From: Henriciella aquimarina
GTDB lineage: Bacteria; Pseudomonadota; Alphaproteobacteria; Caulobacterales; Hyphomonadaceae
Reading direction: 5' to 3'
NCBI RefSeq assembly: GCF_002088975.1
Contig: NZ_NCST01000103.1
Coordinates: 62,001 to 126,000, forward strand
DNA length: 64,000 nt
Positions 1 through 64,000 of the stretch are shown piece by piece; positions within the stretch are counted from its first letter, which is position 1, and the number at the start of each line of letters is the position of its first letter. A model generated the notes under the pieces. The model saw only the letters and a list, made by a program, of their open reading frames with translations, did no database searches and had not been told where the DNA came from. Both the position numbers and the translations under genes were made by a program.

Positions 1-624
1 GCCCCAGCGGGTGACGAAGTCGCGGATATTGCCGGCTTTGCGGTGGGCATTGATGGTGCGACGGCGATAGCGGATGGCGACGTCGGAGGGGGCTTGGTCA
101 CGAAGACGCAGGAAAGCCGCCTCTTCGCGCAGAGCCGTGTCCGGATCGGTCGTGTCGCTCAGGATGAAGCATTCGAAATGGCCCGGCGCGCCAGCCAGCA
201 TGCGGGCCGTCGACAGCACCGTGGCGAAGACCTCACCCACGGCTTCGTTATAGATCGGAAAGCAGATGACCGTGCGCGCATGGGCCAGGCGTTCCGGATC
301 GGGTTTCGCAGGCGCCCGCCTCAGTGTGCCGAGCGCGGCCAGGAAGCCGATCGTGGCATTGATGAAGGCATAGCAGACCCAGCTGATATTGATCGCGAAG
401 ATGGCGAGCAGGATCCATTCGAGGATGGTGAGGCCGGAGACCGTCAGCACCTCGTACATTTCGCGTGTCGTCCAGATCGTCAGGGCGAGCGAGGTGACGA
501 GGATGAAGAGCTTGCGCCAGAGATAGGATTTCGGCCGGTTCGCCGGCGTCTCCGGCACGCGCCCGAAGGACTGGTCCGGCATGGTGACCGGAAATTCGGT
601 CGGACGGGGCCTTGAGACACTCAT
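1..624 (-). CDS. opgH: Glucans biosynthesis glucosyltransferase H, N-terminal 208 residues (cut by window edge)
   Basis: This is the inner-membrane family 2 glycosyltransferase that makes the linear glucan backbone of osmoregulated periplasmic glucans from UDP-glucose. Only residues 1-208 are in the window. Two hydrophobic stretches (about 38-58 and 66-100) are followed by the start of the cytoplasmic GT2 domain. That domain shows PIYNE near residue 123, the ILSDTTD nucleotide-binding segment near 155, and the family signature YRRR...RKAGNI around 186-200. The start codon overlaps the opgG stop as ATGA (624-621), so the two genes are translationally coupled. The identification rests on these motifs and on the partner gene opgG. 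Confidence 0.93.
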   Translation of the reverse strand, partial: MSVSRPRPTEFPVTMPDQSFGRVPETPANRPKSYLWRKLFILVTSLALTIWTTREMYEVLTVSGLTILEWILLAIFAINISWVCYAFINATIGFLAALGTLRRAPAKPDPERLAHARTVICFPIYNEAVGEVFATVLSTARMLAGAPGHFECFILSDTTDPDTALREEAAFLRLRDQAPSDVAIRYRRRTINAHRKAGNIRDFVTRWG

Positions 625-2360
625 TCGGCTCTCCAGCGGTATAACCAGGTTTCGGTCAATGGCTTGCCGGCCCGCACCAGCAGGGCTCGCAGCTCGGCGA
701 CATTGGTTGCCTGGGCATCGAGTTCGAAGCTGAGGCGCACCTTGTCGGAGTTGGGCAGGCGCTTGATCACGGCATTCTTGATCTCGCCGGCAGAAGACGA
801 GATCTCCGGTTCGGCGCCTTCCAGCATGGTGGCATCGGGCACGTCATAATCGATGACGAAGATCTCCCGCTTGCCATCGAGCGTCTTGCCGGCCCGGGTC
901 GCCTTGACCGCGATGGTGGAGGCGGCAGGCGAGGACAAGCCCCAGCGCATCCTGTAGGAAACATTATAGACATTGCCCTTGGTCCAGGCGTTCTCGGGGC
1001 GCCAGAAAGCGACGATATTGTCGTTGAATTCATTGATGGTCGGGATCTCGACCAGCATCAGCTCGCCATCCTGCCAGCCGCTTTGCGGTTCGATCCAGAC
1101 ATTCGGGCGGTGATAGTACTGGGCCTCGAAATCGGAATAGGCGTCGAAGCCGCGCTGGCGCTGGATCAGGCCAAAGCCACGCGGGACAGATCCGGCAAGG
1201 GCCGAGACCTGCAGCGCGGCTGGATTGACCAGCGGGCGCCACGCCCATTCGCCATTCGCCATATGAATGGCGAGCCCTTCGGAATCGTGCACCGCCGGGC
1301 GGAAGTCATTGGCCTGCTTGCGCAGGTCGTGCGGCGAGAAGAAGTACATCGAGGTGATGGGCGCCAGGCCAATGCCGTTGACCTCTCGGCGCGGATAGAA
1401 GCTGGCCTCGACATCGACAGCCGTCTGGACACCGGGCTGGACGGTGAATTTGAAGGCACCGGTCACGCTCGGTCCGTCAAGCAGGGCATAGAGTGTGACC
1501 TGTTCGGTGCCGGGCTTCGGCTTTTCCAGCCAGAACTCTGTGAAATAGGGGAATTCCTCGCCTTCGGGGGAGGCGGTGCCGATCCCGAGCCCGCGCGAGG
1601 AGGCGCCATAGACGCTGCCTGTGCCGAGCGCGCGGAAGAAGCTTGCCCCGCGAAAGCTGATCACTTCGTCGAATTTGCCAGACTGGTTGAGCGGGGTCAG
1701 CACGCGGAAGCCAGCAAAGCCGAGCGTGTCTCGCACCTTGCCCGGAACCGGCAGGTCGAGAAAGTCAAAATCCTCCGGGCGGTAGGGGCGCGGAGAGACT
1801 TGCCCCTCCTCGACCAGATTGATGGTGATTTCCTGGTTGAAGAGGTACCCTCGCGGGTCGAGCATCACGCGATAGCCATGCTCGCCCTCCGGCCAGATCG
1901 CCGCTTCGTCATTGAACTGAATGCGTCGATACTGGTCGTAATTGAGGCTGGACGCTTCTTTCGGCGCACCCGCTGGGGCCTTGTAATCCTTTGCGGCAAG
2001 CGCCTTCGCTTTCTCGCGCACCTGGGCGAAGCTGAATCGGGTCAGCGCCGGTGTCGCGGGATTGGCCGGGGACAGGGTCAGCGGCGCAATGACAGGCTCG
2101 CCGTCTGCCGACGTGGCAGGCATGCCGGACGTTTCGGAAGCGGCTGTCTCCGACGCAGGGGCCCCAGTGGTTTCGCCGGAGCCCGGCAGCGCGTTCGGGG
2201 CGGTCTCGACCGGAAGGGGGGCAATCGTCTGCAGGTGAGCAGCCGGGCTGATGTCTCCGGTCGTGTCAGCTTGTTCCGATGGCTCGGATGGCTCCTGAGA
2301 GGCGCTCTGGGGCGTTGGGGAACAAGCCATGATGGAGAAGGCGAGGGCCAAGCCTGCCAT
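621..2360 (-). CDS. opgG: Periplasmic glucan biosynthesis protein OpgG/OpgD family, probable lipoprotein form
   Basis: OpgG is a periplasmic protein needed to release, branch or modify the glucan made by OpgH. I chose ATG 2360 (579 aa). It has GGCGGA about 6 bases upstream and gives a compact export signal ending in IMAC with Cys13, which reads as a lipobox. A TTG 36 bases upstream stays in frame but would bury the signal. Residues 14-107 are a Ser/Thr/Pro/Glu/Ala-rich linker. The conserved domain starts near residue 109 (FSFAQVREKAKALA) and runs to the end. Classical OpgG is about 510 aa with a cleaved Sec signal, so the linker and possible lipid anchor are unusual. opgH follows with a 4-base overlap. 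Confidence 0.9.
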   Translation of the reverse strand: MAGLALAFSIMACSPTPQSASQEPSEPSEQADTTGDISPAAHLQTIAPLPVETAPNALPGSGETTGAPASETAASETSGMPATSADGEPVIAPLTLSPANPATPALTRFSFAQVREKAKALAAKDYKAPAGAPKEASSLNYDQYRRIQFNDEAAIWPEGEHGYRVMLDPRGYLFNQEITINLVEEGQVSPRPYRPEDFDFLDLPVPGKVRDTLGFAGFRVLTPLNQSGKFDEVISFRGASFFRALGTGSVYGASSRGLGIGTASPEGEEFPYFTEFWLEKPKPGTEQVTLYALLDGPSVTGAFKFTVQPGVQTAVDVEASFYPRREVNGIGLAPITSMYFFSPHDLRKQANDFRPAVHDSEGLAIHMANGEWAWRPLVNPAALQVSALAGSVPRGFGLIQRQRGFDAYSDFEAQYYHRPNVWIEPQSGWQDGELMLVEIPTINEFNDNIVAFWRPENAWTKGNVYNVSYRMRWGLSSPAASTIAVKATRAGKTLDGKREIFVIDYDVPDATMLEGAEPEISSSAGEIKNAVIKRLPNSDKVRLSFELDAQATNVAELRALLVRAGKPLTETWLYRWRAE

Positions 2361-2548
2361 ATTCCATCCGCCCCGGACACATGGCGTTGGTCTCAAGCTC
2401 CACGCTCCCTCACCAATGACGGCTTTAGCAAGCCGCCCGGCCTGCTGCAGCGCAACAATCCATTAAACGTACTAGTGCGTGAGGAAGGATTTGGTTGCCA
2501 AACAGGCTGCAGTGATTTGCGCTGAGGCAATTAAAAATCGGACAGGCA

Positions 2549-2576
2549 GGCGCGCAAGCCGGATCGCTTGCGCGCC
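2549..2576 (-). terminator. Perfect 11-bp hairpin downstream of the nitronate monooxygenase gene
   Basis: GGCGCGCAAGC (2549-2559) and GCTTGCGCGCC (2566-2576) form a perfect 11-bp stem with a 6-base loop. It lies 9 bases past the stop of the minus-strand gene ending at 2585. On the minus strand no T-run follows directly; the nearest is about 10 bases further on. It may be an atypical terminator or a stabilising 3' hairpin. The rest of 2361-2584 holds nothing else that I recognise. Confidence 0.5.
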
Positions 2577-2584
2577 TTGGGAAC

Positions 2585-4353
<1,769 letters not shown>

Positions 4354-4470
4354 GCGAGAACGACGGTTGGAACCCTATTACAACTGGCAGCTTGTCCGGT
4401 GTTTGCGCCCACTGCAAGCTTGACCCCAAGGCAGCTCGCCCAAGTTCAATAATGGTAGAGAGGGCAACAC

Positions 4471-5670
4471 ATGCAACTGGCGCTGGAAGAAAAACACGAG
4501 ACGTTTCGCCAGGAGGTGCGCGCATTCCTCGAAGAGAAACTCCCGCCGGAGCTGGCGGAGGCTGGACGGCTGACAACCAGCGTCTTCATTGATCCGGAAT
4601 ACAGCCTGCCCTGGCAGCGTATCCTGAACGAAAAGGGCTGGGCCGCGCCTCACTGGCCGGAGGCTCATGGCGGGCCCGGCTGGGACGAGATGCAGAAATA
4701 CATTTTCGCGTCCGAATGCGCGAAAGCCGGCGCGCCGCCCTTGGCACCCATGGGGCTTAACATGGTCGGACCCTGCATCATGGGCTACGGCACCGAGGAA
4801 CAGAAGGCCTATTACCTGCCGCGTATCCTTTCGGGTGAGGACTATTGGTGCCAGGGCTATTCCGAGCCGGGCGCGGGTTCCGACCTCGCCAGCCTGTCGA
4901 TGAAGGCCGTGCGCGATGGCGACGCGTACATCCTCAACGGCTCCAAGATCTGGACCACCCATGCCCAGTTCGCCAATCGCATGTTCTGCCTTGTTCGCAC
5001 CGATGGCTCCGGCAAGCCCCAGCAGGGTATCACTTTCCTGCTGCTGGACATGGACCTGCCGGGAATCCGGGTGGAACCGATCATCACGCTGGCCGGGGAG
5101 CATGAGGTCAACCAGGTCTTCTTCGACGATGTCCGGGTGCCGGTATCGGGGCGCCTTGGCGAGGAGAATGATGGCTGGACGGTCGCGAAATATCTGCTTG
5201 AATTCGAGCGGGGCGGTGGTTCGTCGGCCGGGCTTGAAGTGGCTTTGCAAAGGGTGCGGGACATTGCGCGCGCCGAAGCGCTGAATGGCGGGTCCGTGGC
5301 CGATGATCCGGACTTTGCCCGGCGTCTGTCCGACACGGAAATCGCGCTGGAATCCGTCAAGATGACCGAGCAGCGTGTCACCGCCGCGCTGGCTGGCGGG
5401 AAGAATCCTGGTCCGGCCTCGTCCATGCTGAAGACCGCCCGCACCGAAACCATGCAACGCATCGATGAACTTGCCATCGAGGCCGCCGGTCTCTACGGCA
5501 ATGTCGATCAGATGGCCGCACGCCAGCCGGGCTCGAATGTCGAGCCGATCGGGCCGGCGCACAGCCTGACGGCGATGCCGCGTTATCTCAATAACCGGGC
5601 CGGGTCGATCTATGGCGGCTCGAATGAGGTACAGAGAAACGTCATGGCAAAGCTTCTTCTCAAGCTTTGA
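4471..5670 (+). CDS. Acyl-CoA dehydrogenase family protein
   Basis: This 399-aa FAD enzyme is full length for the acyl-CoA dehydrogenase family, which desaturates acyl-CoA thioesters. The all-alpha N-terminal domain spans about 1-125. The middle beta domain has YSEPGAGSDLAS near 130 and the KIWTTHA strand near 160. The C-terminal helical domain ends in IYGGSNEVQRNVMAKLLLKL. The sequence feels closest to pimeloyl-CoA-type or long-chain enzymes, but chain length cannot be read directly. GAGAGGG precedes the ATG by about 6 bases. It is divergent from the LuxR-type gene and is followed 131 bases later by a TonB receptor. Confidence 0.9.
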   Translation: MQLALEEKHETFRQEVRAFLEEKLPPELAEAGRLTTSVFIDPEYSLPWQRILNEKGWAAPHWPEAHGGPGWDEMQKYIFASECAKAGAPPLAPMGLNMVGPCIMGYGTEEQKAYYLPRILSGEDYWCQGYSEPGAGSDLASLSMKAVRDGDAYILNGSKIWTTHAQFANRMFCLVRTDGSGKPQQGITFLLLDMDLPGIRVEPIITLAGEHEVNQVFFDDVRVPVSGRLGEENDGWTVAKYLLEFERGGGSSAGLEVALQRVRDIARAEALNGGSVADDPDFARRLSDTEIALESVKMTEQRVTAALAGGKNPGPASSMLKTARTETMQRIDELAIEAAGLYGNVDQMAARQPGSNVEPIGPAHSLTAMPRYLNNRAGSIYGGSNEVQRNVMAKLLLKL

Positions 5671-5762
5671 AGCCTGCCGAATCTGTAGCTTTTACGGCGC
5701 CCTGTCATTTCCGATAGCTTGTGCATGAGGCCGGCTTTGGGAACCCTCTAAGGCATATTCGA

Positions 5763-5781
5763 CATCCGGTAAAAACGGATG
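5763..5781 (+). promoter_or_regulatory. Hairpin in the leader of the TonB receptor gene
   Basis: CATCCG (5763-5768) and CGGATG (5776-5781) form a perfect 6-bp inverted repeat around a 7-base A-rich loop. It ends about 10 bases before the GGGAGGA ribosome-binding site of the receptor at 5802. It could be an operator or an RNA element controlling translation; the sequence alone does not decide. Confidence 0.3.
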
Positions 5782-5801
5782 CGGCCTTTAGGGAGGAAAA
5801 C

Positions 5802-8399
5802 ATGGTTCCATCAAAAACATTCCGTCTGAGTCTCGTCTCAAGTGCATCCTTTGCAATCCTTGCCGGCCTGGCGCCGGCAATGGCACAGGAAGCGACCACC
5901 ACGCCCCAGCCCGCCGCGAGCGATGAGGCACCCGCCAGCGAGGCGGACCAGAACATGCGTCTGCAATCGATTCAGGTGACGGCTCAGCGCCGTGAAGAAT
6001 CGATCAACGACGTCGGCATGAACATCCAGGCGTTCGGCGAAGACCAGCTGAAGGATCTGCGCGTCAAAGGCGTCGACGACCTGCAATCGGTCGTGCCGAG
6101 CTTCTCGGTCTCGCAGTCCTATCAGGGCGTGCCGACCTATACACTGCGCGGCATCGGCTTCAACACGATCAACCTCTCGGCCACCTCAACGGTCGGGACG
6201 TATGTCGACGAAGTCGCTTATCCGTACCCGATCATGAATTCCGGCCCGGTCTTCGATGTCGAACGCATCGAGGTGCTGAAAGGCCCGCAGGGTACGCTGT
6301 TCGGCCGCAACACGACGGCCGGCCTGATCAACGTTGTGACCAATAAGCCCTCCGAAGAGTTTGAAGGCTTTGCCGCGATTGATGTCGGCAATTACGAAAC
6401 CATCAACTATGAGGGCATGATCAATGTGCCCTTCAGCGACATGCTCCAGGGGCGCCTGGCGGCTCGCTACGAGACCAGTGACGAAGGCTGGCAGGAATCG
6501 ATCTCGCGCGGCGAAGACCGCGGCAAGATCGACAAGCTCGGCTATCGCGGCGCTCTTGCTTTCCAGCCGACCAGCAACCTGAACATCGATTTCTCGATCA
6601 ATGGCTGGGTCAACAAGTCCGACACGGTTGGCGGGCAGGGCATCGCCTTCACACCGGCGACCGATCCGGCGAACGGCAACACGTTCAACGAGCCAGGTCT
6701 GGCCGCCTTCCTCGCCAACAATCAGCCCGACAGCGCCAAGGATGCCGACTGGGCCCCGCGCTCGGCGCGCGAAACCGATATCGGTATCGGCGACGGTGTC
6801 GATGGTCCGCTTGAGGAGGATACCACCTTCATAGGCTACAAGCTCGGTGTGGATTATCAGTTCAGCGACAATATGCGGATCGTATCGCTGACGGGCTACA
6901 ATGACCTCGATCGCGAGGCCAATCTCGACTGGTCTGGCGTGCCTTACCAGATCCTGATCCAGGACGTAGATGGCGAGATCACTTCCTTCAGCGAGGAAAT
7001 CCGCCTGGAAGGCTCGACCGACAAGGTCGATTGGCTCATCGGCGGCTATTACGGTAAGGATGAAATCACCGATTCGAACCGGACGCTGCTGCGCGACAAC
7101 TCCAACAGCAACCAGGTCAGCACGGTAGCGGCTGGTCTTGCCACCGCGCCGGTTCCAACCGTCGCGGCCATTCTCGGGGTAGATCCCTCGCTTCTGCCGC
7201 CTGCGCAGATCGCGCAGATCAATGCGCTGGTCGCTGGCGTGAATGTCGATCCGGAAACCGGTCAGCCCTATGCGATCACGGACATCCTCAATTCCTTCCA
7301 GACCTATCAGGACATTGGCGAGTTCGAGACCGAGACGGTCAGTATCTTCGCGAATGCCAACTGGCAGCTGACAGACGAGTTCGAGCTGATCACGGGCATC
7401 CGCTACACCGAAGACAGCCAGGACTATGTCGGCTGTTCGCGTGATGTGGACGGCTCGATGCAGCCGAACGTCAACATCTTCAACCGCGTCTTCTATTCGC
7501 TGACCTACGGTGTCGCACCGCCGGCTCCGCTGGAGGAGAACCAGTGCAACACCTACAGCGAAACAGATAATGCCTTCGGCAACGTCACCTCCGACCTCAA
7601 GGAAGACAATGTTTCCTGGCGGGTCGTCGGTAACTATACGCCGCAGGAGAACGTGCTGCTCTTCGCGTCAGTGTCGCGTGGCTTCAAGTCCGCTTCGACC
7701 CCGGTCAATGCGGCCTCCAAGGCCGAACAGAACGCCCCGGCCACGCAGGAAAAACTGACAGCCTACGAAGTGGGTGTGAAAGCCGGCCTCCTGAACCAGA
7801 CGCTGCAGACCAATGCGTCCCTGTTCTACTATGACTACACCGACAAACAGGTCTCGACCTTCTTCCCGGACGACATCTACACCGCGCTTGCGCGCCTGCA
7901 GAATGCGCCGTCGGGTGAAGCCTACGGTCTCGACGCGGAAGTCACCTGGTTGCTGACGGATTATCTTACGGCTGTCGGCGGTCTTACCCTGCTGCACACC
8001 GAGTTTGGCAGCTTCCCGACGACCGACTTTGCCGGTGACCCGACCAATATCGAAGGCGATCCGTTCTTCTACAGCCCTGAGCGCACGATGAGCCTCAGCC
8101 TGCTCTATGACGACACGCTGACCGATACACTCGGCCTGCGCGCAGCGCTTTCGGCTCGCTGGCAGAGCGACTCGACGGCTGGCGACCCGGACAACCCGCT
8201 GTACGATATTCCGTCCTATGGCGTCCTGAACGGGACCATCGGTGTCTACGGCCTCAACGATAACTGGGAAGTCAGCCTGTGGGGCAAGAACCTGCTGGAC
8301 GAATATTACTGGCAGCAGGTTACGTCGAACGCGAACGTTATTCTGCGCTTCGCCGGACGTCCGCGCACCTTCGGCGCTTCGCTGAGCTATCGCTTCTAG
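5802..8399 (+). CDS. TonB-dependent receptor
   Basis: This is an outer-membrane, TonB-energised receptor of 865 aa. GGGAGG lies 6 bases before ATG 5802, and that start gives a clean Sec signal cut after AMA (residue 28). The mature N-terminus has a TonB-box-like segment (IQVTAQRREES, about 53-63). The plug follows, with the typical VPSFSV, LRGIGF, VERIEVLKGPQGTLFGRNT and NVVTNKP blocks at about 95-185. The rest is a 22-strand barrel ending in an aromatic residue (ASLSYRF). The substrate is unknown. The neighbouring acyl-CoA dehydrogenase hints at a hydrophobic or steroid-like ligand, but that is only inference. Confidence 0.92.
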   Translation: MVPSKTFRLSLVSSASFAILAGLAPAMAQEATTTPQPAASDEAPASEADQNMRLQSIQVTAQRREESINDVGMNIQAFGEDQLKDLRVKGVDDLQSVVPSFSVSQSYQGVPTYTLRGIGFNTINLSATSTVGTYVDEVAYPYPIMNSGPVFDVERIEVLKGPQGTLFGRNTTAGLINVVTNKPSEEFEGFAAIDVGNYETINYEGMINVPFSDMLQGRLAARYETSDEGWQESISRGEDRGKIDKLGYRGALAFQPTSNLNIDFSINGWVNKSDTVGGQGIAFTPATDPANGNTFNEPGLAAFLANNQPDSAKDADWAPRSARETDIGIGDGVDGPLEEDTTFIGYKLGVDYQFSDNMRIVSLTGYNDLDREANLDWSGVPYQILIQDVDGEITSFSEEIRLEGSTDKVDWLIGGYYGKDEITDSNRTLLRDNSNSNQVSTVAAGLATAPVPTVAAILGVDPSLLPPAQIAQINALVAGVNVDPETGQPYAITDILNSFQTYQDIGEFETETVSIFANANWQLTDEFELITGIRYTEDSQDYVGCSRDVDGSMQPNVNIFNRVFYSLTYGVAPPAPLEENQCNTYSETDNAFGNVTSDLKEDNVSWRVVGNYTPQENVLLFASVSRGFKSASTPVNAASKAEQNAPATQEKLTAYEVGVKAGLLNQTLQTNASLFYYDYTDKQVSTFFPDDIYTALARLQNAPSGEAYGLDAEVTWLLTDYLTAVGGLTLLHTEFGSFPTTDFAGDPTNIEGDPFFYSPERTMSLSLLYDDTLTDTLGLRAALSARWQSDSTAGDPDNPLYDIPSYGVLNGTIGVYGLNDNWEVSLWGKNLLDEYYWQQVTSNANVILRFAGRPRTFGASLSYRF

Positions 8400-8409
8400 G
8401 AGCTCTCCT

Positions 8410-8485
8410 AGCACGAACTCCCGTGTCTCCTCCCGGGTCGTGCTCTTGGCGCCGGATCCCGCTTCTCCAAAAAGTGGATCCGGCG
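8410..8485 (+). repeat. Two consecutive perfect inverted repeats in the TonB receptor 3' tail
   Basis: AGCACGA (8410-8416) pairs with TCGTGCT (8438-8444), with an inner CCCG/CGGG stem. CGCCGGATCC (8450-8459) then pairs with GGATCCGGCG (8476-8485) around 16 bases. Both lie between the stop codon and the intrinsic terminator at 8505, so the transcript would end in three stacked hairpins. I see no second copy of these palindromes elsewhere in the window. Confidence 0.5.
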
Positions 8486-8504
8486 TCCCTTTCAGATCAT
8501 GTCA

Positions 8505-8533
8505 GAAACCCCGCCACGGCGGGGTTTCTTTTT
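8505..8533 (+). terminator. Intrinsic terminator of the TonB receptor gene
   Basis: GAAACCCCGCC (8505-8515) and GGCGGGGTTTC (8518-8528) form a long GC-rich stem with a minimal loop. A run of T residues follows (8526-8533, broken by one C). This is a textbook Rho-independent terminator oriented with the receptor gene. Confidence 0.88.
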
Positions 8534-8592
8534 GTCTGGTCATGGCTGGCAGGCAAAAGGCCATTATTACGAAAAATTTATGCAAGCCGGAA

Positions 8593-8620
8593 TTGAAAGC
8601 GACCCCGTTTTCAGCCAAAT
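8593..8620 (+). promoter_or_regulatory. Possible heat-shock (RpoH-like) promoter of groESL
   Basis: TTGAAA (8593-8598), a 16-base spacer and CCAAAT (8615-8620) resemble an alphaproteobacterial sigma-32 promoter. The CIRCE element would then fall on the transcription start. The -10 match is partial, so this is a weak call supported mainly by position. Confidence 0.35.
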
Positions 8621-8630
8621 GCTTGCCTCG

Positions 8631-8657
8631 TTAGCAGTCGATGGAGTCGAGTGCCAA
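8631..8657 (+). promoter_or_regulatory. CIRCE operator (HrcA-binding site) of groESL
   Basis: TTAGCAGTC-N9-GAGTGCCAA matches the CIRCE consensus TTAGCACTC-N9-GAGTGCTAA with one mismatch per arm and the exact 9-base spacer. It ends 71 bases before groES. HrcA repressor binding here would give heat-shock control, as in other alphaproteobacteria. Confidence 0.92.
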
Positions 8658-8728
8658 AAACCGGTTCCGGCGGTTGCTGACACCCCTGTTTCAACAAAAC
8701 CCAATCTGGATTTCAGGAGGCATCAGCC

Positions 8729-10712
<1,984 letters not shown>

Positions 10713-10738
10713 GCGTCCCCATATCCCTGAACAGAAAA

Positions 10739-10766
10739 GGGCGGCTCCCGAGGGGCCGCCCTTTTT
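10739..10766 (+). terminator. Intrinsic terminator of groESL
   Basis: GGGCGGC (10739-10745) and GCCGCCC (10755-10761) form the stem, followed by five T residues (10762-10766). It starts 27 bases after the groEL stop. Confidence 0.9.
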
Positions 10767-10776
10767 CATGATAATT

Positions 10777-10992
10777 TGCATCCTAGGGGTTTCTACGGAT
10801 GCACTGCCTCTTCGGCTCAAGGCAGGGTGGATGATGCTGACGTCCGGTAGCTCACTTCATTCTTGATGTCTGCCGACGCTTGCCGGTTTCGCACCAGCCG
10901 GCATTCAGCACCCCGGCGGTTTGGTGGGTTGAGGGGCCCGCCAGACTGTTCTGGCGCCGCTCGGAATACACTTTCCGGGCGGCGCATTTTTT
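10777..10992 (+). ncRNA. Candidate structured small RNA with a strong terminator
   Basis: Between the groESL terminator and the convergent enoyl-CoA hydratase gene lies a chain of perfect hairpins. They are TGCATCC/GGATGCA (10777-10803), CTGCCT/AGGCAG (10804-10825), TGCCGG/CCGGCA (10881-10903), CGCCAGA/TCTGGCG with a CTGT loop (10939-10956), and a 13-bp stem with one G-U pair (10954-10966 with 10973-10985) followed by six T residues (10987-10992). groEL already has its own terminator and no other plus-strand gene ends here, so this second one implies an independent short transcript. I could not match it to 6S, SRP, tmRNA or RNase P RNA, and no promoter is clear. Confidence 0.4.
10954..10992 (+). 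terminator. Strong intrinsic terminator with no plus-strand gene directly upstream
   Basis: GCGCCGC-T-CGGAA (10954-10966) pairs with TTCCG-G-GCGGCGC (10973-10985) around a TACACT loop, and A plus six T residues follow. On the minus strand no T-run follows the stem, so it acts on plus-strand transcripts and does not serve the enoyl-CoA hydratase gene. Confidence 0.75.
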
Positions 10993-11004
10993 ATCTAGTC
11001 TTAT

Positions 11005-11799
11005 CTAGCGGCCTTTCCAGACGGGCGCGCGCTTTTCCAGGAAGGCGCGCGGGCCTTCCTTGGCATCCTCGCTTGCGAATACCACGGCCGAGGCTTCGTT
11101 CGATGCGGTCCAGAGGTCTTCCTCCGTGCCGTCATAGGCCTGGCGGGCAACCTCAAGGCTCTTGCGGACCGCGAGCGGCGCATTCACGCCGATCTGGCGC
11201 GCGAGCTCATGCGCTTCGCCGAGCACCTCGTCGGCGGGCACCATGCGGTTGACCAGGCCAAGCTGGTACATCCGCTCAGCCGGCATCGGGTCCCCCGTCG
11301 CGACAATCTCCAGCGCGACATTGCGGGGAAGGGCGCGAGGCAGACGGAAGACCCCGCCAGCTCCGGCGAAGATGCCGCGCTTCACTTCCGGCAGGCCAAA
11401 GCGGGAATTGTCGGCGGCCACGATCATGTCGCAGGCCAGTGGCAGTTCGCAGCCCCCGGCAAGTGCATTGCCGCGTACGGCCGCGATCCACGGCTTGGTA
11501 CGTGGATATTTTACGAAGCCGGCAAAGCCACCTTCCTTGGTCGAGAGGGCCCGGGCATTGCCCTTCGAAATTTCCGACAGATCGGCTCCGGCGCAGAAGG
11601 TCGAGTCCAGCGATGAGGCCAGGATACAGGCGCGCACATCGTCATCGCGTTCGGTCTCTTCACAGATCCAGCCAAGGGCGGAGGCGACAGCGCCATTGAC
11701 GGCATTGCGCTTGTCGGGGCGGTTGAGCGTGACGACCGCGATATGATCCTTCACCTCATAGAGCACTTCATTGCCAACGCTTTCAGGTTTGTCCGACAT
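11005..11799 (-). CDS. Enoyl-CoA hydratase/isomerase (crotonase) family protein
   Basis: This 264-aa protein belongs to the crotonase fold, which hydrates or isomerises acyl-CoA thioesters. ATG 11799 has AAGGAG 7 bases upstream. The N-terminal beta strand is VVTLNRPDKRNAVNG. The oxyanion-hole segments are CAGADLSEI near residue 70 and NALAGGCELPLACD near 110. The LPEVKRGIFAGAGG stretch near 135 carries the usual active-site acid. It ends in a WKGR tail like short-chain enoyl-CoA hydratases. It is a single gene, and the exact substrate is unclear. Confidence 0.88.
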   Translation of the reverse strand: MSDKPESVGNEVLYEVKDHIAVVTLNRPDKRNAVNGAVASALGWICEETERDDDVRACILASSLDSTFCAGADLSEISKGNARALSTKEGGFAGFVKYPRTKPWIAAVRGNALAGGCELPLACDMIVAADNSRFGLPEVKRGIFAGAGGVFRLPRALPRNVALEIVATGDPMPAERMYQLGLVNRMVPADEVLGEAHELARQIGVNAPLAVRKSLEVARQAYDGTEEDLWTASNEASAVVFASEDAKEGPRAFLEKRAPVWKGR

Positions 11800-11965
11800 G
11801 GAGCTTCTCCTTATCCTCTGATGCCTGTCAGAGAGCATGCAGGGTTGGGCTGGACAAGTGTCACGTTGGGGCAGGACCGAGGACACGTTGAAAGGGGGCT
11901 GGACGGAGAAGGCCATGCGGGATTGTCCTTATGGATGTGGGGCGTAACCTCTCTCAGGAAGGGGC

Positions 11966-12370
11966 ATGAGCAATATGGCTGAGACAGGCCTCATCATCGA
12001 GACGCTGGAACGGGCCGGCACCCTCTGTCCGGATCCCGGACCGCGAATCTATAAGCGACTGTTCGAGTTACGCCCGGAATTCGCGGACCTGTTCGTGATG
12101 GATGCGGGCGGCGAGGTTCGCGCAACGATGCTGGAGACCAGCCTGACTTGTCTCATCGGGATTGCCGAGGGCGACGAAACCCAGGCCATGCAACTGGCTG
12201 CCAACCGAAGCCATCACGAAGGCTATGGCATCGCAGAAGACGAGTTCGACATCATGTTTACCGCCATGCGGGACGTCTTCCGCGATCTGCTGGGAGTGGC
12301 CTGGACAGAGGCACATGAAGAGGCGTGGCACGCGCTTTTGGGCGAGGCCGCAGAAGTCCGTCACAGCTAA
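11966..12370 (+). CDS. Small globin-fold haemoprotein
   Basis: This 134-aa protein looks like a single-domain bacterial globin. The C-terminal half follows the flavohaemoglobin-type globin pattern: NRSHHEGYGI (80-89), then F..M...F..LLG..WT....AW. His84 aligns as the proximal haem ligand, with His83 adjacent. PEFADLF (37-43) supplies the CD-region Phe. No reductase domain follows, so it is not a flavohaemoglobin. AGGA lies 6 bases before the ATG. Likely roles are O2/NO binding or sensing, which is inference. It stands alone between the enoyl-CoA hydratase and the CBS gene. Confidence 0.72.
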   Translation: MSNMAETGLIIETLERAGTLCPDPGPRIYKRLFELRPEFADLFVMDAGGEVRATMLETSLTCLIGIAEGDETQAMQLAANRSHHEGYGIAEDEFDIMFTAMRDVFRDLLGVAWTEAHEEAWHALLGEAAEVRHS

Positions 12371-12406
12371 GCTGCGCGCGCCTCGGATTTCGATCCGTTA
12401 ACCCGT

Positions 12407-12431
12407 GGAACGCTGTCAGGGCCATCGTGTT
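12407..12431 (+). promoter_or_regulatory. EcfG-type general-stress promoter candidate
   Basis: GGAAC (12407-12411), 17 bases, then GTT (12429-12431). This matches the alphaproteobacterial EcfG consensus GGAAC-N16/17-(C)GTT, although the base before GTT is T. It lies about 130 bases upstream of the CBS protein start. The same GGAAC-N17-GTT geometry occurs upstream of the NepR-like gene. Confidence 0.5.
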
Positions 12432-12561
12432 GGTGGGGCATAAGAGGAAGCCTTCGGGAGAGGTGCCGGGCGTCTAGAAGAAGGCTCGCCGGCGTCGCGG
12501 CCATGTCAGGATCGTCCTGAGCCCGAACCCCTCAAAGGGCGAGCCGGAATGGAGGTTAGCC

Positions 12562-12978
12562 ATGCAAATCCGTGACATCATGCATCGTGATTGCAGCTTC
12601 ATCGGGTCCGACGAAAGTCTGCAGCTTGCGGCGACCAAGATGGAGCGCGAAGGTATCGGGGCGCTTCCCGTTGCCGATAATGACAAGCTGGTCGGGATGA
12701 TTACCGACCGGGACATCGTCACGCGCGCCGTGGCCACCAACAGGGATGTCCGTCATACGAAGGTGCGCGAGCTGATGAGCGACCGTGTGCTGTATTGCTA
12801 CGATGATGAGGACATTGAGAAGGTCGCTGAGAACATGGCCGAGCAGGAAGTCCGCCGATTGCCGGTGATGAACCGGGCGAAAGAGCTTCAGGGCATGGTT
12901 TCGCTTGGCGATATCGCGGCCAAGGCGTCCGGTAATGCCGCCGGCGAGTCGCTGAAGCGGATTGCCGAAGCGGCCTGA
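12562..12978 (+). CDS. Two-CBS-domain protein
   Basis: The 138-aa protein is almost entirely a CBS pair (Bateman module). The first CBS covers about residues 4-60 (IMHRDCSFIGSDESLQLAA ... LVGMITDRDIVTR) and the second about 70-130 (VRELMSDRVLYCYDDEDI ... MVSLGDIA). Such stand-alone modules bind adenosine nucleotides and sense energy state; a binding partner is not visible. GGAGG lies 6 bases before the ATG. An EcfG-like promoter upstream suggests stress induction. Its stop abuts the diguanylate cyclase stop on the other strand. Confidence 0.9.
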   Translation: MQIRDIMHRDCSFIGSDESLQLAATKMEREGIGALPVADNDKLVGMITDRDIVTRAVATNRDVRHTKVRELMSDRVLYCYDDEDIEKVAENMAEQEVRRLPVMNRAKELQGMVSLGDIAAKASGNAAGESLKRIAEAA

Positions 12979-14232
12979 TCAGGAAGCGATGCGCGCGCCA
13001 GCGGTGTCTGGCTGGCTTGCCGGCACTGGATAGCGCTGGCGCCTGATGGGGCGGCCGGGATCCTCTGGCTGCTCGGCGCAGACCACGCGGTCGCGTCCGC
13101 GCGTCTTGGCGGCATAAAGCGCCGCATCCGCCATGGGATAAGCGTCCTCGAACAGGGTCCGTGCGCCGAGTTCGGCAACGCCGAAGCTGGCGGTAATGTT
13201 GGCGTGATCGGGCAGCTGCGCAAGGCTGAGGTCTGCCAGTGTCCGTTTCAGGCGTATGGCCAGTTGACGCGCGCCCAGCATGTCGGTGCCGGGCAGGAGG
13301 AGGCAGAATTCTTCCCCGCCCATCCGGCCAGCCAGGTCGCTCGACCGGGTCTGGCGCATCAGAAAGGTGCCGAAGGCGCTGATGACGGCATCGCCGGCGG
13401 CATGGCCGTATTCGTCATTGATCAGCTTGAAGTGGTCGATGTCGATCAGGATGAGGCTGGCGGCGATGTCACCGGAGCGGTTTGCGCAATACTGACGCGC
13501 GGCTTCTTCAAAGGCGCGTCTCGTCTTCAGGCCGGTGAGGAAGTCGCGTTCGGCATCTTCGCGCAGGGCGTTCAGGCGCTGCATGACGCAGACGGCGATC
13601 AGGCTGCCGCCCATCGCTAGCAGGGACAGGGTGGAGATAACATTCATCGTGCCCCAATAGACTGTCTGGAAAAAAGTCTCCGGGGTGATCATCGAGCGGA
13701 TGATGTTGTAGGGCGCCAAGGTCATTGCGTTGAGGGTGCAGAGCAATAAGGCTGCATAGGTGGTCGCACCGGTCCAGTTGCGCTTCCAGATGCCCCAGAG
13801 CGAGAATGCGCTGACGACAAACATGCAGCCCTGCAGCGTGTTAATCCAGAGAATGCGCTGGCTGAGTTCGGCGGGCGAAGCCTGTATGATGGTCGCGCCG
13901 ACAACGCTGCTTGTGCCGATCGCTGCCAATATCAAAACGGGCATTTTTTTCGAAAAGGCGCGGTGGATACCGTCGAGCAGCAGGTAAAGGCCAGCTGCAT
14001 AGAATGTATTATGAGTGATCGCATTGGCGAGCGTGTCCTTGGCCAACACGAAATGGTTCAAGGTGAAGCCAATAGCGCCAAAAGCGAAGGCGACTGCGAA
14101 AGCCAGCGTCGCCTTGTCCTGGCGGTTATAGTACCAGAAACACAGGAAGATTGCGCACATGCTTCCTGCAACTGCCGGTACGGTCAGCCCGATGGTCGCT
14201 GCCTGATCCAAAGGCTCTGCCCCTGTCCTCAT
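12979..14232 (-). CDS. Membrane-bound diguanylate cyclase (GGDEF)
   Basis: This protein synthesises c-di-GMP from two GTP. It is 417 aa from ATG 14232. A TTG four codons upstream is an alternative, and the frame stays open beyond it into unrelated sequence. The N-terminal 220 residues hold about seven membrane helices forming an uncharacterised sensor. The C-terminal GGDEF domain (about 250-400) has the active variant GGEEF at 305-309 and an intact inhibitory site RxxD (RSSD, 296-299) exactly five residues before it. Catalysis with product feedback is therefore expected. It is downstream of the unrecognised membrane protein on the same strand. Confidence 0.9.
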   Translation of the reverse strand: MRTGAEPLDQAATIGLTVPAVAGSMCAIFLCFWYYNRQDKATLAFAVAFAFGAIGFTLNHFVLAKDTLANAITHNTFYAAGLYLLLDGIHRAFSKKMPVLILAAIGTSSVVGATIIQASPAELSQRILWINTLQGCMFVVSAFSLWGIWKRNWTGATTYAALLLCTLNAMTLAPYNIIRSMITPETFFQTVYWGTMNVISTLSLLAMGGSLIAVCVMQRLNALREDAERDFLTGLKTRRAFEEAARQYCANRSGDIAASLILIDIDHFKLINDEYGHAAGDAVISAFGTFLMRQTRSSDLAGRMGGEEFCLLLPGTDMLGARQLAIRLKRTLADLSLAQLPDHANITASFGVAELGARTLFEDAYPMADAALYAAKTRGRDRVVCAEQPEDPGRPIRRQRYPVPASQPDTAGARIAS

Positions 14233-14372
14233 TCCTACAGTCAAGCATGTATCAGCTATACGAGAATGAATGCTTAAAGCGTGTTTGGAAATTCGTGAGA
14301 CCCGTCGGTTTTCAAGGAAAATCCGCCGTTTTCGTCCTCTGCAGTCATGGCAGCGTGTGATGCCGCTAATGC

Positions 14373-15089
14373 TCAGGCAGAAGTGGCCCTCCTGAGAGGT
14401 AGGCGGCGGCCAAGTTCGTAAATATATGTCACGATAAACAGGTACAGGGCCGTTTCCTGGGCTTCGGATTCTCGCGGCACCAGATCGACCATGCCAAAAC
14501 TCTTGCGGGCTTCCTCGGCCAGGATCCAGAAGATCACGGTCGCGGCGCTGGACATGCAGACGGGGCCGGGCAGAAACACACCAAAGCGCTGGCGGACGTC
14601 TGACAGCTTTTCCATGTGACGGATGGCAGGCGCCAATATCAGGGTGAAAAGGGCGGCCAATTGAACAAGCGCTCGGGGTTTGTGGTTCAGCCAGGCGCTC
14701 GTATTGTGAAGATTGGTTTCGTCCTGGACATTGATGGCCGACCAGCCTTCTCCGGTCGACCAGCCAAAAAAATGCTGGCCCCAGCTGGCCTCTTCTCCAG
14801 CAATATAGACACAGCCCAGGGCAAATATGATCAGCCACGGCTTCATGAGCGGGATATGACCGGTCTGGCGTGTCCCGCGATAGAAGATCGCCAGCCCGGC
14901 GCCGATGAGCGGAATGATGACCTGGGACATTTCGACCGGCGGCCAGCCTTCCTCGAACAGCCAGGCGCTGAGTTCCGGGGCTGTGAAATGGATCAGGATA
15001 ACGACCAGGCTGAACGCAATCGGAAGCGCTGCGAGCGCCAGGAAGCATGGACGTGAAATGGGCGTGTCTGGGAGAGGGCGATCTGCCAT
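14373..15089 (-). CDS. Uncharacterised multi-pass membrane protein with EEASWGQ motif
   Basis: I do not recognise a characterised family for this 238-aa protein. About six hydrophobic segments can be seen (near 15-35, 54-69, 85-98, 138-155, 175-192 and 212-226). The striking part is a polar, conserved-looking stretch at about 99-127, beginning GEEASWGQHFFGW and ending with N-L-H-N. Similar EEISWGQ motifs occur in membrane proteins of unknown function, as I recall. It has no strong ribosome-binding site, and a palindrome sits a few bases upstream of ATG 15089. It lies between the DksA-like and diguanylate cyclase genes on the same strand. Confidence 0.75.
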   Translation of the reverse strand: MADRPLPDTPISRPCFLALAALPIAFSLVVILIHFTAPELSAWLFEEGWPPVEMSQVIIPLIGAGLAIFYRGTRQTGHIPLMKPWLIIFALGCVYIAGEEASWGQHFFGWSTGEGWSAINVQDETNLHNTSAWLNHKPRALVQLAALFTLILAPAIRHMEKLSDVRQRFGVFLPGPVCMSSAATVIFWILAEEARKSFGMVDLVPRESEAQETALYLFIVTYIYELGRRLPLRRATSA

Positions 15090-15093
15090 ACTC

Positions 15094-15108
15094 TAAATCT
15101 CCGATTTA
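15094..15108 (-). promoter_or_regulatory. Perfect palindrome directly upstream of the membrane protein start
   Basis: TAAATC-TCC-GATTTA is a perfect 6-3-6 inverted repeat starting only 4 bases upstream of ATG 15089. At this position it would overlap the ribosome-binding region, as an operator or an RNA hairpin. No regulator is identified. Confidence 0.3.
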
Positions 15109-15340
15109 AGTCTCCCAGACTTCGATCGGCGATATGGGGCGTGACGGATTTATGACAATATGCGATTTATTCACGAATGCGCGAAACCTGTGGATAAGAG
15201 ACGGGTCCTGAGGCTGTTGCGATAACAACAGGATGCGCGTGGGGCGAAGTGTTGTGCGGCCGGATAGAGACGGTGGGCATGCCACAAGCTTCTCCCGGCT
15301 CACGCTCTGGGGAGTGCAAGTTTCGGTTGAATGCTTGTTT

Positions 15341-15679
15341 TTAGCTTGCGCAGCCGATGCAGCGTGTGGCGGCCGGGTCGGTTTTGAGCCGGCCGGGCGC
15401 GATCGGTTCGGCACATTCGGTACAGTAGCCGAACTCGCCGTCTTCAAGACGCTGGAGGGCTGCTTCGAGGGCCCGGACACGCTGCTGACGCCGGGCCTCG
15501 GCCGCTTTCGACATCGCCTGGACCTGGAGCGAATCGATGCGCGAGACACGCCCGATGCTCTGCTGGTCGAGTTCGACCGGTTTGCGGTCACCTTCCGACC
15601 GCTCGCGCAAAGCTTTCAGTTCGTTCAGCTCCTCGCGAATGAGGGGCTCAAACATGAGGGCAAGCTCTTCATCGGTCAT
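15341..15679 (-). CDS. DksA/TraR-type C4 zinc-finger protein
   Basis: This is a short (112 aa) member of the DksA/TraR family, which binds in the RNA polymerase secondary channel with ppGpp. The coiled-coil helices occupy about 5-75. The C-terminal zinc finger is CTECAEPI...RLKTDPAATRCIGC, with all four cysteines. ATG 15679 gives MTDEELA; an ATG three codons upstream is equally possible, and the frame stays open further. It is shorter than DksA (about 150 aa) and lacks its usual leader, so it is better called DksA-like. The promoter region is shared with the divergent TonB receptor. Confidence 0.85.
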   Translation of the reverse strand: MTDEELALMFEPLIREELNELKALRERSEGDRKPVELDQQSIGRVSRIDSLQVQAMSKAAEARRQQRVRALEAALQRLEDGEFGYCTECAEPIAPGRLKTDPAATRCIGCAS

Positions 15680-15756
15680 GGGCGCCATTGGACCAGACTG
15701 TACCCACGGCGCCAAGTCAGGATCCTGTCGCGGCAGGGCTGAAAAGGGCAACAGAC

Positions 15757-15918
15757 TTTGCGTCTTTGAGAATTTTGCGAATATTTGCAAATTTTGCGTG
15801 ATCTGTCGTGCGCTAAAAATGGCTTTTCATTACCACTTAAAGGCACAATGAGCGAGCTTTATCGCAATCATGGCGGAAAAGTGAAGATTTTGGTTTGCAA
15901 TCTTTGCGCATTTTTGCG
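15757..15918 (+). promoter_or_regulatory. Array of TTTGC[G/A] repeats in the dksA-like / TonB receptor intergenic region
   Basis: TTTGC occurs at 15757, 15774, 15784 and 15793, with a degenerate TTTGA at 15765, so the phase is 8-10 bases. It recurs at 15894, 15903 and 15913. The composite TTTGCAA-N2-TTTGCG is present twice, at 15784-15798 and 15894-15908. The first contains the perfect palindrome GCAAA-T-TTTGC. This looks like a pair of operators about 110 bases apart, suited to looping by a LacI-family repressor such as the one at 32584. It could also control the dksA-like gene. Confidence 0.45.
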
Positions 15919-15967
15919 ATACGCTGTCAGCGACGAGATAAAAGCTCGCATTGTCAGGGAGGAAAAT

Positions 15968-18826
15968 ATGGCAATCACGGAGTCCATCCGGGGCAGGCTG
16001 CTTGCAGGCGCTGCGACTGGGGCCATGCTGATGTTCGCTGCGCCCGCGCAAGCGCAAGAGACTGACACCGAAACAACCGCGCAAACGCCCGCCACCGTCG
16101 ATGAAGAGACTGGCCAGGAAGATGGCACGGCGCGCCTCGATGTGGTGACCGTGTCGGGTATTCGCGGCTCGATCCGAAATTCCCTGAATGTCAAAAAGAA
16201 CGAGACCTCCATCGTCGAGGCGATTTCCGCGGAAGACATCGGCAAGCTGCCGGATCTGTCCATTGCCGACTCGCTGGCACGTTTGCCGGGTGTCACTGCG
16301 CAGCGTGTGCGCGGCCGTTCTCAGCAGATCTCCATCCGTGGCCTTGGTCCGGACTTCTCGCTGGCGCTTCTGAATGGCCGCGAGGTCGTTTCCGCCGGCA
16401 ACAATCGCGGCGTCGAGTTCGACCAGTTCCCCTCCGAACTCATCGCCCAGGGCGTGGTCTACAAGTCGCCGGATGCGACACTCGCCGCGACCGGCATTGC
16501 CGGGGCGGTCGATCTGCGCACGGTGCGCCCGCTCGATTATTCGAACCGTCAGTTCAACCTGTCCGGCAAATATGTGCTTAACGACAACGGCCAACTCAAT
16601 CCCGATTTCGACGATGACGGCTATCGCTATTTCGCTTCCTATATCGATCAGAACGAGGCCGGCACGATTGGCTGGTCGCTGGGCGCCACCATCCAGTCCA
16701 ACCCGACGCAATTCTATTCGCGCGAACTGAAGACCAATCAGGGGCAGACCTCCTCGACCGAGCCGGGCGGTGGAACGATCTATCCATCGGACAATCCGCG
16801 CACCGGCGTTTCCTCGCGTGAGTTCGAGCGCACATCGGTTGCCGGCACGCTGCAATTCGAGCCGAGCGGCCGCTGGCAGACGGTGGTCGATGGTTTCTAT
16901 ACGGATACGGAAGACTCCGGCATCTTCCGCGGTGTCGAAACGCCGATTGCCTCGTGGAGCGGGACGAGTGCGGATGTCACGCCGGGCAATGGCGCTTTCG
17001 CCGACTCGGCCACCTACGCGCCGGTCAATCCGATCCTGCGCACCGATACCGAGGGCAGCCAGGCGGAGATCCTCGCGCTCGGCATCAACTCCACCTACGC
17101 CGTGACCGAGCGTCTGAGCATCACGGGCGATGTCAGCTATTCGAGCCTCGACCGCTCCGACGTCGACTACGAGTCCTATGCAGGCACCGGCTTTGCCGGC
17201 TCCGGCCCGACCGACACGCTGCGCTTCACCTTCCCGGACAATGGCGAGTACAGTATTGGCCACGATCTTGACTATACCGATCCGGGCACGGTGGTGCTGA
17301 CCGATCCGGGCGGCTGGGGACAGGTCGGCTTCCTGCGTGAGACCGACATCGAGGACGAGCTTTCCCAGATCCGTCTGGAGGCGGAATATGCCCTCGATGT
17401 GCCCTTCATTTCAGGCCTGACGGGCGGGGTGCTCAAGACTGACCGCGAGAAGACGTTCAACGACAACCCCTTCTATCTGCGCGAGTCCGAAGCCTTCACC
17501 GATGGTGAGGTGACGATCCCCGATGGCTCCGTCATCGGCCAGACCGATAGCGGCGATATCGGCCTCGACATCATTGCCTACAATCCGGGGCCTCTGCTGA
17601 GCGACGGCACCTATTTCGTGCAGGATTGCGAAGAGGTCGCCGGCTGTGTTGAAACCGAATGGGTCGTCGAGGAAGACGTCACGACCTGGTACGGCATGGC
17701 GACCATCGACAGCGAGATTGGCGACATGCCCCTGCGCGGCAATGTCGGCTTCCAATATGTCGACACGACGCAGACTTCGACTGGCACGCTCGCCGGTAGC
17801 GGGACCCAGACCATCGAGGAAGACTATACGAACTTCCTGCCGAGCCTGAACCTGTCGCTTGAGGTGATGCCGGATACGCTGGTCCGTTTTGCCGCGGCGA
17901 AGACGCTGACGCGCGCCCGGCTCGACCAGCTCGCGGCGAACCAGAGTTTCAACCGCAACACACTGGTCTGCCCGGACGGCAATGGCGATGGCGTGCCCGA
18001 TGCGGTGGTCGATGCCGATCCGCCGGAGCGGACCTGTTCGACCCTGGAGGGCGGCAACCCCTTCCTGCGGCCCTACAAGTCGACCCAGTTCGACATCGCT
18101 TTCGAGAAGTATTTCGGTGAGGCCAGTGCCCTGTCGGTCGCTTTCTTCCGCAAAGAGTTCGACGACTGGGTGCTCGACCGCTCTGTCATCGTCGACGGTA
18201 CCCAATATTATGAGGCGAGCGGGCTTGGCGATTTCGCGGCAAATAATCCCGAGGTCGTGCCGACGCGTCTTAGCGGGCCGGTCAACTTTGCGGATGGCTC
18301 GATGGAAGGCTATGAGCTGACCGCGCGGATCAGCCTGGATGATGTGGTCGAGATGCCCCCGGCGCTGGAAGGTTTCGGTTTCGGCGCATCCTACACCTTT
18401 ACCGAGAATGGGTTGGAGGACGAGACCGGCAATGAGATCACCATTCCGGGGCAGTCGGACATCGTCTGGTCGGGGGATGTCTATTACGAGAACCATGGCT
18501 GGCAGGCGAAGTTGAGCGCGCGTCGCCGCTCCGGCTTCCTCTCGGAAATCCTGCAGTTCGACGGCACGCTGAGCGGCGCGCGGGCGATGGACGAAACCAT
18601 TCTCGACGCCCAGATCGGTTATGAGTGGGGTAGCGGTCCGCTGGAAGGCTTTGCGGTCAATCTCGAAGTCTACAACATCACCGACGAGCCGTTCCGCACC
18701 GAGAACCAGCTCTTCTATGATCCGGCCGTTGCCGGCGGGCCTGATGTTCCGACATCGGAGTATTTTGTCAGCCGTCACGAGCTTTACGGCACGACCTATA
18801 ACTTCACGATCTCAAAATCCTTCTAG
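15968..18826 (+). CDS. TonB-dependent receptor, Xanthomonas/Caulobacter type (likely maltodextrin receptor)
   Basis: This outer-membrane receptor of 952 aa probably imports starch oligosaccharides. GGGAGG lies 6 bases before ATG 15968; a longer frame upstream has no coding character. The Sec signal ends APAQA (residue 29). The TonB-box region is VVTVSGIRGSIRNSLNVKKN, then a plug with EDIGKLPDLSIADSLARLPG and RGLGPDFSLALLNGREV, the signature of the TonB-Xanth-Caul family. The barrel ends with Phe (FTISKSF). Its substrate is inferred from the adjacent amylase, glucosidase and MFS genes. A halogenase-like gene follows after a terminator. Confidence 0.93.
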   Translation: MAITESIRGRLLAGAATGAMLMFAAPAQAQETDTETTAQTPATVDEETGQEDGTARLDVVTVSGIRGSIRNSLNVKKNETSIVEAISAEDIGKLPDLSIADSLARLPGVTAQRVRGRSQQISIRGLGPDFSLALLNGREVVSAGNNRGVEFDQFPSELIAQGVVYKSPDATLAATGIAGAVDLRTVRPLDYSNRQFNLSGKYVLNDNGQLNPDFDDDGYRYFASYIDQNEAGTIGWSLGATIQSNPTQFYSRELKTNQGQTSSTEPGGGTIYPSDNPRTGVSSREFERTSVAGTLQFEPSGRWQTVVDGFYTDTEDSGIFRGVETPIASWSGTSADVTPGNGAFADSATYAPVNPILRTDTEGSQAEILALGINSTYAVTERLSITGDVSYSSLDRSDVDYESYAGTGFAGSGPTDTLRFTFPDNGEYSIGHDLDYTDPGTVVLTDPGGWGQVGFLRETDIEDELSQIRLEAEYALDVPFISGLTGGVLKTDREKTFNDNPFYLRESEAFTDGEVTIPDGSVIGQTDSGDIGLDIIAYNPGPLLSDGTYFVQDCEEVAGCVETEWVVEEDVTTWYGMATIDSEIGDMPLRGNVGFQYVDTTQTSTGTLAGSGTQTIEEDYTNFLPSLNLSLEVMPDTLVRFAAAKTLTRARLDQLAANQSFNRNTLVCPDGNGDGVPDAVVDADPPERTCSTLEGGNPFLRPYKSTQFDIAFEKYFGEASALSVAFFRKEFDDWVLDRSVIVDGTQYYEASGLGDFAANNPEVVPTRLSGPVNFADGSMEGYELTARISLDDVVEMPPALEGFGFGASYTFTENGLEDETGNEITIPGQSDIVWSGDVYYENHGWQAKLSARRRSGFLSEILQFDGTLSGARAMDETILDAQIGYEWGSGPLEGFAVNLEVYNITDEPFRTENQLFYDPAVAGGPDVPTSEYFVSRHELYGTTYNFTISKSF

Positions 18827-18855
18827 GATCCTCAATTACCTCCCGGATCGTGAGT

Positions 18856-18885
18856 GGCCCGCCCCGACCAGGGCGGGCCTTTTTT
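18856..18885 (+). terminator. Intrinsic terminator after the TonB receptor gene
   Basis: GGCCCGCCC (18856-18864) pairs with GGGCGGGCC (18871-18879) around CGACCA, followed by six T residues. It separates the receptor from the halogenase-like gene at 18936, which therefore needs read-through or its own promoter. Confidence 0.9.
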
Positions 18886-18935
18886 CTTGGGCTGGCAGAG
18901 CTAAGCTTTGCGGTCAGTATGAACAGGACAAGGGC

Positions 18936-20444
18936 ATGGCGCGGCCGCAGATCGAAAAGGTGGTAATTGCCGGTGGCGGCACGGCGGGCTGGATCACGGC
19001 GGCTGCCCTGCGCAAGCTGCTGCCCGCCCATCTCGACATCACGCTGATCGAGTCCGAGCAGATTGGTACGGTCGGGGTGGGGGAAGCGACCATCCCGCAG
19101 ATCCGCCGATTGAACGCCATTCTCGGCCTCGACGAGGATGCCTTTGTCCGGGACACCCGGGCGAGCTTCAAGCTCGGCATCGAATTCTCCGACTGGGGGC
19201 ATATCGGCGAGCGCTATCTCCACACTTTCGGCGATCCGGGCATCAACCTTTCCAGTCTGCAGTTTCATCATTACTGGCTGCGCGCGCGGGCCGAAGGCAG
19301 CGCCGCCAGCCTGTGGGACTATTCCCTGCATCATCGTGTCGCCTATGCGAACAAGTTCGGGCGGATGGAACGGGTCGGTAATACGCCGATGACGGGGCTT
19401 GCCTATGCCTTTCATTTCGATGCCACGCTCTATGCCGCCTGCCTGAGACGCCATGCCGAGGCCGCTGGCGTGAGGCGTGTCGAAGGGCGGATCACCGGCA
19501 CCGATCTGAACGGCGAAACGGGTTTTATCGAGGCGGTGCAGCTGGAAAACGGTGAGCGTGTCGCGGGCGAACTCTTCATCGATTGTTCCGGTTTTCGCGG
19601 CCTGTTGATCGAGGGCGCGCTCGGTGTCGGCTATCGTGACTGGTCCCACTGGCTGCCCTGCAACCGGGCGCTGGCCGTGCCCTCCGAACAGACCGAGCCG
19701 CTTTTGCCCTACACCAGGGCGATGGCGCGCGAGGCCGGTTGGCAGTGGCGCATTCCACTGCAGCACCGCACCGGCAATGGCCACGTCTTCTGCGACGCGT
19801 TTATGGACGAGACGCGCGCGGCAGACCTGTTGCTCGCCAATCTCGACGGCCGACCGCTCGCCGACCCGAAGCCCTTGCGCTTCACGACCGGGCGGCGCGA
19901 GCGGTTCTGGGCGAAGAATTGTGTTTCCATCGGGCTATCGAGTGGTTTTCTGGAGCCGCTTGAATCGACCTCGATTCATCTCATCCAGTCGAATGTCTCG
20001 CGTCTCGTCGAGCTTTTCCCGACTCGCGATTTCGAAGCTGCCAATATCGAGGAGTATAATCGCCGGGTCGGCCACGAATATGAGCTGATCCGCGATTTCC
20101 TGATCCTGCATTATCACCGCACCGACCGCGATGACTCCGAGTTCTGGCGCTATTGCGCGACTATGGATGTGCCGGACAGCCTGAAGGCGAAAATGGCTCT
20201 CTTCGAGGGCGGCGGGCACCTGTTCAAGGATCCGGAAGACCTTTTCCGCGAGTCGAGCTGGGTGCAGGTCATGGTGGGGCAGGGGCTGATGCCGAAAGGC
20301 TATCACGCCATGGCAGACCGTCTGTCATCGGAGCAATTAGCGCGTTTCCTCTCCGACGTGCAGGCGATCATCGCCAAGGCCGAAGCCCAGCTGCCGGGGC
20401 ACACCGACTTCCTGCGTTCTCACTGCAAGGCTGATTTGCAATAG
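18936..20444 (+). CDS. Tryptophan-halogenase family flavoprotein (first of two)
   Basis: This 502-aa protein belongs to the flavin-dependent tryptophan halogenase family. It has the FAD motif GGGTAGW (13-19). Lys79 in SFKLGIEF takes the position of the catalytic lysine of PrnA. WQWRIP is at 269-274, and the LEPLEST segment has Glu343-Ser344-Thr345, matching the PrnA Glu346 halide-site region. All hallmark residues are therefore kept. There is no biosynthetic cluster nearby; the gene lies in a starch locus behind a TonB receptor, so the substrate is unlikely to be free tryptophan. AAGGG lies just before the ATG. Its 3' end overlaps the second paralog on the opposite strand by 25 bases. Confidence 0.9.
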   Translation: MARPQIEKVVIAGGGTAGWITAAALRKLLPAHLDITLIESEQIGTVGVGEATIPQIRRLNAILGLDEDAFVRDTRASFKLGIEFSDWGHIGERYLHTFGDPGINLSSLQFHHYWLRARAEGSAASLWDYSLHHRVAYANKFGRMERVGNTPMTGLAYAFHFDATLYAACLRRHAEAAGVRRVEGRITGTDLNGETGFIEAVQLENGERVAGELFIDCSGFRGLLIEGALGVGYRDWSHWLPCNRALAVPSEQTEPLLPYTRAMAREAGWQWRIPLQHRTGNGHVFCDAFMDETRAADLLLANLDGRPLADPKPLRFTTGRRERFWAKNCVSIGLSSGFLEPLESTSIHLIQSNVSRLVELFPTRDFEAANIEEYNRRVGHEYELIRDFLILHYHRTDRDDSEFWRYCATMDVPDSLKAKMALFEGGGHLFKDPEDLFRESSWVQVMVGQGLMPKGYHAMADRLSSEQLARFLSDVQAIIAKAEAQLPGHTDFLRSHCKADLQ

Positions 20445-21928
20445 CGCTCGATATAGGCGCGATGGTCCGGCATGGCGGCGACGGCGTCTGTCATCGCCGC
20501 GCGGACCTGTGCCATGCGCTCTTCGACCGGGACTTGGGGGCGAAGGCCCGAGAGCGCCGGGGCGCGCTCCGGGACAATGCCCTGGCCGAGATAGACCGCG
20601 ATCCAGCTCGGATTGGCGAAAAGTTCGCGCTCATCGGACACGATCATGCCGTGGCGGCGGAAATGCTCGATCTTGTAGGCGAGCCGGTCGGGTATCTCCA
20701 TCTCCGCACAATGGCGCCAGAAGCCGTCGCCACGCCGCTCGGTTGCCTTGTAGTGCAGGATGAGAAAGTCCCGAATGCGCTCATATTCGGCCATAGTCAG
20801 CGCATTGTATTCTTCCGCCAGAAGCGGCGACATTTGCCTGTCCGGGAAGAGGGCGAGAAGGCGCATGATGCCATACTGGATGAGATGCAGGCTGGTCGAT
20901 TCAAGTGGCTCCATGAAGCCGGCCGACAGGCCGATGGCAACGACATTCCGGTTCCAGAATTTCCGCCGGCGCCCCGTCTGAAAGCGCAGATGGCGCGGGT
21001 CGGCCAGTGGCTTGCCCTCGATCGAGCGCAGAAGCTCGGCTTCCGCATCGTCTGCTGAAAGATGGTCGGCACAATAGACATAGCCGTTGCCGACGCGGTG
21101 CTGCAGCGGGATGCGCCATTGCCAGCCCGCTGTCTTCGCTGTCGATTGTGTATAGGGCAGGAGCGATCCACTGCCCGTGCAGGCGACGGCAACGGCGCGG
21201 TTGCAGGGCAGCCAGTGCGACCAGTCCTCGAAGCCTGTCTTCAGTGTCTTCTCGATGAGCAGGCCGAGGAAGCCCGTGCAGTCGATGAAGAGGTCCCCCT
21301 CGAAGGTTCGCCCGTCTTCCAATGTTACTGATCGAACGAACCCGCTTTCGCTGTCCTGATACACGTCCACCACGCGACCTTCGGTGCGGACGACGCCGCG
21401 CTGTTCGGCATGGCCACGCAGAAAACGGGCATAGAGGGTAGCATCAAAGTGATAGGCATAATCGAAGGTCGACTGGATGAGACGTTTGTCCCGCGCCGGA
21501 TGCTCGAACTTTCCGGCTTTCGCCGCCGCCCAGGCCATCGTGTAGTCATCAACGGTGGTTTCGCGTCCGGCGATCAGTTCCCGGATGAGGTATTGGTAGA
21601 AGGGCACCTCGTCGAACTCGGCGCCATACTGGCCGAAGGGGTGGGAGTAGGTGTGCCCCTCCCGGGTCCAGTTCCTGAACTCAATGCCGAGCTTGAACGT
21701 GCCGCTGGTCTCGCGAAGGAAGGTGGCCTCGTCGATGCCGAGGCGGGCATTGAAGTATTTCACGGGCGGAATGGTGGCTTCGCCAACGCCGATCGTGCCG
21801 ATCGCCTCGGACTCGATCAGCGTGATCCGGCAGGCGCCCTGCGTGGCATTGGCAAGCGCAGCCGCCGTCATCCAGCCGGCCGAGCCGCCGCCGACAATGA
21901 CCACATCGCGCACAGGATCCCCTGTCAT
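20420..21928 (-). CDS. Tryptophan-halogenase family flavoprotein (second, convergent paralog)
   Basis: This paralog is also exactly 502 aa from ATG 21928, which has GGAG 8 bases upstream. It keeps GGGSAGW (13-19), the catalytic-position Lys79 in TFKLGIEF, GWQWRIPLQHR and the MEPLESTSLHLIQ halide-site block. The two proteins align along their whole length and end similarly (CKADLQ against CKSALQ). Inverted tandem duplication followed by divergence is the simplest origin. The start faces the DUF6445-like gene across an 83-base promoter gap. Function in sugar use is unknown; it could modify a receptor, a glycan or a small molecule. Confidence 0.9.
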   Translation of the reverse strand: MTGDPVRDVVIVGGGSAGWMTAAALANATQGACRITLIESEAIGTIGVGEATIPPVKYFNARLGIDEATFLRETSGTFKLGIEFRNWTREGHTYSHPFGQYGAEFDEVPFYQYLIRELIAGRETTVDDYTMAWAAAKAGKFEHPARDKRLIQSTFDYAYHFDATLYARFLRGHAEQRGVVRTEGRVVDVYQDSESGFVRSVTLEDGRTFEGDLFIDCTGFLGLLIEKTLKTGFEDWSHWLPCNRAVAVACTGSGSLLPYTQSTAKTAGWQWRIPLQHRVGNGYVYCADHLSADDAEAELLRSIEGKPLADPRHLRFQTGRRRKFWNRNVVAIGLSAGFMEPLESTSLHLIQYGIMRLLALFPDRQMSPLLAEEYNALTMAEYERIRDFLILHYKATERRGDGFWRHCAEMEIPDRLAYKIEHFRRHGMIVSDERELFANPSWIAVYLGQGIVPERAPALSGLRPQVPVEERMAQVRAAMTDAVAAMPDHRAYIERYCKSALQ

Positions 21929-22011
21929 GACGGGTCTCCTGCAGTTGCTGCGGTGCAATGTCGCAGCTTTCCTGATATGAAACCTGCAAGAGAGCGGGGA
22001 AACGCGAAAGA

Positions 22012-22719
22012 ATGACGGACAACGCTGACCAGCTTGGCCAGACGCTGCCTTATCATGTCCTCTATCCGGGCGACGAAGGCGAGCCCGTCGTCGTCATAGA
22101 CGACTTCTTCTCCAGTCCGGATGCGCTCCAGGAACAGGCGGCTCGGCAGGATTATGCGCCGGGCGGGCGTCACTATCCAGGCCATCGGGCGCCGGCCCCG
22201 TCGGGTTATCTCGCTGAACGGATCGACCTGTTGCAGGATATCCTGACCGATGTTTTCGACATGGAGGCAGGCGCGAGGCTTGTGGAATGCAACTTCTCCA
22301 GGGTGACAACGCCGCCGGATGAACTGACGCCGATCCAGTGCCTGCCGCACTTTGACGGGACGAATCCCGGTTTCGTCGCCCTGCTGCACTATCTGAGCGG
22401 ACCGGAGTATGGCGGGACCAGCTTCTACCGGCATTGCTCCACGGGGTTCGAGACGATCAGTGCTGACCGGTTCGACATCTATGACCGCACGCTTCAGGCC
22501 GAGGCCAACGCCATTGGCCTTCCGCCGCAACGCTATTTTTCCGGGTCCACCGACCAGTTCGAGCAGATCGGGCAAGTCGAGGCACGGGTCAATCGCATGG
22601 TGCTCTATCGTGGCCTCTGCCTGCATTCCGGAGATATTCCGAGGGCGGACTATATTGGCGAGCCGGACGAGGAGGCGCGCCTGACGGTGAACACCTTTCT
22701 TGTCGCGCGAAATCGATAG
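22012..22719 (+). CDS. DUF6445-like protein, possible Fe(II)/2-oxoglutarate oxygenase fold
   Basis: The 235-aa protein resembles proteins annotated as DUF6445, which often accompany TonB receptors and halogenase-like genes. A 2OG-oxygenase-like residue set can be read: His113-x-Asp115 in LPHFDG, a distal His205 in LCLHSGD, and Arg223 in ARLTVNTF to hold 2-oxoglutarate. YLSGPEYGGTSFYRH near 130-143 also fits a double-stranded beta-helix oxygenase. Catalysis is inference. It is divergent from the second halogenase-like gene and convergent with the ROK kinase, with a 5-base gap. Confidence 0.75.
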   Translation: MTDNADQLGQTLPYHVLYPGDEGEPVVVIDDFFSSPDALQEQAARQDYAPGGRHYPGHRAPAPSGYLAERIDLLQDILTDVFDMEAGARLVECNFSRVTTPPDELTPIQCLPHFDGTNPGFVALLHYLSGPEYGGTSFYRHCSTGFETISADRFDIYDRTLQAEANAIGLPPQRYFSGSTDQFEQIGQVEARVNRMVLYRGLCLHSGDIPRADYIGEPDEEARLTVNTFLVARNR

Positions 22720-22724
22720 ACAGG

Positions 22725-23603
22725 TCATCTCTCGACAGCCTCACGTGCGGCCTGCTGAGCCAGCAGCAAGGCCCCGGTGACGCCTGCTGCCTCGCCGAGG
22801 CCTGGCGGGACGATATAATCGGAGAGATCGCCCGATAGTGCCCCACGACGAACATAGCCGGCCAGGCGGTCCTGCGTTTGTTCGCGCAGCGCCTCGATCA
22901 GGCCGGGTGTCTTCATCACGCCGCCGCCGACAATGATGCGGCCTGGCATGTGCGCGAGGATGATGGTGAGCGCCAGCTGCGAGAGATAACTTGCCTCCAG
23001 CGCGACGGCGCCTTCACCGAGGTGCGACAGCGGCTCGCCCCAGCGCGCCTGGATAGCCGGGCCGCAGGCCAGCCCCTCAAGACAGTCGGCATGGAAGGGG
23101 CAGTGGCCGCCATAGGTGTCGTCCGGGTCGCGGCGAACCGGGATATGGCCCATCTCGTAATGGCCTGTGCCGTTGCGCACGCGGCCGTCATTCACGATGC
23201 CCGCGCCGATGCCGGTCCCGACCGTGACATAGGCGAGCGTCTTCTGATGGCGCCCGGCGCCATGGGCGTATTCGCCGAGGCAGGCGCCAGAGACATCGCT
23301 TTCGATCTTGAAGGGCACCGTGAAACCCGAAAAGGCCTTGAACCAGGAAGCGCCCGTCCAGCCGGGCTTCGGCGTATTCAGAACCTGGCCATAGGTCTTC
23401 GAGCGCTTGTCGATGTCGACCGGCCCGAAAGCCGCCACGCCAATGGCGCGGACGGAGCGCTGGGCTTTCAGGAAATCGCGGATGTGGCCGAACGTCTCTT
23501 CCGGCGTGGTGGTCGGGATCTCGATGCGCTCGCGGATGTGGGCGGGGTGCTCCGCCACGGCGCAGACCATCCGGGTTCCGCCAGCCTCGATCCCTGCGAG
23601 CAT
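22725..23603 (-). CDS. ROK-family sugar kinase (fructokinase/glucokinase-like)
   Basis: This 292-aa cytoplasmic kinase phosphorylates a hexose with ATP. The N-terminal phosphate loop is GIEAGGTR (4-11). The catalytic Asp103 lies in ESDVSGACLGE. The ROK zinc site shows His153, Cys168, His171 and Cys174 in the GHCPFHADCLEG region. The Zn pattern and length fit the ScrK/Mak fructokinase branch, but in this locus glucose from starch is the likely substrate. It is the last gene of the minus-strand run GH97-MFS-GH13-ROK, 14 bases after the amylase stop. The start has only a weak ribosome-binding site. Confidence 0.88.
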   Translation of the reverse strand: MLAGIEAGGTRMVCAVAEHPAHIRERIEIPTTTPEETFGHIRDFLKAQRSVRAIGVAAFGPVDIDKRSKTYGQVLNTPKPGWTGASWFKAFSGFTVPFKIESDVSGACLGEYAHGAGRHQKTLAYVTVGTGIGAGIVNDGRVRNGTGHYEMGHIPVRRDPDDTYGGHCPFHADCLEGLACGPAIQARWGEPLSHLGEGAVALEASYLSQLALTIILAHMPGRIIVGGGVMKTPGLIEALREQTQDRLAGYVRRGALSGDLSDYIVPPGLGEAAGVTGALLLAQQAAREAVER

Positions 23604-23617
23604 CCTCGTCTGTGTCC

Positions 23618-24997
23618 TTATCCACCCTGCTTCGTGAACACCCTGTAGCTCCAGGCGGGCAGGTCAAGCGCGGTCTTTGCGTCGATTGTGAGAGGTTTGC
23701 CCGAAAAGTATTCGGTATACGCGCCCGCATAAGGCCCATCGGTGAAGCGCACGGTTTGTCTTTCTGGTGAGAGGTTGAGCACGGCGAAGACCCCGCCATT
23801 GCTGTCGAACCGGGTGAAGGAAAGCACGGCGTCTGGCGCTGTGTTCACCACCGGCACCATCCGCGCCCCGGCGGCCCCATTGTGGAGGGCTGAGGTCTCG
23901 GTTTTCAGCTCGATAAGAGACTTGAAAAGATCGCCCACCGGAGAATCGCGCCACGCAATCGGGTCTTTCTCGAAGAATTCGAGTTCCTTCGTATTGCCCG
24001 CTTCCTGGCCATTATAGATGAGCGGCAGGCCCTCGCCGACAAAGGAGAGGACGATGGCCGCTTCATATGCGTCGCCATAGATGTCGGGGGCCGCGCCGTC
24101 CCAGGCATTCTGGTCATGGTTGGAGGTATAGGTCATGCGATAGGCGTCGTGCGGCCAGGCGCCGTCCGTCTCGGCATAGTATCCGAAAAAGGCATTGGCG
24201 CCGGCTTCGCCCTCGGCAATGGCCTGCATCGTATTCTTCCAGTCCCATGCGTAAGAGGCGTCGAAAGCGCGGGCATGGACGTCGCGCTGGTCGAATTCAG
24301 CCAGCATGAAGACCGGCTTGATGGTGTCGAGCTCGGCGCGCACCGTCTCCCAGAAGTCGAGTGGGACATAGCCCGCGACATCGGCGCGGTAGCCATCGAT
24401 GCCGGCTTCCTCGACCCAATAGCGCAGCGCCCCGGCCATGTATTCGCGGACCTCCGGGCTGGAATAGTCGAGATCGATGATGTCCGACCAGTCCCACCAG
24501 CGTGTCGGCATGAAGTCGCCATCCCAGTCGGTCTCGTACCAGTCGGGGTGTTCGGTCACGAGCGGATTGTCCCAGGCGGTATGGTTGGCGACCCAGTCGA
24601 GAATGACGTGCATGTCTCTTTCATGGGCGGCATCGACGAAGGATTTGAGGTCATCCAGCGTGCCGAATTCCGGGTTCACGCCATAATAGTCCTTCACCGA
24701 ATAGGGCGAGCCGAGGCTGCCCTTGCGGTTTGTCTTGCCGATCGGGTGGATGGGCATCAGCCAGAGAATGTCGACACCGAGCGCGTCGAGCCGGTCGAGT
24801 TCTTTCTTGGCCGCCGCGAAAGTGCCTTCGGGTGTGAACTGGCGGGTATTGATCTGGTAGAGAACAGCGTCCTTCGCCCAGTCCGGATGGTCGAGCTTCA
24901 CATAAGGTTCGGGCTGCCACTTCGTGTCGGTGTCCTGCGCGAGCGCCGGGCCGGACATAAGCGCCAGCGTGGCGAGGGTGGTGATCAGGGCTCTCAT
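23618..24997 (-). CDS. Exported GH13 alpha-amylase-family glycosidase
   Basis: This 459-aa enzyme hydrolyses alpha-1,4-glucans in the periplasm. The Sec signal is cut after ALA (residue 20). GH13 conserved regions are visible: DWVANHT (134-140), the nucleophile Asp206 in GYRADVAG, the acid/base Glu234 in MLAEFDQ, and His294-Asp295 in SNHDQN. The C-terminal beta-sandwich domain is short (about 385-459). Its start overlaps the MFS transporter stop by 4 bases (ATGA), so the two are translationally coupled. Endo or exo specificity is not readable from sequence. Confidence 0.92.
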   Translation of the reverse strand: MRALITTLATLALMSGPALAQDTDTKWQPEPYVKLDHPDWAKDAVLYQINTRQFTPEGTFAAAKKELDRLDALGVDILWLMPIHPIGKTNRKGSLGSPYSVKDYYGVNPEFGTLDDLKSFVDAAHERDMHVILDWVANHTAWDNPLVTEHPDWYETDWDGDFMPTRWWDWSDIIDLDYSSPEVREYMAGALRYWVEEAGIDGYRADVAGYVPLDFWETVRAELDTIKPVFMLAEFDQRDVHARAFDASYAWDWKNTMQAIAEGEAGANAFFGYYAETDGAWPHDAYRMTYTSNHDQNAWDGAAPDIYGDAYEAAIVLSFVGEGLPLIYNGQEAGNTKELEFFEKDPIAWRDSPVGDLFKSLIELKTETSALHNGAAGARMVPVVNTAPDAVLSFTRFDSNGGVFAVLNLSPERQTVRFTDGPYAGAYTEYFSGKPLTIDAKTALDLPAWSYRVFTKQGG

Positions 24998-26577
24998 GTC
25001 TCGGCTCCTATGGGCTCAGGCGAGGCCTCTTCCGCGGTGTCGGAGACAAAGAGGACGGCGATAGCGGCCAGGGCGAAGGAGGCGGCCGCGATGGCAAAGG
25101 CCCAGATCGGTTCATTGCCGAAAAAGGTGCGGAGCAGGAAGCCGAGCAGGGTGGCCGCGACGAGCTGCGGCACCACGATGAAGATGTTGAAGATGCCCAT
25201 ATAGACGCCCATTTTCCGCGCCGGGACCGAGCCGGCGAGGATGGCATAGGGCACCGAGACAATCGCCGCCCAGGCCACGCCGACCCCCACCATGGGCAGG
25301 ACCAGCGGGGCCGGATCGTCGATCAGGATCATGCCTGCAAAACCAAGCGCACCGAGGCTTATGCAGATCGCATGCAGCTTGCGCCGGTCGACCTGCGCGG
25401 CGAGCCAGATGATGGCGAGCGCGGCGGCGGCAGCCACACCGTTGCGCACCGCACCAAGCAGCGCCCACCAGTTGCCGGCTTCCTGATAGAGCGCGGTTGC
25501 CGCATCGCTGGTGCCGTAGTGATGCTCGGCCACAGCGGGCGTGCCGTAGATCCACATGGCGAACAGGCCGAACCAGGAGAAGAACTGCACCACGGCGAGC
25601 TGTCGCATTGTTTTCGGCATTCGGAAGAGGTCGCCGACGACTTCCATGAAGCCGTTCTCGCTCTTTCCGCTTGAGCGTATGGTGCCGGCGACGAGTTGGA
25701 TCACGCCGAAACCGGCGACCAGCGCGGCAAAGACATAGAGGTCCTGCTTGAACTCGACATCGCCCAGCCAGGTGAGCCAGCCGGGCCGTGGGTCCATCCG
25801 TCCGGCATGGAAAAAGGCGGCAAGTAGCAGACCGACCGCGAGCCAGATCAGCCCCCCTGTATAGAAAGCCCGGGCTGAGCGCGGCGGGGGCGTATCTTCG
25901 GTCTCGTCACCAAGGCCGAGCGCTTCGCGCCGGGCGGCCTCGAAGCGCTCCATCTGTTCGGGCGAATATTCCGGCGTGGTCAGCACGGTCACCAGGACGG
26001 CGAGGAAGAGCGCGGCCCCGCCTGCATAGAAGGCGAGATGCACCGTCATCGGGATCTCGCCTTCGGGCGCGGTGTTCGAGACGCCGAACTCGGTCATCAG
26101 CCAGGGCAGGGCGCCGGCAATGACGGCCCCGAGGCCGATGAAGAAGCTCTGCAAGGCGTAGCCGGTGGTGCGCTGCTGGTCGGGCAGCATGTCGCCGACA
26201 AAGGCGCGCGTCGGCTCCATGGTGATGTTCAGCGAGGCGTCCATGATCCAGAGCGTTCCGGCCGCGACCCAGAGCGCCGGAGAGTTCGGCATCACGAACA
26301 GGGCCAGGCTCGCCAGGACCGCACCGACCAGAAAATAGGGCCGACGGCGGCCGAGCCGTCCCCATGTCTTGTCGGAGAAATGTCCGACAATGGGCTGGAC
26401 GATCAGCCCGGTCAGCGGGGCCGCGATCCAGAGGATGGGCAAGGAATCGATGCTGGCGCCAAGCGTCTGGAAGATGCGGCTGACATTGCCATTTTGCAGG
26501 TCGAAGCCGATCTGGATGCCGAGAAATCCGAAACACATGTTCCAGATCTGGCCGAAGCTCAGCTTGGGTTTCTGCAT
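24994..26577 (-). CDS. MFS sugar transporter (GPH/SLC45-like, probable maltose/maltodextrin importer)
   Basis: This is an inner-membrane 12-helix transporter of 527 aa. ATG 26577 has GGAGG 8 bases upstream and is preferred to a start 15 codons earlier. The loop 2-3 signature GHFSDKTWGRLGRRRPYF (65-82) marks the glycoside/SLC45-type branch. A cytoplasmic loop of charged residues sits in the middle near 205-235. The gene lies between the periplasmic GH97 and GH13 genes on one transcript, so import of maltose or short maltodextrins is the reasonable reading. Similar genes act as maltose transporters in Caulobacter-type loci. Confidence 0.87.
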   Translation of the reverse strand: MQKPKLSFGQIWNMCFGFLGIQIGFDLQNGNVSRIFQTLGASIDSLPILWIAAPLTGLIVQPIVGHFSDKTWGRLGRRRPYFLVGAVLASLALFVMPNSPALWVAAGTLWIMDASLNITMEPTRAFVGDMLPDQQRTTGYALQSFFIGLGAVIAGALPWLMTEFGVSNTAPEGEIPMTVHLAFYAGGAALFLAVLVTVLTTPEYSPEQMERFEAARREALGLGDETEDTPPPRSARAFYTGGLIWLAVGLLLAAFFHAGRMDPRPGWLTWLGDVEFKQDLYVFAALVAGFGVIQLVAGTIRSSGKSENGFMEVVGDLFRMPKTMRQLAVVQFFSWFGLFAMWIYGTPAVAEHHYGTSDAATALYQEAGNWWALLGAVRNGVAAAAALAIIWLAAQVDRRKLHAICISLGALGFAGMILIDDPAPLVLPMVGVGVAWAAIVSVPYAILAGSVPARKMGVYMGIFNIFIVVPQLVAATLLGFLLRTFFGNEPIWAFAIAAASFALAAIAVLFVSDTAEEASPEPIGAET

Positions 26578-26635
26578 CGCTTTTACCTCCCCGGCCATCT
26601 TCGTATCGTTCAGCAGGCGCAATCTCTTCTGCCGG

Positions 26636-28744
26636 CTATCGCCCGGCCACCAGCCGGACCGCTGCCCCTCCGGATGACGCGAGGGGCAGTTCCAGCGTGT
26701 CCGGGGCCGTCACGGTGCGACTTTCAATGGTGATGGCATAAGGGTTGGTCTGCCAATCGGCGTCCTCGCCGTCGCGATAGATCTCAGCGGTGTAGCTGCG
26801 GCCGTCATCAAGGAAATCGAGGGGGACGGACACTGTACGCGCGGTCTCGTCCGTCAGCGCGCCGACATACCAGTCATCGGATTTCCTGTCCTTGCGGGCC
26901 TGGACGATGAAATCTCCCACCTCGCCATCGAGCGCGATGGAGGTCTCCCAGTCGGCCGGCACATCCTTGATGAACTGGAAAGGCTCCGGATTGGCTTCGT
27001 AATTCTCCGGCAGGTCTGCGGCCATCTGCACCGGGCTGTAGATCACGACATATAGTGCGAGCTGTTTTGCGAGCGTCGTCTGGATACGGTTCTCGTTGTC
27101 CTCGCCATTCGGCATCAGGTCGAAGATGCCGGGCGTGAAGTCCATCGGGCCGGCGAGCAGGCGGGTATAGGGCAGGATGGCAGTGTGCTCCGGCGGATTG
27201 GGTGGGCTGCCCCAGGCATTGAATTCCATGCCGCGGGCGCCTTCGCGGCTGACGGCATTCGGGTAGGTGCGGCGAAGGCCAGTGTCCTTCACCGGTTCGT
27301 GCGCATTGATGGCGAGGCCGTATTCATGCGCCTTCTTCAGCACATTAAGGTCATGGACAACCCGCTCCTGGCCGGCATGCCAGCCATAGCGGCGGAAGCC
27401 CTCTTCATCTTCAAGCACGAGGTCGCTCGCATCGGCGACATAGCCGGTCTTCACCGTGGAATAGCCATTGTCCCGATAGAGCTGGAAGGCCGCATCGAGC
27501 TGGCTTTCATAGTTCGGTAGATTGGCGGCGGTTTCGTGGTGGCCGATCAGTTTCACGCCTTTGTTGGCGGCGTAGTCCGACAAGGCTTCGATGTCGAAAT
27601 CCGGGTAGGGTTCGGCGAAGCGGAACTTGTCGCCATTGTTGAACCAGTCCCCGTCCCAGCCAATGTTCCAACCCTCGACCAGCACGCCGGAAAAGCCGTT
27701 CTCGGCCGCAAAGTCGATATAGCGCTTCGTGTTCCCGGTTGTTGCGCCATGGTCTGGTCCCGAGCCCCAAGTGTATTTGTTGATGTGCATGCCCCACCAG
27801 ATGCCGACATATTTTCCGGGTTCGAAATAGGAGACATCGCCGAGCTGGTTCGGCGCGTTGAGGTTCAGATAGATGTCGGCGCCATTGACGAGCCCGGCTG
27901 CGGTGTCGGCGATCTGGATGACGCGCCAGGGCGTCTTGAAGGCGCCGTCGATCTTGACCTTGGTGCCGTCATGGCGTGGGGCGAGTTCGGCCTCGAGGAC
28001 GCCCGCACGGCGCTGGTCCAGCCACATGCCGGCATAGTCGACTAGAGCGGCCTCGTGGATGGCGAGATAGGGGCCGTCGGCGCCTTCCACGTCGTATTTC
28101 AGCGTATAGGGTGTGTGGACGCGGTAGATGTCGCGCACCGGGGTCGTCTTGTAGATGTATTCATAGCGGTTGTATTCGCCGGCCGGTGTCCACCACGATG
28201 TGGCGTTCGGCTCGACGGCGAATTCCGTGATCTCATCGACCAGCGCACGCTCGCCCGTATCCGGCACTTCATAGCGGAAGGCGACGCCCGCATCGAAAAC
28301 GCGGGCGCGGACGGTAAAGCTGCGCTCCGGGCCATCATCGGTCGATGTAAAGCGTGCCGTGATCTCGTTGTGAAGATCGCGCACAGTGCGCTTCTCGCCC
28401 CAGGGCTGCTGCCAGGTCTCGTCGTGGCTGTCGGCTGCGGTCTCTGTGATTTCGAAACCCCGGTCGAGATTCGCGCCGCTGGCAAAACGTAGGCCGAGTT
28501 TCGATTGGGCGATGAGCGGTTTGCCATCGCGGGTGACGGTATAGACGGGCTGGCCATTGGCTGTGGCAAGGCTGATTTCGGTGCGCCCATCGGGGGAGGT
28601 TGCGTCAACGCTGGCCGAGCTGGCGGGCATGCTTTCTTGCGCCACTGCGACGGAGGGGCTCAGAGTCGCCGGGCCAATGCCGCCGAGCCCTGAGAATCCG
28701 GCAAAAACGAGGGTGAGGGCCTTTAAGGCCTTGGCCTGTGTCAT
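26636..28744 (-). CDS. Exported GH97 alpha-glucosidase (SusB-like)
   Basis: GH97 enzymes release glucose (or galactose) from non-reducing ends in the periplasm. This protein is 702 aa from ATG 28744, which has GGAGG 7 bases upstream. The signal ends AVA/Q near residue 36. The N-terminal beta-sandwich is about 45-290, and the (beta/alpha)8 barrel contains LVEGWNIGWDGDW, GHHETAANLPNYE and INAHEPVKDTGLRRTYPN. The Glu-rich motifs agree with the inverting SusB branch, supporting alpha-glucosidase activity. It leads the minus-strand operon and shares a promoter region with the divergent second amylase. Confidence 0.92.
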   Translation of the reverse strand: MTQAKALKALTLVFAGFSGLGGIGPATLSPSVAVAQESMPASSASVDATSPDGRTEISLATANGQPVYTVTRDGKPLIAQSKLGLRFASGANLDRGFEITETAADSHDETWQQPWGEKRTVRDLHNEITARFTSTDDGPERSFTVRARVFDAGVAFRYEVPDTGERALVDEITEFAVEPNATSWWTPAGEYNRYEYIYKTTPVRDIYRVHTPYTLKYDVEGADGPYLAIHEAALVDYAGMWLDQRRAGVLEAELAPRHDGTKVKIDGAFKTPWRVIQIADTAAGLVNGADIYLNLNAPNQLGDVSYFEPGKYVGIWWGMHINKYTWGSGPDHGATTGNTKRYIDFAAENGFSGVLVEGWNIGWDGDWFNNGDKFRFAEPYPDFDIEALSDYAANKGVKLIGHHETAANLPNYESQLDAAFQLYRDNGYSTVKTGYVADASDLVLEDEEGFRRYGWHAGQERVVHDLNVLKKAHEYGLAINAHEPVKDTGLRRTYPNAVSREGARGMEFNAWGSPPNPPEHTAILPYTRLLAGPMDFTPGIFDLMPNGEDNENRIQTTLAKQLALYVVIYSPVQMAADLPENYEANPEPFQFIKDVPADWETSIALDGEVGDFIVQARKDRKSDDWYVGALTDETARTVSVPLDFLDDGRSYTAEIYRDGEDADWQTNPYAITIESRTVTAPDTLELPLASSGGAAVRLVAGR

Positions 28745-28792
28745 GGCGGATCCTCCCAATGGTCCGGTCTATTCTTTGGCGGGAAGAGTGCG

Positions 28793-28826
28793 TTGCAAAC
28801 TTGTGCAAGTCAATTCAAAATTTGAA
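28793..28826. promoter_or_regulatory. Two palindromes in the divergent GH97 / amylase promoter region
   Basis: TTGCA-AACTTG-TGCAA (28793-28808) and TTCAAA-A-TTTGAA (28814-28826) are perfect-armed inverted repeats side by side in the 259-base gap 28745-29003. They are the best operator candidates for the locus LacI regulator. The first partly resembles the TTTGCAA-N2-TTTGCG sites upstream of the TonB receptor. GCAA-N4-TTGC near 28951 is a further weak look-alike. Confidence 0.4.
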
Positions 28827-29003
28827 ATTCAGATGACCTGGGCGGTGAGAGAATTGGGCAAGCTTTGATAGAAAGAAAAGACGATTCTGGCTTGCGGTGT
28901 ATGGATTTTGTTATTTCGGCCTTGCATCCGTATCTGCGCATGCTAGCAATGCAAAAAGTTGCGGAAGCGATAAAGAAAATCCGCTCGGACGAGGGAGGAG
29001 AGA

Positions 29004-30878
29004 ATGCGCCTGAATGCCGCTCCACTGCGTGGCCTGATGCTGGCTTCAAGCGTGCTCGCCGCGGCCTGCGCGAGTCAGGCGCAAGGCGCAGACACGCCGT
29101 CCCCGCCGCCCATCTCCGACCGGCTGCCGCAGGACGAGATCATCTATTTCGTCATGCCGGACCGTTTCGAGAATGGCGATCCGTCGAATGACAAGGGCGG
29201 CCTTTCAGGTGGACGGCTCAAGACCGGCTTCGACCCGACCGACAATGGCTTCTATCATGGTGGTGATCTGAAAGGGCTGACCGACAGGCTGGACTATATC
29301 GAGGCACTGGGCGCAACCGCCATCTGGCTGACGCCGATCTTCGAGAACAAGCCCGTTCAGGGGCCGCCCGGCCAGGAGTCGGCCGCCTATCATGGCTACT
29401 GGATCACCGATTACCTCAACGTCGATCCACATCTCGGTACGCGGGAAGACTTCAAGGCCTTTGTCGATGCCGCCCACGCACGTGGCATGAAGGTCTATAT
29501 GGACATCATCACCAATCATTCCGCCGACGTCATCCAGTACCGCGAATGCGCGGCGACGGCGGCGCCGGGCGATGCGACCGAGGAAACCTGTCCCTATCGC
29601 AGCATCGGCGACTATCCCTGGACGACGCGCGGCGACGTAACGGGCGAGGCGATCAATGCCGGTTTTGCCGGGACCGATCCGGCCCATCACACACATGAGA
29701 ATTTCGAAGAGCTGGCCGAGCCGGGCTGGGCTTATGAGCCGTTCGTTCCGGAGGGGGAGAAGACGAGCAAAAACCCGGCCTGGCTGAACGATCCGCTCTA
29801 TTATCACAATCGGGGCAATTCCGCCTTCGAGGGCGAAAGCTCCCGCATGGGCGATTTTGGCGGGCTGGACGATCTGATGACGGAAGACCCGCGCGTGGTC
29901 GCGGGCTTTATCGACATCTACAAGCAGTGGATCACCGATTTTCGGGTCGATGGCTTCCGCATCGATACGGCCAAACATGTAAATCCGGAGTTCTGGCAAG
30001 CCTTTGCGCCCGCCATGAAGGCGCATGCCGAAAGCCTTGGCATCGAGCACTTCCATATCTTTGGCGAAGCCTATGAGTTCGATGCCGGTCGGCTATCTGC
30101 CTATACGACCCGGGACGGTCTACCGTCCGTGCTTGATTTCGCCTTCGAAGGTGTGGTGCGCGACGTCGTCGTGAACGGGGCGCCGGCCCGCCGGCTGGAA
30201 GAGCTGTTTGCCGTCGATCACTCCTATGCCGATGGTCTCGAGACAGCCGCCATCCTGCCGACCTTCCTCGGCAATCACGATATGGGCCGGTTTGCGGGTT
30301 TCCTGCGTGAGGCGCATCCGGAAATGAACGATGCGGAGATGCTGGAGCGGCTGACGCTCGCCCACGCCATGCTGATGTTTTCGCGCGGCGTGCCGACCAT
30401 CTATTATGGCGACGAACAGGGCTTCGTGTCCGATGGCGGGGATCGCGGCGCGCGTGAAGACATGTTCGAAAGCCAGGTGCCGGACTATCTCGACAATGAT
30501 CTTGTCGGGACCGACGCCACAACCGCGGATGTCAATTTCGATACCGGCCATCCGCTCTTCGAAGCCATCTCGCAGATGGCGGCCATTCGTCAGGCCCATC
30601 CGGCGCTGCGGCGCGGCCATCAGCTTATCCGTCATTCTGACAAGGCGGGCGGTCTCTTCGTCATGTCGCGCTTCGACGCCGCCCGCAGCCGGGAATATTT
30701 GATCGCGTTCAATGCGGGCAATGACACGCGCGATTTCAATAGCCTTGTCGATGGCCGGGCAAAGCGCTGGACGGCCGTGCACGGAGACTGTGCGGCGCAG
30801 GTGCAAGCCCCCGGCAGCTATGCGATTTCCATTGCGCCGCGGGATTTTCTCATCTGCTACAGTGATCTTGAGGAGTAG
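29004..30878 (+). CDS. Exported GH13 alpha-amylase/cyclomaltodextrinase-type enzyme, probable lipoprotein
   Basis: This 624-aa GH13 enzyme acts outside the inner membrane. GGGAGGAG precedes the ATG. The signal ends LAAAC with Cys22, a loose lipobox, so membrane anchoring is likely but not certain. GH13 motifs are DIITNHS (167-173), nucleophile Asp321 in VDGFRIDTAKH, acid/base Glu355 in IFGEAYE, and His425-Asp426 in LGNHDMGR. The long insert between 176 and 300, with paired cysteines (Cys182 and Cys196), resembles large extracellular amylases. It is followed 4 bases later by the cytoplasmic glucosidase and LacI gene in the same direction. Confidence 0.92.
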   Translation: MRLNAAPLRGLMLASSVLAAACASQAQGADTPSPPPISDRLPQDEIIYFVMPDRFENGDPSNDKGGLSGGRLKTGFDPTDNGFYHGGDLKGLTDRLDYIEALGATAIWLTPIFENKPVQGPPGQESAAYHGYWITDYLNVDPHLGTREDFKAFVDAAHARGMKVYMDIITNHSADVIQYRECAATAAPGDATEETCPYRSIGDYPWTTRGDVTGEAINAGFAGTDPAHHTHENFEELAEPGWAYEPFVPEGEKTSKNPAWLNDPLYYHNRGNSAFEGESSRMGDFGGLDDLMTEDPRVVAGFIDIYKQWITDFRVDGFRIDTAKHVNPEFWQAFAPAMKAHAESLGIEHFHIFGEAYEFDAGRLSAYTTRDGLPSVLDFAFEGVVRDVVVNGAPARRLEELFAVDHSYADGLETAAILPTFLGNHDMGRFAGFLREAHPEMNDAEMLERLTLAHAMLMFSRGVPTIYYGDEQGFVSDGGDRGAREDMFESQVPDYLDNDLVGTDATTADVNFDTGHPLFEAISQMAAIRQAHPALRRGHQLIRHSDKAGGLFVMSRFDAARSREYLIAFNAGNDTRDFNSLVDGRAKRWTAVHGDCAAQVQAPGSYAISIAPRDFLICYSDLEE

Positions 30879-30882
30879 AGTT

Positions 30883-32568
30883 GTGGACGACTGCATGACC
30901 AACAGGCCAGCCAGCGCCGCCAATGCGACCCCCTCGCCGCAGCCGGGGGCAGACGCGCCGTGGTGGAAAGGCGCGACGATCTATCAGGTCTATCCGCGCA
31001 GTTTTCTCGACACCACAGGCGACGGCATCGGGGACCTTCAGGGCATCATCAAGGGTCTGGATTATATCGCCTCGCTTGGTGTCGATGCGGTCTGGCTGTC
31101 GCCCTTCTTCGCCTCGCCGATGAAGGATTATGGTTATGACGTCGCCGACTATTGCGACGTCGATCCCATGTTCGGCACGCTCGCCGATTTCGACCAGCTG
31201 ATCGAAAAGGCACATCGTCTCGGCCTGAAGGTCATCATCGACCAGGTCTATTCCCACACCTCCGACCAGCATGCCTGGTTTGCCGAGAGCCGTGAGGACA
31301 AGATCAATCCGAAAGCCGACTGGTATGTCTGGGCCGATCCGAAGCCGGATGGCTCGCCGCCCAATAATTGGCAGTCGGTCTTCGGCGGGCCGTCCTGGGA
31401 GTGGGACGCCCGGCGCCAGCAATACTACTTCCACAATTTCCTCGTCTCCCAGCCGGACCTGAACGTCCATAATCCGGAGGTGCAGGATGCGCTGCTGGCG
31501 GCGGCGACATTCTGGCTCGACCGGGGCGTTGACGGGTTTCGACTCGATGCGATTAATTTCGCCATGCATGACCGCGAGCTGCGGGACAATCCGCCCTCGG
31601 GCCTGCCGATGGAGAAGGTCACGCGCCCCTTCGACATGCAGCGCCATGTTTACAGCATGTCCCAGCCGGAAGTGCCGGCCTTCCTGGAGCGCATCCGCAC
31701 GCTGCTCGACCGCTATGACGGCAGGTTCACGGTCGCCGAGATTGGCGGGCCGGACCCGATCGGCGAGATGAAGGCTTTCACCGAAGGCCAGGGCCGGCTG
31801 AATTCCGCCTACAGTTTCGACTTCCTCTATGCCCAGAGCTTATCGCCGGCGCGCATTGTGCGCTCGCTCAGCGAATGGGGCGGTGTGGCGAATGAGGGCT
31901 GGCCGAGCTGGGCCTTTTCGAACCATGACGCCCCCCGCGCGGTGACTCGCTGGGCGGCGCCGGAGGACCGCAAGCAGGCTGCCGACATGCTGCTGCTGCT
32001 ACTGCTGGGGCTCCGCGGCAATGCCTTCCTCTATCAGGGCGAGGAGCTTGGTCTGCCGCAGGCGAAAGTGCCGTTCGACTACCTCAAGGACCCGGAAGCC
32101 ATTGCCAACTGGCCGCGCACGCTGGGCCGGGATGGCGCGCGCACGCCGATCCCGTGGGTGGCCGATGCGACCAATTCGGGCTTCTCGACGGGCGAGCCCT
32201 GGCTGCCGGTCGATCCGCTCCACGATGCCCTCTCAGCCGACCGTCAGGAGGCGGACCCGGTGTCGACGCTGAATGTCGCGCGCTCGCTCATCAAGCTTCG
32301 CCAGTCCCTTCCAGCCCTCAGGCTTGGGACGCTGCATTTCCATGAGGCGCCCGAGGGGATCCTCTTTTTTCAGCGCGAACATGAAGGAAAGAGCGTCGCC
32401 TGCGTCTTCAATATAGGAGCTGAGCCTGTTGAGTTTGTGCCAGCTGCTGCGAACCAGATGCAGGTTCTTGCAAACGAGACGGGGGCTGTTAACGCTTCCG
32501 TTTCACTGCCAAGGCAAATTGAACCCTGGTCCGGTTACTGGGCACTGCTCGACGAGGCAGGGGACTGA
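30883..32568 (+). CDS. Cytoplasmic GH13 alpha-glucosidase
   Basis: This 561-aa enzyme without a signal peptide hydrolyses imported maltose or short maltodextrins to glucose. GTG 30883 is chosen because AGGAG lies 7 bases upstream; ATG 30895 would leave 19 bases. Motifs are the YPRSFLDTTGDGIGDLQGI opening (37-55), Asp222 in VDGFRLDAINF, Glu286 in TVAEIGG and Asp349 in SNHDAPR. This is the GH13_23-like alpha-glucosidase type known from Halomonas and Caulobacter relatives. It is coupled to the amylase before it and the LacI gene after it. Confidence 0.93.
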   Translation: MDDCMTNRPASAANATPSPQPGADAPWWKGATIYQVYPRSFLDTTGDGIGDLQGIIKGLDYIASLGVDAVWLSPFFASPMKDYGYDVADYCDVDPMFGTLADFDQLIEKAHRLGLKVIIDQVYSHTSDQHAWFAESREDKINPKADWYVWADPKPDGSPPNNWQSVFGGPSWEWDARRQQYYFHNFLVSQPDLNVHNPEVQDALLAAATFWLDRGVDGFRLDAINFAMHDRELRDNPPSGLPMEKVTRPFDMQRHVYSMSQPEVPAFLERIRTLLDRYDGRFTVAEIGGPDPIGEMKAFTEGQGRLNSAYSFDFLYAQSLSPARIVRSLSEWGGVANEGWPSWAFSNHDAPRAVTRWAAPEDRKQAADMLLLLLLGLRGNAFLYQGEELGLPQAKVPFDYLKDPEAIANWPRTLGRDGARTPIPWVADATNSGFSTGEPWLPVDPLHDALSADRQEADPVSTLNVARSLIKLRQSLPALRLGTLHFHEAPEGILFFQREHEGKSVACVFNIGAEPVEFVPAAANQMQVLANETGAVNASVSLPRQIEPWSGYWALLDEAGD

Positions 32569-32583
32569 GGGGACGGAAAAAGG

Positions 32584-33615
32584 ATGGCGAAAGACAATTC
32601 GCGCAGCGCCAGAAAGTCGACGCGGCTGGAGGACCTTGCCAAGCGGGCGGGGGTCTCGATCTCGACCGTGTCGCGGGCGCTGAATGACAGTCCGGCGATC
32701 AACCGGCGGACCAAACAGGCGATCTGGGAGCTGGCGCGAGAGCTGGACTATCCCTTCCGTCAGCGCATGCCCGCCGGCCCGATCGGGGCCGAGGCGACCA
32801 TCGCCGTGGTCGTGCCGCAGCCGCAGGCGCGTGACGGGCATATCTACGACCCTTTCTTCTTCGATCTGCTCGCCGGTGTCGTCGAAGCCGCGCGTGAGCG
32901 CAATTGCGACGTCCTCGTCAGCCACATCACGCCCACTACCTATGAGGATCTCGCCTTTGCGATGAGCACGAGCCGGGCCGATGGCGTGATCTTCATCGGG
33001 CAGAGCTCGCTGCATGTGGAGTTCAACCGGCTGGCGGCCAAGGACAGCCGGTTCGTCGTCTGGGGCGCGGAACTGCCGGAGCAGTCCTATTGCTCCATCG
33101 GCAGCGACAATACGATGGGCGGACGCCGGGCGACCTCGCATCTGGCGCGGCTGGGCCGTGAGAAGATCCTGTTTCTTGGCGATACCGAAGCGCCTGAAGC
33201 CATGCAGCGCTATCGTGGCTATCTCGAAGGGCTTGAGCGGGCCGGTATCGAGGCACAGCCGGACTGGTATCTGCCTGTGCATTTCGAGGTGGAGTCGGCC
33301 GAGGCCGCGATCCACAGCCTGATCGAGAAGGGCACGCCATTTGACGGGATCGTCGCGGCGAGTGACCTGATCGCGCTCGGGGCCATCCGGGCCATTCAGG
33401 CGTCCGGGCGTAGCGTGCCCGACGATGTCTCCGTAGTCGGCTATGACAATGTTCCGTTCAGCAAGCTCACCAAGCCGTCGCTGACGACGATTTCCCAGGA
33501 CACCGAAAAGGCCGGGCGCCTTCTGGTCTCGAAACTGATCGACTCGCAGGGCGGATCGCGCAGGTCCGAACGTTCGCCGACCGATCTGATCGTGCGCGAA
33601 TCCTGCGGCGCCTGA
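32584..33615 (+). CDS. LacI-family transcriptional regulator of the starch locus
   Basis: This 343-aa repressor-type protein has the N-terminal LacI helix-turn-helix at about 14-40 (LEDLAKRAGVSISTVSRALND) and the hinge helix, then a periplasmic-binding-protein-like sugar domain (about 68-343). It starts 15 bases after the alpha-glucosidase stop, so it is the third gene of the amylase operon. It most likely senses maltose or glucose derivatives and acts on the palindromic sites near 28793 and upstream of 15968. That assignment is inference from position. Confidence 0.92.
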   Translation: MAKDNSRSARKSTRLEDLAKRAGVSISTVSRALNDSPAINRRTKQAIWELARELDYPFRQRMPAGPIGAEATIAVVVPQPQARDGHIYDPFFFDLLAGVVEAARERNCDVLVSHITPTTYEDLAFAMSTSRADGVIFIGQSSLHVEFNRLAAKDSRFVVWGAELPEQSYCSIGSDNTMGGRRATSHLARLGREKILFLGDTEAPEAMQRYRGYLEGLERAGIEAQPDWYLPVHFEVESAEAAIHSLIEKGTPFDGIVAASDLIALGAIRAIQASGRSVPDDVSVVGYDNVPFSKLTKPSLTTISQDTEKAGRLLVSKLIDSQGGSRRSERSPTDLIVRESCGA

Positions 33616-33705
33616 TACGGTTTCTTTAAAAGACACGCGTTGCGTTCGCGCTGAATGTCTCTAGCCTGCCTGCCAGATACAAGATCGGCAGGGAGGGCAA
33701 GGATT

Positions 33706-33972
33706 ATGGCTGAAGGCGACAAGCGGCCAGACCACAAGGCCTATTGGCGTGAGACAGTCAGGCTGACAATCAGCCTGCTCATCATCTGGTTCGCAGTGTC
33801 CTACGGGGCAGGTATCCTGTTTCGCGATTTTCTGGACCAGGTCTCGATCGGCGGGGCGCCGCTCGGCTTCTGGTTTGCCCAGCAGGGCGCGATCTATGTC
33901 TTCGTGGTGCTGATCTTCGTCTATTGCTGGGCGATGCGGCGGATCGAGAAGAAATACGGGGTGGAGGCCTGA
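33706..33972 (+). CDS. DUF4212 small subunit of sodium/solute symporter
   Basis: This 88-aa protein has two membrane helices (about 18-38 and 52-75) and matches the DUF4212 small partner of the VC_2705-type symporters. ATG 33706 has GGAGGG upstream and gives MAEGDKRPDHKAYWRETVRL; the aromatic/charged HKAYWRE stretch is typical. It lies one base before the large subunit start, so co-translation is expected. Its role in transport is not established. Confidence 0.88.
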   Translation: MAEGDKRPDHKAYWRETVRLTISLLIIWFAVSYGAGILFRDFLDQVSIGGAPLGFWFAQQGAIYVFVVLIFVYCWAMRRIEKKYGVEA

Positions 33973-33973
33973 C

Positions 33974-35758
33974 ATGCTCGACGCCTGGACCCTCTTTTTC
34001 GTCATCACGACCTTCGCGCTCTATATCGGCATCGCCATCTGGGCGCGCGCCGGCTCCACTGACGACTTCTATGTCGCCGGCCACGATGTTCACCCGACCG
34101 TCAACGGCATGGCGACGGCGGCCGACTGGATGTCGGCGGCGAGTTTCCTTTCCATGGCGGGCCTGATCGCCTTTATGGGGTATGGCGGCTCGGTCTATCT
34201 CATGGGCTGGACGGGCGGCTTTGTGTTGCTGGCGCTCCTGCTCGCCCCCTTCCTGCGCGAGTTCGGCAAGTTCACCGTGCCGGACTTTGTCGGCGACCGC
34301 TATTATTCGACCACCGCGCGCATCATCGCTGTGGTCTGCGCGCTGTTTGTCTCATTCACCTATATCGCCGGGCAAATGAAGGGGGTGGGAGTCGCCTTTT
34401 CCGGCTTTCTCGGTGTGCCCTTCGAGTGGGGCATCGCAATCGGCATGGTGATCGTCTTCTTCTATGCCGTGCTCGGCGGGATGAAGGGCGTCACCTATAC
34501 GCAGGTTGCGCAATATTGCGTGCTTATCTTCGCCTTTACCGTCCCGGCGATTTTCATGTCGCTGATCATCACCGGCAATCCGGTCCCGCAGCTTGGTTTC
34601 ATCGGCGAGGCGAAAGGCGAGGGCGTGGCGATGCTCACAAAGCTCAACACCGTCCTCAACGATCTGGGCTTCGGGGAATATACCCGCAGCGACAAGGCCC
34701 GGATCGACATGTTCTGTATCACCGCCGCGCTGATGTTCGGCACGGCCGGCCTGCCGCACGTCATCATCCGTTTCTTCACCGTGAAGAGCGCCGGGGCGGC
34801 GCGTGTCTCTGCTGGCTGGGCGCTTGTTTTCATTGCGCTGCTTTATACGACAGCACCGGCAGTCGGCGCCTTCGCACGGATCAACTTCATCGATACCGTC
34901 AACGAGTCCACCTACATCGCCGACAATGAGGATTATGACGCCCGCGCCGCCGAGATCGAGGCCGACGGCGGCAAGCCGGTGCCGACCTGGTACAAGACCT
35001 GGGAGACGACGGGCCTTCTCGCTTTTGAAGACAAGAATGGCGACGGCGTCATGCAGTATCGCGGGCCCGATGCGCCCGATGGTGTCGAGAACGAAGTGAG
35101 CCCCGACCGGGACATCTTCGTGCTTGCTAATCCGCAGATCGCCAATCTGCCGGGCTGGGTGATTGGCCTCGTCGTGGCCGGCGGGCTGGCGGCGGCGCTG
35201 TCGACGGCTGCGGGCCTGCTCATGGTGATCTCCTCGGCTGTCAGTCACGACCTCTGCCGGCGCACGATCTTCAAGGACATGACCGACAAGGATGAGCTAC
35301 GCGTGGCACGGGCCTCGGCGGCAGGGGCCGTTCTGGCCGCCGGTCTGCTTGGCATCTTCTCTTCGCAGCTCGGCTTTGTGGCGCAGGTTGTTGCCTTCGC
35401 CTTCGGCCTGGCGGCCGCCTCGCTCTTCCCGGTTATCTTCCTCGGCATCTTCTGGAAACGGATGAACCGGGAAGGCGCCATTGCCGCCATGGTGACGGGT
35501 CTGGCGACCACATTCGGCTATATCTACTGGTTCAAATTCGTCGACACCGATCCCGCCCACTGGCTGTTCGGGGTCTCGCCCGAGGGCATCGGCTTTGTCT
35601 TCATGTGGGTGGCGGCAGCGGTCGGCGTCGTCGTCGCGCTCGCCACCAAGGCGCCGCCGCAGGACATTCAGGATCTGGTCGAGGATATCCGCGTGCCCGG
35701 CATGCGGACCCCGCACGGCAGTGGCGATACCGAGATGGCGCCGCTCTCCGACAGATAG
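33974..35758 (+). CDS. Sodium:solute symporter large subunit (VC_2705/ActP-like)
   Basis: This 594-aa SLC5-type transporter has about 13 membrane helices. ADWMSAASFLSMAGLIAFMGYGG near 49-71 and GLAAALSTAAGLLMVISSAVSHD near 405-430 are the sodium-binding SSS motifs. A hydrophilic insert of about 90 residues (310-400) carries Asp353-Lys-Asn355-Gly-Asp357-Gly358, an EF-hand-like calcium loop. The DUF4212 gene precedes it. Relatives are annotated as acetate or monocarboxylate symporters; export of overflow acetate or uptake of an organic acid is possible, and the substrate is open. It lies downstream of the LacI gene after a 90-base gap. Confidence 0.87.
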   Translation: MLDAWTLFFVITTFALYIGIAIWARAGSTDDFYVAGHDVHPTVNGMATAADWMSAASFLSMAGLIAFMGYGGSVYLMGWTGGFVLLALLLAPFLREFGKFTVPDFVGDRYYSTTARIIAVVCALFVSFTYIAGQMKGVGVAFSGFLGVPFEWGIAIGMVIVFFYAVLGGMKGVTYTQVAQYCVLIFAFTVPAIFMSLIITGNPVPQLGFIGEAKGEGVAMLTKLNTVLNDLGFGEYTRSDKARIDMFCITAALMFGTAGLPHVIIRFFTVKSAGAARVSAGWALVFIALLYTTAPAVGAFARINFIDTVNESTYIADNEDYDARAAEIEADGGKPVPTWYKTWETTGLLAFEDKNGDGVMQYRGPDAPDGVENEVSPDRDIFVLANPQIANLPGWVIGLVVAGGLAAALSTAAGLLMVISSAVSHDLCRRTIFKDMTDKDELRVARASAAGAVLAAGLLGIFSSQLGFVAQVVAFAFGLAAASLFPVIFLGIFWKRMNREGAIAAMVTGLATTFGYIYWFKFVDTDPAHWLFGVSPEGIGFVFMWVAAAVGVVVALATKAPPQDIQDLVEDIRVPGMRTPHGSGDTEMAPLSDR

Positions 35759-35788
35759 CGGCCATGTAAAGCCGCTGAGGCGAGCTGC

Positions 35789-38700
35789 CTACTCGGCTGG
35801 CTGCTGGCGGTTGGCCTCGCGCAGTTCCTCGTCCAAGGCCCGCGCTGCGCTGGCGCGTGTCTTGGAGAGGCTTGCCACACCGAGATAGATCACCGGTGTC
35901 AGGAAAAGGGTGAACAGAGCAGCGAGCCCCAGCCCGCCAAAGACAACCCAGCCGATGGAGTTGCGCGATTCCGCGCCGGCCCCGCTCGAAAGGATCAGCG
36001 GCAGCGCGCCGAGCACGGTCGAGATGACGGTCATGGCGATCGGGCGCAGGCGGATCGTGGCGGCTTCCAGCACGGCATCGTGCACCGAGCGGCCTTCCGC
36101 GCGCAGCTGGTCGGCGAACTCCACGAGCAGGATGCCGTTCTTCGCCATCAGGCCGATCAGCATGATCAGCCCGATCTGCGAATAGATATTGAGCGAGACG
36201 CCCGTCATGGCGAGCGCATAGATCGCGGCAGCCAGTGCGAAAGGCACGGTCAGCATGACCACGACCGGGCTTGTAATGCTCTCGAACTGGGCAACGAGCA
36301 CGAGCAGCACGATGACGAAGGCAAAGCCATAGGTCAGCATGATGTCGTGATTGCTTTCCTCCAGGGTTGCCGCCTCGCCCTGAAGCAATGTGCTGATGTC
36401 GTCCGGCAGGACCTCGTCGGCGAGACGCTCGAACTCTGCGATGGCATCGGCCAGCGGCATGCCTGGCGGGGTGTCCATATCGACCTGGATGGCGCGGCGC
36501 TGTTCGGTCCGGTCGAGCTGGGCGGCGACGCCTTCCTCGCGGATATTGGTCAGGGTCGAGATCGGCACGAGGCTGCCGGAATTGGACCGGACATAGAGGT
36601 TACGCAGCCCTTCCGGGTCGCGGATCGCGCCGGACTCCGATTCCAGGATGATCGGGATGGCCTGATCCTCGACATTGAGGTCGATCAGGTCTTCGCCGTC
36701 GACCATGGCGCGCAGGGTGAGCGAGATCTCGTCCAGCGGCACGTCGAGATCAGCCGCGCGGCGCCGGTCGACCTGGACCGACAGTTGCGGCTGGGTCGGC
36801 TGATAGGAAATGTCGGGGTTCGACAGTATGTCGGATTCGGTCTCGATGGCTTGGGTGAGAGCGCGCGCAGCGGTGTAGATTTCCGGGTACTCGTCGCCGA
36901 GCAGGGCCACCCGCAGGCCGCCACCGCGTCCACCACGGCTTTCCAGGCTGGAGCGGCCAAAGACCGAGACGCGTGCGCCGGGGATGTTTGACATCGGGCC
37001 CTGCAGTTCGGAGATGATTTGCTGCTGGCTCTTGTCGCGCTCTTCCCATGGGGCGAGCCGGGCGGTCACGCCGGTCCGGTTCGGGTCCCAGCGCCCGACG
37101 ACGGTGAAGAGCGACTCGATCGTGCCATCATCGACATAAGGCTGGAGGATGGCTTCGATTTCGTCGGTTTCGCGCTCCATATAGGAGAGGCCGACCCCAT
37201 CCGGACCGGTGGCGAAGATCTCGATGACGCCGCGGTCCTCGGCCGGAACCAGCTCCGACGGCAGGGTCGTGTAGACGAAAAGCGCGCCGCCGGCTGTCAG
37301 AAGCGAGACAAGAACGACGATGAGCGGATGGGCGAGGCAGGCCTTCAGGCTGGTCTTGTAAACGCCCAGCATCCAGCGACCGGCCCGCTCAAGCGGGCTG
37401 TCGGCAGACTCCGTGTCGCTGAAATGGAATTTGGAGGCAATCGCCGGGGCGAGTGAGAGCGCGACAAAGGAGGAGATCAGAACGGCCAGGGAAATGACGA
37501 AGCCAAACTCCCGGAAGAGCCGGCCCGTGGTCGAGGGCAGGAAGGAGATCGGGACGAAGACGGCAATCAGCACGGCTGTCGTTGCGATGACGGCGAAGAA
37601 GACCTGTTGTCCGCCGATAGCGGCGGCCGCGCGCCGTTTCAGCCCGTCGGACTGTTTGCGCTGGATGTTCTCGAGCACAACGATGGCGTCATCCACGATG
37701 AGGCCTGTGGCGAGGACGAGCGCCAGCAGAGTGAGCAGGTTGATCGAGAAGCCCAGCGCCCAGATGCCGGCCACGGTGCCGATCAGCGAGACCGGAATGG
37801 CCACAGCCGGGACAATGGTCGCTCGCATGGAGCCGAGGAACAGCCAGATCGTGCAGACGACGATAATGATGGTGATGGCGAGACTGGCGAGCACCTCGGT
37901 GACGGACTTCTCGATAAAGATCGCCTCGTCGGAGGTTACCGTCAGCGAGATATTGTCGAAGCGCTTGTTCAGCTGGTCGACCTTCTTCTTGGCGGCCTCG
38001 GAAATCTGGATCGTGTTGGAACGCGCCTGACGAACGATTCCCAGCCCGATGATCGGCTCTCCGTTGAGGCGCAGGAAGTCTTCCGCATCGGCCGGGCCGA
38101 GTGCGACCTCGGCGATATCCCCGATGCGCGTATTGTCCCGGATGATGATATCCTTGATGAGTGCCGGTGTGGCGGCTGTCGCTTCGGCGCGAACGATCAG
38201 CTCCTGATCGCTTGAGCGGAAACTGCCGACAGGCACGTCAAAGGGGGCCTCACGCAGGGCATTGGCGACATCCCCGGTCGTCAGGCCGAAGCGGCTCAGC
38301 CGCAACGGGTCGACGACCACGCGCATCTGGCGCTCGCGTGTGCCGAATTCCTGGACGGTGGCCACCCCGTCAATCGCAAGGAATTCCGGGATGATGTCAT
38401 TAGTGATGATCCGCGTCAGTTCCTCGTCGCTATAGGCGTCACTGATCACGGCGATGGTGAGGACCGGTCGGCCTTCATCGTCGGCCTTCGTCACGAAGAG
38501 GTTTTCCAGCCGGTCGGGCAGCTCGCGGGTCACACGGCTGACGGCTTCGCGCACATCGGAGGCCGCGGTGTCGAGATCGACACCGGGATTGAACTCGATG
38601 TGCATGCGGGAATTGTTTTCCTCGCTCGAGGACTGGATCTCGCGCACGCCGGACACGCGCGCAACCGCACCTTCGAGGATACTGGTCACTTCCGCATCGA

Positions 38701-38890
38701 TGGTTTCAGGCGCCGCGCCGGGCAGGTTGGCACGCACGGAGACGACCGGGCGGTCGACATCCGGCAGTTCGCGCACCTCGACGCCCAGAATGGCAGCGAG
38801 CCCCGCGATCACGATCAGAAGATTGAGAACGGTGACGAGCAGGGGGCGCCGGACGGCCAGTCCGGGCAGGCCTGATCCGGGTGGCATCAT
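35789..38890 (-). CDS. RND efflux transporter permease
   Basis: This 1033-aa inner-membrane RND permease is full length. It has 12 helices and two large periplasmic loops. Helix 4 carries the proton-relay GLIVDDAIVVLEN motif with the Asp pair. The N-terminus (RELPDVDRPVVSVRANLPGA) resembles the MdtC/MexF-like branch more than AcrB. It overlaps the adaptor gene by 4 bases (38887-38890). There is no outer-membrane factor in the operon, so it must borrow a TolC-type protein. It ends 31 bases from the symporter stop, convergently. Confidence 0.93.
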   Translation of the reverse strand: MMPPGSGLPGLAVRRPLLVTVLNLLIVIAGLAAILGVEVRELPDVDRPVVSVRANLPGAAPETIDAEVTSILEGAVARVSGVREIQSSSEENNSRMHIEFNPGVDLDTAASDVREAVSRVTRELPDRLENLFVTKADDEGRPVLTIAVISDAYSDEELTRIITNDIIPEFLAIDGVATVQEFGTRERQMRVVVDPLRLSRFGLTTGDVANALREAPFDVPVGSFRSSDQELIVRAEATAATPALIKDIIIRDNTRIGDIAEVALGPADAEDFLRLNGEPIIGLGIVRQARSNTIQISEAAKKKVDQLNKRFDNISLTVTSDEAIFIEKSVTEVLASLAITIIIVVCTIWLFLGSMRATIVPAVAIPVSLIGTVAGIWALGFSINLLTLLALVLATGLIVDDAIVVLENIQRKQSDGLKRRAAAAIGGQQVFFAVIATTAVLIAVFVPISFLPSTTGRLFREFGFVISLAVLISSFVALSLAPAIASKFHFSDTESADSPLERAGRWMLGVYKTSLKACLAHPLIVVLVSLLTAGGALFVYTTLPSELVPAEDRGVIEIFATGPDGVGLSYMERETDEIEAILQPYVDDGTIESLFTVVGRWDPNRTGVTARLAPWEERDKSQQQIISELQGPMSNIPGARVSVFGRSSLESRGGRGGGLRVALLGDEYPEIYTAARALTQAIETESDILSNPDISYQPTQPQLSVQVDRRRAADLDVPLDEISLTLRAMVDGEDLIDLNVEDQAIPIILESESGAIRDPEGLRNLYVRSNSGSLVPISTLTNIREEGVAAQLDRTEQRRAIQVDMDTPPGMPLADAIAEFERLADEVLPDDISTLLQGEAATLEESNHDIMLTYGFAFVIVLLVLVAQFESITSPVVVMLTVPFALAAAIYALAMTGVSLNIYSQIGLIMLIGLMAKNGILLVEFADQLRAEGRSVHDAVLEAATIRLRPIAMTVISTVLGALPLILSSGAGAESRNSIGWVVFGGLGLAALFTLFLTPVIYLGVASLSKTRASAARALDEELREANRQQPAE

Positions 38891-39906
38891 GGCAGGCCAG
38901 CGGTCGGGCCGCCCTCTGCATGCCGTGTGCCGCCGGGCCCGGCGAGCGACTGGGTCTGGCCGGGTGTCTCGACAGGTGTGCCCTCACGGACTTTCTGGAC
39001 GCCTTCCTCGATGATCCAGTCGCCTTCCTGAAGACCGGCCTTTACAAGCACATAGCCTTCTTCCCGCGAGACGATGGTCAGCGAGACCCGTTTGGCGCGG
39101 CCATTGTCGACAGCCCACAGGAAGGCGCCATCGCCGCCCCAGACGATCGCGGCGCGGATCGTATAGGCGCGGGTCGTCGTATCGATGGAACTGTCGATGT
39201 TGACGATCTCGGCCTGATAATGCTGGTCGGGCTCGGAGAAGGGCTCGATGCTGATCACATCCCCCGTCTCGACGCGGCCGAAGGTCTGTTCCGGGGCCGG
39301 GAAATCGACATAGAGCACATCGCGGTCGTCCAGGCGGGTGATTACCGTGTCGGTGGTGATCCGTGCGCCGGGATCGATATCGGTGAGCCCGACATAGCCG
39401 GTAAACGGCGCGCGCACGGTGCGGCGCTCAAGAGCATCCTGGGCGATGTCGAGTTCGATCTCGGCGGCATCATAGGCGGCCTTCGCCCGGTCAAGCTCAT
39501 TGCCGGCAATGACGCCGGGGGTGCTGACACGGTCATAGCGGTCGATCAGGCGCTGGGCATCTTTCAGCGCGACTTCTGCCTGCCGCACGGCCAGACGCTC
39601 GGCGCGCGCTTCCAGCTGTACGAGAACCTCGCCTGTCTCGACCCGGTCACCCGCGTCGAAATTGACCTTGGTGACCTCTCCGCTTGTTTCGGGATAGATC
39701 GTGGCTGTCGTCCGCGCCCGTGCCGTGCCGACAGCTTCGACACGCGTCGTTTCCGTCACGAAGGAGACCTGGTGTGGCACGATCTGTACGGCGCGTTCGG
39801 AACGCGCGGCAGGCGCACTTTCCTCACCGCCCTGGCAGGCAGTGAGCGCAAGGGCAGCCAGCGCCAACAAATATGATCTTGTTCGGGTCGTCACACTGAC
39901 CTTCAT
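38887..39906 (-). CDS. RND periplasmic adaptor (membrane fusion) lipoprotein
   Basis: This 339-aa HlyD/AcrA-type adaptor links the RND permease to an outer-membrane channel. The signal ends LTAC with Cys24 as a lipobox. The lipoyl-type half motifs flank a coiled coil (about 95-150), and the beta-barrel domain follows (GYVGLTDIDPGARITTD...). It overlaps the permease start by 4 bases. No regulator is adjacent. Confidence 0.92.
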   Translation of the reverse strand: MKVSVTTRTRSYLLALAALALTACQGGEESAPAARSERAVQIVPHQVSFVTETTRVEAVGTARARTTATIYPETSGEVTKVNFDAGDRVETGEVLVQLEARAERLAVRQAEVALKDAQRLIDRYDRVSTPGVIAGNELDRAKAAYDAAEIELDIAQDALERRTVRAPFTGYVGLTDIDPGARITTDTVITRLDDRDVLYVDFPAPEQTFGRVETGDVISIEPFSEPDQHYQAEIVNIDSSIDTTTRAYTIRAAIVWGGDGAFLWAVDNGRAKRVSLTIVSREEGYVLVKAGLQEGDWIIEEGVQKVREGTPVETPGQTQSLAGPGGTRHAEGGPTAGLP

Positions 39907-40250
39907 ACCAAACCAGTCCTAAAGTTTCGTCACTGCAGCAATGACAATTGCGTGAGGATATGCGGAATATCTGCCGCCGTCCTGTCGCGAGCCAGTCTCG
40001 CGAGCTTCGCCTGCGCTTCTGACACGATGGTCATGTAGTCCGGACAGGCGATTCAACCAACAGTATCTCCGTCTCTTTGGGCAAAATTATGTGCCTGCAC
40101 AATGAGCGGGTTTCCGTTGCGCGAGCATCGGGCAGAGTGGCAGGGCGAAACCGGCCCCGGGCAATGAGAAAACGGGCCACTTGCCATGATCGCCCCCGTG
40201 ACTCCGGGCAGGGGCGGCGCCTATAGTCGATCTGGTTGATATTCGGGGGC
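39907..40250. other. 344-base intergenic region between divergent genes
   Basis: No credible gene is seen. It must hold the promoters for the adaptor-permease pair (minus) and the FAD oxidase operon (plus). One perfect inverted repeat, TCGCGAG-CCAGT-CTCGCGA (39985-40003), has no T-run on either side. It may be an operator or a hairpin. Confidence 0.5.
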
Positions 40251-41573
40251 ATGGAGGCTGGTTTGAAGCCACAGAGCAAGGCGACGCGCAGGCCAGGCAC
40301 ATGGTCCAACTGGTCGGGCAACCAGACGGCCGCGCCCGAACGCATTGCCGAACCGCGCGATCTCGACGCGCTCAAGGTGCTGGTAAAGGCTGGCACGGCG
40401 CCGGTGCGGGTCGCCGGGGCCGGTCATTCGTTCACACCCGTCGCCATTACAGAAGGCACGCTCCTGAAGCTCGGCCATCTTGGACTTGTCCACAGCGTTG
40501 ACACGGAAACGAAACGCGCCTGGGTGAATGCCGGGGCACGGCTCAGGGATCTCTCTCCGGCGCTGGAAACGCATGGTCTCGCCTTTCGCAATCTCGGCGA
40601 TATCAATGCCCAGACGCTGGCGGGCGCCATCTCGACAGCGACGCACGGGACCGGTGCGAGCCTGCCCTGCCTGTCGGCCGAAATTACCGGACTGAAGATC
40701 ATGCAGGCGGATGGCGAGATGCTGACGGTTTCGCGCGAGGCGGATGCGGATGTGTTCGACGCCGCCCGGGTTTCGCTCGGAACGCTCGGTGTTCTGGTGG
40801 AAGCAGAGGTGCAGCTGGTCGATGCGTACCGCCTGCACCGCACGACCTGGGCCGAACCGCTCGACAGCCTGATCGGTCATGCGCCATCGCGCTGGCAAAC
40901 GCGGCGCAATTACGAATTCTTCTACATCCCCTTTGCCGGCTACGGTATCTGCATCTCGCACGAGGAAACCGGCAAGCCGGAGACCGAACGCCCGCCGCGC
41001 GATGATGACGAGGCCGTGCTCGGCCTGAAACGCGCCCGCGATTATGCAGGCGATGACATCAAGGGCCGCAAGGCTTTCCTCAAATCGGCCTTCGAGAATT
41101 TCCAGGGTGAGGATGTCGTCGGCAATAGCTGGGAGCTGCTGGCGAGCCAGCGCAACATCCGCTTCAATGAAATGGAGTATCATCTGCCGGAAAAGCGGGC
41201 GCTGTCGGTTTTCGAAGAGGTGGTCAGGACAATCGAGAAGAAACGGCCGGATGTTTTCTTTCCGATCGAGGTGCGCCGCACGCGGGGCGACAATATCTGG
41301 CTGTCGCCGTTTAATGGCGGCGGCCGGATCTCGATTGCCGTGCACGCTTATCATGAGGATGATTACAGCTTCTTCTTTTCGGAGATCGAGCCGATCTTTC
41401 GCAAGGCGGGCGGACGGCCGCACTGGGGCAAGCTTCACAGCCTGAAAGCTGCGCAACTTTCAGACGTTTACCCTGACTTCGTGACCTTCTGTAATGTCCG
41501 CAACCGGCTCGATCCGAAGGGCCGGTTCCTGACCCCTTACCTGCGCGCGCTGTTTGGCGCGAACGGGGCCTAA
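40251..41573 (+). CDS. FAD-linked sugar-lactone oxidase (D-arabinono-1,4-lactone oxidase family)
   Basis: This 440-aa protein has the VAO-type FAD-binding domain in front and an ALO C-terminal domain. RVAGAGHSFTPVAITEG (about 50-66) binds the FAD pyrophosphate, and ISTATHGTG (about 125-133) is the second FAD motif. The C-terminus has HWGKLHSLKA followed by a DPKGRFLTPYL block typical of aldonolactone and alditol oxidases. The start at 40251 follows a G-rich stretch; a TTG 15 bases upstream is possible. It is directly joined to the PLP enzyme gene, whose ATG follows its TAA with no gap. The substrate is unknown. Confidence 0.87.
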   Translation: MEAGLKPQSKATRRPGTWSNWSGNQTAAPERIAEPRDLDALKVLVKAGTAPVRVAGAGHSFTPVAITEGTLLKLGHLGLVHSVDTETKRAWVNAGARLRDLSPALETHGLAFRNLGDINAQTLAGAISTATHGTGASLPCLSAEITGLKIMQADGEMLTVSREADADVFDAARVSLGTLGVLVEAEVQLVDAYRLHRTTWAEPLDSLIGHAPSRWQTRRNYEFFYIPFAGYGICISHEETGKPETERPPRDDDEAVLGLKRARDYAGDDIKGRKAFLKSAFENFQGEDVVGNSWELLASQRNIRFNEMEYHLPEKRALSVFEEVVRTIEKKRPDVFFPIEVRRTRGDNIWLSPFNGGGRISIAVHAYHEDDYSFFFSEIEPIFRKAGGRPHWGKLHSLKAAQLSDVYPDFVTFCNVRNRLDPKGRFLTPYLRALFGANGA

Positions 41574-42764
41574 ATGGCCGGCGATCCAGCTCTCTCCCGC
41601 GACTATTTTGACAGTCTGTCGGCAGCGCTTGTCGAGGCCGGCATCGCCCAGCCGACGTTGATTGTCGACCGCGCGCGGCTGGACCGGAATATCGACACCC
41701 TCATGCGTCATCTGCCGGACGGCATGGGCTATCGCATCGTGGCGAAGTCGCTGCCATGCCTGCCGCTGATCCGGTATATCCGGGAGTGCACCGGCACCGA
41801 CCGGCTGATGACCTTCAACCTGCAGATGCTGTTGCAGATCGCGCATGATATGCCGGACGCCCATCAGCTGCTTGGAAAGCCGATGCCGGTCGCCGCGGCC
41901 CGGCGTTTCTATCAGGAGGCCGGCCCGGAGGCGCGGGTCCAGTGGCTGGTCGATACACCGGAGCGGCTCGCGCAATATATCGCGCTTGCGAAAGATCTGG
42001 CTGTGCCGCTCGATCTCGTGCTGGAGGTCGATGTCGGTCTTCACCGGGGCGGGTTTGCGCCCGATGAGGCGCTGAAGCAGGCGGTCGAGACGATGGAGGC
42101 CTCGAACCATGTCCGCTTTGCCGGATTGATGGGCTATGAGCCGCATCTCACCAAACTGCCGGAAAAGGGCGGTCTCAGAGAGCGGGCCGCAGAAAGCGCT
42201 TGGGAGATTTATGCCAGGGCCAAGGCGTTGACCGGTTGTGCAGACGGGCCGGCTGGCCAGCAGCCGCTCACGCTCAACACGGCGGGCAGTCCGACCTACC
42301 GGCTCTACCGGGATACCGGTCTGGCCAATGAGGTCTCTGCCGGCTCGGTGCTGGTCAAACCGACCGATTTCGATACCGATCTTCTGGTAGATCATCTCCC
42401 GACCAGCTTCATCGCGACCCCGGCGCTGAAAGTGCTCGACGGGGTGAATGTCGCCGGGTTCGAATTCGTGCCCGGTCGTGAACCGGACGTGCCGGACGGG
42501 CATGCCAAAACGGTCTACACCTTTGGCGGCAACTGGATGGCGAAGCCGGTCTGGCCGGACGGGCTTGTCCTCAACGATATGTATGGCCGCTCCAGCAATC
42601 AGCAGATGCTGACCGGGCCGGCGGATCTTGATCTTGAAGCCGACGACTTCGTCTTCTTCCGGCCGACCCAGTCGGAAGCCGTCTTCCTGCAATTCGGCGA
42701 TATCGCGGTGTATGAAGACGGTCGGATTGTCGAGACATGGCCGGTCTTTCCGGCCTCAGCCTGA
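41574..42764 (+). CDS. PLP-dependent D-threonine aldolase/D-serine dehydratase-like protein
   Basis: This 396-aa fold-type III PLP enzyme has an alanine-racemase-type barrel followed by the small DSD1/D-threonine-aldolase C-terminal domain. The N-terminal TLIVDRARLDRNI and the PLP lysine in YRIVAKSLPCLPL (about 58) are clear. EVDVGLHRGGF follows at about 155. The metal-site residues of the C-terminal domain are not obvious, so activity is uncertain. It starts at the base after the FAD oxidase stop, and the two clearly form one operon. Members often act on D-beta-hydroxy amino acids. Confidence 0.82.
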   Translation: MAGDPALSRDYFDSLSAALVEAGIAQPTLIVDRARLDRNIDTLMRHLPDGMGYRIVAKSLPCLPLIRYIRECTGTDRLMTFNLQMLLQIAHDMPDAHQLLGKPMPVAAARRFYQEAGPEARVQWLVDTPERLAQYIALAKDLAVPLDLVLEVDVGLHRGGFAPDEALKQAVETMEASNHVRFAGLMGYEPHLTKLPEKGGLRERAAESAWEIYARAKALTGCADGPAGQQPLTLNTAGSPTYRLYRDTGLANEVSAGSVLVKPTDFDTDLLVDHLPTSFIATPALKVLDGVNVAGFEFVPGREPDVPDGHAKTVYTFGGNWMAKPVWPDGLVLNDMYGRSSNQQMLTGPADLDLEADDFVFFRPTQSEAVFLQFGDIAVYEDGRIVETWPVFPASA

Positions 42765-42839
42765 CGGCAACTGTAGCGGATGCCGCAGGATTGTGCCTGA
42801 GACTTGCGGCGGGTCCGATTTCCGCCGAATATCGGCGTG

Positions 42840-43442
42840 ATGGGACAGACAGTTGCAAAATCGCGCGCCGGGCAGGCGGATGCGCCGCTCAACAAGGACC
42901 GGATCGTCGAAGCGGCCCTGGGGCTGCTGGATGAGGTCGGCCTTGAAGGGCTGAGCACGCGCCGGCTGGCAAGCGAACTCAGCATCAAGAGTGCGTCGCT
43001 CTACTGGCATTTCAAGAACAAGGACGAGCTTCTGGATGCGATGTGCTCAGCCATGTTCAACGAGAATATGAGCATGCTGAAGCCGCGGGGGGCGAGCTTC
43101 GACTGGGCAAAGTGGCTGGCCGATGGCGCCCGCAGGATCCGCCAGACAGCGCTCTCGCGCCGCGATGGCGCACAGATCATGGCGCGGGTGCGCCCGCATG
43201 GTGAACGTTCGACCGAGCGCACGCGGCGCAATCTCGAAATGCTGGGCGAGATCGGGTTCGGCGCCGATGAGAGCCGCTACATCATCGTCACGCTGAGACG
43301 CTACGCGATTGGCTGTGCGATGCAGGAGCAGGCCGACATCGCCGCCGGGAAGATCCCGACAGAGGGCGATGGAACCGCCTCATTCGAGTTCGGCCTTGGC
43401 CTGATCATCGACAGTCTGCGTGCACGTGTGGCGCCGGCCTGA
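42840..43442 (+). CDS. TetR-family regulator (TetR_C-type)
   Basis: This 200-aa repressor-type protein has the helix-turn-helix at about 35-60 (LSTRRLASELSIKSASLYWHFKNKDEL). The C-terminal domain has the TetR/TetR_C style rather than AcrR. ATG 42840 gives MGQTVAKSRAG; a TTG upstream is less likely. It lies 75 bases after the PLP enzyme gene in the same direction and tail to tail with the MpaB-like gene (2-base gap). The ligand and target are unknown. Confidence 0.88.
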   Translation: MGQTVAKSRAGQADAPLNKDRIVEAALGLLDEVGLEGLSTRRLASELSIKSASLYWHFKNKDELLDAMCSAMFNENMSMLKPRGASFDWAKWLADGARRIRQTALSRRDGAQIMARVRPHGERSTERTRRNLEMLGEIGFGADESRYIIVTLRRYAIGCAMQEQADIAAGKIPTEGDGTASFEFGLGLIIDSLRARVAPA

Positions 43443-43444
43443 GC

Positions 43445-44374
43445 CTACTCCGCAGGCGGGGCGACGAGCCCTTCGGCCGGATAGTCCATCTCTCTCAGGA
43501 TGCGCTGCTGAACTGCCGGGCGCTTCCAGGCGAAGTTCCAGGGCAGGCCCAGCCGGATGGCGGCGTCTGCGGCGGGATAGCCTTTAACCGGAATCCGGTC
43601 CGCTGTCTTGCCCAGCGCCTTGATCGTCGTGCGGGCGATCGGCGAGAGGTCGTATTCCGGTCCGAGTTCCAGCACTTCGCGCACTTTTGGCGGCAGGATC
43701 GAGACCGATGCGTTGGCGAGGCTCGACTGCAGCGCTTTCGGGACGCCCTTGGCGGCGCGCCCGGACTTCATGATATCAAGGAATTCGGTGTTGATCTCAT
43801 GCGGCTCGAACCGTGGCAGGAGCTTTTCCAGCATGGCATCGAAATCTGCCGGGGAGCGCACCGGATTCTGGACGCCATAGAGCCTGGCAACAGGCTCACC
43901 TTCCTCGTAGAACTGGCACTTCTCGGCCTCGGACAGCGGTTTCACGAAGCGGTCATAGGCAGTCATGAAGCCGTAGCTGGCGGTCGCGGATACCCAGTCG
44001 AGCAGCTCGACGTCCAAGGCCTCGTAATGCTCACCGAACGGCGTCTCGCCCTTTACGCGCTTGTGCATGTTGGTGACGCCCTGGATAACCCGGCGCGCGG
44101 CGCTGGCCGGGCCGTACACGCCGACCATGGCGGCGGTGCCAGTGCGCTGCGAGCGGCCGATCGGATCGGTCTTGAAGACCGAATGATCCCAGACACCGGA
44201 GCGGATGCGGGCATCGGCGAATTCGAGAAGGACGGCGGTCACGCCGCCAATCGCCAGGGCGATCGGGTTCTTGAAAACGCGCCATGACATCGAATCCGGT
44301 GCGGCATAGGCCGGCTCGCCGGGCGGGGTTTTGTAATCGATCTTCCAGCCGAGATAGGACTTCATTTTTTCCAT
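43445..44374 (-). CDS. Oxygenase MpaB-like / DUF2236 protein
   Basis: This 309-aa protein belongs to the DUF2236 family, which includes the haem-dependent latex-clearing and MpaB-type oxygenases. It shows LLEFADARIRSGVWDHS near 50-66, an RT-rich segment after it, and a DLLDWV-like helix near 124 where the family keeps its ligand Asp/Trp. GGGAG lies 8 bases before ATG 44374. The substrate is unknown; lipid or terpenoid oxidation is the usual guess. It is divergent from cpaB. Confidence 0.78.
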   Translation of the reverse strand: MEKMKSYLGWKIDYKTPPGEPAYAAPDSMSWRVFKNPIALAIGGVTAVLLEFADARIRSGVWDHSVFKTDPIGRSQRTGTAAMVGVYGPASAARRVIQGVTNMHKRVKGETPFGEHYEALDVELLDWVSATASYGFMTAYDRFVKPLSEAEKCQFYEEGEPVARLYGVQNPVRSPADFDAMLEKLLPRFEPHEINTEFLDIMKSGRAAKGVPKALQSSLANASVSILPPKVREVLELGPEYDLSPIARTTIKALGKTADRIPVKGYPAADAAIRLGLPWNFAWKRPAVQQRILREMDYPAEGLVAPPAE

Positions 44375-44557
44375 TTTCGGGTCTCCCAGTTACAGGCGAG
44401 TCTCTGACAAAGCGTCCGGATCGCCAAGCTGTTGGAAGTAACAGGATCATATCGTGGTTAAGGGGGCACGCGCAATTCGGCGGGTCCGGTTGCCGCGCGC
44501 TTAAGGGGCAGGGCCTTAGAGTAGGATCGACGTAAACTGACCTGAGGGCTTTTCGCC

Positions 44558-45454
44558 ATGCAATTGTCTCCTGTCGTGACACTCATCCTCTCCATCGTTT
44601 TCGGGGCGGCCGCCGTCATCGGGGCACGTCTCTGGATTGGCTCGACGCAGAACGAAGAAGCGGCTGTGGAAACGGCTGCGCCGGTCGAGGTCGAGACAAG
44701 TGAGGTGCTGGTTGCGGTGCGCGACATCCCGCGCGGCGTGACCCTCAGCGCCGACTGGTTCCAGACCGAGACCATGCCTGTCACCGATATCCCGCGGGGC
44801 GCCTTCAGTTCGAAGGCCGATTTCGAACGCACGGGCCAGGGCCGGCGCACCCTGATCGAGATCGCTTCTGGGGACGTCCTCTCGGAGAAGCTTTTGCTGG
44901 CGCCGGGGATGCGCGCCTCGCTGTCGGCCAAGATAGAGCCGGGCATGCGCGCCTATACCATCCGCACAACGGATGTGAGCGGTGTTGGCGGTTTTGTTCT
45001 GCCGGGCGATCGGGTGGACGTGATCTTCATCGAACAGCGTGCGATTGAGAGCCTCGCCGAGGGTGGAGCAGGGCAAGCGTCCCGGGCCATCAGCCCGACG
45101 TCCGAGGTCCTTCTACAGAATGTTGAAGTTCTGGCCGTCGATCTCAATGACGACATGACCGGCAATGATCCGGGTGTCTTCCGGACGGCCACGCTTGGCG
45201 TGAGTCTTGAGCAGGCACAGAAACTCTCCGTGGCAACAGAGCTCGGGGGCCTCTCGCTCGCGTTGCGCGGCAGTGCCGACAAGGCTTTCGAGCAAGCCGA
45301 GGCGATCAATCTCAAGGACAAGCCGAAGCCGCGTCAGGTGGCCTATCGTCCGTCACCGCCCAAGCGCCTGCAGCCGAAGAAGGCCCAGTCCCTGGATGTC
45401 GAGGTCGTTCTTGGCGATCAGGAAACGACCCACACCGTTCCGAAGAGCGAATAA
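44558..45454 (+). CDS. cpaB: Flp pilus assembly protein CpaB/RcpC
   Basis: This 298-aa protein belongs to the Tad/Flp pilus machine. It has an N-terminal membrane anchor (about 6-26) and an SAF domain (about 48-115, EVLVAVRDIPRGVTLSADWF), then the RcpC/CpaB domain (GVGGFVLPGDRVDVI, TLGVSLEQAQKLSVATELGGLSLALR). The tail is Pro/Lys-rich. In Caulobacter cpaB sits directly before cpaC. Here it is on the opposite strand, beyond tadC and convergent with it, 5 kb from cpaC. That rearrangement separates its expression from the rest. Confidence 0.92.
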   Translation: MQLSPVVTLILSIVFGAAAVIGARLWIGSTQNEEAAVETAAPVEVETSEVLVAVRDIPRGVTLSADWFQTETMPVTDIPRGAFSSKADFERTGQGRRTLIEIASGDVLSEKLLLAPGMRASLSAKIEPGMRAYTIRTTDVSGVGGFVLPGDRVDVIFIEQRAIESLAEGGAGQASRAISPTSEVLLQNVEVLAVDLNDDMTGNDPGVFRTATLGVSLEQAQKLSVATELGGLSLALRGSADKAFEQAEAINLKDKPKPRQVAYRPSPPKRLQPKKAQSLDVEVVLGDQETTHTVPKSE

Positions 45455-45530
45455 GGAGCAGTGGCCCTTTTCTTTGCTGCCCGTTTTCCAGAGATCAGGG
45501 ACTCAAGGGCTTTTGCCTGTTTGAGTAAGC

Positions 45531-46469
45531 CTACATCTGACCCATGACATCGACCATGCGCATGGCGGCTGGCAGCAGAAGTACGGTCAGCAGGGACGGG
45601 AAGACGAACAGGATCAGTGGCACGGTGAGCTTGGCCGGCAGGGCCAGCGCCTTTTCTTCGGCCTTGAGCATCCGCTTTTCCCGCATGTCGGTGGCGAAGA
45701 CGCGTAGCGTTTCGCTGACGCTCGTGCCGAGCTCTTCGGACTGGCGCAGCATCACTGCAAGTGACCGTGCCTCGTCGAGCCCCAGCCGATCGGCAAAATT
45801 CTTCCAGGCTTCCGCGCGGGCCCGTCCGGCGCGGGTTTCCAGCGTCATGATCTTCATATGGTCGCTGAGCCAGGGATAGCGCTGGGCAACCTCCTCAGAG
45901 ACGCGCTGGACCGCACCATCGAGGCTGAGACCGGCCTCGACGCAGGCAACCAGCAGGTCGATCATGTCCGGAAAGCCCTCGCGGTACTGATCGGTGCGTT
46001 TGCCGATCTTCTTGTCGAGCATGAAGGAAGGCGCGACAAAGCTCACAATTGCCAGGGCAACCGAGGAAAGTAGGAGGCCATTGTCCGGCATGACGTCATT
46101 GATCAGCGGCCAGCAGCCCAGGAGCAGGAATTGCGGGATGACAAGAGCGACAAACCGGATCCCAATATAGAAATAAGGCGCTGATTTCGAATAATATCCT
46201 GCGCGCATCAGACGGTCGCGAAGCACGCTCAGCTGTTCGGAGTTGGGGTCGGAAAAGCGCCGCCCGATCGTTTCGATCACGGAGGATTTCTGCCGGGCCG
46301 GATAAGCTTCAGCCTTGGGTCGGCGGGCCTCGCTTTTTAGCCGCTCATTGACCTGGCGTTTGTCACGGACAGAGCGAAAGACACTGCTGCCAAGTACGAG
46401 CATGGCCGCGCCCATGACGATCATGATGATCGTGATGACTGTCGTGTCCTGAGGAATGTTTGCCATCAT
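45531..46469 (-). CDS. tadC: Tad pilus inner-membrane protein TadC
   Basis: TadC is one of two T2SSF (GspF-like) platform proteins that work with the CpaF ATPase. It is 312 aa with helices near 10-30, 95-135 and at the C-terminus. The T2SSF domain has FPDMIDLLVACVEAGLSLDGA and LRQSEELGTSVSETLR. GGAG lies 7 bases before ATG 46469. It follows tadB by 14 bases and is last in the operon. Confidence 0.93.
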   Translation of the reverse strand: MMANIPQDTTVITIIMIVMGAAMLVLGSSVFRSVRDKRQVNERLKSEARRPKAEAYPARQKSSVIETIGRRFSDPNSEQLSVLRDRLMRAGYYSKSAPYFYIGIRFVALVIPQFLLLGCWPLINDVMPDNGLLLSSVALAIVSFVAPSFMLDKKIGKRTDQYREGFPDMIDLLVACVEAGLSLDGAVQRVSEEVAQRYPWLSDHMKIMTLETRAGRARAEAWKNFADRLGLDEARSLAVMLRQSEELGTSVSETLRVFATDMREKRMLKAEEKALALPAKLTVPLILFVFPSLLTVLLLPAAMRMVDVMGQM

Positions 46470-46483
46470 CGCACGGCTCCTCC

Positions 46484-47443
46484 TCAGACCTTGAAGTTGA
46501 TCATCTGGCGCATGACAACATTGCCGACCACGATCCAGAAAAAACAGGCGCCAAGGCCGATCTGGATGAAGCGTTCATGGATGACATCGCCATAGAAACT
46601 TGGGGTGAGGAGGTACATCGCCGCCATCACCAGGAACGGGGCTGCTGTTAGGATCAGGGCCGAGGCGCGGGCTTCCGAGGAAGCGGCATTGATCTTCAGG
46701 CGCATCTTTTGACGCGCGCGCACCGTGGCGGCGTTGATCTTGAGCAGGCTGGCGAGATTGCCACCCGTCCTGGCCTGAAGGCGCACTGTGGCTGCAAAAA
46801 GTTCGACATCGGGCTGCCTGGTGCGCTCGGCGAGCTTCTTCACCGCCTCTTCGAGGCTCGAGCCATAGGCGATTTCGTCGGCGGCCATGCCGAACTCCGA
46901 CCCGATCGGATCCGGCATCTCCTTGCCCACCAGCGTCACGGCGGTCGGGACGGGGTGGCCGGCCTCGAGGCTGCGCACGATGATTTCCAGCGCATCGGGC
47001 AGCTGGGCGCCCATGAGCTTTTCCCGCTTGGCGGCCATGTATTTCAGGAAGAAGACCGGCAGTGCCGTGGAGGCCAGCAGCGCGGCCACGACACCGATAA
47101 CAAGGCTGTCCAGGAACCAGTAGGCGAGACCGAAACCGACCGCGCCGAGCCCGCCGGCGAGCGCGGCCCACTGGGTCGGCTGGAAGTTCAGGCCGGAGCG
47201 GGTCACGAGATCGTTGAACCAGCGCATGGCGAGGCGCTGGTTGCCCTCACCGTCGAGCCCGCGCTGACGGCGCAGCTCGACGATAAGGTCGGCCACAGTG
47301 TTCTGCGTTTCCTTGACCTTGAGGCGGGTATTGATGCGCGTCTTGGCGACGGCCTTCTTGCCGAAGCCCAGCACGGCATGCATCGCCATGAAGGCGGATG
47401 CGAAAGCCAGGACATAGATAACGGCGGAAATATCCATGGGCAC
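46484..47443 (-). CDS. tadB: Tad pilus inner-membrane protein TadB
   Basis: TadB is the paired T2SSF platform protein (319 aa). It has an N-terminal helix, two central helices (about 93-133), the T2SSF domain (LPDALEIIVRSLEAGHPV, LQARTGGNLASLLKINAATVR) and C-terminal helices. GTG 47443 has AGGA 9 bases upstream and is preferred to ATG 47437, though both are close. It starts 12 bases after the cpaF stop. Confidence 0.93.
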   Translation of the reverse strand: MPMDISAVIYVLAFASAFMAMHAVLGFGKKAVAKTRINTRLKVKETQNTVADLIVELRRQRGLDGEGNQRLAMRWFNDLVTRSGLNFQPTQWAALAGGLGAVGFGLAYWFLDSLVIGVVAALLASTALPVFFLKYMAAKREKLMGAQLPDALEIIVRSLEAGHPVPTAVTLVGKEMPDPIGSEFGMAADEIAYGSSLEEAVKKLAERTRQPDVELFAATVRLQARTGGNLASLLKINAATVRARQKMRLKINAASSEARASALILTAAPFLVMAAMYLLTPSFYGDVIHERFIQIGLGACFFWIVVGNVVMRQMINFKV

Positions 47444-47455
47444 CCGGATGCGTCC

Positions 47456-48898
47456 TTACGGCACCTGAAGCAGCGGCTTTGACGGATCGAAATATTCGAC
47501 CGGCAGGTGCACGCCGCGGCGCTGCATTTCGTCCAGGCATTTCGGACGCAGGCCCGAAGCACGGAATTCCCCGACGACCGTGCCGTCTTCTTCCGTGCGC
47601 AGCCTGTCGAAGGTGAATATGTCCTGCATCTGGATGATGTCGCCTTCCATGCCGGTCACCTCGGTGATGTGCGTCACGCGGCGCGAGCCATCCGACAGGC
47701 GCTGGGCCTGGATGATGATGCCGATGGCCGAAGCGATCTGGTGGCGCACCGCTTCCGGCGAAATGCGCAGGCCGCCCATGGCGACCATCTGCTCCAGACG
47801 GCTGATCGCCTCGCGAGGATTGTTGGCGTGGATCGTGGCCATTGAGCCTTCGTGACCGGTATTCATGGCCTGCAGCATGTCGAAGGCTTCTTCAGAGCGG
47901 ACCTCACCGAGGATGACGCGGTCCGGGCGCATCCGCAGGGCGTTTTTGACCAGTTCGCGCTGGCGGATTTCGCCCTTGCCCTCAAGGTTTGGCGGGCGGG
48001 TTTCCATGCGGGCCACGTGCGGCTGCTGCAGCTGCAGTTCGGCGGCGTCCTCGATGGTGATGAGGCGCTCCTTGTGGCTGATCGCCTTGGAGAGGGCGTT
48101 CAAAAGCGTTGTCTTGCCCGAGCCGGTGCCGCCGGAAATGATGGTGGTGACCCGGCACTTCACCGCGCCATGCAGGAATTCCGCGACCTCTTTCGGCATG
48201 GCGCCGAACGAGATCAGCTTTTCCAGGGTCAGCGGCTTTTTCGAAAATTTCCGGATGGAGACGAGCGGCCCGTCAATCGCGACCGGTTCGACAGCGGCGT
48301 TCACACGTGAGCCATCGAGCAGGCGGGCATCGACCAGCGGCTGGCTCTCGTCGACGCGCCGGCCGACGGCGGAAACGATACGCCCGACGATGCGGCGCAG
48401 GTGAGCATTGTCGCGGAACTTGGCTTCGGAGAGTTCAAGCTCGCCGCCGCGCTCGACATAGACCTGTTTGGCGCCATTGATCAGGATATCTGAAATGGTC
48501 GGGTCGGCCAGCAGCGGTTCAAGCGGTCCGAGACCCGTCATCTCATCATAGACGGAATCGGCGAAGTTCGCGACTTCGGCCTGGTTCATCGGGATGCGCT
48601 CGTCGCGCACGATCTCGGTCACGAGCCGGCGAACCTGCTTCTTCATTTCCATCTCGTCGAGCTTGTCGAGGACGGAGAGATCGAGTTCGTCGATCAGCTT
48701 GTTGTGGACCCGCAGCTTGGCTTCCAGCAGGTCGAGGGACGGGGAATCGAAATCGGCGTCCTCGGCTTCGGCATCGTCGGCGGTAAAGATCGGCGCTTCG
48801 TCATTCTTCGCGCGCACGGTCGGGGTGCGTTCCTCCGGGGCCTCTTCTTCGGGCCGGGTGGCTTGCTGGGCTTTGGAGAGAAGGGAAAACCTCGCCAT
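47456..48898 (-). CDS. cpaF: Tad pilus assembly ATPase CpaF/TadA
   Basis: This is the cytoplasmic secretion ATPase that powers Flp pilus assembly, 480 aa. The Walker A GGTGSGKT is at 256-263, and the Walker B and His-box block is VILGEVRSEEAFDMLQAMNTGHEGS followed by TIHANNP. The N-terminal domain spans about 60-200. ATG 48898 overlaps the cpaE stop by one base (TAATG); the frame stays open much further upstream over cpaE, but that part is not family sequence. Confidence 0.95.
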   Translation of the reverse strand: MARFSLLSKAQQATRPEEEAPEERTPTVRAKNDEAPIFTADDAEAEDADFDSPSLDLLEAKLRVHNKLIDELDLSVLDKLDEMEMKKQVRRLVTEIVRDERIPMNQAEVANFADSVYDEMTGLGPLEPLLADPTISDILINGAKQVYVERGGELELSEAKFRDNAHLRRIVGRIVSAVGRRVDESQPLVDARLLDGSRVNAAVEPVAIDGPLVSIRKFSKKPLTLEKLISFGAMPKEVAEFLHGAVKCRVTTIISGGTGSGKTTLLNALSKAISHKERLITIEDAAELQLQQPHVARMETRPPNLEGKGEIRQRELVKNALRMRPDRVILGEVRSEEAFDMLQAMNTGHEGSMATIHANNPREAISRLEQMVAMGGLRISPEAVRHQIASAIGIIIQAQRLSDGSRRVTHITEVTGMEGDIIQMQDIFTFDRLRTEEDGTVVGEFRASGLRPKCLDEMQRRGVHLPVEYFDPSKPLLQVP

Positions 48899-50085
48899 TA
48901 TGCGCTCTTTCTCGCCTTGATGATCTGGCTGGTGGCATTGCCGCCGCGTTCCAGCGTCTCGATGAGAAGGCCGACATCCTTCGTGATGCGGTTGCCGGGT
49001 TTGGCCTGGCTGACGGCCTGACCGAAATTGACTGCGGAAAGGGCGGCATCCCAGTCCGAGGAAATCGTTCCGAAGACCGGCCGGCCAATGGCTTCTTCCG
49101 CCTGCGCGACGGTGACGGTGTTGCCGAACACCTTCTTGGCCATGCGGTTGAGCACGATGCGCGGGCTTGCGAGGCCTTCCGACAGGTCCTCGATCTCTTC
49201 GGCCCGGTTGCGCGCGGCATGCAGGGCTGGGACGGTGAGTTCGCTCATGACGATGTTCTCGTCCGAGCCGGTCACGACGGCCGCCGTCCAGGGTGACGGC
49301 CAGCGAGGCAGGTCGATCACAACATGGTCGTAGCTGGCGCAGGCAATATCGAGCACCTTGAGGATGGCTTCCGGCTTGATCGTGTTCCACAACCGGTCGG
49401 AGCGTGGGGCCGAGAGGAGGTGGATGCCGTTCTTGTGGCGCGTGATGAAAGCCTGAAGCAGGGCTTCGTCGATCCGGTCTGCCGACTGGGTGAGCGCCTG
49501 CTGGTTCAGGTTGGATGGGCAGTTGAGATAGCTGGCGCAGGCGCCGTCGAAAAAGTCGAGGTCGACGAGGCAGACCCGGTTTTTGTGCTCGCGCTGGCTG
49601 ATCTGATAGGCGATCTCGACCGCAACGAGTGTCGCCCCGGCGCCGCCGACCGATCCGGTCACGGTCCAGCACTTGCCGGTTTCGTCAGCCCCGGATGTGT
49701 CACGGCGCGAGACCTGGGCAACCGATTGCTGCAGGGGCTCGGTGCCGATCGGCGTGTCCAGCATGTCCCAGCGCGCCATGGAGAGCAGGTGTTTCACCGC
49801 CAGGACAGGCACATTTTCGCCGATCACGATACCGGGCAGGTTGGGGGCGTCGCGGCCAACCCTGATCAGGAGTTCGACCAGATCGAAGCTGCCATCATTC
49901 TCGATGATGACGATGGCGCCCGGCTCGGCGATGGCGGCTTCGACGGCTACAGCCGCTTCGCTCTGAACCGTTACTGCGAGGCCGGCTTCACGGGCGGCTT
50001 CCGAAACGCTTCGGCCCCATTGTGGGGCGAAGACGTGCAGCCGCTGGCGGCCGCCTGCAGGACGCTGCGCGGGGGTGTCGCTCAT
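48898..50085 (-). CDS. cpaE: Tad pilus assembly protein CpaE/TadZ
   Basis: This 395-aa protein has an atypical receiver-like N-terminal domain (about 16-125) and a ParA/MinD-type ATPase domain behind it. The phosphate loop is GSVGGAGAT (144-152), which lacks the signature Walker lysines, as is common in CpaE. LVDLDFFDGACASYLNC follows as the Walker A' region. TadZ proteins place the pilus at the pole. It overlaps cpaC and cpaF by 4 bases and 1 base. Confidence 0.93.
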   Translation of the reverse strand: MSDTPAQRPAGGRQRLHVFAPQWGRSVSEAAREAGLAVTVQSEAAVAVEAAIAEPGAIVIIENDGSFDLVELLIRVGRDAPNLPGIVIGENVPVLAVKHLLSMARWDMLDTPIGTEPLQQSVAQVSRRDTSGADETGKCWTVTGSVGGAGATLVAVEIAYQISQREHKNRVCLVDLDFFDGACASYLNCPSNLNQQALTQSADRIDEALLQAFITRHKNGIHLLSAPRSDRLWNTIKPEAILKVLDIACASYDHVVIDLPRWPSPWTAAVVTGSDENIVMSELTVPALHAARNRAEEIEDLSEGLASPRIVLNRMAKKVFGNTVTVAQAEEAIGRPVFGTISSDWDAALSAVNFGQAVSQAKPGNRITKDVGLLIETLERGGNATSQIIKARKSA

Positions 50086-51506
50086 TGAGAGGCTCCAGCC
50101 GATTGTGGAACGTAGCCAAGGTCGGGACGGGCTGTCTGGGCGTCGATATTGCGCTTCACAGCGCTGCCGAAGGCGGGCGCATCCGGGTCATCGACCCGAC
50201 CCAGCAACAGGCGCTCGGCTTCGGAGGGCTCGGTCCGGCCCTGACGCGGATCAGACAGTTTCGTCCCCTTCGCGGCGGGATGAACCAGCCGCGGAGTGAT
50301 GATGATGACGAGTTCGGTTTCGTTCTCGCGGAAGCGGTTCGACCGGAACAGCGCCCCAAGGATGGGCACATCGCCCAGCCAGGGGGTCTGCACCGATGAG
50401 GTGTCGACCGTGTTCTGGATCAGCCCGGCAATCGCGAAGCTCTCGCCGTCGCCCAGTTCGATAACGGTGGTCGCCTTGCGCACGCTGAGCGCCGGGATTT
50501 CGACGTCCGACAGGCGCACGGAATTGCGCGGATCGAGCTGGCTGACCTCGGGGCTTACTTCCAGGCGGATCTTGGAATCCGAAATGATGACGGGCGTGAA
50601 TTCCAGACCGACGCCGAACTCGCGGAACTGGATCGTGACGACGTCCTGGTCTGCCGAGACCGGCACCGGAAATTCGCCGCCCGCCAGAAAGCTCGCTGGC
50701 TCACCGGAGCGGGCCACAAGGTTCGGCTCGGCAAGGGTGCGGATAATGCCTTTTTCCTCCAGCGCCCGCAGGAAGACATCGATATTCACACTGCCGGACC
50801 CGCCAAGAATGGAGGCGATGGTTTTCGGTGGATTGCCCGACAGCAGGCTGGACCCGGTCGAGAAGATGAAGTCCCCGGCGCGGCTGACTTCACTGCCAAG
50901 GCCGATTTCCTTCACATCTTCGCGTGAGGCCTCGACGAAGCGCACTTCCAGCATCACTTGCTGCGGGCTGCTGATGTCGAGCGCGTCGATGGTTGCATCG
51001 GGGGCATAGCTCGATGCGATTTCCATGATTTCGGCTGCGGTCGTGTCATCGGGCACATCGCCGCTGACATGCAGGCGCTGGGCGACCGTGCGCAGGTCGA
51101 GACGGATCTCGGGATAAAGCGCGGCAATATCGCTGCGGATGGCGCCGAGATCATACTGCACGCGCACATCGATCACTTCGACCAGAGCGCCGTCTTCGTC
51201 ATAGACGAGGATGTTCGTGCTCCCGATGCTGCGCCCGCGGACATAAAGCCGGTTGTCGGCGGTCGGGGAGGCATCGGCGATTTCAGGCTGCGAGACGGCG
51301 ATCCGCTTGAAAGGCCGGGCGACATTGACCGGCGTGGAGCGGTTCACCGTCACGGTGAGATCGGTATGTGCCGGTCCGGCGGTGGCGGCCACAGCATCGG
51401 TCTTGCCGCCGGAGAGGTTGGCTTCGGCCTGCGCAGGTCCGGCCAGGCATAGCACTGCGGCCAGGCAGGCAAGATGGGCGCATGGTTTGCGCAGTATCGA
51501 CAGCAT
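50082..51506 (-). CDS. cpaC: Tad pilus outer-membrane secretin CpaC/RcpA
   Basis: This 474-aa secretin forms the outer-membrane channel for Flp pili. The Sec signal ends AQA (residue 27). The N-terminal pilus-assembly domain is about 48-120, a BON-like domain is about 125-180, and the secretin domain has EVRFVEASREDVKEIGL, GEFPVPVSAD, VGLEFTPVI and the VPILGALFRSNRFRENETELVIIITPRLV end block. It leads the cpaC-cpaE-cpaF-tadB-tadC operon. Confidence 0.95.
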   Translation of the reverse strand: MLSILRKPCAHLACLAAVLCLAGPAQAEANLSGGKTDAVAATAGPAHTDLTVTVNRSTPVNVARPFKRIAVSQPEIADASPTADNRLYVRGRSIGSTNILVYDEDGALVEVIDVRVQYDLGAIRSDIAALYPEIRLDLRTVAQRLHVSGDVPDDTTAAEIMEIASSYAPDATIDALDISSPQQVMLEVRFVEASREDVKEIGLGSEVSRAGDFIFSTGSSLLSGNPPKTIASILGGSGSVNIDVFLRALEEKGIIRTLAEPNLVARSGEPASFLAGGEFPVPVSADQDVVTIQFREFGVGLEFTPVIISDSKIRLEVSPEVSQLDPRNSVRLSDVEIPALSVRKATTVIELGDGESFAIAGLIQNTVDTSSVQTPWLGDVPILGALFRSNRFRENETELVIIITPRLVHPAAKGTKLSDPRQGRTEPSEAERLLLGRVDDPDAPAFGSAVKRNIDAQTARPDLGYVPQSAGASQ

Positions 51507-51547
51507 GGTCAGCCCCTGAACATTCTGTTCGGGCCGCGGAAAGGGCG

Positions 51548-51672
51548 GCCTGTCCAGTTGACAGGCTTAATGGAGAGGATTGAAGCCGCGCTGAAGTGAT
51601 GCGATCAAACTTCTCGCAAATTTGTCTCTTCCCGGTGACTGGCTGTGAACGGGGGAGGGCGCTCAGCCCTCC
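51548..51672. repeat. Two perfect hairpins between doeC end and cpaC start
   Basis: GCCTGTC-CAGTT-GACAGGC (51548-51566) and GGAGGGC-GCTCA-GCCCTCC (51654-51672) are perfect 7-5-7 inverted repeats. The second overlaps the doeC stop codon. Neither has a T-run on the minus strand. They could slow or end doeC transcription, or act as operators for cpaC. Confidence 0.4.
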
Positions 51673-53036
51673 TTTACCGGGCCGATCCAGACCTGCTGGG
51701 CATTGACGAATTCCATGATGCCATGCGGGCCGAGCTCACGGCCCAGGCCGGACGCCTTGATGCCGCCGGAGGGCAGGCGCGGATCAGTCTTCACAATGCC
51801 GTTTACGCTGACCTGGCCGGCCTCGATGCGCCGGGCCATTTCTTCGCCGCGCTTGGCATTGGTCCAGACCGAAGCCGCAAGCCCGTAAGGCGTGTCATTC
51901 GCCATCTCAAGCGCATGGGCTTCGTCCTTCGCGCGGATCAGTACGCCGATGGGGCCGAAGGTCTCCTCCTTGAAGGCCGTCATGCCAGGTTCGACGTCAG
52001 CGAGCAGGGTGACGGGGTAGAAGAACCCGTCGCCGTCGGGCAGTTCGCCGCCCAGCAGACAATCGGCGCCTTCCGAGATCGTGCTGCGCACTTGCCGGTC
52101 CAGCGCGTCGCGAAGGTCCTTGCGGGCGATCGGTCCGACATCGGTCTCATCCAGCTTCGGATTGCCGAGCTTCAATGCGGCGAGCTTGTCGCGCATGAGC
52201 TGCTTCATCTCGTCATAGACACTGTCCTCGACGATGATGCGCTTGGCCGCAATGCAGGACTGGCCGGCATTGATGATGCGCGAGGTCTTGAGCGTCTCGG
52301 CAGCCTTCTCCAGGTCGGCATCGGCCAGCACAATGGACGGGTCCGACCCGCCAAGCTCAAGCACGGCCGGCTTGATTTCAGAGCCGGCGATTTCGGCGAC
52401 TTTCGAACCGCCCCCGGAGGAACCGGTGAAGGAAATGCCGCGCACGCGCTTGTCGCGCATCACCGCTTCCACGCGCGGGGTCTCGAGCATCAGGGCCTGG
52501 AAGAGCCCCTCGGGCGCGCCGACATCGCGGAAACACTTCTCGATGGCCAGTGCGCAGCCCGGTACGTGCGGATCATGCTTCATGAGGGCGGTATTGCCGG
52601 CCATCAAGGCGGGCGCGCAAAACCGGAAGGCGAGCCAGAAAGGCGCGTTCCAGGGCAGGATGCCAAGGATGGGCCCAAGCGGCAGGTGCTGGACGTAAGA
52701 GAGCGAGGCGTCCGACTCGATCACCTGACGGGTGAGATAGCCTTCGGCATGATCGGCATAGTGCTCGGCGCACCAGGCGCCCTTGTTGACCTCGCCGCGG
52801 GCTTCCTTGATCGGCTTGCCCATTTCTTCGGTCATGACCGGGGCGAGCGTCTCGACATTGTCGCGCATGTGCTTGGCGACGTCCCGCAGAACCTTCGCGC
52901 GTTCGGAGAAGCTCTTCTCCTTCCATTCGCGATAGGCATTTAGCGAGGCGGCAAGCTTGGCCTCGACCTGCTCATCCGTGTCGGCGGCCACGTCGCGCAC
53001 GATTTCGCCCGTCGCCGGATTGACGGCTGTCAGCAT
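51663..53036 (-). CDS. doeC: Aldehyde dehydrogenase, probable aspartate-semialdehyde dehydrogenase DoeC
   Basis: This 457-aa NAD(P)-dependent aldehyde dehydrogenase keeps the family residues: VLELGGSDP with the general-base Glu near 230, and the NAGQSCIAAKR loop with the catalytic Cys near 263. It looks like a succinate-semialdehyde dehydrogenase. Its place 25 bases after doeA and behind doeD argues that it oxidises aspartate semialdehyde to aspartate, the last step of ectoine degradation. ATG 53036 has GGAG 8 bases upstream and is preferred to an earlier in-frame start. Confidence 0.85.
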   Translation of the reverse strand: MLTAVNPATGEIVRDVAADTDEQVEAKLAASLNAYREWKEKSFSERAKVLRDVAKHMRDNVETLAPVMTEEMGKPIKEARGEVNKGAWCAEHYADHAEGYLTRQVIESDASLSYVQHLPLGPILGILPWNAPFWLAFRFCAPALMAGNTALMKHDPHVPGCALAIEKCFRDVGAPEGLFQALMLETPRVEAVMRDKRVRGISFTGSSGGGSKVAEIAGSEIKPAVLELGGSDPSIVLADADLEKAAETLKTSRIINAGQSCIAAKRIIVEDSVYDEMKQLMRDKLAALKLGNPKLDETDVGPIARKDLRDALDRQVRSTISEGADCLLGGELPDGDGFFYPVTLLADVEPGMTAFKEETFGPIGVLIRAKDEAHALEMANDTPYGLAASVWTNAKRGEEMARRIEAGQVSVNGIVKTDPRLPSGGIKASGLGRELGPHGIMEFVNAQQVWIGPVKEG

Positions 53037-53061
53037 GGTGTTCACTCCGATTGGTTCTGGC

Positions 53062-54309
53062 TCAGGCGCTGGCGCCCTTGCCATTGGTCGATTTGGCCTT
53101 GGGGGGCTCAGCTTTCGGCGGTGTGCTGGCGGCTTTCTTGTCGCCGGGCTTCAGCGTGAATTCCTCTTCCAGAGAGAAGAAGCTCTCGCAGCCATCCTCT
53201 GTGACATAGATCGTATCGGAGATACCGACCGTCTTGTTGCCGTCGACCCCCCAGACCCACGGGATGATATGGAAGGTCATGCCTTCCTTGAGGATCTGCG
53301 GATCGCCCTGCATCAGGGAAAGGATGTAGCCCTCGTCCCAGCTTGGCGGGAAGGCGATGCCGATGGAATAGCCGGACCGGGTGATCAGCGCGCCGCCATG
53401 GCGCCCGTCGGAGACAATATCGCGGACGATCTTGTCGGCATCGGACACCGTCAGCCCGGGCTGGATATATTTCTTCAGCTCGCGCAGGGCTTTCTGCATC
53501 TGACGCTGGGCGCTTTCCATCGAGGCCGACAGCTTGTCCTGCAGCACTACGGTCCGCATCATGGCAGTGTGGTAGCGCCGGTAGCAGCCACCGATTTCGA
53601 GGAAGACGTGTTCGCCGTCCTGCACGGTGCGGCCTTCCCAGGTGGCATGGCCGATCATGGTACGGGGCCCGGAGGTGACATAGGGCATGACGGCCGGCGG
53701 CTCACCGCCAGCCCGGAACATGGCGCTCGAAACCGCCGCGCCGATATCGTTTTCCGTCACGCCGGCCTTCACCGCGTCGATGCCGGCGCGCATGCCGGCT
53801 TCGGTGGCCTTGGCTGCCTTCTTCATCACCTCGATTTCGGCCTTAGACTTGATCATCCGGCCTTCCTCGACAATGCCGAAGCAGTCGAGCAGGCGCCCGG
53901 CGGTATAGGCGGAATGAATCCGGTCCTGCTGATAGGCTGGCAGGAAGTAGGAGTTCCGCTCATAGCCGACCGTGCAGTTATAGAGATCGAATTCGCGTAG
54001 CGCCTCGATCAGCCGCTGGATCGCGTCGCCATTATCCGCATAGGGCCGGGTCTTCTCGACCCAGGTGCGGGCATGGACGTTCGACTCCTCCATGTTCCGC
54101 GTGACCATGAAGCAGTCTCCGTCCAGCGGGACGACCAGCGCCTGGAAGAAGGAATAGCCGGTGGTCTGATAATCGGTGAGGTACATCAGGTTCTCGGGGT
54201 CCGAGATCACCACCGCATCCAGCTTGCGTTCGCGCATCCGGTCGCGCAGGCCTTCGATCCGCCGCACATATTCCTCGTGCGGAAAAGTCATGTCATCGCG
54301 CTGTCTCAT
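53062..54309 (-). CDS. doeA: M24-family ectoine hydrolase DoeA
   Basis: DoeA opens the ectoine ring to N-acetyl-2,4-diaminobutyrate. The 415-aa protein has a creatinase-like N-terminal domain (about 10-150) and a pita-bread M24 domain (about 165-385) with GGEPPAVMPYVTSGPRTMIGHATWEGR and HIIPWVWGVDG. The metal ligands of true aminopeptidases are partly replaced, as in DoeA/EutD. The C-terminal 25 residues are Lys/Pro-rich. Its ATG overlaps the doeD stop (ATGA). An alternative start lies 6 codons later. Confidence 0.88.
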   Translation of the reverse strand: MRQRDDMTFPHEEYVRRIEGLRDRMRERKLDAVVISDPENLMYLTDYQTTGYSFFQALVVPLDGDCFMVTRNMEESNVHARTWVEKTRPYADNGDAIQRLIEALREFDLYNCTVGYERNSYFLPAYQQDRIHSAYTAGRLLDCFGIVEEGRMIKSKAEIEVMKKAAKATEAGMRAGIDAVKAGVTENDIGAAVSSAMFRAGGEPPAVMPYVTSGPRTMIGHATWEGRTVQDGEHVFLEIGGCYRRYHTAMMRTVVLQDKLSASMESAQRQMQKALRELKKYIQPGLTVSDADKIVRDIVSDGRHGGALITRSGYSIGIAFPPSWDEGYILSLMQGDPQILKEGMTFHIIPWVWGVDGNKTVGISDTIYVTEDGCESFFSLEEEFTLKPGDKKAASTPPKAEPPKAKSTNGKGASA

Positions 54310-55529
54310 GCCGGCTCCATCGCGCTTTGCATGGCGGTTTCGAGGATATCGAGGCCTTCATTCAGGTCTTCATCCGGAATGGTGAGTGGCGGGATCAGCT
54401 TGCCGACGCGCCCGTCGGTGCCACAGGCACCCAGCAGGAGGCCCTTCTCGAAGCATTCGGCGACAAGTTTCTTGTTGAGGGGGCCGTCTTTCGTGTCGAG
54501 GCCCCAGATCATGCCCTTGCCGCGGATCTCCATGCCCGGTCCGGCCATCTTCTTCAGCCGGTCGTGCATGATGTCGCCCTTTTCGCGGACCTCTTTCATG
54601 AAGCTATCGTCCTTGAAATAGTCCATGGCGACCTTGCCGGCGACGAAGGAGATGCCCTGGCCGCGGAAGGTGCCGGTATGCTCGCCGGGCGACCAGTGCT
54701 TGTCGTATTCCGGCTTGTTGAGATTCATGGCGAGCGGCGTGCCGAAGCCGCCAATGCCCTTGGCCAGCGTGATGATGTCCGGATCGAGATCCATGCCATC
54801 GAAGCTGAAATAGGAGCCTGTGCGCCCGCAGCCGGCCTGGATGTCGTCGATGATGAAAAGGGCACCGCGATCCCTGGCGAACTGCCGGATCTCCTTCAGC
54901 CAGGCTTCCTCGGCCACGTTCACACCGCCCTCGGCCTGGATGCACTCGACCAGAATGGCGGCCGGCTGTTCATAGCCCGACGAGTTGTCGCGATAGGCCT
55001 CTTCCATATGCTCCAGCGTGTGACCGAAGGGCAGACGGTCGACATCGTGAAGCGGCACGCCTGCGGCATTGCGGAAATAGGAATTGGCAGTGGCCGCCAG
55101 CGAGCCGAGCGTCATGCCATGGAAACCGTGTGTGAAGGCGATGACACGCTTGCGCCCGGTCGCCTTGCGGGCAAGCTTGAGGGCGGCCTCGACGGCGTTT
55201 GTCCCGGTCGGGCCGGTGAACTGCATCTTGTAGTCCCAGCCGCGCGGTTTCAGGATCGTGTCGCTGAACGCGTCGATGAAGTCGCGCTTGGTTGTCGTCA
55301 TCGTGTCCAGGCTGTGCGGGATGCCGTCAGACTGAATGAAGTCGATGATGGCGTCTTTCATCTTCGGATTGTTGTGACCGAAATTGAGAACCCCGGCGCC
55401 GCCGAAGAAGTCGATATAGGATTTTCCGTTCTCGTCGACCTGACGGGCGTTGGAGGCTGACTTGAAGACGGTGGGGTAGGTCCGGGCATAGCCTCTGACA
55501 TTTGATTCCCAGCGTTCGAAGAGGTCCAT
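54306..55529 (-). CDS. doeD: Diaminobutyrate/2-oxoglutarate aminotransferase DoeD
   Basis: This is a class III PLP aminotransferase of 407 aa, closely EctB-like. GPTGTNAVEAALKLARKATG is near 95, DDIQAGCGRTG near 213, and the PLP lysine lies in ITLAKGIGGFG near 250. ATG 55529 has AAGGAG 7 bases upstream; the frame extends 13 codons further without support. No ectA or ectC is near, while ectoine hydrolase and semialdehyde dehydrogenase genes are, so it is read as the degradative DoeD making aspartate semialdehyde. Confidence 0.88.
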   Translation of the reverse strand: MDLFERWESNVRGYARTYPTVFKSASNARQVDENGKSYIDFFGGAGVLNFGHNNPKMKDAIIDFIQSDGIPHSLDTMTTTKRDFIDAFSDTILKPRGWDYKMQFTGPTGTNAVEAALKLARKATGRKRVIAFTHGFHGMTLGSLAATANSYFRNAAGVPLHDVDRLPFGHTLEHMEEAYRDNSSGYEQPAAILVECIQAEGGVNVAEEAWLKEIRQFARDRGALFIIDDIQAGCGRTGSYFSFDGMDLDPDIITLAKGIGGFGTPLAMNLNKPEYDKHWSPGEHTGTFRGQGISFVAGKVAMDYFKDDSFMKEVREKGDIMHDRLKKMAGPGMEIRGKGMIWGLDTKDGPLNKKLVAECFEKGLLLGACGTDGRVGKLIPPLTIPDEDLNEGLDILETAMQSAMEPA

Positions 55530-55564
55530 TTTCAGTCTCCTTTCAGATCGGTTTGCGGCACGCC

Positions 55565-56782
55565 TCAATCCTCTTGGGCGGTTGATTGCGAAGGCAGCGG
55601 CGCCCCGGCGAGGCGCGCATAGATGCGGGTTACGATCGGCAAAAGCCGGTCATTGAAGTCATAGCGCGGCGAGTGACAGGGCTCGTGATGGCCCTGGCCG
55701 TCATCGGCGCCGATGAGCGCGAAGGCGCCCGGAAGTTCCTTCAGGTAATAGGAGAAATCCTCCGACGCCATGATCGGCACGGGAAGCTGGTCATAATGCC
55801 AGTGCTCGCCCAGATCGGCGGCAATGGCGGCGCGCATTCGGGCGGCCTCGTTCGAATGGTTGATGGTGGCGTCGTAGCGCGGGAAGATTTCCACTGTCGC
55901 ATCGACGCCATAGGCGGCGGCCTGCGTCTTTGCGATGTCCTGGATCATGCCGTCGATACGCGCCCTGTCGGCCGGGTCGGCGATGCGGATCGAACCAGCC
56001 AGTTTGGCGCTGTCGGGAATGACGGTTTCGCCGCTGGGCGCCTCGATCGAGGTGACGCTGACAACAGCGGCATTCTGTGGCGTGATGCGCCGGGCGATGA
56101 TCTGCTGCAACGCCATCGTCACGGCAGACGCGGCGAGCACCGGGTCGCGCGTATTTTCGGGCTGACTGGCATGGCCGCCTGCGCCCTGCAGCGTGATGCG
56201 GAACGTCCCGTTGCCGGCCATGACGGCGCCATCGGGGCAGACCGCCTTGCCGAAGGGGATGGCCGGCCAGTTGTGCCAGCCAAAGATCATGTCGAGGCCT
56301 TCAAGTGCCCCGTCCTCGATCATCTTTTTCGCGCCATGCCCGCCTTCTTCGGCGGGCTGGAAGAGCAGGGTAACCGGCCCGGGCAGTTCGCTTTCGTGCG
56401 CCTTGAGCCAAGCGGCTGTCGACATCAGCGCGGCTGAGTGGCCATCATGTCCGCAGGCATGCATGCAGCCATCCGATGTCGAGCTCCAGTCATGCTTGCT
56501 GGCTTCGTGAATGGGCAAGGCGTCGATGTCGGCGCGCAGGCCGACATGACGGCCGGATGCGTTTTCCGCCAGATAAGCCACCGTACCGGTCCCAGCGCAG
56601 GTCCGCCATTTAATGCCAAGGGCATCAAGGGACGCTCTTATGGAAGCTGCAGTCTGCTCTTCATGCCAGGTCAGTTCGGGGTGGCGGTGCAGATTTCGCC
56701 GAAAATCGACGGACGCTCTGACAAGGTTTTGCCAGCGCTTCGCGCCGTCTGAAGTGTCCGGCTTGAATATGATGTCTTCCAT
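55565..56782 (-). CDS. M20-family amidohydrolase, probable N-acetyl-diaminobutyrate deacetylase (DoeB2-type)
   Basis: This 405-aa zinc hydrolase of the hippurate-hydrolase type has HRHPELTWHEEQT (32-44), GLRADIDALP near 80, the MHACGHDGHSA metal motif near 107, the general-base FQPAEEGGHGA near 142, and the C-terminal metal His region. It is first in the operon, 35 bases before doeD. It most likely removes the acetyl group from the DoeA product, replacing the AstE/AspA-type DoeB, which is absent. Confidence 0.85.
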   Translation of the reverse strand: MEDIIFKPDTSDGAKRWQNLVRASVDFRRNLHRHPELTWHEEQTAASIRASLDALGIKWRTCAGTGTVAYLAENASGRHVGLRADIDALPIHEASKHDWSSTSDGCMHACGHDGHSAALMSTAAWLKAHESELPGPVTLLFQPAEEGGHGAKKMIEDGALEGLDMIFGWHNWPAIPFGKAVCPDGAVMAGNGTFRITLQGAGGHASQPENTRDPVLAASAVTMALQQIIARRITPQNAAVVSVTSIEAPSGETVIPDSAKLAGSIRIADPADRARIDGMIQDIAKTQAAAYGVDATVEIFPRYDATINHSNEAARMRAAIAADLGEHWHYDQLPVPIMASEDFSYYLKELPGAFALIGADDGQGHHEPCHSPRYDFNDRLLPIVTRIYARLAGAPLPSQSTAQED

Positions 56783-56926
56783 CCGGTCAACCTATCGGTC
56801 CGCCGTAAGACTTCAACCCGCTTTCAGTTTATAAATCAGCGTATTCGCCAAAACTTTTTGGCCAAAAATCAAGCAGAAACAAGCGACCACTTAGACAATC
56901 TAAGTATGCGCCCGAGCAAGGCTAAG

Positions 56927-57118
56927 TTAGCCCTGAGACTGGCGCCGCTTGTCGGCCTTCTGGAGCAGGTCCATGAATTCATCGGGCACAGACTGCGTCG
57001 TGACGGGGGCGTAAGCCGTCTTCAGACCAGCCGACATTGCGCGGCCGAAGGCCCGGCGCTTGTGCCTTGCTTCTCCTGCGGCGGGATTTGTCCTGTCGTA
57101 TGTCTGTCTATCAGTCAT
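56927..57118 (-). CDS. NepR-like anti-sigma factor
   Basis: This is a short, basic 63-aa protein. The C-terminal half, FGRAMSAGLKTAYAP (24-38) and SVPDEFMDLLQKADKR (43-58), follows the NepR pattern of helix-Tyr-linker-PVPD-x-F-x-DLL. NepR proteins hold the EcfG sigma factor inactive until phosphorylated PhyR binds them. The usual ecfG and phyR neighbours are not in the window, making this an orphan or second NepR. A matching EcfG promoter lies upstream, typical of feedback control. It is divergent from the TetR gene at 57425. Confidence 0.6.
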   Translation of the reverse strand: MTDRQTYDRTNPAAGEARHKRRAFGRAMSAGLKTAYAPVTTQSVPDEFMDLLQKADKRRQSQG

Positions 57119-57143
57119 GATAATACTCTCAGTTCACCCAACT

Positions 57144-57168
57144 AACCGATAGGCGGACAAACCGTTCC
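57144..57168 (-). promoter_or_regulatory. EcfG-type promoter of the NepR-like gene
   Basis: On the minus strand GGAAC (57168-57164) is followed by 17 bases and GTT (within 57146-57144). The spacing equals that of the candidate at 12407. It lies 26 bases upstream of the NepR-like start codon. The rest of 57119-57424 (306 bases) shows no gene; it must hold the TetR promoter too. Confidence 0.55.
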
Positions 57169-57424
57169 GAAATTGCACTGCTGTATTCCTAACAGTAGAA
57201 AACCCTGTGTTAACCAGACACTCGCGCTGATTTCGTGCGCAGTGCAGGCTGTCAAACAGGGCGTGTGGCTTAAGAAGGGCGTTGTGCGAACGGGACTGGA
57301 TGTGAGCGCCTGCCATGGCTGCTTTGTCCGCGGGCAGCCTCAAGATGAGGGCGACCAAAGCCAGCCGGGTAATTGACGCAGCGTAACAAATTCCGGAAGG
57401 TTTGGGCCGGGAGGCCCCTCGGAT

Positions 57425-58045
57425 ATGTCGACACAATACCCCTTGCGGACAAAGCGCAAAGCCGAAACGCGGAAGAAGATCGTCCGCGCTGCGCAGGAAA
57501 TCCTCTATCGCAAGGGCTATGAGGTGACGACGCTTGAAGAGATCGCGGATGCGGCCGGCGTGCATGTCCAGACGCTCTATCGTCATTTCCCGAACAAGCA
57601 GACGCTTGCCAGCTATGGCGACCGGCGCTGGTTCGAGAAATTCCGGGAAAGGATCACCGATCCGCAAAGGACCGAGACGACCTTTGTCTTCTGGCGCGGA
57701 TGGCTGGAAAGGACTTTCCGGTTTCTCACGTCCGATGGAGGTGAGCCTTACCGCCAGTACCTGACCGTGCGCCATGCGAACCCGCCCATTCTTGGCGAGT
57801 TGTCATCGATCCGGGCGCGCTATGAGGACCTGCTCTGTTTTTCCCTGGCGGAGGATTTCGGCATGGCGCCGGGTGGGCTCAGCAAGCCCCGGCTTGTGGC
57901 CGGCATGCTCTTGGCGGGTACGACCTATGTCTTGCGGCGCTATGAGGTGGAGGATATCGACCTCGTCAGTGAGGCTGTGGCGGTCGTCGATGAGGTCGAA
58001 GCCATGTTCGGCCATCTCGTCAAACCCAAGGCGCCTGCGGAATAG
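57425..58045 (+). CDS. TetR/AcrR-family regulator
   Basis: This 206-aa TetR-type protein has the helix-turn-helix at about 15-60 (RKKIVRAAQEILYRKGYEVTTLEEIADAAGVHVQTLYRHFPNK as pattern positions 16-58). The ligand domain is unassigned. GGGAGG lies upstream of ATG 57425. It is divergent from the NepR-like gene and convergent with exoD. The target is unknown. Confidence 0.88.
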   Translation: MSTQYPLRTKRKAETRKKIVRAAQEILYRKGYEVTTLEEIADAAGVHVQTLYRHFPNKQTLASYGDRRWFEKFRERITDPQRTETTFVFWRGWLERTFRFLTSDGGEPYRQYLTVRHANPPILGELSSIRARYEDLLCFSLAEDFGMAPGGLSKPRLVAGMLLAGTTYVLRRYEVEDIDLVSEAVAVVDEVEAMFGHLVKPKAPAE

Positions 58046-58056
58046 GCTCTCGGCGC

Positions 58057-58677
58057 CTAGCTGAACCAGCTTATGAACTGGCCCCATGGGACGGTGACGA
58101 CGGTCAAGGCCGTCGCGCCAGCCGCAGCCGCATAGCCAAGCAGCATCAGCACCCCATCGCGCGCAATGAAGGCCAGCCCGAACAGCACGATCGCTGCGCC
58201 GGGCGCGGCGACGGCAAAGGGAACGAGTTCCAGCGGGATCATCAGCAGCGACAGCAGGGTGACGACCACGGCCGCGAAAAAGACCGAGATGCGGCCGGTC
58301 ATGAATTCCAGCCGCTCGGAAATCAGTCGGTCAATTCGCTTCAGCCAGGGGCGCGCGCGCTTGTCAGCGGCTTCGAGCTTGTCTTTCGGGATTGAGCGCT
58401 TTTCCACGAATTGCGGCACCCAGATATGCTTGGCGCCGAGAATGATCTGGAAGCTGAAAAGGATGATGACAAAGCCGATCAGGGCCGGCAGGCCCGGGAT
58501 AGCCCCAAGAGGAGGCAGAACGACAAGCAGGCCCAGAAAGGCAATCACCGGGCCGAAGGAGCGGTCGCCGAACAGGTCGAGCACGTCCCCGAAAGTGATT
58601 TTCTCTCCGTCAATTTCGTTAATGGTCCGCTCGAGCACATTCTCAAGCGGGTCGTTCCGCGATGCCGTCACGCGCAT
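58057..58677 (-). CDS. exoD: ExoD-family membrane protein
   Basis: This 206-aa protein belongs to the ExoD family, named for a rhizobial exopolysaccharide and alkaline-tolerance gene. It shows the FGDVLDLFGDRSFGPVIAFLGLL opening, PLGAIPGLPALIGFVI, then WVPQFVEKRSIPKDKL and three to four C-terminal helices. ATG 58677 has AGGA very close; a start 9 codons earlier has no ribosome-binding site. The molecular function of the family is unclear. Confidence 0.87.
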   Translation of the reverse strand: MRVTASRNDPLENVLERTINEIDGEKITFGDVLDLFGDRSFGPVIAFLGLLVVLPPLGAIPGLPALIGFVIILFSFQIILGAKHIWVPQFVEKRSIPKDKLEAADKRARPWLKRIDRLISERLEFMTGRISVFFAAVVVTLLSLLMIPLELVPFAVAAPGAAIVLFGLAFIARDGVLMLLGYAAAAGATALTVVTVPWGQFISWFS

Positions 58678-58731
58678 ATTCCTTTCGATGGCCAGACCAT
58701 ACACGGGAAAGCGCCTGGATCGGCGAAAAGT

Positions 58732-59340
58732 TCACTGCGCAGACGCATAGTCCGGAGAAAGGATGAGCAGCATGGAGTGGCGCATCATCGGAACGAGCTT
58801 CTCGCGTTCGAGCCCCGGGTGACGGAGCACGCGGTTCGCGAGACCGGCAAACAGTACCATCAGCATATCGGTACGGGCTTCAGGTTCGTTGAGGCCGAGT
58901 TTCTCACGCAATATTTGGGTCAGTTGCGCCCGGATATACTGGTCGTGGCGCTGGATGATCTGCGCGATTTCGGGGTTGCGCTGGCCCTCTGCGAGCATTT
59001 CGAGATTGAGCGCGGACTGGAATATGTCGGTCTTCTCGGAGATGGACTGAGCCGCGCGCTCTGCCATGAAACGGGCCAGTTCGTTGGGATTGACGGCGTC
59101 GAACTCCGAGAAGCGTTCGGCGGCCACGGCCGACTCGCGATCGACAATGGCGGCGATTATCGCCTCCTTGCTCTCGAAATAGTGATAAATGTGGCCGACG
59201 CTCATCCCGGCGCGTTTTGCTATCTTGGACATGCCCGCACGGTGGAAACCGTATTCGACAAAGCAGTCGGCGGCGGCATCCAGGACCTGGTTTATACGGT
59301 CCGCGCGGCGTTTGTCGCCGCCGGTCATGGTATTCTTCAT
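58732..59340 (-). CDS. TetR/AcrR-family repressor of the adjacent RND operon
   Basis: This is a 202-aa AcrR-like protein. The helix-turn-helix is about 12-58 (VLDAAADCFVEYGFHRAGMSKIAKRAGMSVGHIYHYFESKEAI as pattern). The C-terminal domain is large and helical, suited to hydrophobic drugs. It is divergent from the RND adaptor gene across 131 bases that contain a strong palindrome, so it likely represses itself and the pump. ATG 59340 is chosen; ATG 59328 is possible. Confidence 0.9.
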   Translation of the reverse strand: MKNTMTGGDKRRADRINQVLDAAADCFVEYGFHRAGMSKIAKRAGMSVGHIYHYFESKEAIIAAIVDRESAVAAERFSEFDAVNPNELARFMAERAAQSISEKTDIFQSALNLEMLAEGQRNPEIAQIIQRHDQYIRAQLTQILREKLGLNEPEARTDMLMVLFAGLANRVLRHPGLEREKLVPMMRHSMLLILSPDYASAQ

Positions 59341-59369
59341 TTCCTGCACTAAATGAACCCTCCCAGGTC

Positions 59370-59397
59370 TTGACTTGGTGCGCTGCAGCAATAGATA
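59370..59397 (+). promoter_or_regulatory. Candidate housekeeping promoter of the RND operon
   Basis: TTGACT (59370-59375), 16 bases, TAGATA (59392-59397). The -10 element falls inside the palindromic operator, as expected for repression by the divergent TetR protein. Confidence 0.45.
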
Positions 59398-59411
59398 GAA
59401 CGTTCACTCTA
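59392..59411. promoter_or_regulatory. Palindromic operator candidate for the divergent TetR repressor
   Basis: TAGA-N2-GAACGTTC-N2-TCTA is a 20-base palindrome matching at 16 positions, with an 8-base perfect core. It lies between the tetR and RND adaptor starts and overlaps the candidate -10 box. Confidence 0.55.
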
Positions 59412-59471
59412 AGTTTACAACTGCGTGCTATGATCAAAAACAATGAAAGGCACGTGAAGAAGGACATAATA

Positions 59472-60707
59472 ATGAGAGTCCCGGTTTCCTCCCAAACCCC
59501 CCTCCGACGGGCACTCCCAGCTGGCTTGTCCGCTTTCGCACTGCTCTCGCTGGCTGCATGTGGCTCAGGCCATGAGCAGTCTGCCGGTGGCGGTGGTCAG
59601 CAGCAGATGCAGCAGCAAGCTCCCAAGGTCGATACGATAACGGCCGAGCAGACGACGGTTGAAAGCGTTCGGTCACTTCCGGCACGCGTGCAGCCTTTTG
59701 CTGAAGCAGAAATCCGTCCGCAGGTGTCCGGTCTCATCCAGAGCCGGCTGTTCACGGAAGGCCAGCAGGTCGAAGAAGGCGAAGCCCTCTATCAGATCGA
59801 AGCTTCGGAATATGCCGCGGCCGTCGAGAGCGCTGAGGCCGCGCTGGCCCGCGCTGAGGCCACGGCAGAGAATGCGCGTCAGGATGCCAAGCGTCTGGAA
59901 CGCCTCGCCAATGTGAATGCGGTCAGCCAGCAGACCTACGATCAGGCTGTTGCAGCCCAGAAGCAGGCTGAAGCCGATGTCGGCATGCAGAAGGCGGCCC
60001 TGCAGCGGGCCCGCATCGATCTGGCCCGGACCAAGATCCGTTCGCCGATCAGCGGTCAGATCGGCCGGTCGAGATTCACACCCGGCGCGCTGGTTACGGC
60101 CAGTCAGGCCGAGCCGCTGGCGCGTGTTGTGCAGCTCGATCCGATCTATGTCGACATGACGGCCGCCTCTTCCGAGGTGCTGAAGTGGCGCCAGGATGTG
60201 GCCCAGGGCCAGATCCAGACGATTGGCGAAGGCCAGGTCGTTCCGGTGACCGTGCGCCTGGAGGACGGAGAAGAATATCCGATCCGCGGCAAGCTCGAAT
60301 TCAGCGAAGTCAGCGTCGATCAAGAAGCCGGGACCGTCATCGTGCGAGCCCAGGTTCCCAATCCCGACGGTCTGATCCTGCCGGGCATGTTCGTGAAGGC
60401 GGAATTTTCTGCCGGCCAGCTCGAAGGCGTCATCCTCGTTCCTCAGCGGGCTGTTCAACGCACCCCCAAAGGTGAGCCTTATGTCTTTGTCGTCAGCGAT
60501 GAAGGCACGGCTGAACAGGCCATGATCGAGACGGATGGGACCCAGGGCTCGGACTGGATCGTGACAAGCGGTCTTGAATCCGGCCAGCGTGTCATTGTCT
60601 CCGGTTTCCAGAGGGTCAGGGCAGGGGCGCCGGTTGAAGTTGCCGGTCCCGATCCGTCCAACATGACGGCCATGACCCGCGAAGCTAAAGCCGTAACGCC
60701 GGAATAA
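59472..60707 (+). CDS. RND efflux periplasmic adaptor lipoprotein (AcrA/MexA-like)
   Basis: This 411-aa membrane fusion protein has ATG 59472 with AAGGA 7 bases upstream and a signal ending LAAC (Cys33) as lipobox. A Gly/Gln-rich linker follows. Then come the lipoyl half, the coiled coil (about 95-165, Ala/Glu/Gln-rich), the second lipoyl half with TKIRSPISGQIG, and the beta-barrel and membrane-proximal domains. It is the first gene of a tripartite pump operon, 13 bases before the permease. Confidence 0.95.
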   Translation: MRVPVSSQTPLRRALPAGLSAFALLSLAACGSGHEQSAGGGGQQQMQQQAPKVDTITAEQTTVESVRSLPARVQPFAEAEIRPQVSGLIQSRLFTEGQQVEEGEALYQIEASEYAAAVESAEAALARAEATAENARQDAKRLERLANVNAVSQQTYDQAVAAQKQAEADVGMQKAALQRARIDLARTKIRSPISGQIGRSRFTPGALVTASQAEPLARVVQLDPIYVDMTAASSEVLKWRQDVAQGQIQTIGEGQVVPVTVRLEDGEEYPIRGKLEFSEVSVDQEAGTVIVRAQVPNPDGLILPGMFVKAEFSAGQLEGVILVPQRAVQRTPKGEPYVFVVSDEGTAEQAMIETDGTQGSDWIVTSGLESGQRVIVSGFQRVRAGAPVEVAGPDPSNMTAMTREAKAVTPE

Positions 60708-60720
60708 CGGACTCTCCGAA

Positions 60721-63700
60721 ATGGCAAATTTCTTTATCGACAGGCCGGTCTTCGCCTGGGTGATCGCGATTGTCATCATGTTGGCCGGCGTGATGTCGCT
60801 ACGTGCGCTGCCGATCTCCCAGTATCCGGACATCGCGCCGCCGACGATCAGTATCAATGCGACGTATCCGGGCGCCTCGGCCAAGGCGGTCGAGGACTCG
60901 GTGACGCAGGTTATCGAGCAGCAGATGACGGGCCTCGACGGGCTCGACTACATCTCCTCGACCTCCAGTTCGGCCGGTACGGGCTCGGTCACGCTGACCT
61001 TCCGGACCGGAACGGACCCGGACATTGCGCAGGTCCAGGTGCAGAACAAGCTCTCCCTCGCCACGCCGCTCCTGCCGGAGCCGGTCCAGCGGCAGGGGGT
61101 CGTGGTCAACAAAGCGAATGACAACTTCCTGCTGATTACGTCGCTCTATTCGCCGAACGAGACCTTCGACCAGACGGACCTTGGCGACTATATCCGGACC
61201 AACATGTACGATCCGATCAGCCGGGTCGAAGGTGTGGGCCGGGTGCAGCAGTTCGGGTCCCAGTATGCGATGCGTATCTGGCTGGATCCCGACAAGCTGT
61301 CCCAGTACAACCTCGTCGCGGCCGACGTCGTTTCGGCGATCCGTGCCCAGAACACGCAGGTTTCTGCCGGCTCGCTCGGCGGGGCGCCGGCTGTGGAAGG
61401 CCAGGAGATCAATGCGACGATCACGCTGCAATCCCTGCTCTCGACGCCTGAAGAGTTTCGCAACCTTCTGATCAAGACGACGCCGGACGGCGGGTCGGTG
61501 CGGATCGAGGATGTCGGCACCGTCGAGATGGGCGCCGAACAGTATGCCTTCGTCTCGAAGTTCAATGGCTATCCTGCCTCCGGCTTTGCCGTCTCGCTTT
61601 CGGCGGGCGCGAACGCGCTGGATACGTCGGAAGCCGTCAAGCAGAAGGTCGAGGAACTTGCGCGGGACCTGCCGGAAGATGTCGAATACGCCTTCCCGGT
61701 CGATCAGACGCCGTTCATCGAGACCTCCATCCACGAAGTTCAGAAGACGCTGTTTGAAGCCGTCATCCTGGTCTTCCTGGTGATCCTCGTCTTCCTGCAG
61801 AGCCTGCGCGCGACATTCGTTCCGATGGTTGCTGTGCCTGTGGTCCTGCTGGGCACACTGGTGGTGCTGCTGACGCTCGGCTTCTCGATCAACACGCTGA
61901 CCATGTTCGCCATGGTGCTGGCGATTGGTCTTCTGGTCGATGACGCGATTGTCGTTGTGGAGAACGTCGAACGGGTCATGGAAGAAGACGGGCTGGAGCC
62001 GCGTGAGGCGACCCGGAAATCCATGCACCAGATCACCGGGGCCCTGATCGGTATTGCTGTCGTCCTCTCGGCAGTGTTCGTGCCGATGGCCTTCTTCCCG
62101 GGCTCTGCCGGTCTTATCTACCGGCAATTCTCGGTCACGATCGTGTCGGCGATGGCGCTATCGGTGGTCGTTGCCCTTGTCCTCTCGCCAGCGCTTTGCG
62201 CGAGCGTCCTGAAGAAAAAGGGCCATTCGAGTGGCCGGGGTCTGCTGGGGAAACCGGCTGCGCTTTTCGATAGCGGTTTCGACCGTCTGCGCCTCGGATA
62301 TGAACGTACAGTCGACCGCGTCCTGCGCCGGCGCTGGATATTCCTGGGCGTGTTCGTGCTGATTGTCGCCGGTGTGGCGGTCGGCTTCACGCGTCTGCCG
62401 ACATCCTTCCTGCCGCAGGAAGACCAGGGCCGTGTGATTACGCTGGTCCAGCTTCCGCCCGGCTCCAGCCTGGAACGGACAGCCGGCGTGATGGAAGACG
62501 TCAACGACTATTATTTCGAAAATTATGGCGATGAAGTGAAAGGCCTTTTCACCCTGTCAGGCTTCAGTTTCGCTGGGCGTGCCCAAAATAACGGGATTGC
62601 CTTTGGCGCGCTGGCAGACTGGTCGGAGCGGATGGGGCCGGGCCAGTCGGCCAGTGATATTGCCAACAGTGTCTCCGGACGCTTTGCCAGCTATTCGGAA
62701 GCCCAGATCTTTTCCATCGTGCCACCGCCGATCCCCGCGCTTGGTAACGCGGCCGGCTTCGATATGTATCTGCAGGATACCAGTGCCCAGGGGCATGCGG
62801 CTCTGATGCAGGCCCAGGGGCAGTTGCTTGGCATGGCCAATCAGCAGCCTGAACTGACCAGCGTGCGTCCGAACGGCCTGTCCGATAGCGCTCAATACAA
62901 TGTCGACATCAACTACCAGAAGTCGCAGGCGCTGGGTGTGCCGGTCAGCAGCGTGACCGATCTGCTCTCGGTTGCGTTTGGTGGCCGGTATGTGAACGAC
63001 TTCCTCGACCGTGGACGCATCAAGCGCGTCTATGTTCAGGGCGAGACAGAGGCCCGGATGCAGCCCGAGGATCTGGGCGACTGGCGTGTACGCAACTCCA
63101 ATGGCGGGATGACGCCGATCGAGGAGCTTGTAGACGGTAGCTGGACCTACGGTTCGCCGCAGTTGCAGCGCTATAACGGTCTGCCCGCTGTGAACATCCA
63201 GGGGGCGCCCGCGCCGGGCATCAGCTCTGGTGTCGCAATGGACAAGATCGAGCAGCTCGTCGAGGAACAGCTTCCAGGCGTCGGCATGGAATGGACCGGT
63301 ATCAGTGCGCAGGAGCGTGAAGCCGGCAATCAGGCCATGCTGCTCTATATCCTGTCGATCCTGTTCGTCTTCCTCTGCCTGGCGGCCCTCTATGAAAGCT
63401 GGGTCGTGCCGGTGGCTGTGCTGCTGGTCGCTCCGCTCGGTGTCCTCGGCGCCGTTGCGGCCGCACACCTTCGCGGGCTGGACAATGACATCTTCTTCCA
63501 GGTGGCCTTGCTGACCACGGTGGGGCTGGCGTCGAAGAACGCGATCCTCATCGTCGAGTTTGCCCGGGATCTGGAGAAGCAGGGCATTGAACTCTTCAAG
63601 GCGGTCGAGGAAGCCGTGCGGATGCGTTTCCGCCCGATCATCATGACCACCTTTGCCTTCGGCTTCGGTGTGCTGCCGCTTGCGCTCAGCACGGGCGCCG

Positions 63701-63861
63701 GTGCAGCTGGCCGGGTGGCCATCGGTACGGCGGTCATTGGTGGTTTGATAACCTCTATCCTGTTGGGCTTGTTCTTCGCACCGCTCTTCTATGTTGTGGT
63801 ACGCAAGCTCACGGGTACACGCCCGCTGACGGACAACAAGACTTCGGAGGCTTCAGCATGA
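60721..63861 (+). CDS. RND multidrug efflux permease (HAE1/AcrB-like)
   Basis: This 1046-aa permease matches AcrB in length and layout. The N-terminus is MANFFIDRPVFAWVIAIVIM, SQYPDIAPPTISINATYPGA follows, and helix 4 has LAIGLLVDDAIVVVENVERVM with the proton-relay Asp pair. TFAFGFGVLPLALSTGAGAAG ends the second half. It probably exports hydrophobic drugs, solvents or bile-like compounds. Its stop overlaps the outer-membrane factor start (ATGA). Confidence 0.96.
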   Translation: MANFFIDRPVFAWVIAIVIMLAGVMSLRALPISQYPDIAPPTISINATYPGASAKAVEDSVTQVIEQQMTGLDGLDYISSTSSSAGTGSVTLTFRTGTDPDIAQVQVQNKLSLATPLLPEPVQRQGVVVNKANDNFLLITSLYSPNETFDQTDLGDYIRTNMYDPISRVEGVGRVQQFGSQYAMRIWLDPDKLSQYNLVAADVVSAIRAQNTQVSAGSLGGAPAVEGQEINATITLQSLLSTPEEFRNLLIKTTPDGGSVRIEDVGTVEMGAEQYAFVSKFNGYPASGFAVSLSAGANALDTSEAVKQKVEELARDLPEDVEYAFPVDQTPFIETSIHEVQKTLFEAVILVFLVILVFLQSLRATFVPMVAVPVVLLGTLVVLLTLGFSINTLTMFAMVLAIGLLVDDAIVVVENVERVMEEDGLEPREATRKSMHQITGALIGIAVVLSAVFVPMAFFPGSAGLIYRQFSVTIVSAMALSVVVALVLSPALCASVLKKKGHSSGRGLLGKPAALFDSGFDRLRLGYERTVDRVLRRRWIFLGVFVLIVAGVAVGFTRLPTSFLPQEDQGRVITLVQLPPGSSLERTAGVMEDVNDYYFENYGDEVKGLFTLSGFSFAGRAQNNGIAFGALADWSERMGPGQSASDIANSVSGRFASYSEAQIFSIVPPPIPALGNAAGFDMYLQDTSAQGHAALMQAQGQLLGMANQQPELTSVRPNGLSDSAQYNVDINYQKSQALGVPVSSVTDLLSVAFGGRYVNDFLDRGRIKRVYVQGETEARMQPEDLGDWRVRNSNGGMTPIEELVDGSWTYGSPQLQRYNGLPAVNIQGAPAPGISSGVAMDKIEQLVEEQLPGVGMEWTGISAQEREAGNQAMLLYILSILFVFLCLAALYESWVVPVAVLLVAPLGVLGAVAAAHLRGLDNDIFFQVALLTTVGLASKNAILIVEFARDLEKQGIELFKAVEEAVRMRFRPIIMTTFAFGFGVLPLALSTGAGAAGRVAIGTAVIGGLITSILLGLFFAPLFYVVVRKLTGTRPLTDNKTSEASA

Positions 63862-64000
63862 GCCGAACATCCCTTCTCATGGCTGCAGCCGGATCGGCCC
63901 TGATCCTGTCCGGCTGCATGACAATCCGCGAGCCCTATGACCGTCCGGAGGCTCCGATCCCGGAGGCCCTGCCGGTCACGGACGCGAATGGCGAAGAGAT
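63858..64000 (+). CDS. Outer-membrane efflux factor (TolC/NodT-like), N-terminal part only
   Basis: Only 47 codons lie in the window. They give a lipoprotein signal with lipobox LSGC (Cys20), then MTIREPYDRPEAPIPEAL, which is typical of NodT/OprM-type outer-membrane factors. The 4-base overlap with the permease gene makes it the third gene of the operon. Confidence 0.85.
   Translation, partial: MSRTSLLMAAAGSALILSGCMTIREPYDRPEAPIPEALPVTDANGEE

Follow-up and report, generated by a model that had tools for sequence, protein, structure and literature searches.

Flavin-dependent halogenase (FDH) genes are paired with genes for TonB-dependent receptors of the Xanthomonas-Caulobacter type (TIGR01782) far beyond chance. 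In a sample of 18 hand-picked FDH-rich genomes, drawn from 69 that have an FDH, 53 of the 64 FDH clusters were located within 3 kb of such a receptor, compared with 1.8 expected, and these 53 clusters were paired with 53 distinct receptors. When receptors were chosen by receptor similarity (the best-scoring 30 of 57 P0004-like matches in 120 genomes, including the window, that is, the whole stretch of 64,000 nucleotides of Henriciella aquimarina DNA analyzed here), FDH genes were present in the 1.5-kb flanks of 27 of the 30. The initial annotation of the window had asserted that halogenases recur beside TonB receptors, and both counts agree with it. No description of this association was found in the literature searched, with supplements and most subscription journals lying outside the search.

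Halogenases in a starch utilization locus

The receptor gene of the window (positions 15968 to 18826, plus strand) encodes a plug and a beta-barrel and scored 511 bits with TIGR01782 against a cutoff of 310. Its longest open reading frame (ORF) begins at 15785, and the ATG at 15968, ahead of a stretch that resembles a signal peptide by eye, is the likely start. FDH1 (18936 to 20444, plus strand; PF04820, 2.2e-190) and FDH2 (20420 to 21928, minus strand, read from the ATG at 21928; PF04820, 1.3e-189) are convergent, their 3' ends overlapping by 25 bp, and each encodes 502 amino acids of the BrvH/Xcc4156 type. They are followed by a gene for a DUF6445 protein of 235 amino acids (22012 to 22719, plus strand; PF20043, 5.7e-71). 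Next come, on the minus strand, a ROK-family sugar kinase (22725 to 23603; PF00480) whose best NCBIfam match, fructokinase ScrK, is under its cutoff, a GH13 amylase-family enzyme (23618 to 24997; PF00128), an MFS sugar transporter (24994 to 26622; PF07690 and PF13347), and an enzyme of the GH97 alpha-glucosidase/galactosidase family with three GH97 Pfam domains (26636 to 28759). A second GH13 amylase-family enzyme (29004 to 30878; PF00128), a GH13 alpha-glucosidase-type enzyme (30712 to 32568; PF00128, 408 bits), and a LacI-type regulator (32584 to 33615; PF00356 and PF13377) are encoded on the plus strand. The listed ORF start of the alpha-glucosidase-type gene overlaps the preceding gene, and its real start is probably further in.

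As in the carbohydrate utilization (CUT) loci described for Xanthomonas and Caulobacter (Blanvillain et al. 2007, PMC1790865), a TonB receptor, degradative enzymes, an inner-membrane transporter, and a regulator are all present, and the locus is a starch CUT locus. The sugar-use neighbors listed by the initial annotation were recovered, together with the LacI-type regulator. Unlike the described CUT loci, this one includes an FDH pair and a protein with the fold of 2-oxoglutarate (2OG)-dependent oxygenases; neither halogenase nor tryptophan appears as a word in the main text of PMC1790865. The genome contains only two PF04820 matches, both at this locus, and one DUF6445 gene. Pfam scans of 31 ORFs, a subset of those in the window, revealed no NRPS or PKS domain, as had been stated initially. 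A role in antiphage defense was dropped, as PADLOC gave no match for FDH1, FDH2, or the DUF6445 protein.

The two halogenases are 48% identical and match nearly the full PF04820 domain above its cutoff (FDH1, 633.8 bits, profile positions 1 to 456 of 458; FDH2, 631.3 bits, 1 to 452). The closest PDB sequences were 9luq, 6y1w, and 6frl for FDH1 and 9luq, 6frl, and 6y1w for FDH2. Both were predicted to be intact enzymes with PrnA-type residues, and they do contain K79, W269-x-W271-x-I273-P274 (WQWRIP), and E343-S344-T345, in addition to the FAD motif GxGxxG (GGGTAG and GGGSAG). Each of these catalytic columns is conserved in 92 to 99% of 152 aligned family members, those of the window included. 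The motifs ATxPxx and HxFGx, represented by ATIPQI/HTFGD and ATIPPV/HPFGQ in the window FDHs, appear in the BrvH and Xcc rows of a table in PMC8269204, in which other group C rows vary and group B rows show HPFEQ or HPFER instead. No YHG string of the group B Trp4 motif (YYHG...YS), which contacts free tryptophan, was detected in FDH1 or FDH2. By these family criteria, which are read from sequence, the two proteins are group C (BrvH-like) FDHs. Purifying selection seems to act on both: dN/dS by the Nei-Gojobori method was about 0.08 for each FDH against G046 and 0.15 to 0.18 against G060 (0.12 for the ROK kinase), and 0.22 to 0.25 for DUF6445, all rough values because dS is near 1 or above.

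Family and catalytic residues are shared with the group C indole halogenases BrvH (PDB 6frl) and Xcc4156 (PDB 6y1w). According to their papers, these enzymes have open active sites and are active on indole but not on free tryptophan, and a peptide substrate has been proposed for them. The papers call the native substrates of BrvH and the Xcc enzymes unknown, in line with the initial annotation. A second FDH gene adjoins that of BrvH, as at the window locus, whereas the window pair is convergent and shares a starch locus with a protein of 2OG fold. The word TonB is absent from the main text of either paper.

The DUF6445 protein is probably a 2OG-Fe(II) oxygenase, as structure prediction yielded the double-stranded beta-helix of these enzymes. 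The His-x-Asp...His...Arg set noted initially was confirmed as H113-x-D115, H205, and R223, invariant in all 44 aligned members; we take H113, D115, and H205 to be the iron triad and R223 the 2OG contact, roles assigned from family knowledge. The closest folds to the model include the protein hydroxylases OGFOD1 and PHD2, tied with small-molecule oxygenases. Although the beta-helix and the HxD...H...R set are common to OGFOD1, PHD2, bacterial P4H-type protein hydroxylases, and HygX-type small-molecule oxygenases, identity to these is about 10 to 18%, and PF20043 is annotated as a family of unknown function.

Halogenases, receptors, and optional partners across genomes

The association extends beyond the starch type. 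A receptor-family gene was present in 76 of 81 FDH loci from Alpha-, Beta-, and Gammaproteobacteria, and the hydrolases beside these loci varied from GH13/GH97 to GH10/43/115 and GH3/5/9, corresponding to starch, xylan, and cellulose types, respectively. FDH genes were found in 45 of 47 genomes with a P0004-like receptor, compared with 24 of the 73 remaining genomes. FDH distances followed receptor distances (Mantel r of 0.595, n = 71, 0/999 permutations), with partial correlations of 0.42 given LacI, 0.90 given GH97, and 0.91 given DUF6445. Receptors also occur on their own: 81 of the 134 receptors in the 18 genomes had no FDH within 3 kb, and an entire starch locus without FDH was present in G027 and G047.

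The initial annotation had envisaged counts for receptor, halogenase, and DUF6445 together. The receptor-halogenase pair stood, whereas a fixed trio did not. DUF6445, Cupin_8, and SapC are enriched near FDHs, yet optional, since 35 of the 64 FDH clusters had none of them within 8 kb. A high-scoring DUF6445 within 3 kb of an FDH was seen in 5 of 11 cases in the 18 genomes, and 10 of 30 loci had a DUF6445 within 1.5 kb. In G036 and G041, DUF6445 was present with no PF04820 match at an E value of 1e-15 or less. These counts and genomes rule out DUF6445 as an obligatory FDH partner. DUF6445 and Cupin_8 were mutually exclusive in the 64 clusters of the 18 genomes; they are nevertheless not strict alternatives, as L111 carries both and they are neighbors in L016.

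An intrinsic-terminator-like hairpin with 9 G-C pairs and a T-run (18856 to 18879, plus strand) occupies the gap between the receptor and FDH1. A hairpin scan of the region alone is no evidence, because 6 terminator-like sites were found compared with 6.9 expected in shuffles. Under a stricter rule, a hairpin followed the receptor in 23 of 43 receptor-to-FDH gaps and 8 of 12 gaps between a receptor and another gene, against 0 of 37 FDH-to-FDH gaps and 7 of 195 gaps between other genes. A second script applied to a longer stretch gave 22 of 39 receptor-to-FDH gaps compared with 19 of 390 shuffles. The hairpin therefore belongs to the receptor and not to the FDH, and an FDH-specific attenuator was ruled out by the 8 of 12 gaps in which another gene follows.

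Eleven multi-FDH operons carry a full-length degenerate FDH, which is always gene 2. Across the 152 aligned FDHs, Lys79 was kept in 144, Glu343 in 142, and Ser344 in 140; all three together were retained in 139, both window copies among these. Two of the 13 incomplete FDHs, L097 and L099 (Ser to Ala only), were not classed as degenerate. The single degenerate FDH that was modeled retained the halogenase fold in structure prediction. The degenerate gene-2 copies hint at heteromeric complexes.

Candidate targets of the halogenases

That each receptor has its own FDH set points to a target specific to the locus. A polypeptide is further favored by the peptide substrate proposed for BrvH and Xcc4156, by QhpG, a distant halogenase-like flavoprotein that hydroxylates a tryptophan of a protein, and by the protein hydroxylases that, tied with small-molecule oxygenases, are among the nearest folds to DUF6445. 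The explanation that we tentatively favor is that the receptor of a starch CUT locus is served by a dedicated set, two FDHs and a 2OG oxygenase, with a polypeptide target, likeliest the cognate receptor before export. The three enzymes, whose N termini have no obvious signal peptide by eye, would work in the cytoplasm, where FADH2, O2, and halide would yield HOBr or HOCl, which would then travel to the conserved lysine. With wide active sites, such as BrvH and Xcc4156 are known to have, they could act on a polypeptide at an indole or other aromatic side chain; among polypeptides, the cognate receptor ahead of export is the leading candidate. A second oxidative change would be made by the 2OG enzyme, and the modification may tune ligand binding or receptor assembly. 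A broader version of receptor maturation, in which one FDH set per receptor, in some loci heteromeric with a dead FDH subunit and 2OG oxygenases, halogenates or hydroxylates the receptor before export, seems to us rather doubtful.

A receptor tryptophan as the target was examined by covariation with FDH presence. We aligned 72 linked receptors (at least 700 amino acids, of 79 receptor-family members) with 64 control loci, which comprised receptors from genomes lacking FDH and, from G000 and G046, six further receptors. L148, a linked receptor truncated at the end of its contig, was counted on the linked side; L159, L160, and L123 were handled separately as FDH-less clade members; and the linked row L111 (15128 to 18310), which falls outside both clades, was omitted from the xylan set. 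The control L146 (G046:C13) has an FDH cluster within 3 kb and was wrongly retained among the controls. Between the linked receptors and these controls, no receptor column, tryptophan included, tracked FDH presence in the two clades alike. The commonest tryptophans of the starch-type clade (W391, W511, and W626 in P0004) were retained in FDH-less L159 and L160, and only Y465 and D507, among columns kept by at least 75%, differed in both. In the xylan-type clade, 11 of the 15 tryptophan columns kept by half or more were retained in FDH-less L123. One tryptophan column, present in 18 of 19 members, is phenylalanine in L123, so that a clade-specific tryptophan target remains conceivable. Receptor tryptophan number correlated negatively with FDH number (mean of 10.3 with two FDHs and 12.3 with one; n = 40). 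A receptor tryptophan as the FDH target is thus not supported by covariation in the aligned sequences. Of the receptor-linked modification put forward initially, the link to the receptor holds by the counts; the receptor as substrate gained no such backing, as residues that follow FDH presence in the two clades alike were not seen and almost all conserved tryptophans survive in FDH-less relatives. Further points against the favored explanation are the lower tryptophan number of receptors with two FDHs, the FDH-less starch loci of G027 and G047, the 81 receptors with no FDH within 3 kb, and the 35 FDH clusters without DUF6445, Cupin_8, or SapC nearby.

The missing covariation suits the main rival explanation, a possible but not a likely one, in which the FDH substrate is a peptide or small aromatic compound that enters through the receptor or signals by way of it, the receptor itself not being modified. 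One-to-one FDH-receptor pairing fits a ligand equally well, and indole derivatives are reported to serve as substrates for BrvH and the Xcc enzymes. However, the adjoining hydrolases indicate different polysaccharides, which makes it hard to see what aromatic ligand the loci would share. The absence of NRPS and PKS domains from the scanned ORFs also speaks against it, and a search for a RiPP-like precursor, of low sensitivity with such short sequences, found no family of 18- to 89-amino-acid ORFs in at least 4 of 81 loci.

We consider it unlikely that the fold serves another oxidation, such as peptidyl aromatic hydroxylation. QhpG (PMC7876137) is reported to be a halogenase-like flavoprotein that dihydroxylates peptidyl tryptophan; the protein it modifies and a partner enzyme are encoded along with it. 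The partner in the window, DUF6445, has a predicted oxygenase fold. QhpG and LodB were among the best NCBIfam matches, weak and far under cutoff (FDH1, 36.8 against 240 bits and 19 against 400 bits, respectively; FDH2, 26.7 and 21 bits). In the same source, the nearest structure to QhpG is CmlS, of another branch, whereas the window FDHs retain the halogenase Lys and Glu-Ser. Conservation of these residues across the family argues against a change of chemistry, and the close relatives BrvH and Xcc4156 are reported to brominate in vitro.

That the FDHs are chiefly structural or regulatory subunits, with catalysis secondary, appears more improbable still: retention of degenerate full-length copies as gene 2 in all 11 operons, with the halogenase fold in the modeled one, would fit, but most copies, including FDH1 and FDH2, keep K, E, and S together. 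Enzymes of the PrnA/RebH family usually act in specialized metabolism, but it is highly improbable that these are ordinary halogenases of that kind placed beside a receptor by chance, given the receptor counts, the lack of NRPS and PKS domains in the scanned ORFs, and the location of the genome's only two FDHs at one locus.

Implications for BrvH-type halogenases

For group C halogenases such as BrvH and Xcc4156, structures have been solved and bromination has been shown in vitro, yet no natural substrate is known. The strong pairing of FDHs with a single class of carbohydrate receptor reduces the field from any aromatic compound to three candidates, namely the receptor itself, the ligand of that receptor, and something that the locus produces, and FDH-less sister loci provide natural controls. 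Receptor maturation, if true, would mean that an outer membrane protein is modified by halogenation and would explain the purpose of the BrvH-type halogenases. Should the receptor prove to be the target, halogenation of proteins would be widespread in nutrient uptake by Proteobacteria.

Gene layout and state of the halogenases

From left to right, the starch locus comprises a TonB receptor of the TIGR01782 type (P0004; 15968 to 18826, +), a terminator-like hairpin, two flavin-dependent halogenase genes, FDH1 (18936 to 20444, +) and FDH2 (20420 to 21928, -), a DUF6445 gene for a predicted 2OG-Fe(II) oxygenase (22012 to 22719, +), and ROK (-), GH13 (-), MFS (-), GH97 (-), GH13 (+), GH13 (+), and LacI (+) genes. 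FDH1 and FDH2 overlap tail to tail by 25 bp, share 48% identity, and are the only PF04820 matches in the 4.34-Mb, 132-contig genome, whose single DUF6445 copy is that of the window (contig C99). The nearest named relatives by FDH similarity are Henriciella MAGs, with 73% identity to FDH1, so the genome probably belongs close to the Hyphomonadaceae. A second TonB receptor at 5721 to 8399 (+) is not part of the starch locus. The hairpin and its T-run occupy 18856 to 18879 and have equivalents at the same place in other loci. The sequence of these hairpins varies, and 17 of 23 begin 14 to 33 bases past the stop codon of the receptor. This element goes with the receptor rather than with the FDH.

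As the initial annotation had claimed, both FDHs keep the catalytic residues: GxGxxG, Lys79, WxWxIP, and Glu343-Ser344-Thr345 are present in each. The family has 154 members across 81 loci; of the 152 FDHs with at least 400 aa, 144 conserve Lys, 142 Glu, and 140 Ser, and 139 have the full trio. Rough dN/dS values for FDH1 and FDH2 were ~0.08 against genome G046 and 0.15 to 0.18 against G060. FDH1 and FDH2 are intact members of the BrvH type of halogenase; the closest solved structures by sequence were, for both enzymes, 9luq (Pseudoalteromonas), 6y1w (Xcc4156), and 6frl (BrvH). Published work describes BrvH and Xcc4156 as brominating indoles, not free tryptophan, with open active sites and peptides as possible substrates, and states that their native substrates are unknown.

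Pairing of halogenases with TonB receptors

The association with receptors was quantified in 18 FDH-rich genomes, picked by hand among the 69 of 120 genomes having FDH. Their 126 FDH genes form 64 clusters, 53 of which have a TIGR01782 receptor no more than 3 kb away, compared to 1.8 expected from random placement; the association is therefore far beyond chance, as had been proposed. These 53 clusters use 53 different receptors. For one of the 11 remaining clusters (G046 C30:128174-131121), the receptor is interrupted by a contig end. Since 81 of the 134 receptors counted in these genomes have no FDH inside 3 kb, FDHs accompany only some receptors. A receptor family member was present in 76 of 81 loci (the window and 80 named loci retrieved by their similarity to FDH); three of the five loci without one are on contigs of <8 kb (L045, L072, and L090) and two on longer contigs (L062 and L079).

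The search from the receptor side listed 57 P0004-like matches in 47 of 120 genomes. Among the 30 best scoring of these 57, window included, 27 had an FDH inside 1.5-kb flanks. The three exceptions were the contig-end receptor of G046 (L188), a G007 receptor (L210) with an FDH at 2.4 kb, which slightly strengthens the pairing, and a G106 receptor (L212) whose nearest FDH is ~63 kb away. FDH (E<=1e-60) was found in 45 of the 47 genomes having a P0004-like receptor versus 24 of the 73 others. The receptor link is strong.

The 72 linked receptors fall into a first, starch-type clade (52), a second, xylan-type clade (19), and one elsewhere. GH13 or GH97 neighbors occur at 37 of 51 loci of the first clade and at 0 of 19 of the second, where GH3, GH5, GH9, GH10, GH43, or GH115 is found at 16 of 19, showing that the pairing does not depend on which polysaccharide enzymes are encoded alongside. 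The distance matrix of the FDHs was correlated with that of the receptors (Mantel r of 0.595, n = 71, 0 of 999 permutations), with partial correlations of 0.42 given LacI (34 loci), 0.90 given GH97 (10 loci), and 0.91 given DUF6445 (12 loci). Inheritance of the locus as a shared unit can be the source of part of this correlation.

Accessory genes and degenerate copies

In the 18 genomes, 15 of 37 SapC, 14 of 25 Cupin_8, and 5 of 11 high-scoring DUF6445 genes have an FDH cluster no more than 3 kb away (0.40, 0.28, and 0.11 expected). When the distance is widened to 8 kb, 20 of the 64 clusters have Cupin_8 and 6 have DUF6445; no cluster has both, and 35 have neither of these nor SapC. Of the receptor-halogenase-DUF6445 neighborhood suggested initially, the enrichment of DUF6445 near FDH clusters stands, but in these 18 genomes only those 6 clusters have it inside 8 kb. 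Of the 120 genomes, 36 carry DUF6445 (E<1e-50), and 34 of these 36 are among the 69 with FDH (Fisher P = 1.6e-8). Two genomes without PF04820, G036 (L151) and G041 (L152), carry DUF6445; judging by eye from its N-terminus, we take the adjoining gene to resemble an RNA 2',3'-cyclic phosphodiesterase/ligase. Cupin_8 is a JmjC-like cupin, and we infer that it and DUF6445 occupy a similar slot. Their joint presence in L111 and adjoining positions in L016 weaken only this idea. Another version of the module has the order receptor, SapC, Cupin_8, FDH (G064:C1:611539-617819 and G042:C1:1296388-1302635).

In 11 loci (L052, L070, L071, L080, L081, L083, L095, L101, L104, L105, and L107), the second gene of a three- or four-gene FDH operon is degenerate. 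The catalytic Lys is replaced in 8 of the 11, Glu-Ser and WxWxIP are gone from all, and GxGxxG is gone from 8. These proteins still measure 477 to 593 aa, and the four examined match PF04820 at 2.7e-76 to 8.8e-88. The only copy modelled, that of L101, adopted a predicted halogenase fold (pLDDT of 86.7; BrvH match, E of 8.8e-44), from an alignment in which 7 of 18 sequences were intact FDHs, which may bias toward this fold. These copies fit the role of a subunit that is not catalytic within a heteromeric complex; alternatively, they may be under relaxed selection. Rough dN/dS was ~0.40 for the degenerate pair of L052 and L070 versus 0.21 for their intact first genes. Shortened FDH-like proteins of 344 to 348 aa with a partial PF04820 match are encoded among intact FDH genes at L103:8958-10004 and L108:8955-9989, and a third member of their family at L076:9377-10483.

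The receptor as candidate substrate

The enzymes themselves belong to a known kind; in a limited search, covering open-access literature in part, no description was found of a module that is dedicated to a receptor and carries accessory 2OG-type genes plus, in some loci, a degenerate FDH. In PMC11340318, RS06730, a "tryptophan halogenase" gene of a Sphingomonas, is listed as affecting colony morphology, from a single transposon insertion.

By analogy with relatives in the literature, the FDHs would combine FADH2/O2/halide chemistry with an open pocket and a bromide preference. As no signal peptide was seen by eye at the FDH and DUF6445 N-termini, the enzymes would act in the cytoplasm, in the favored reading on a polypeptide. 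That this polypeptide is the cognate receptor is a tentative proposal, held only slightly more likely than its main rival, that the FDHs work on a small molecule.

Residues of receptors from FDH-less genomes bear on this choice. Genomes G027 and G047 have no FDH at E<=1e-15, and their starch locus is kept (receptor, two GH13, LacI, GH97, and MFS). Their starch-locus receptors retain W391, W511, and W626 (P0004 numbering), and among columns held by at least 75% of the starch-type clade, only Y465 and D507 are changed in both. In the xylan-type clade, 15 columns have Trp in at least half of the members, and the xylan-type receptor of G027 (L123) retains Trp at 11 of them. With Trps thus kept in FDH-less receptors of both clades, alignment of linked and FDH-less receptors revealed no Trp that tracks FDH presence in both. 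Hence, of the receptor-linked modification system raised initially, the link is borne out by the 53 paired clusters, while the receptor as substrate is so far unsupported. At the two FDH-less starch loci (L183 in G027 and L184 in G047), whose receptors are of the same clade, an MFS-like gene lies 3' of the receptor in place of FDH.

The Trp at position 267 of the L101 receptor, present in 18 of 19 xylan-type members, is Phe in L123, which makes a target specific to one clade slightly more plausible. If the enzymes do act on the receptor polypeptide before export, the modified site could still be a Trp particular to one clade, lie in a variable loop, or be a different residue.
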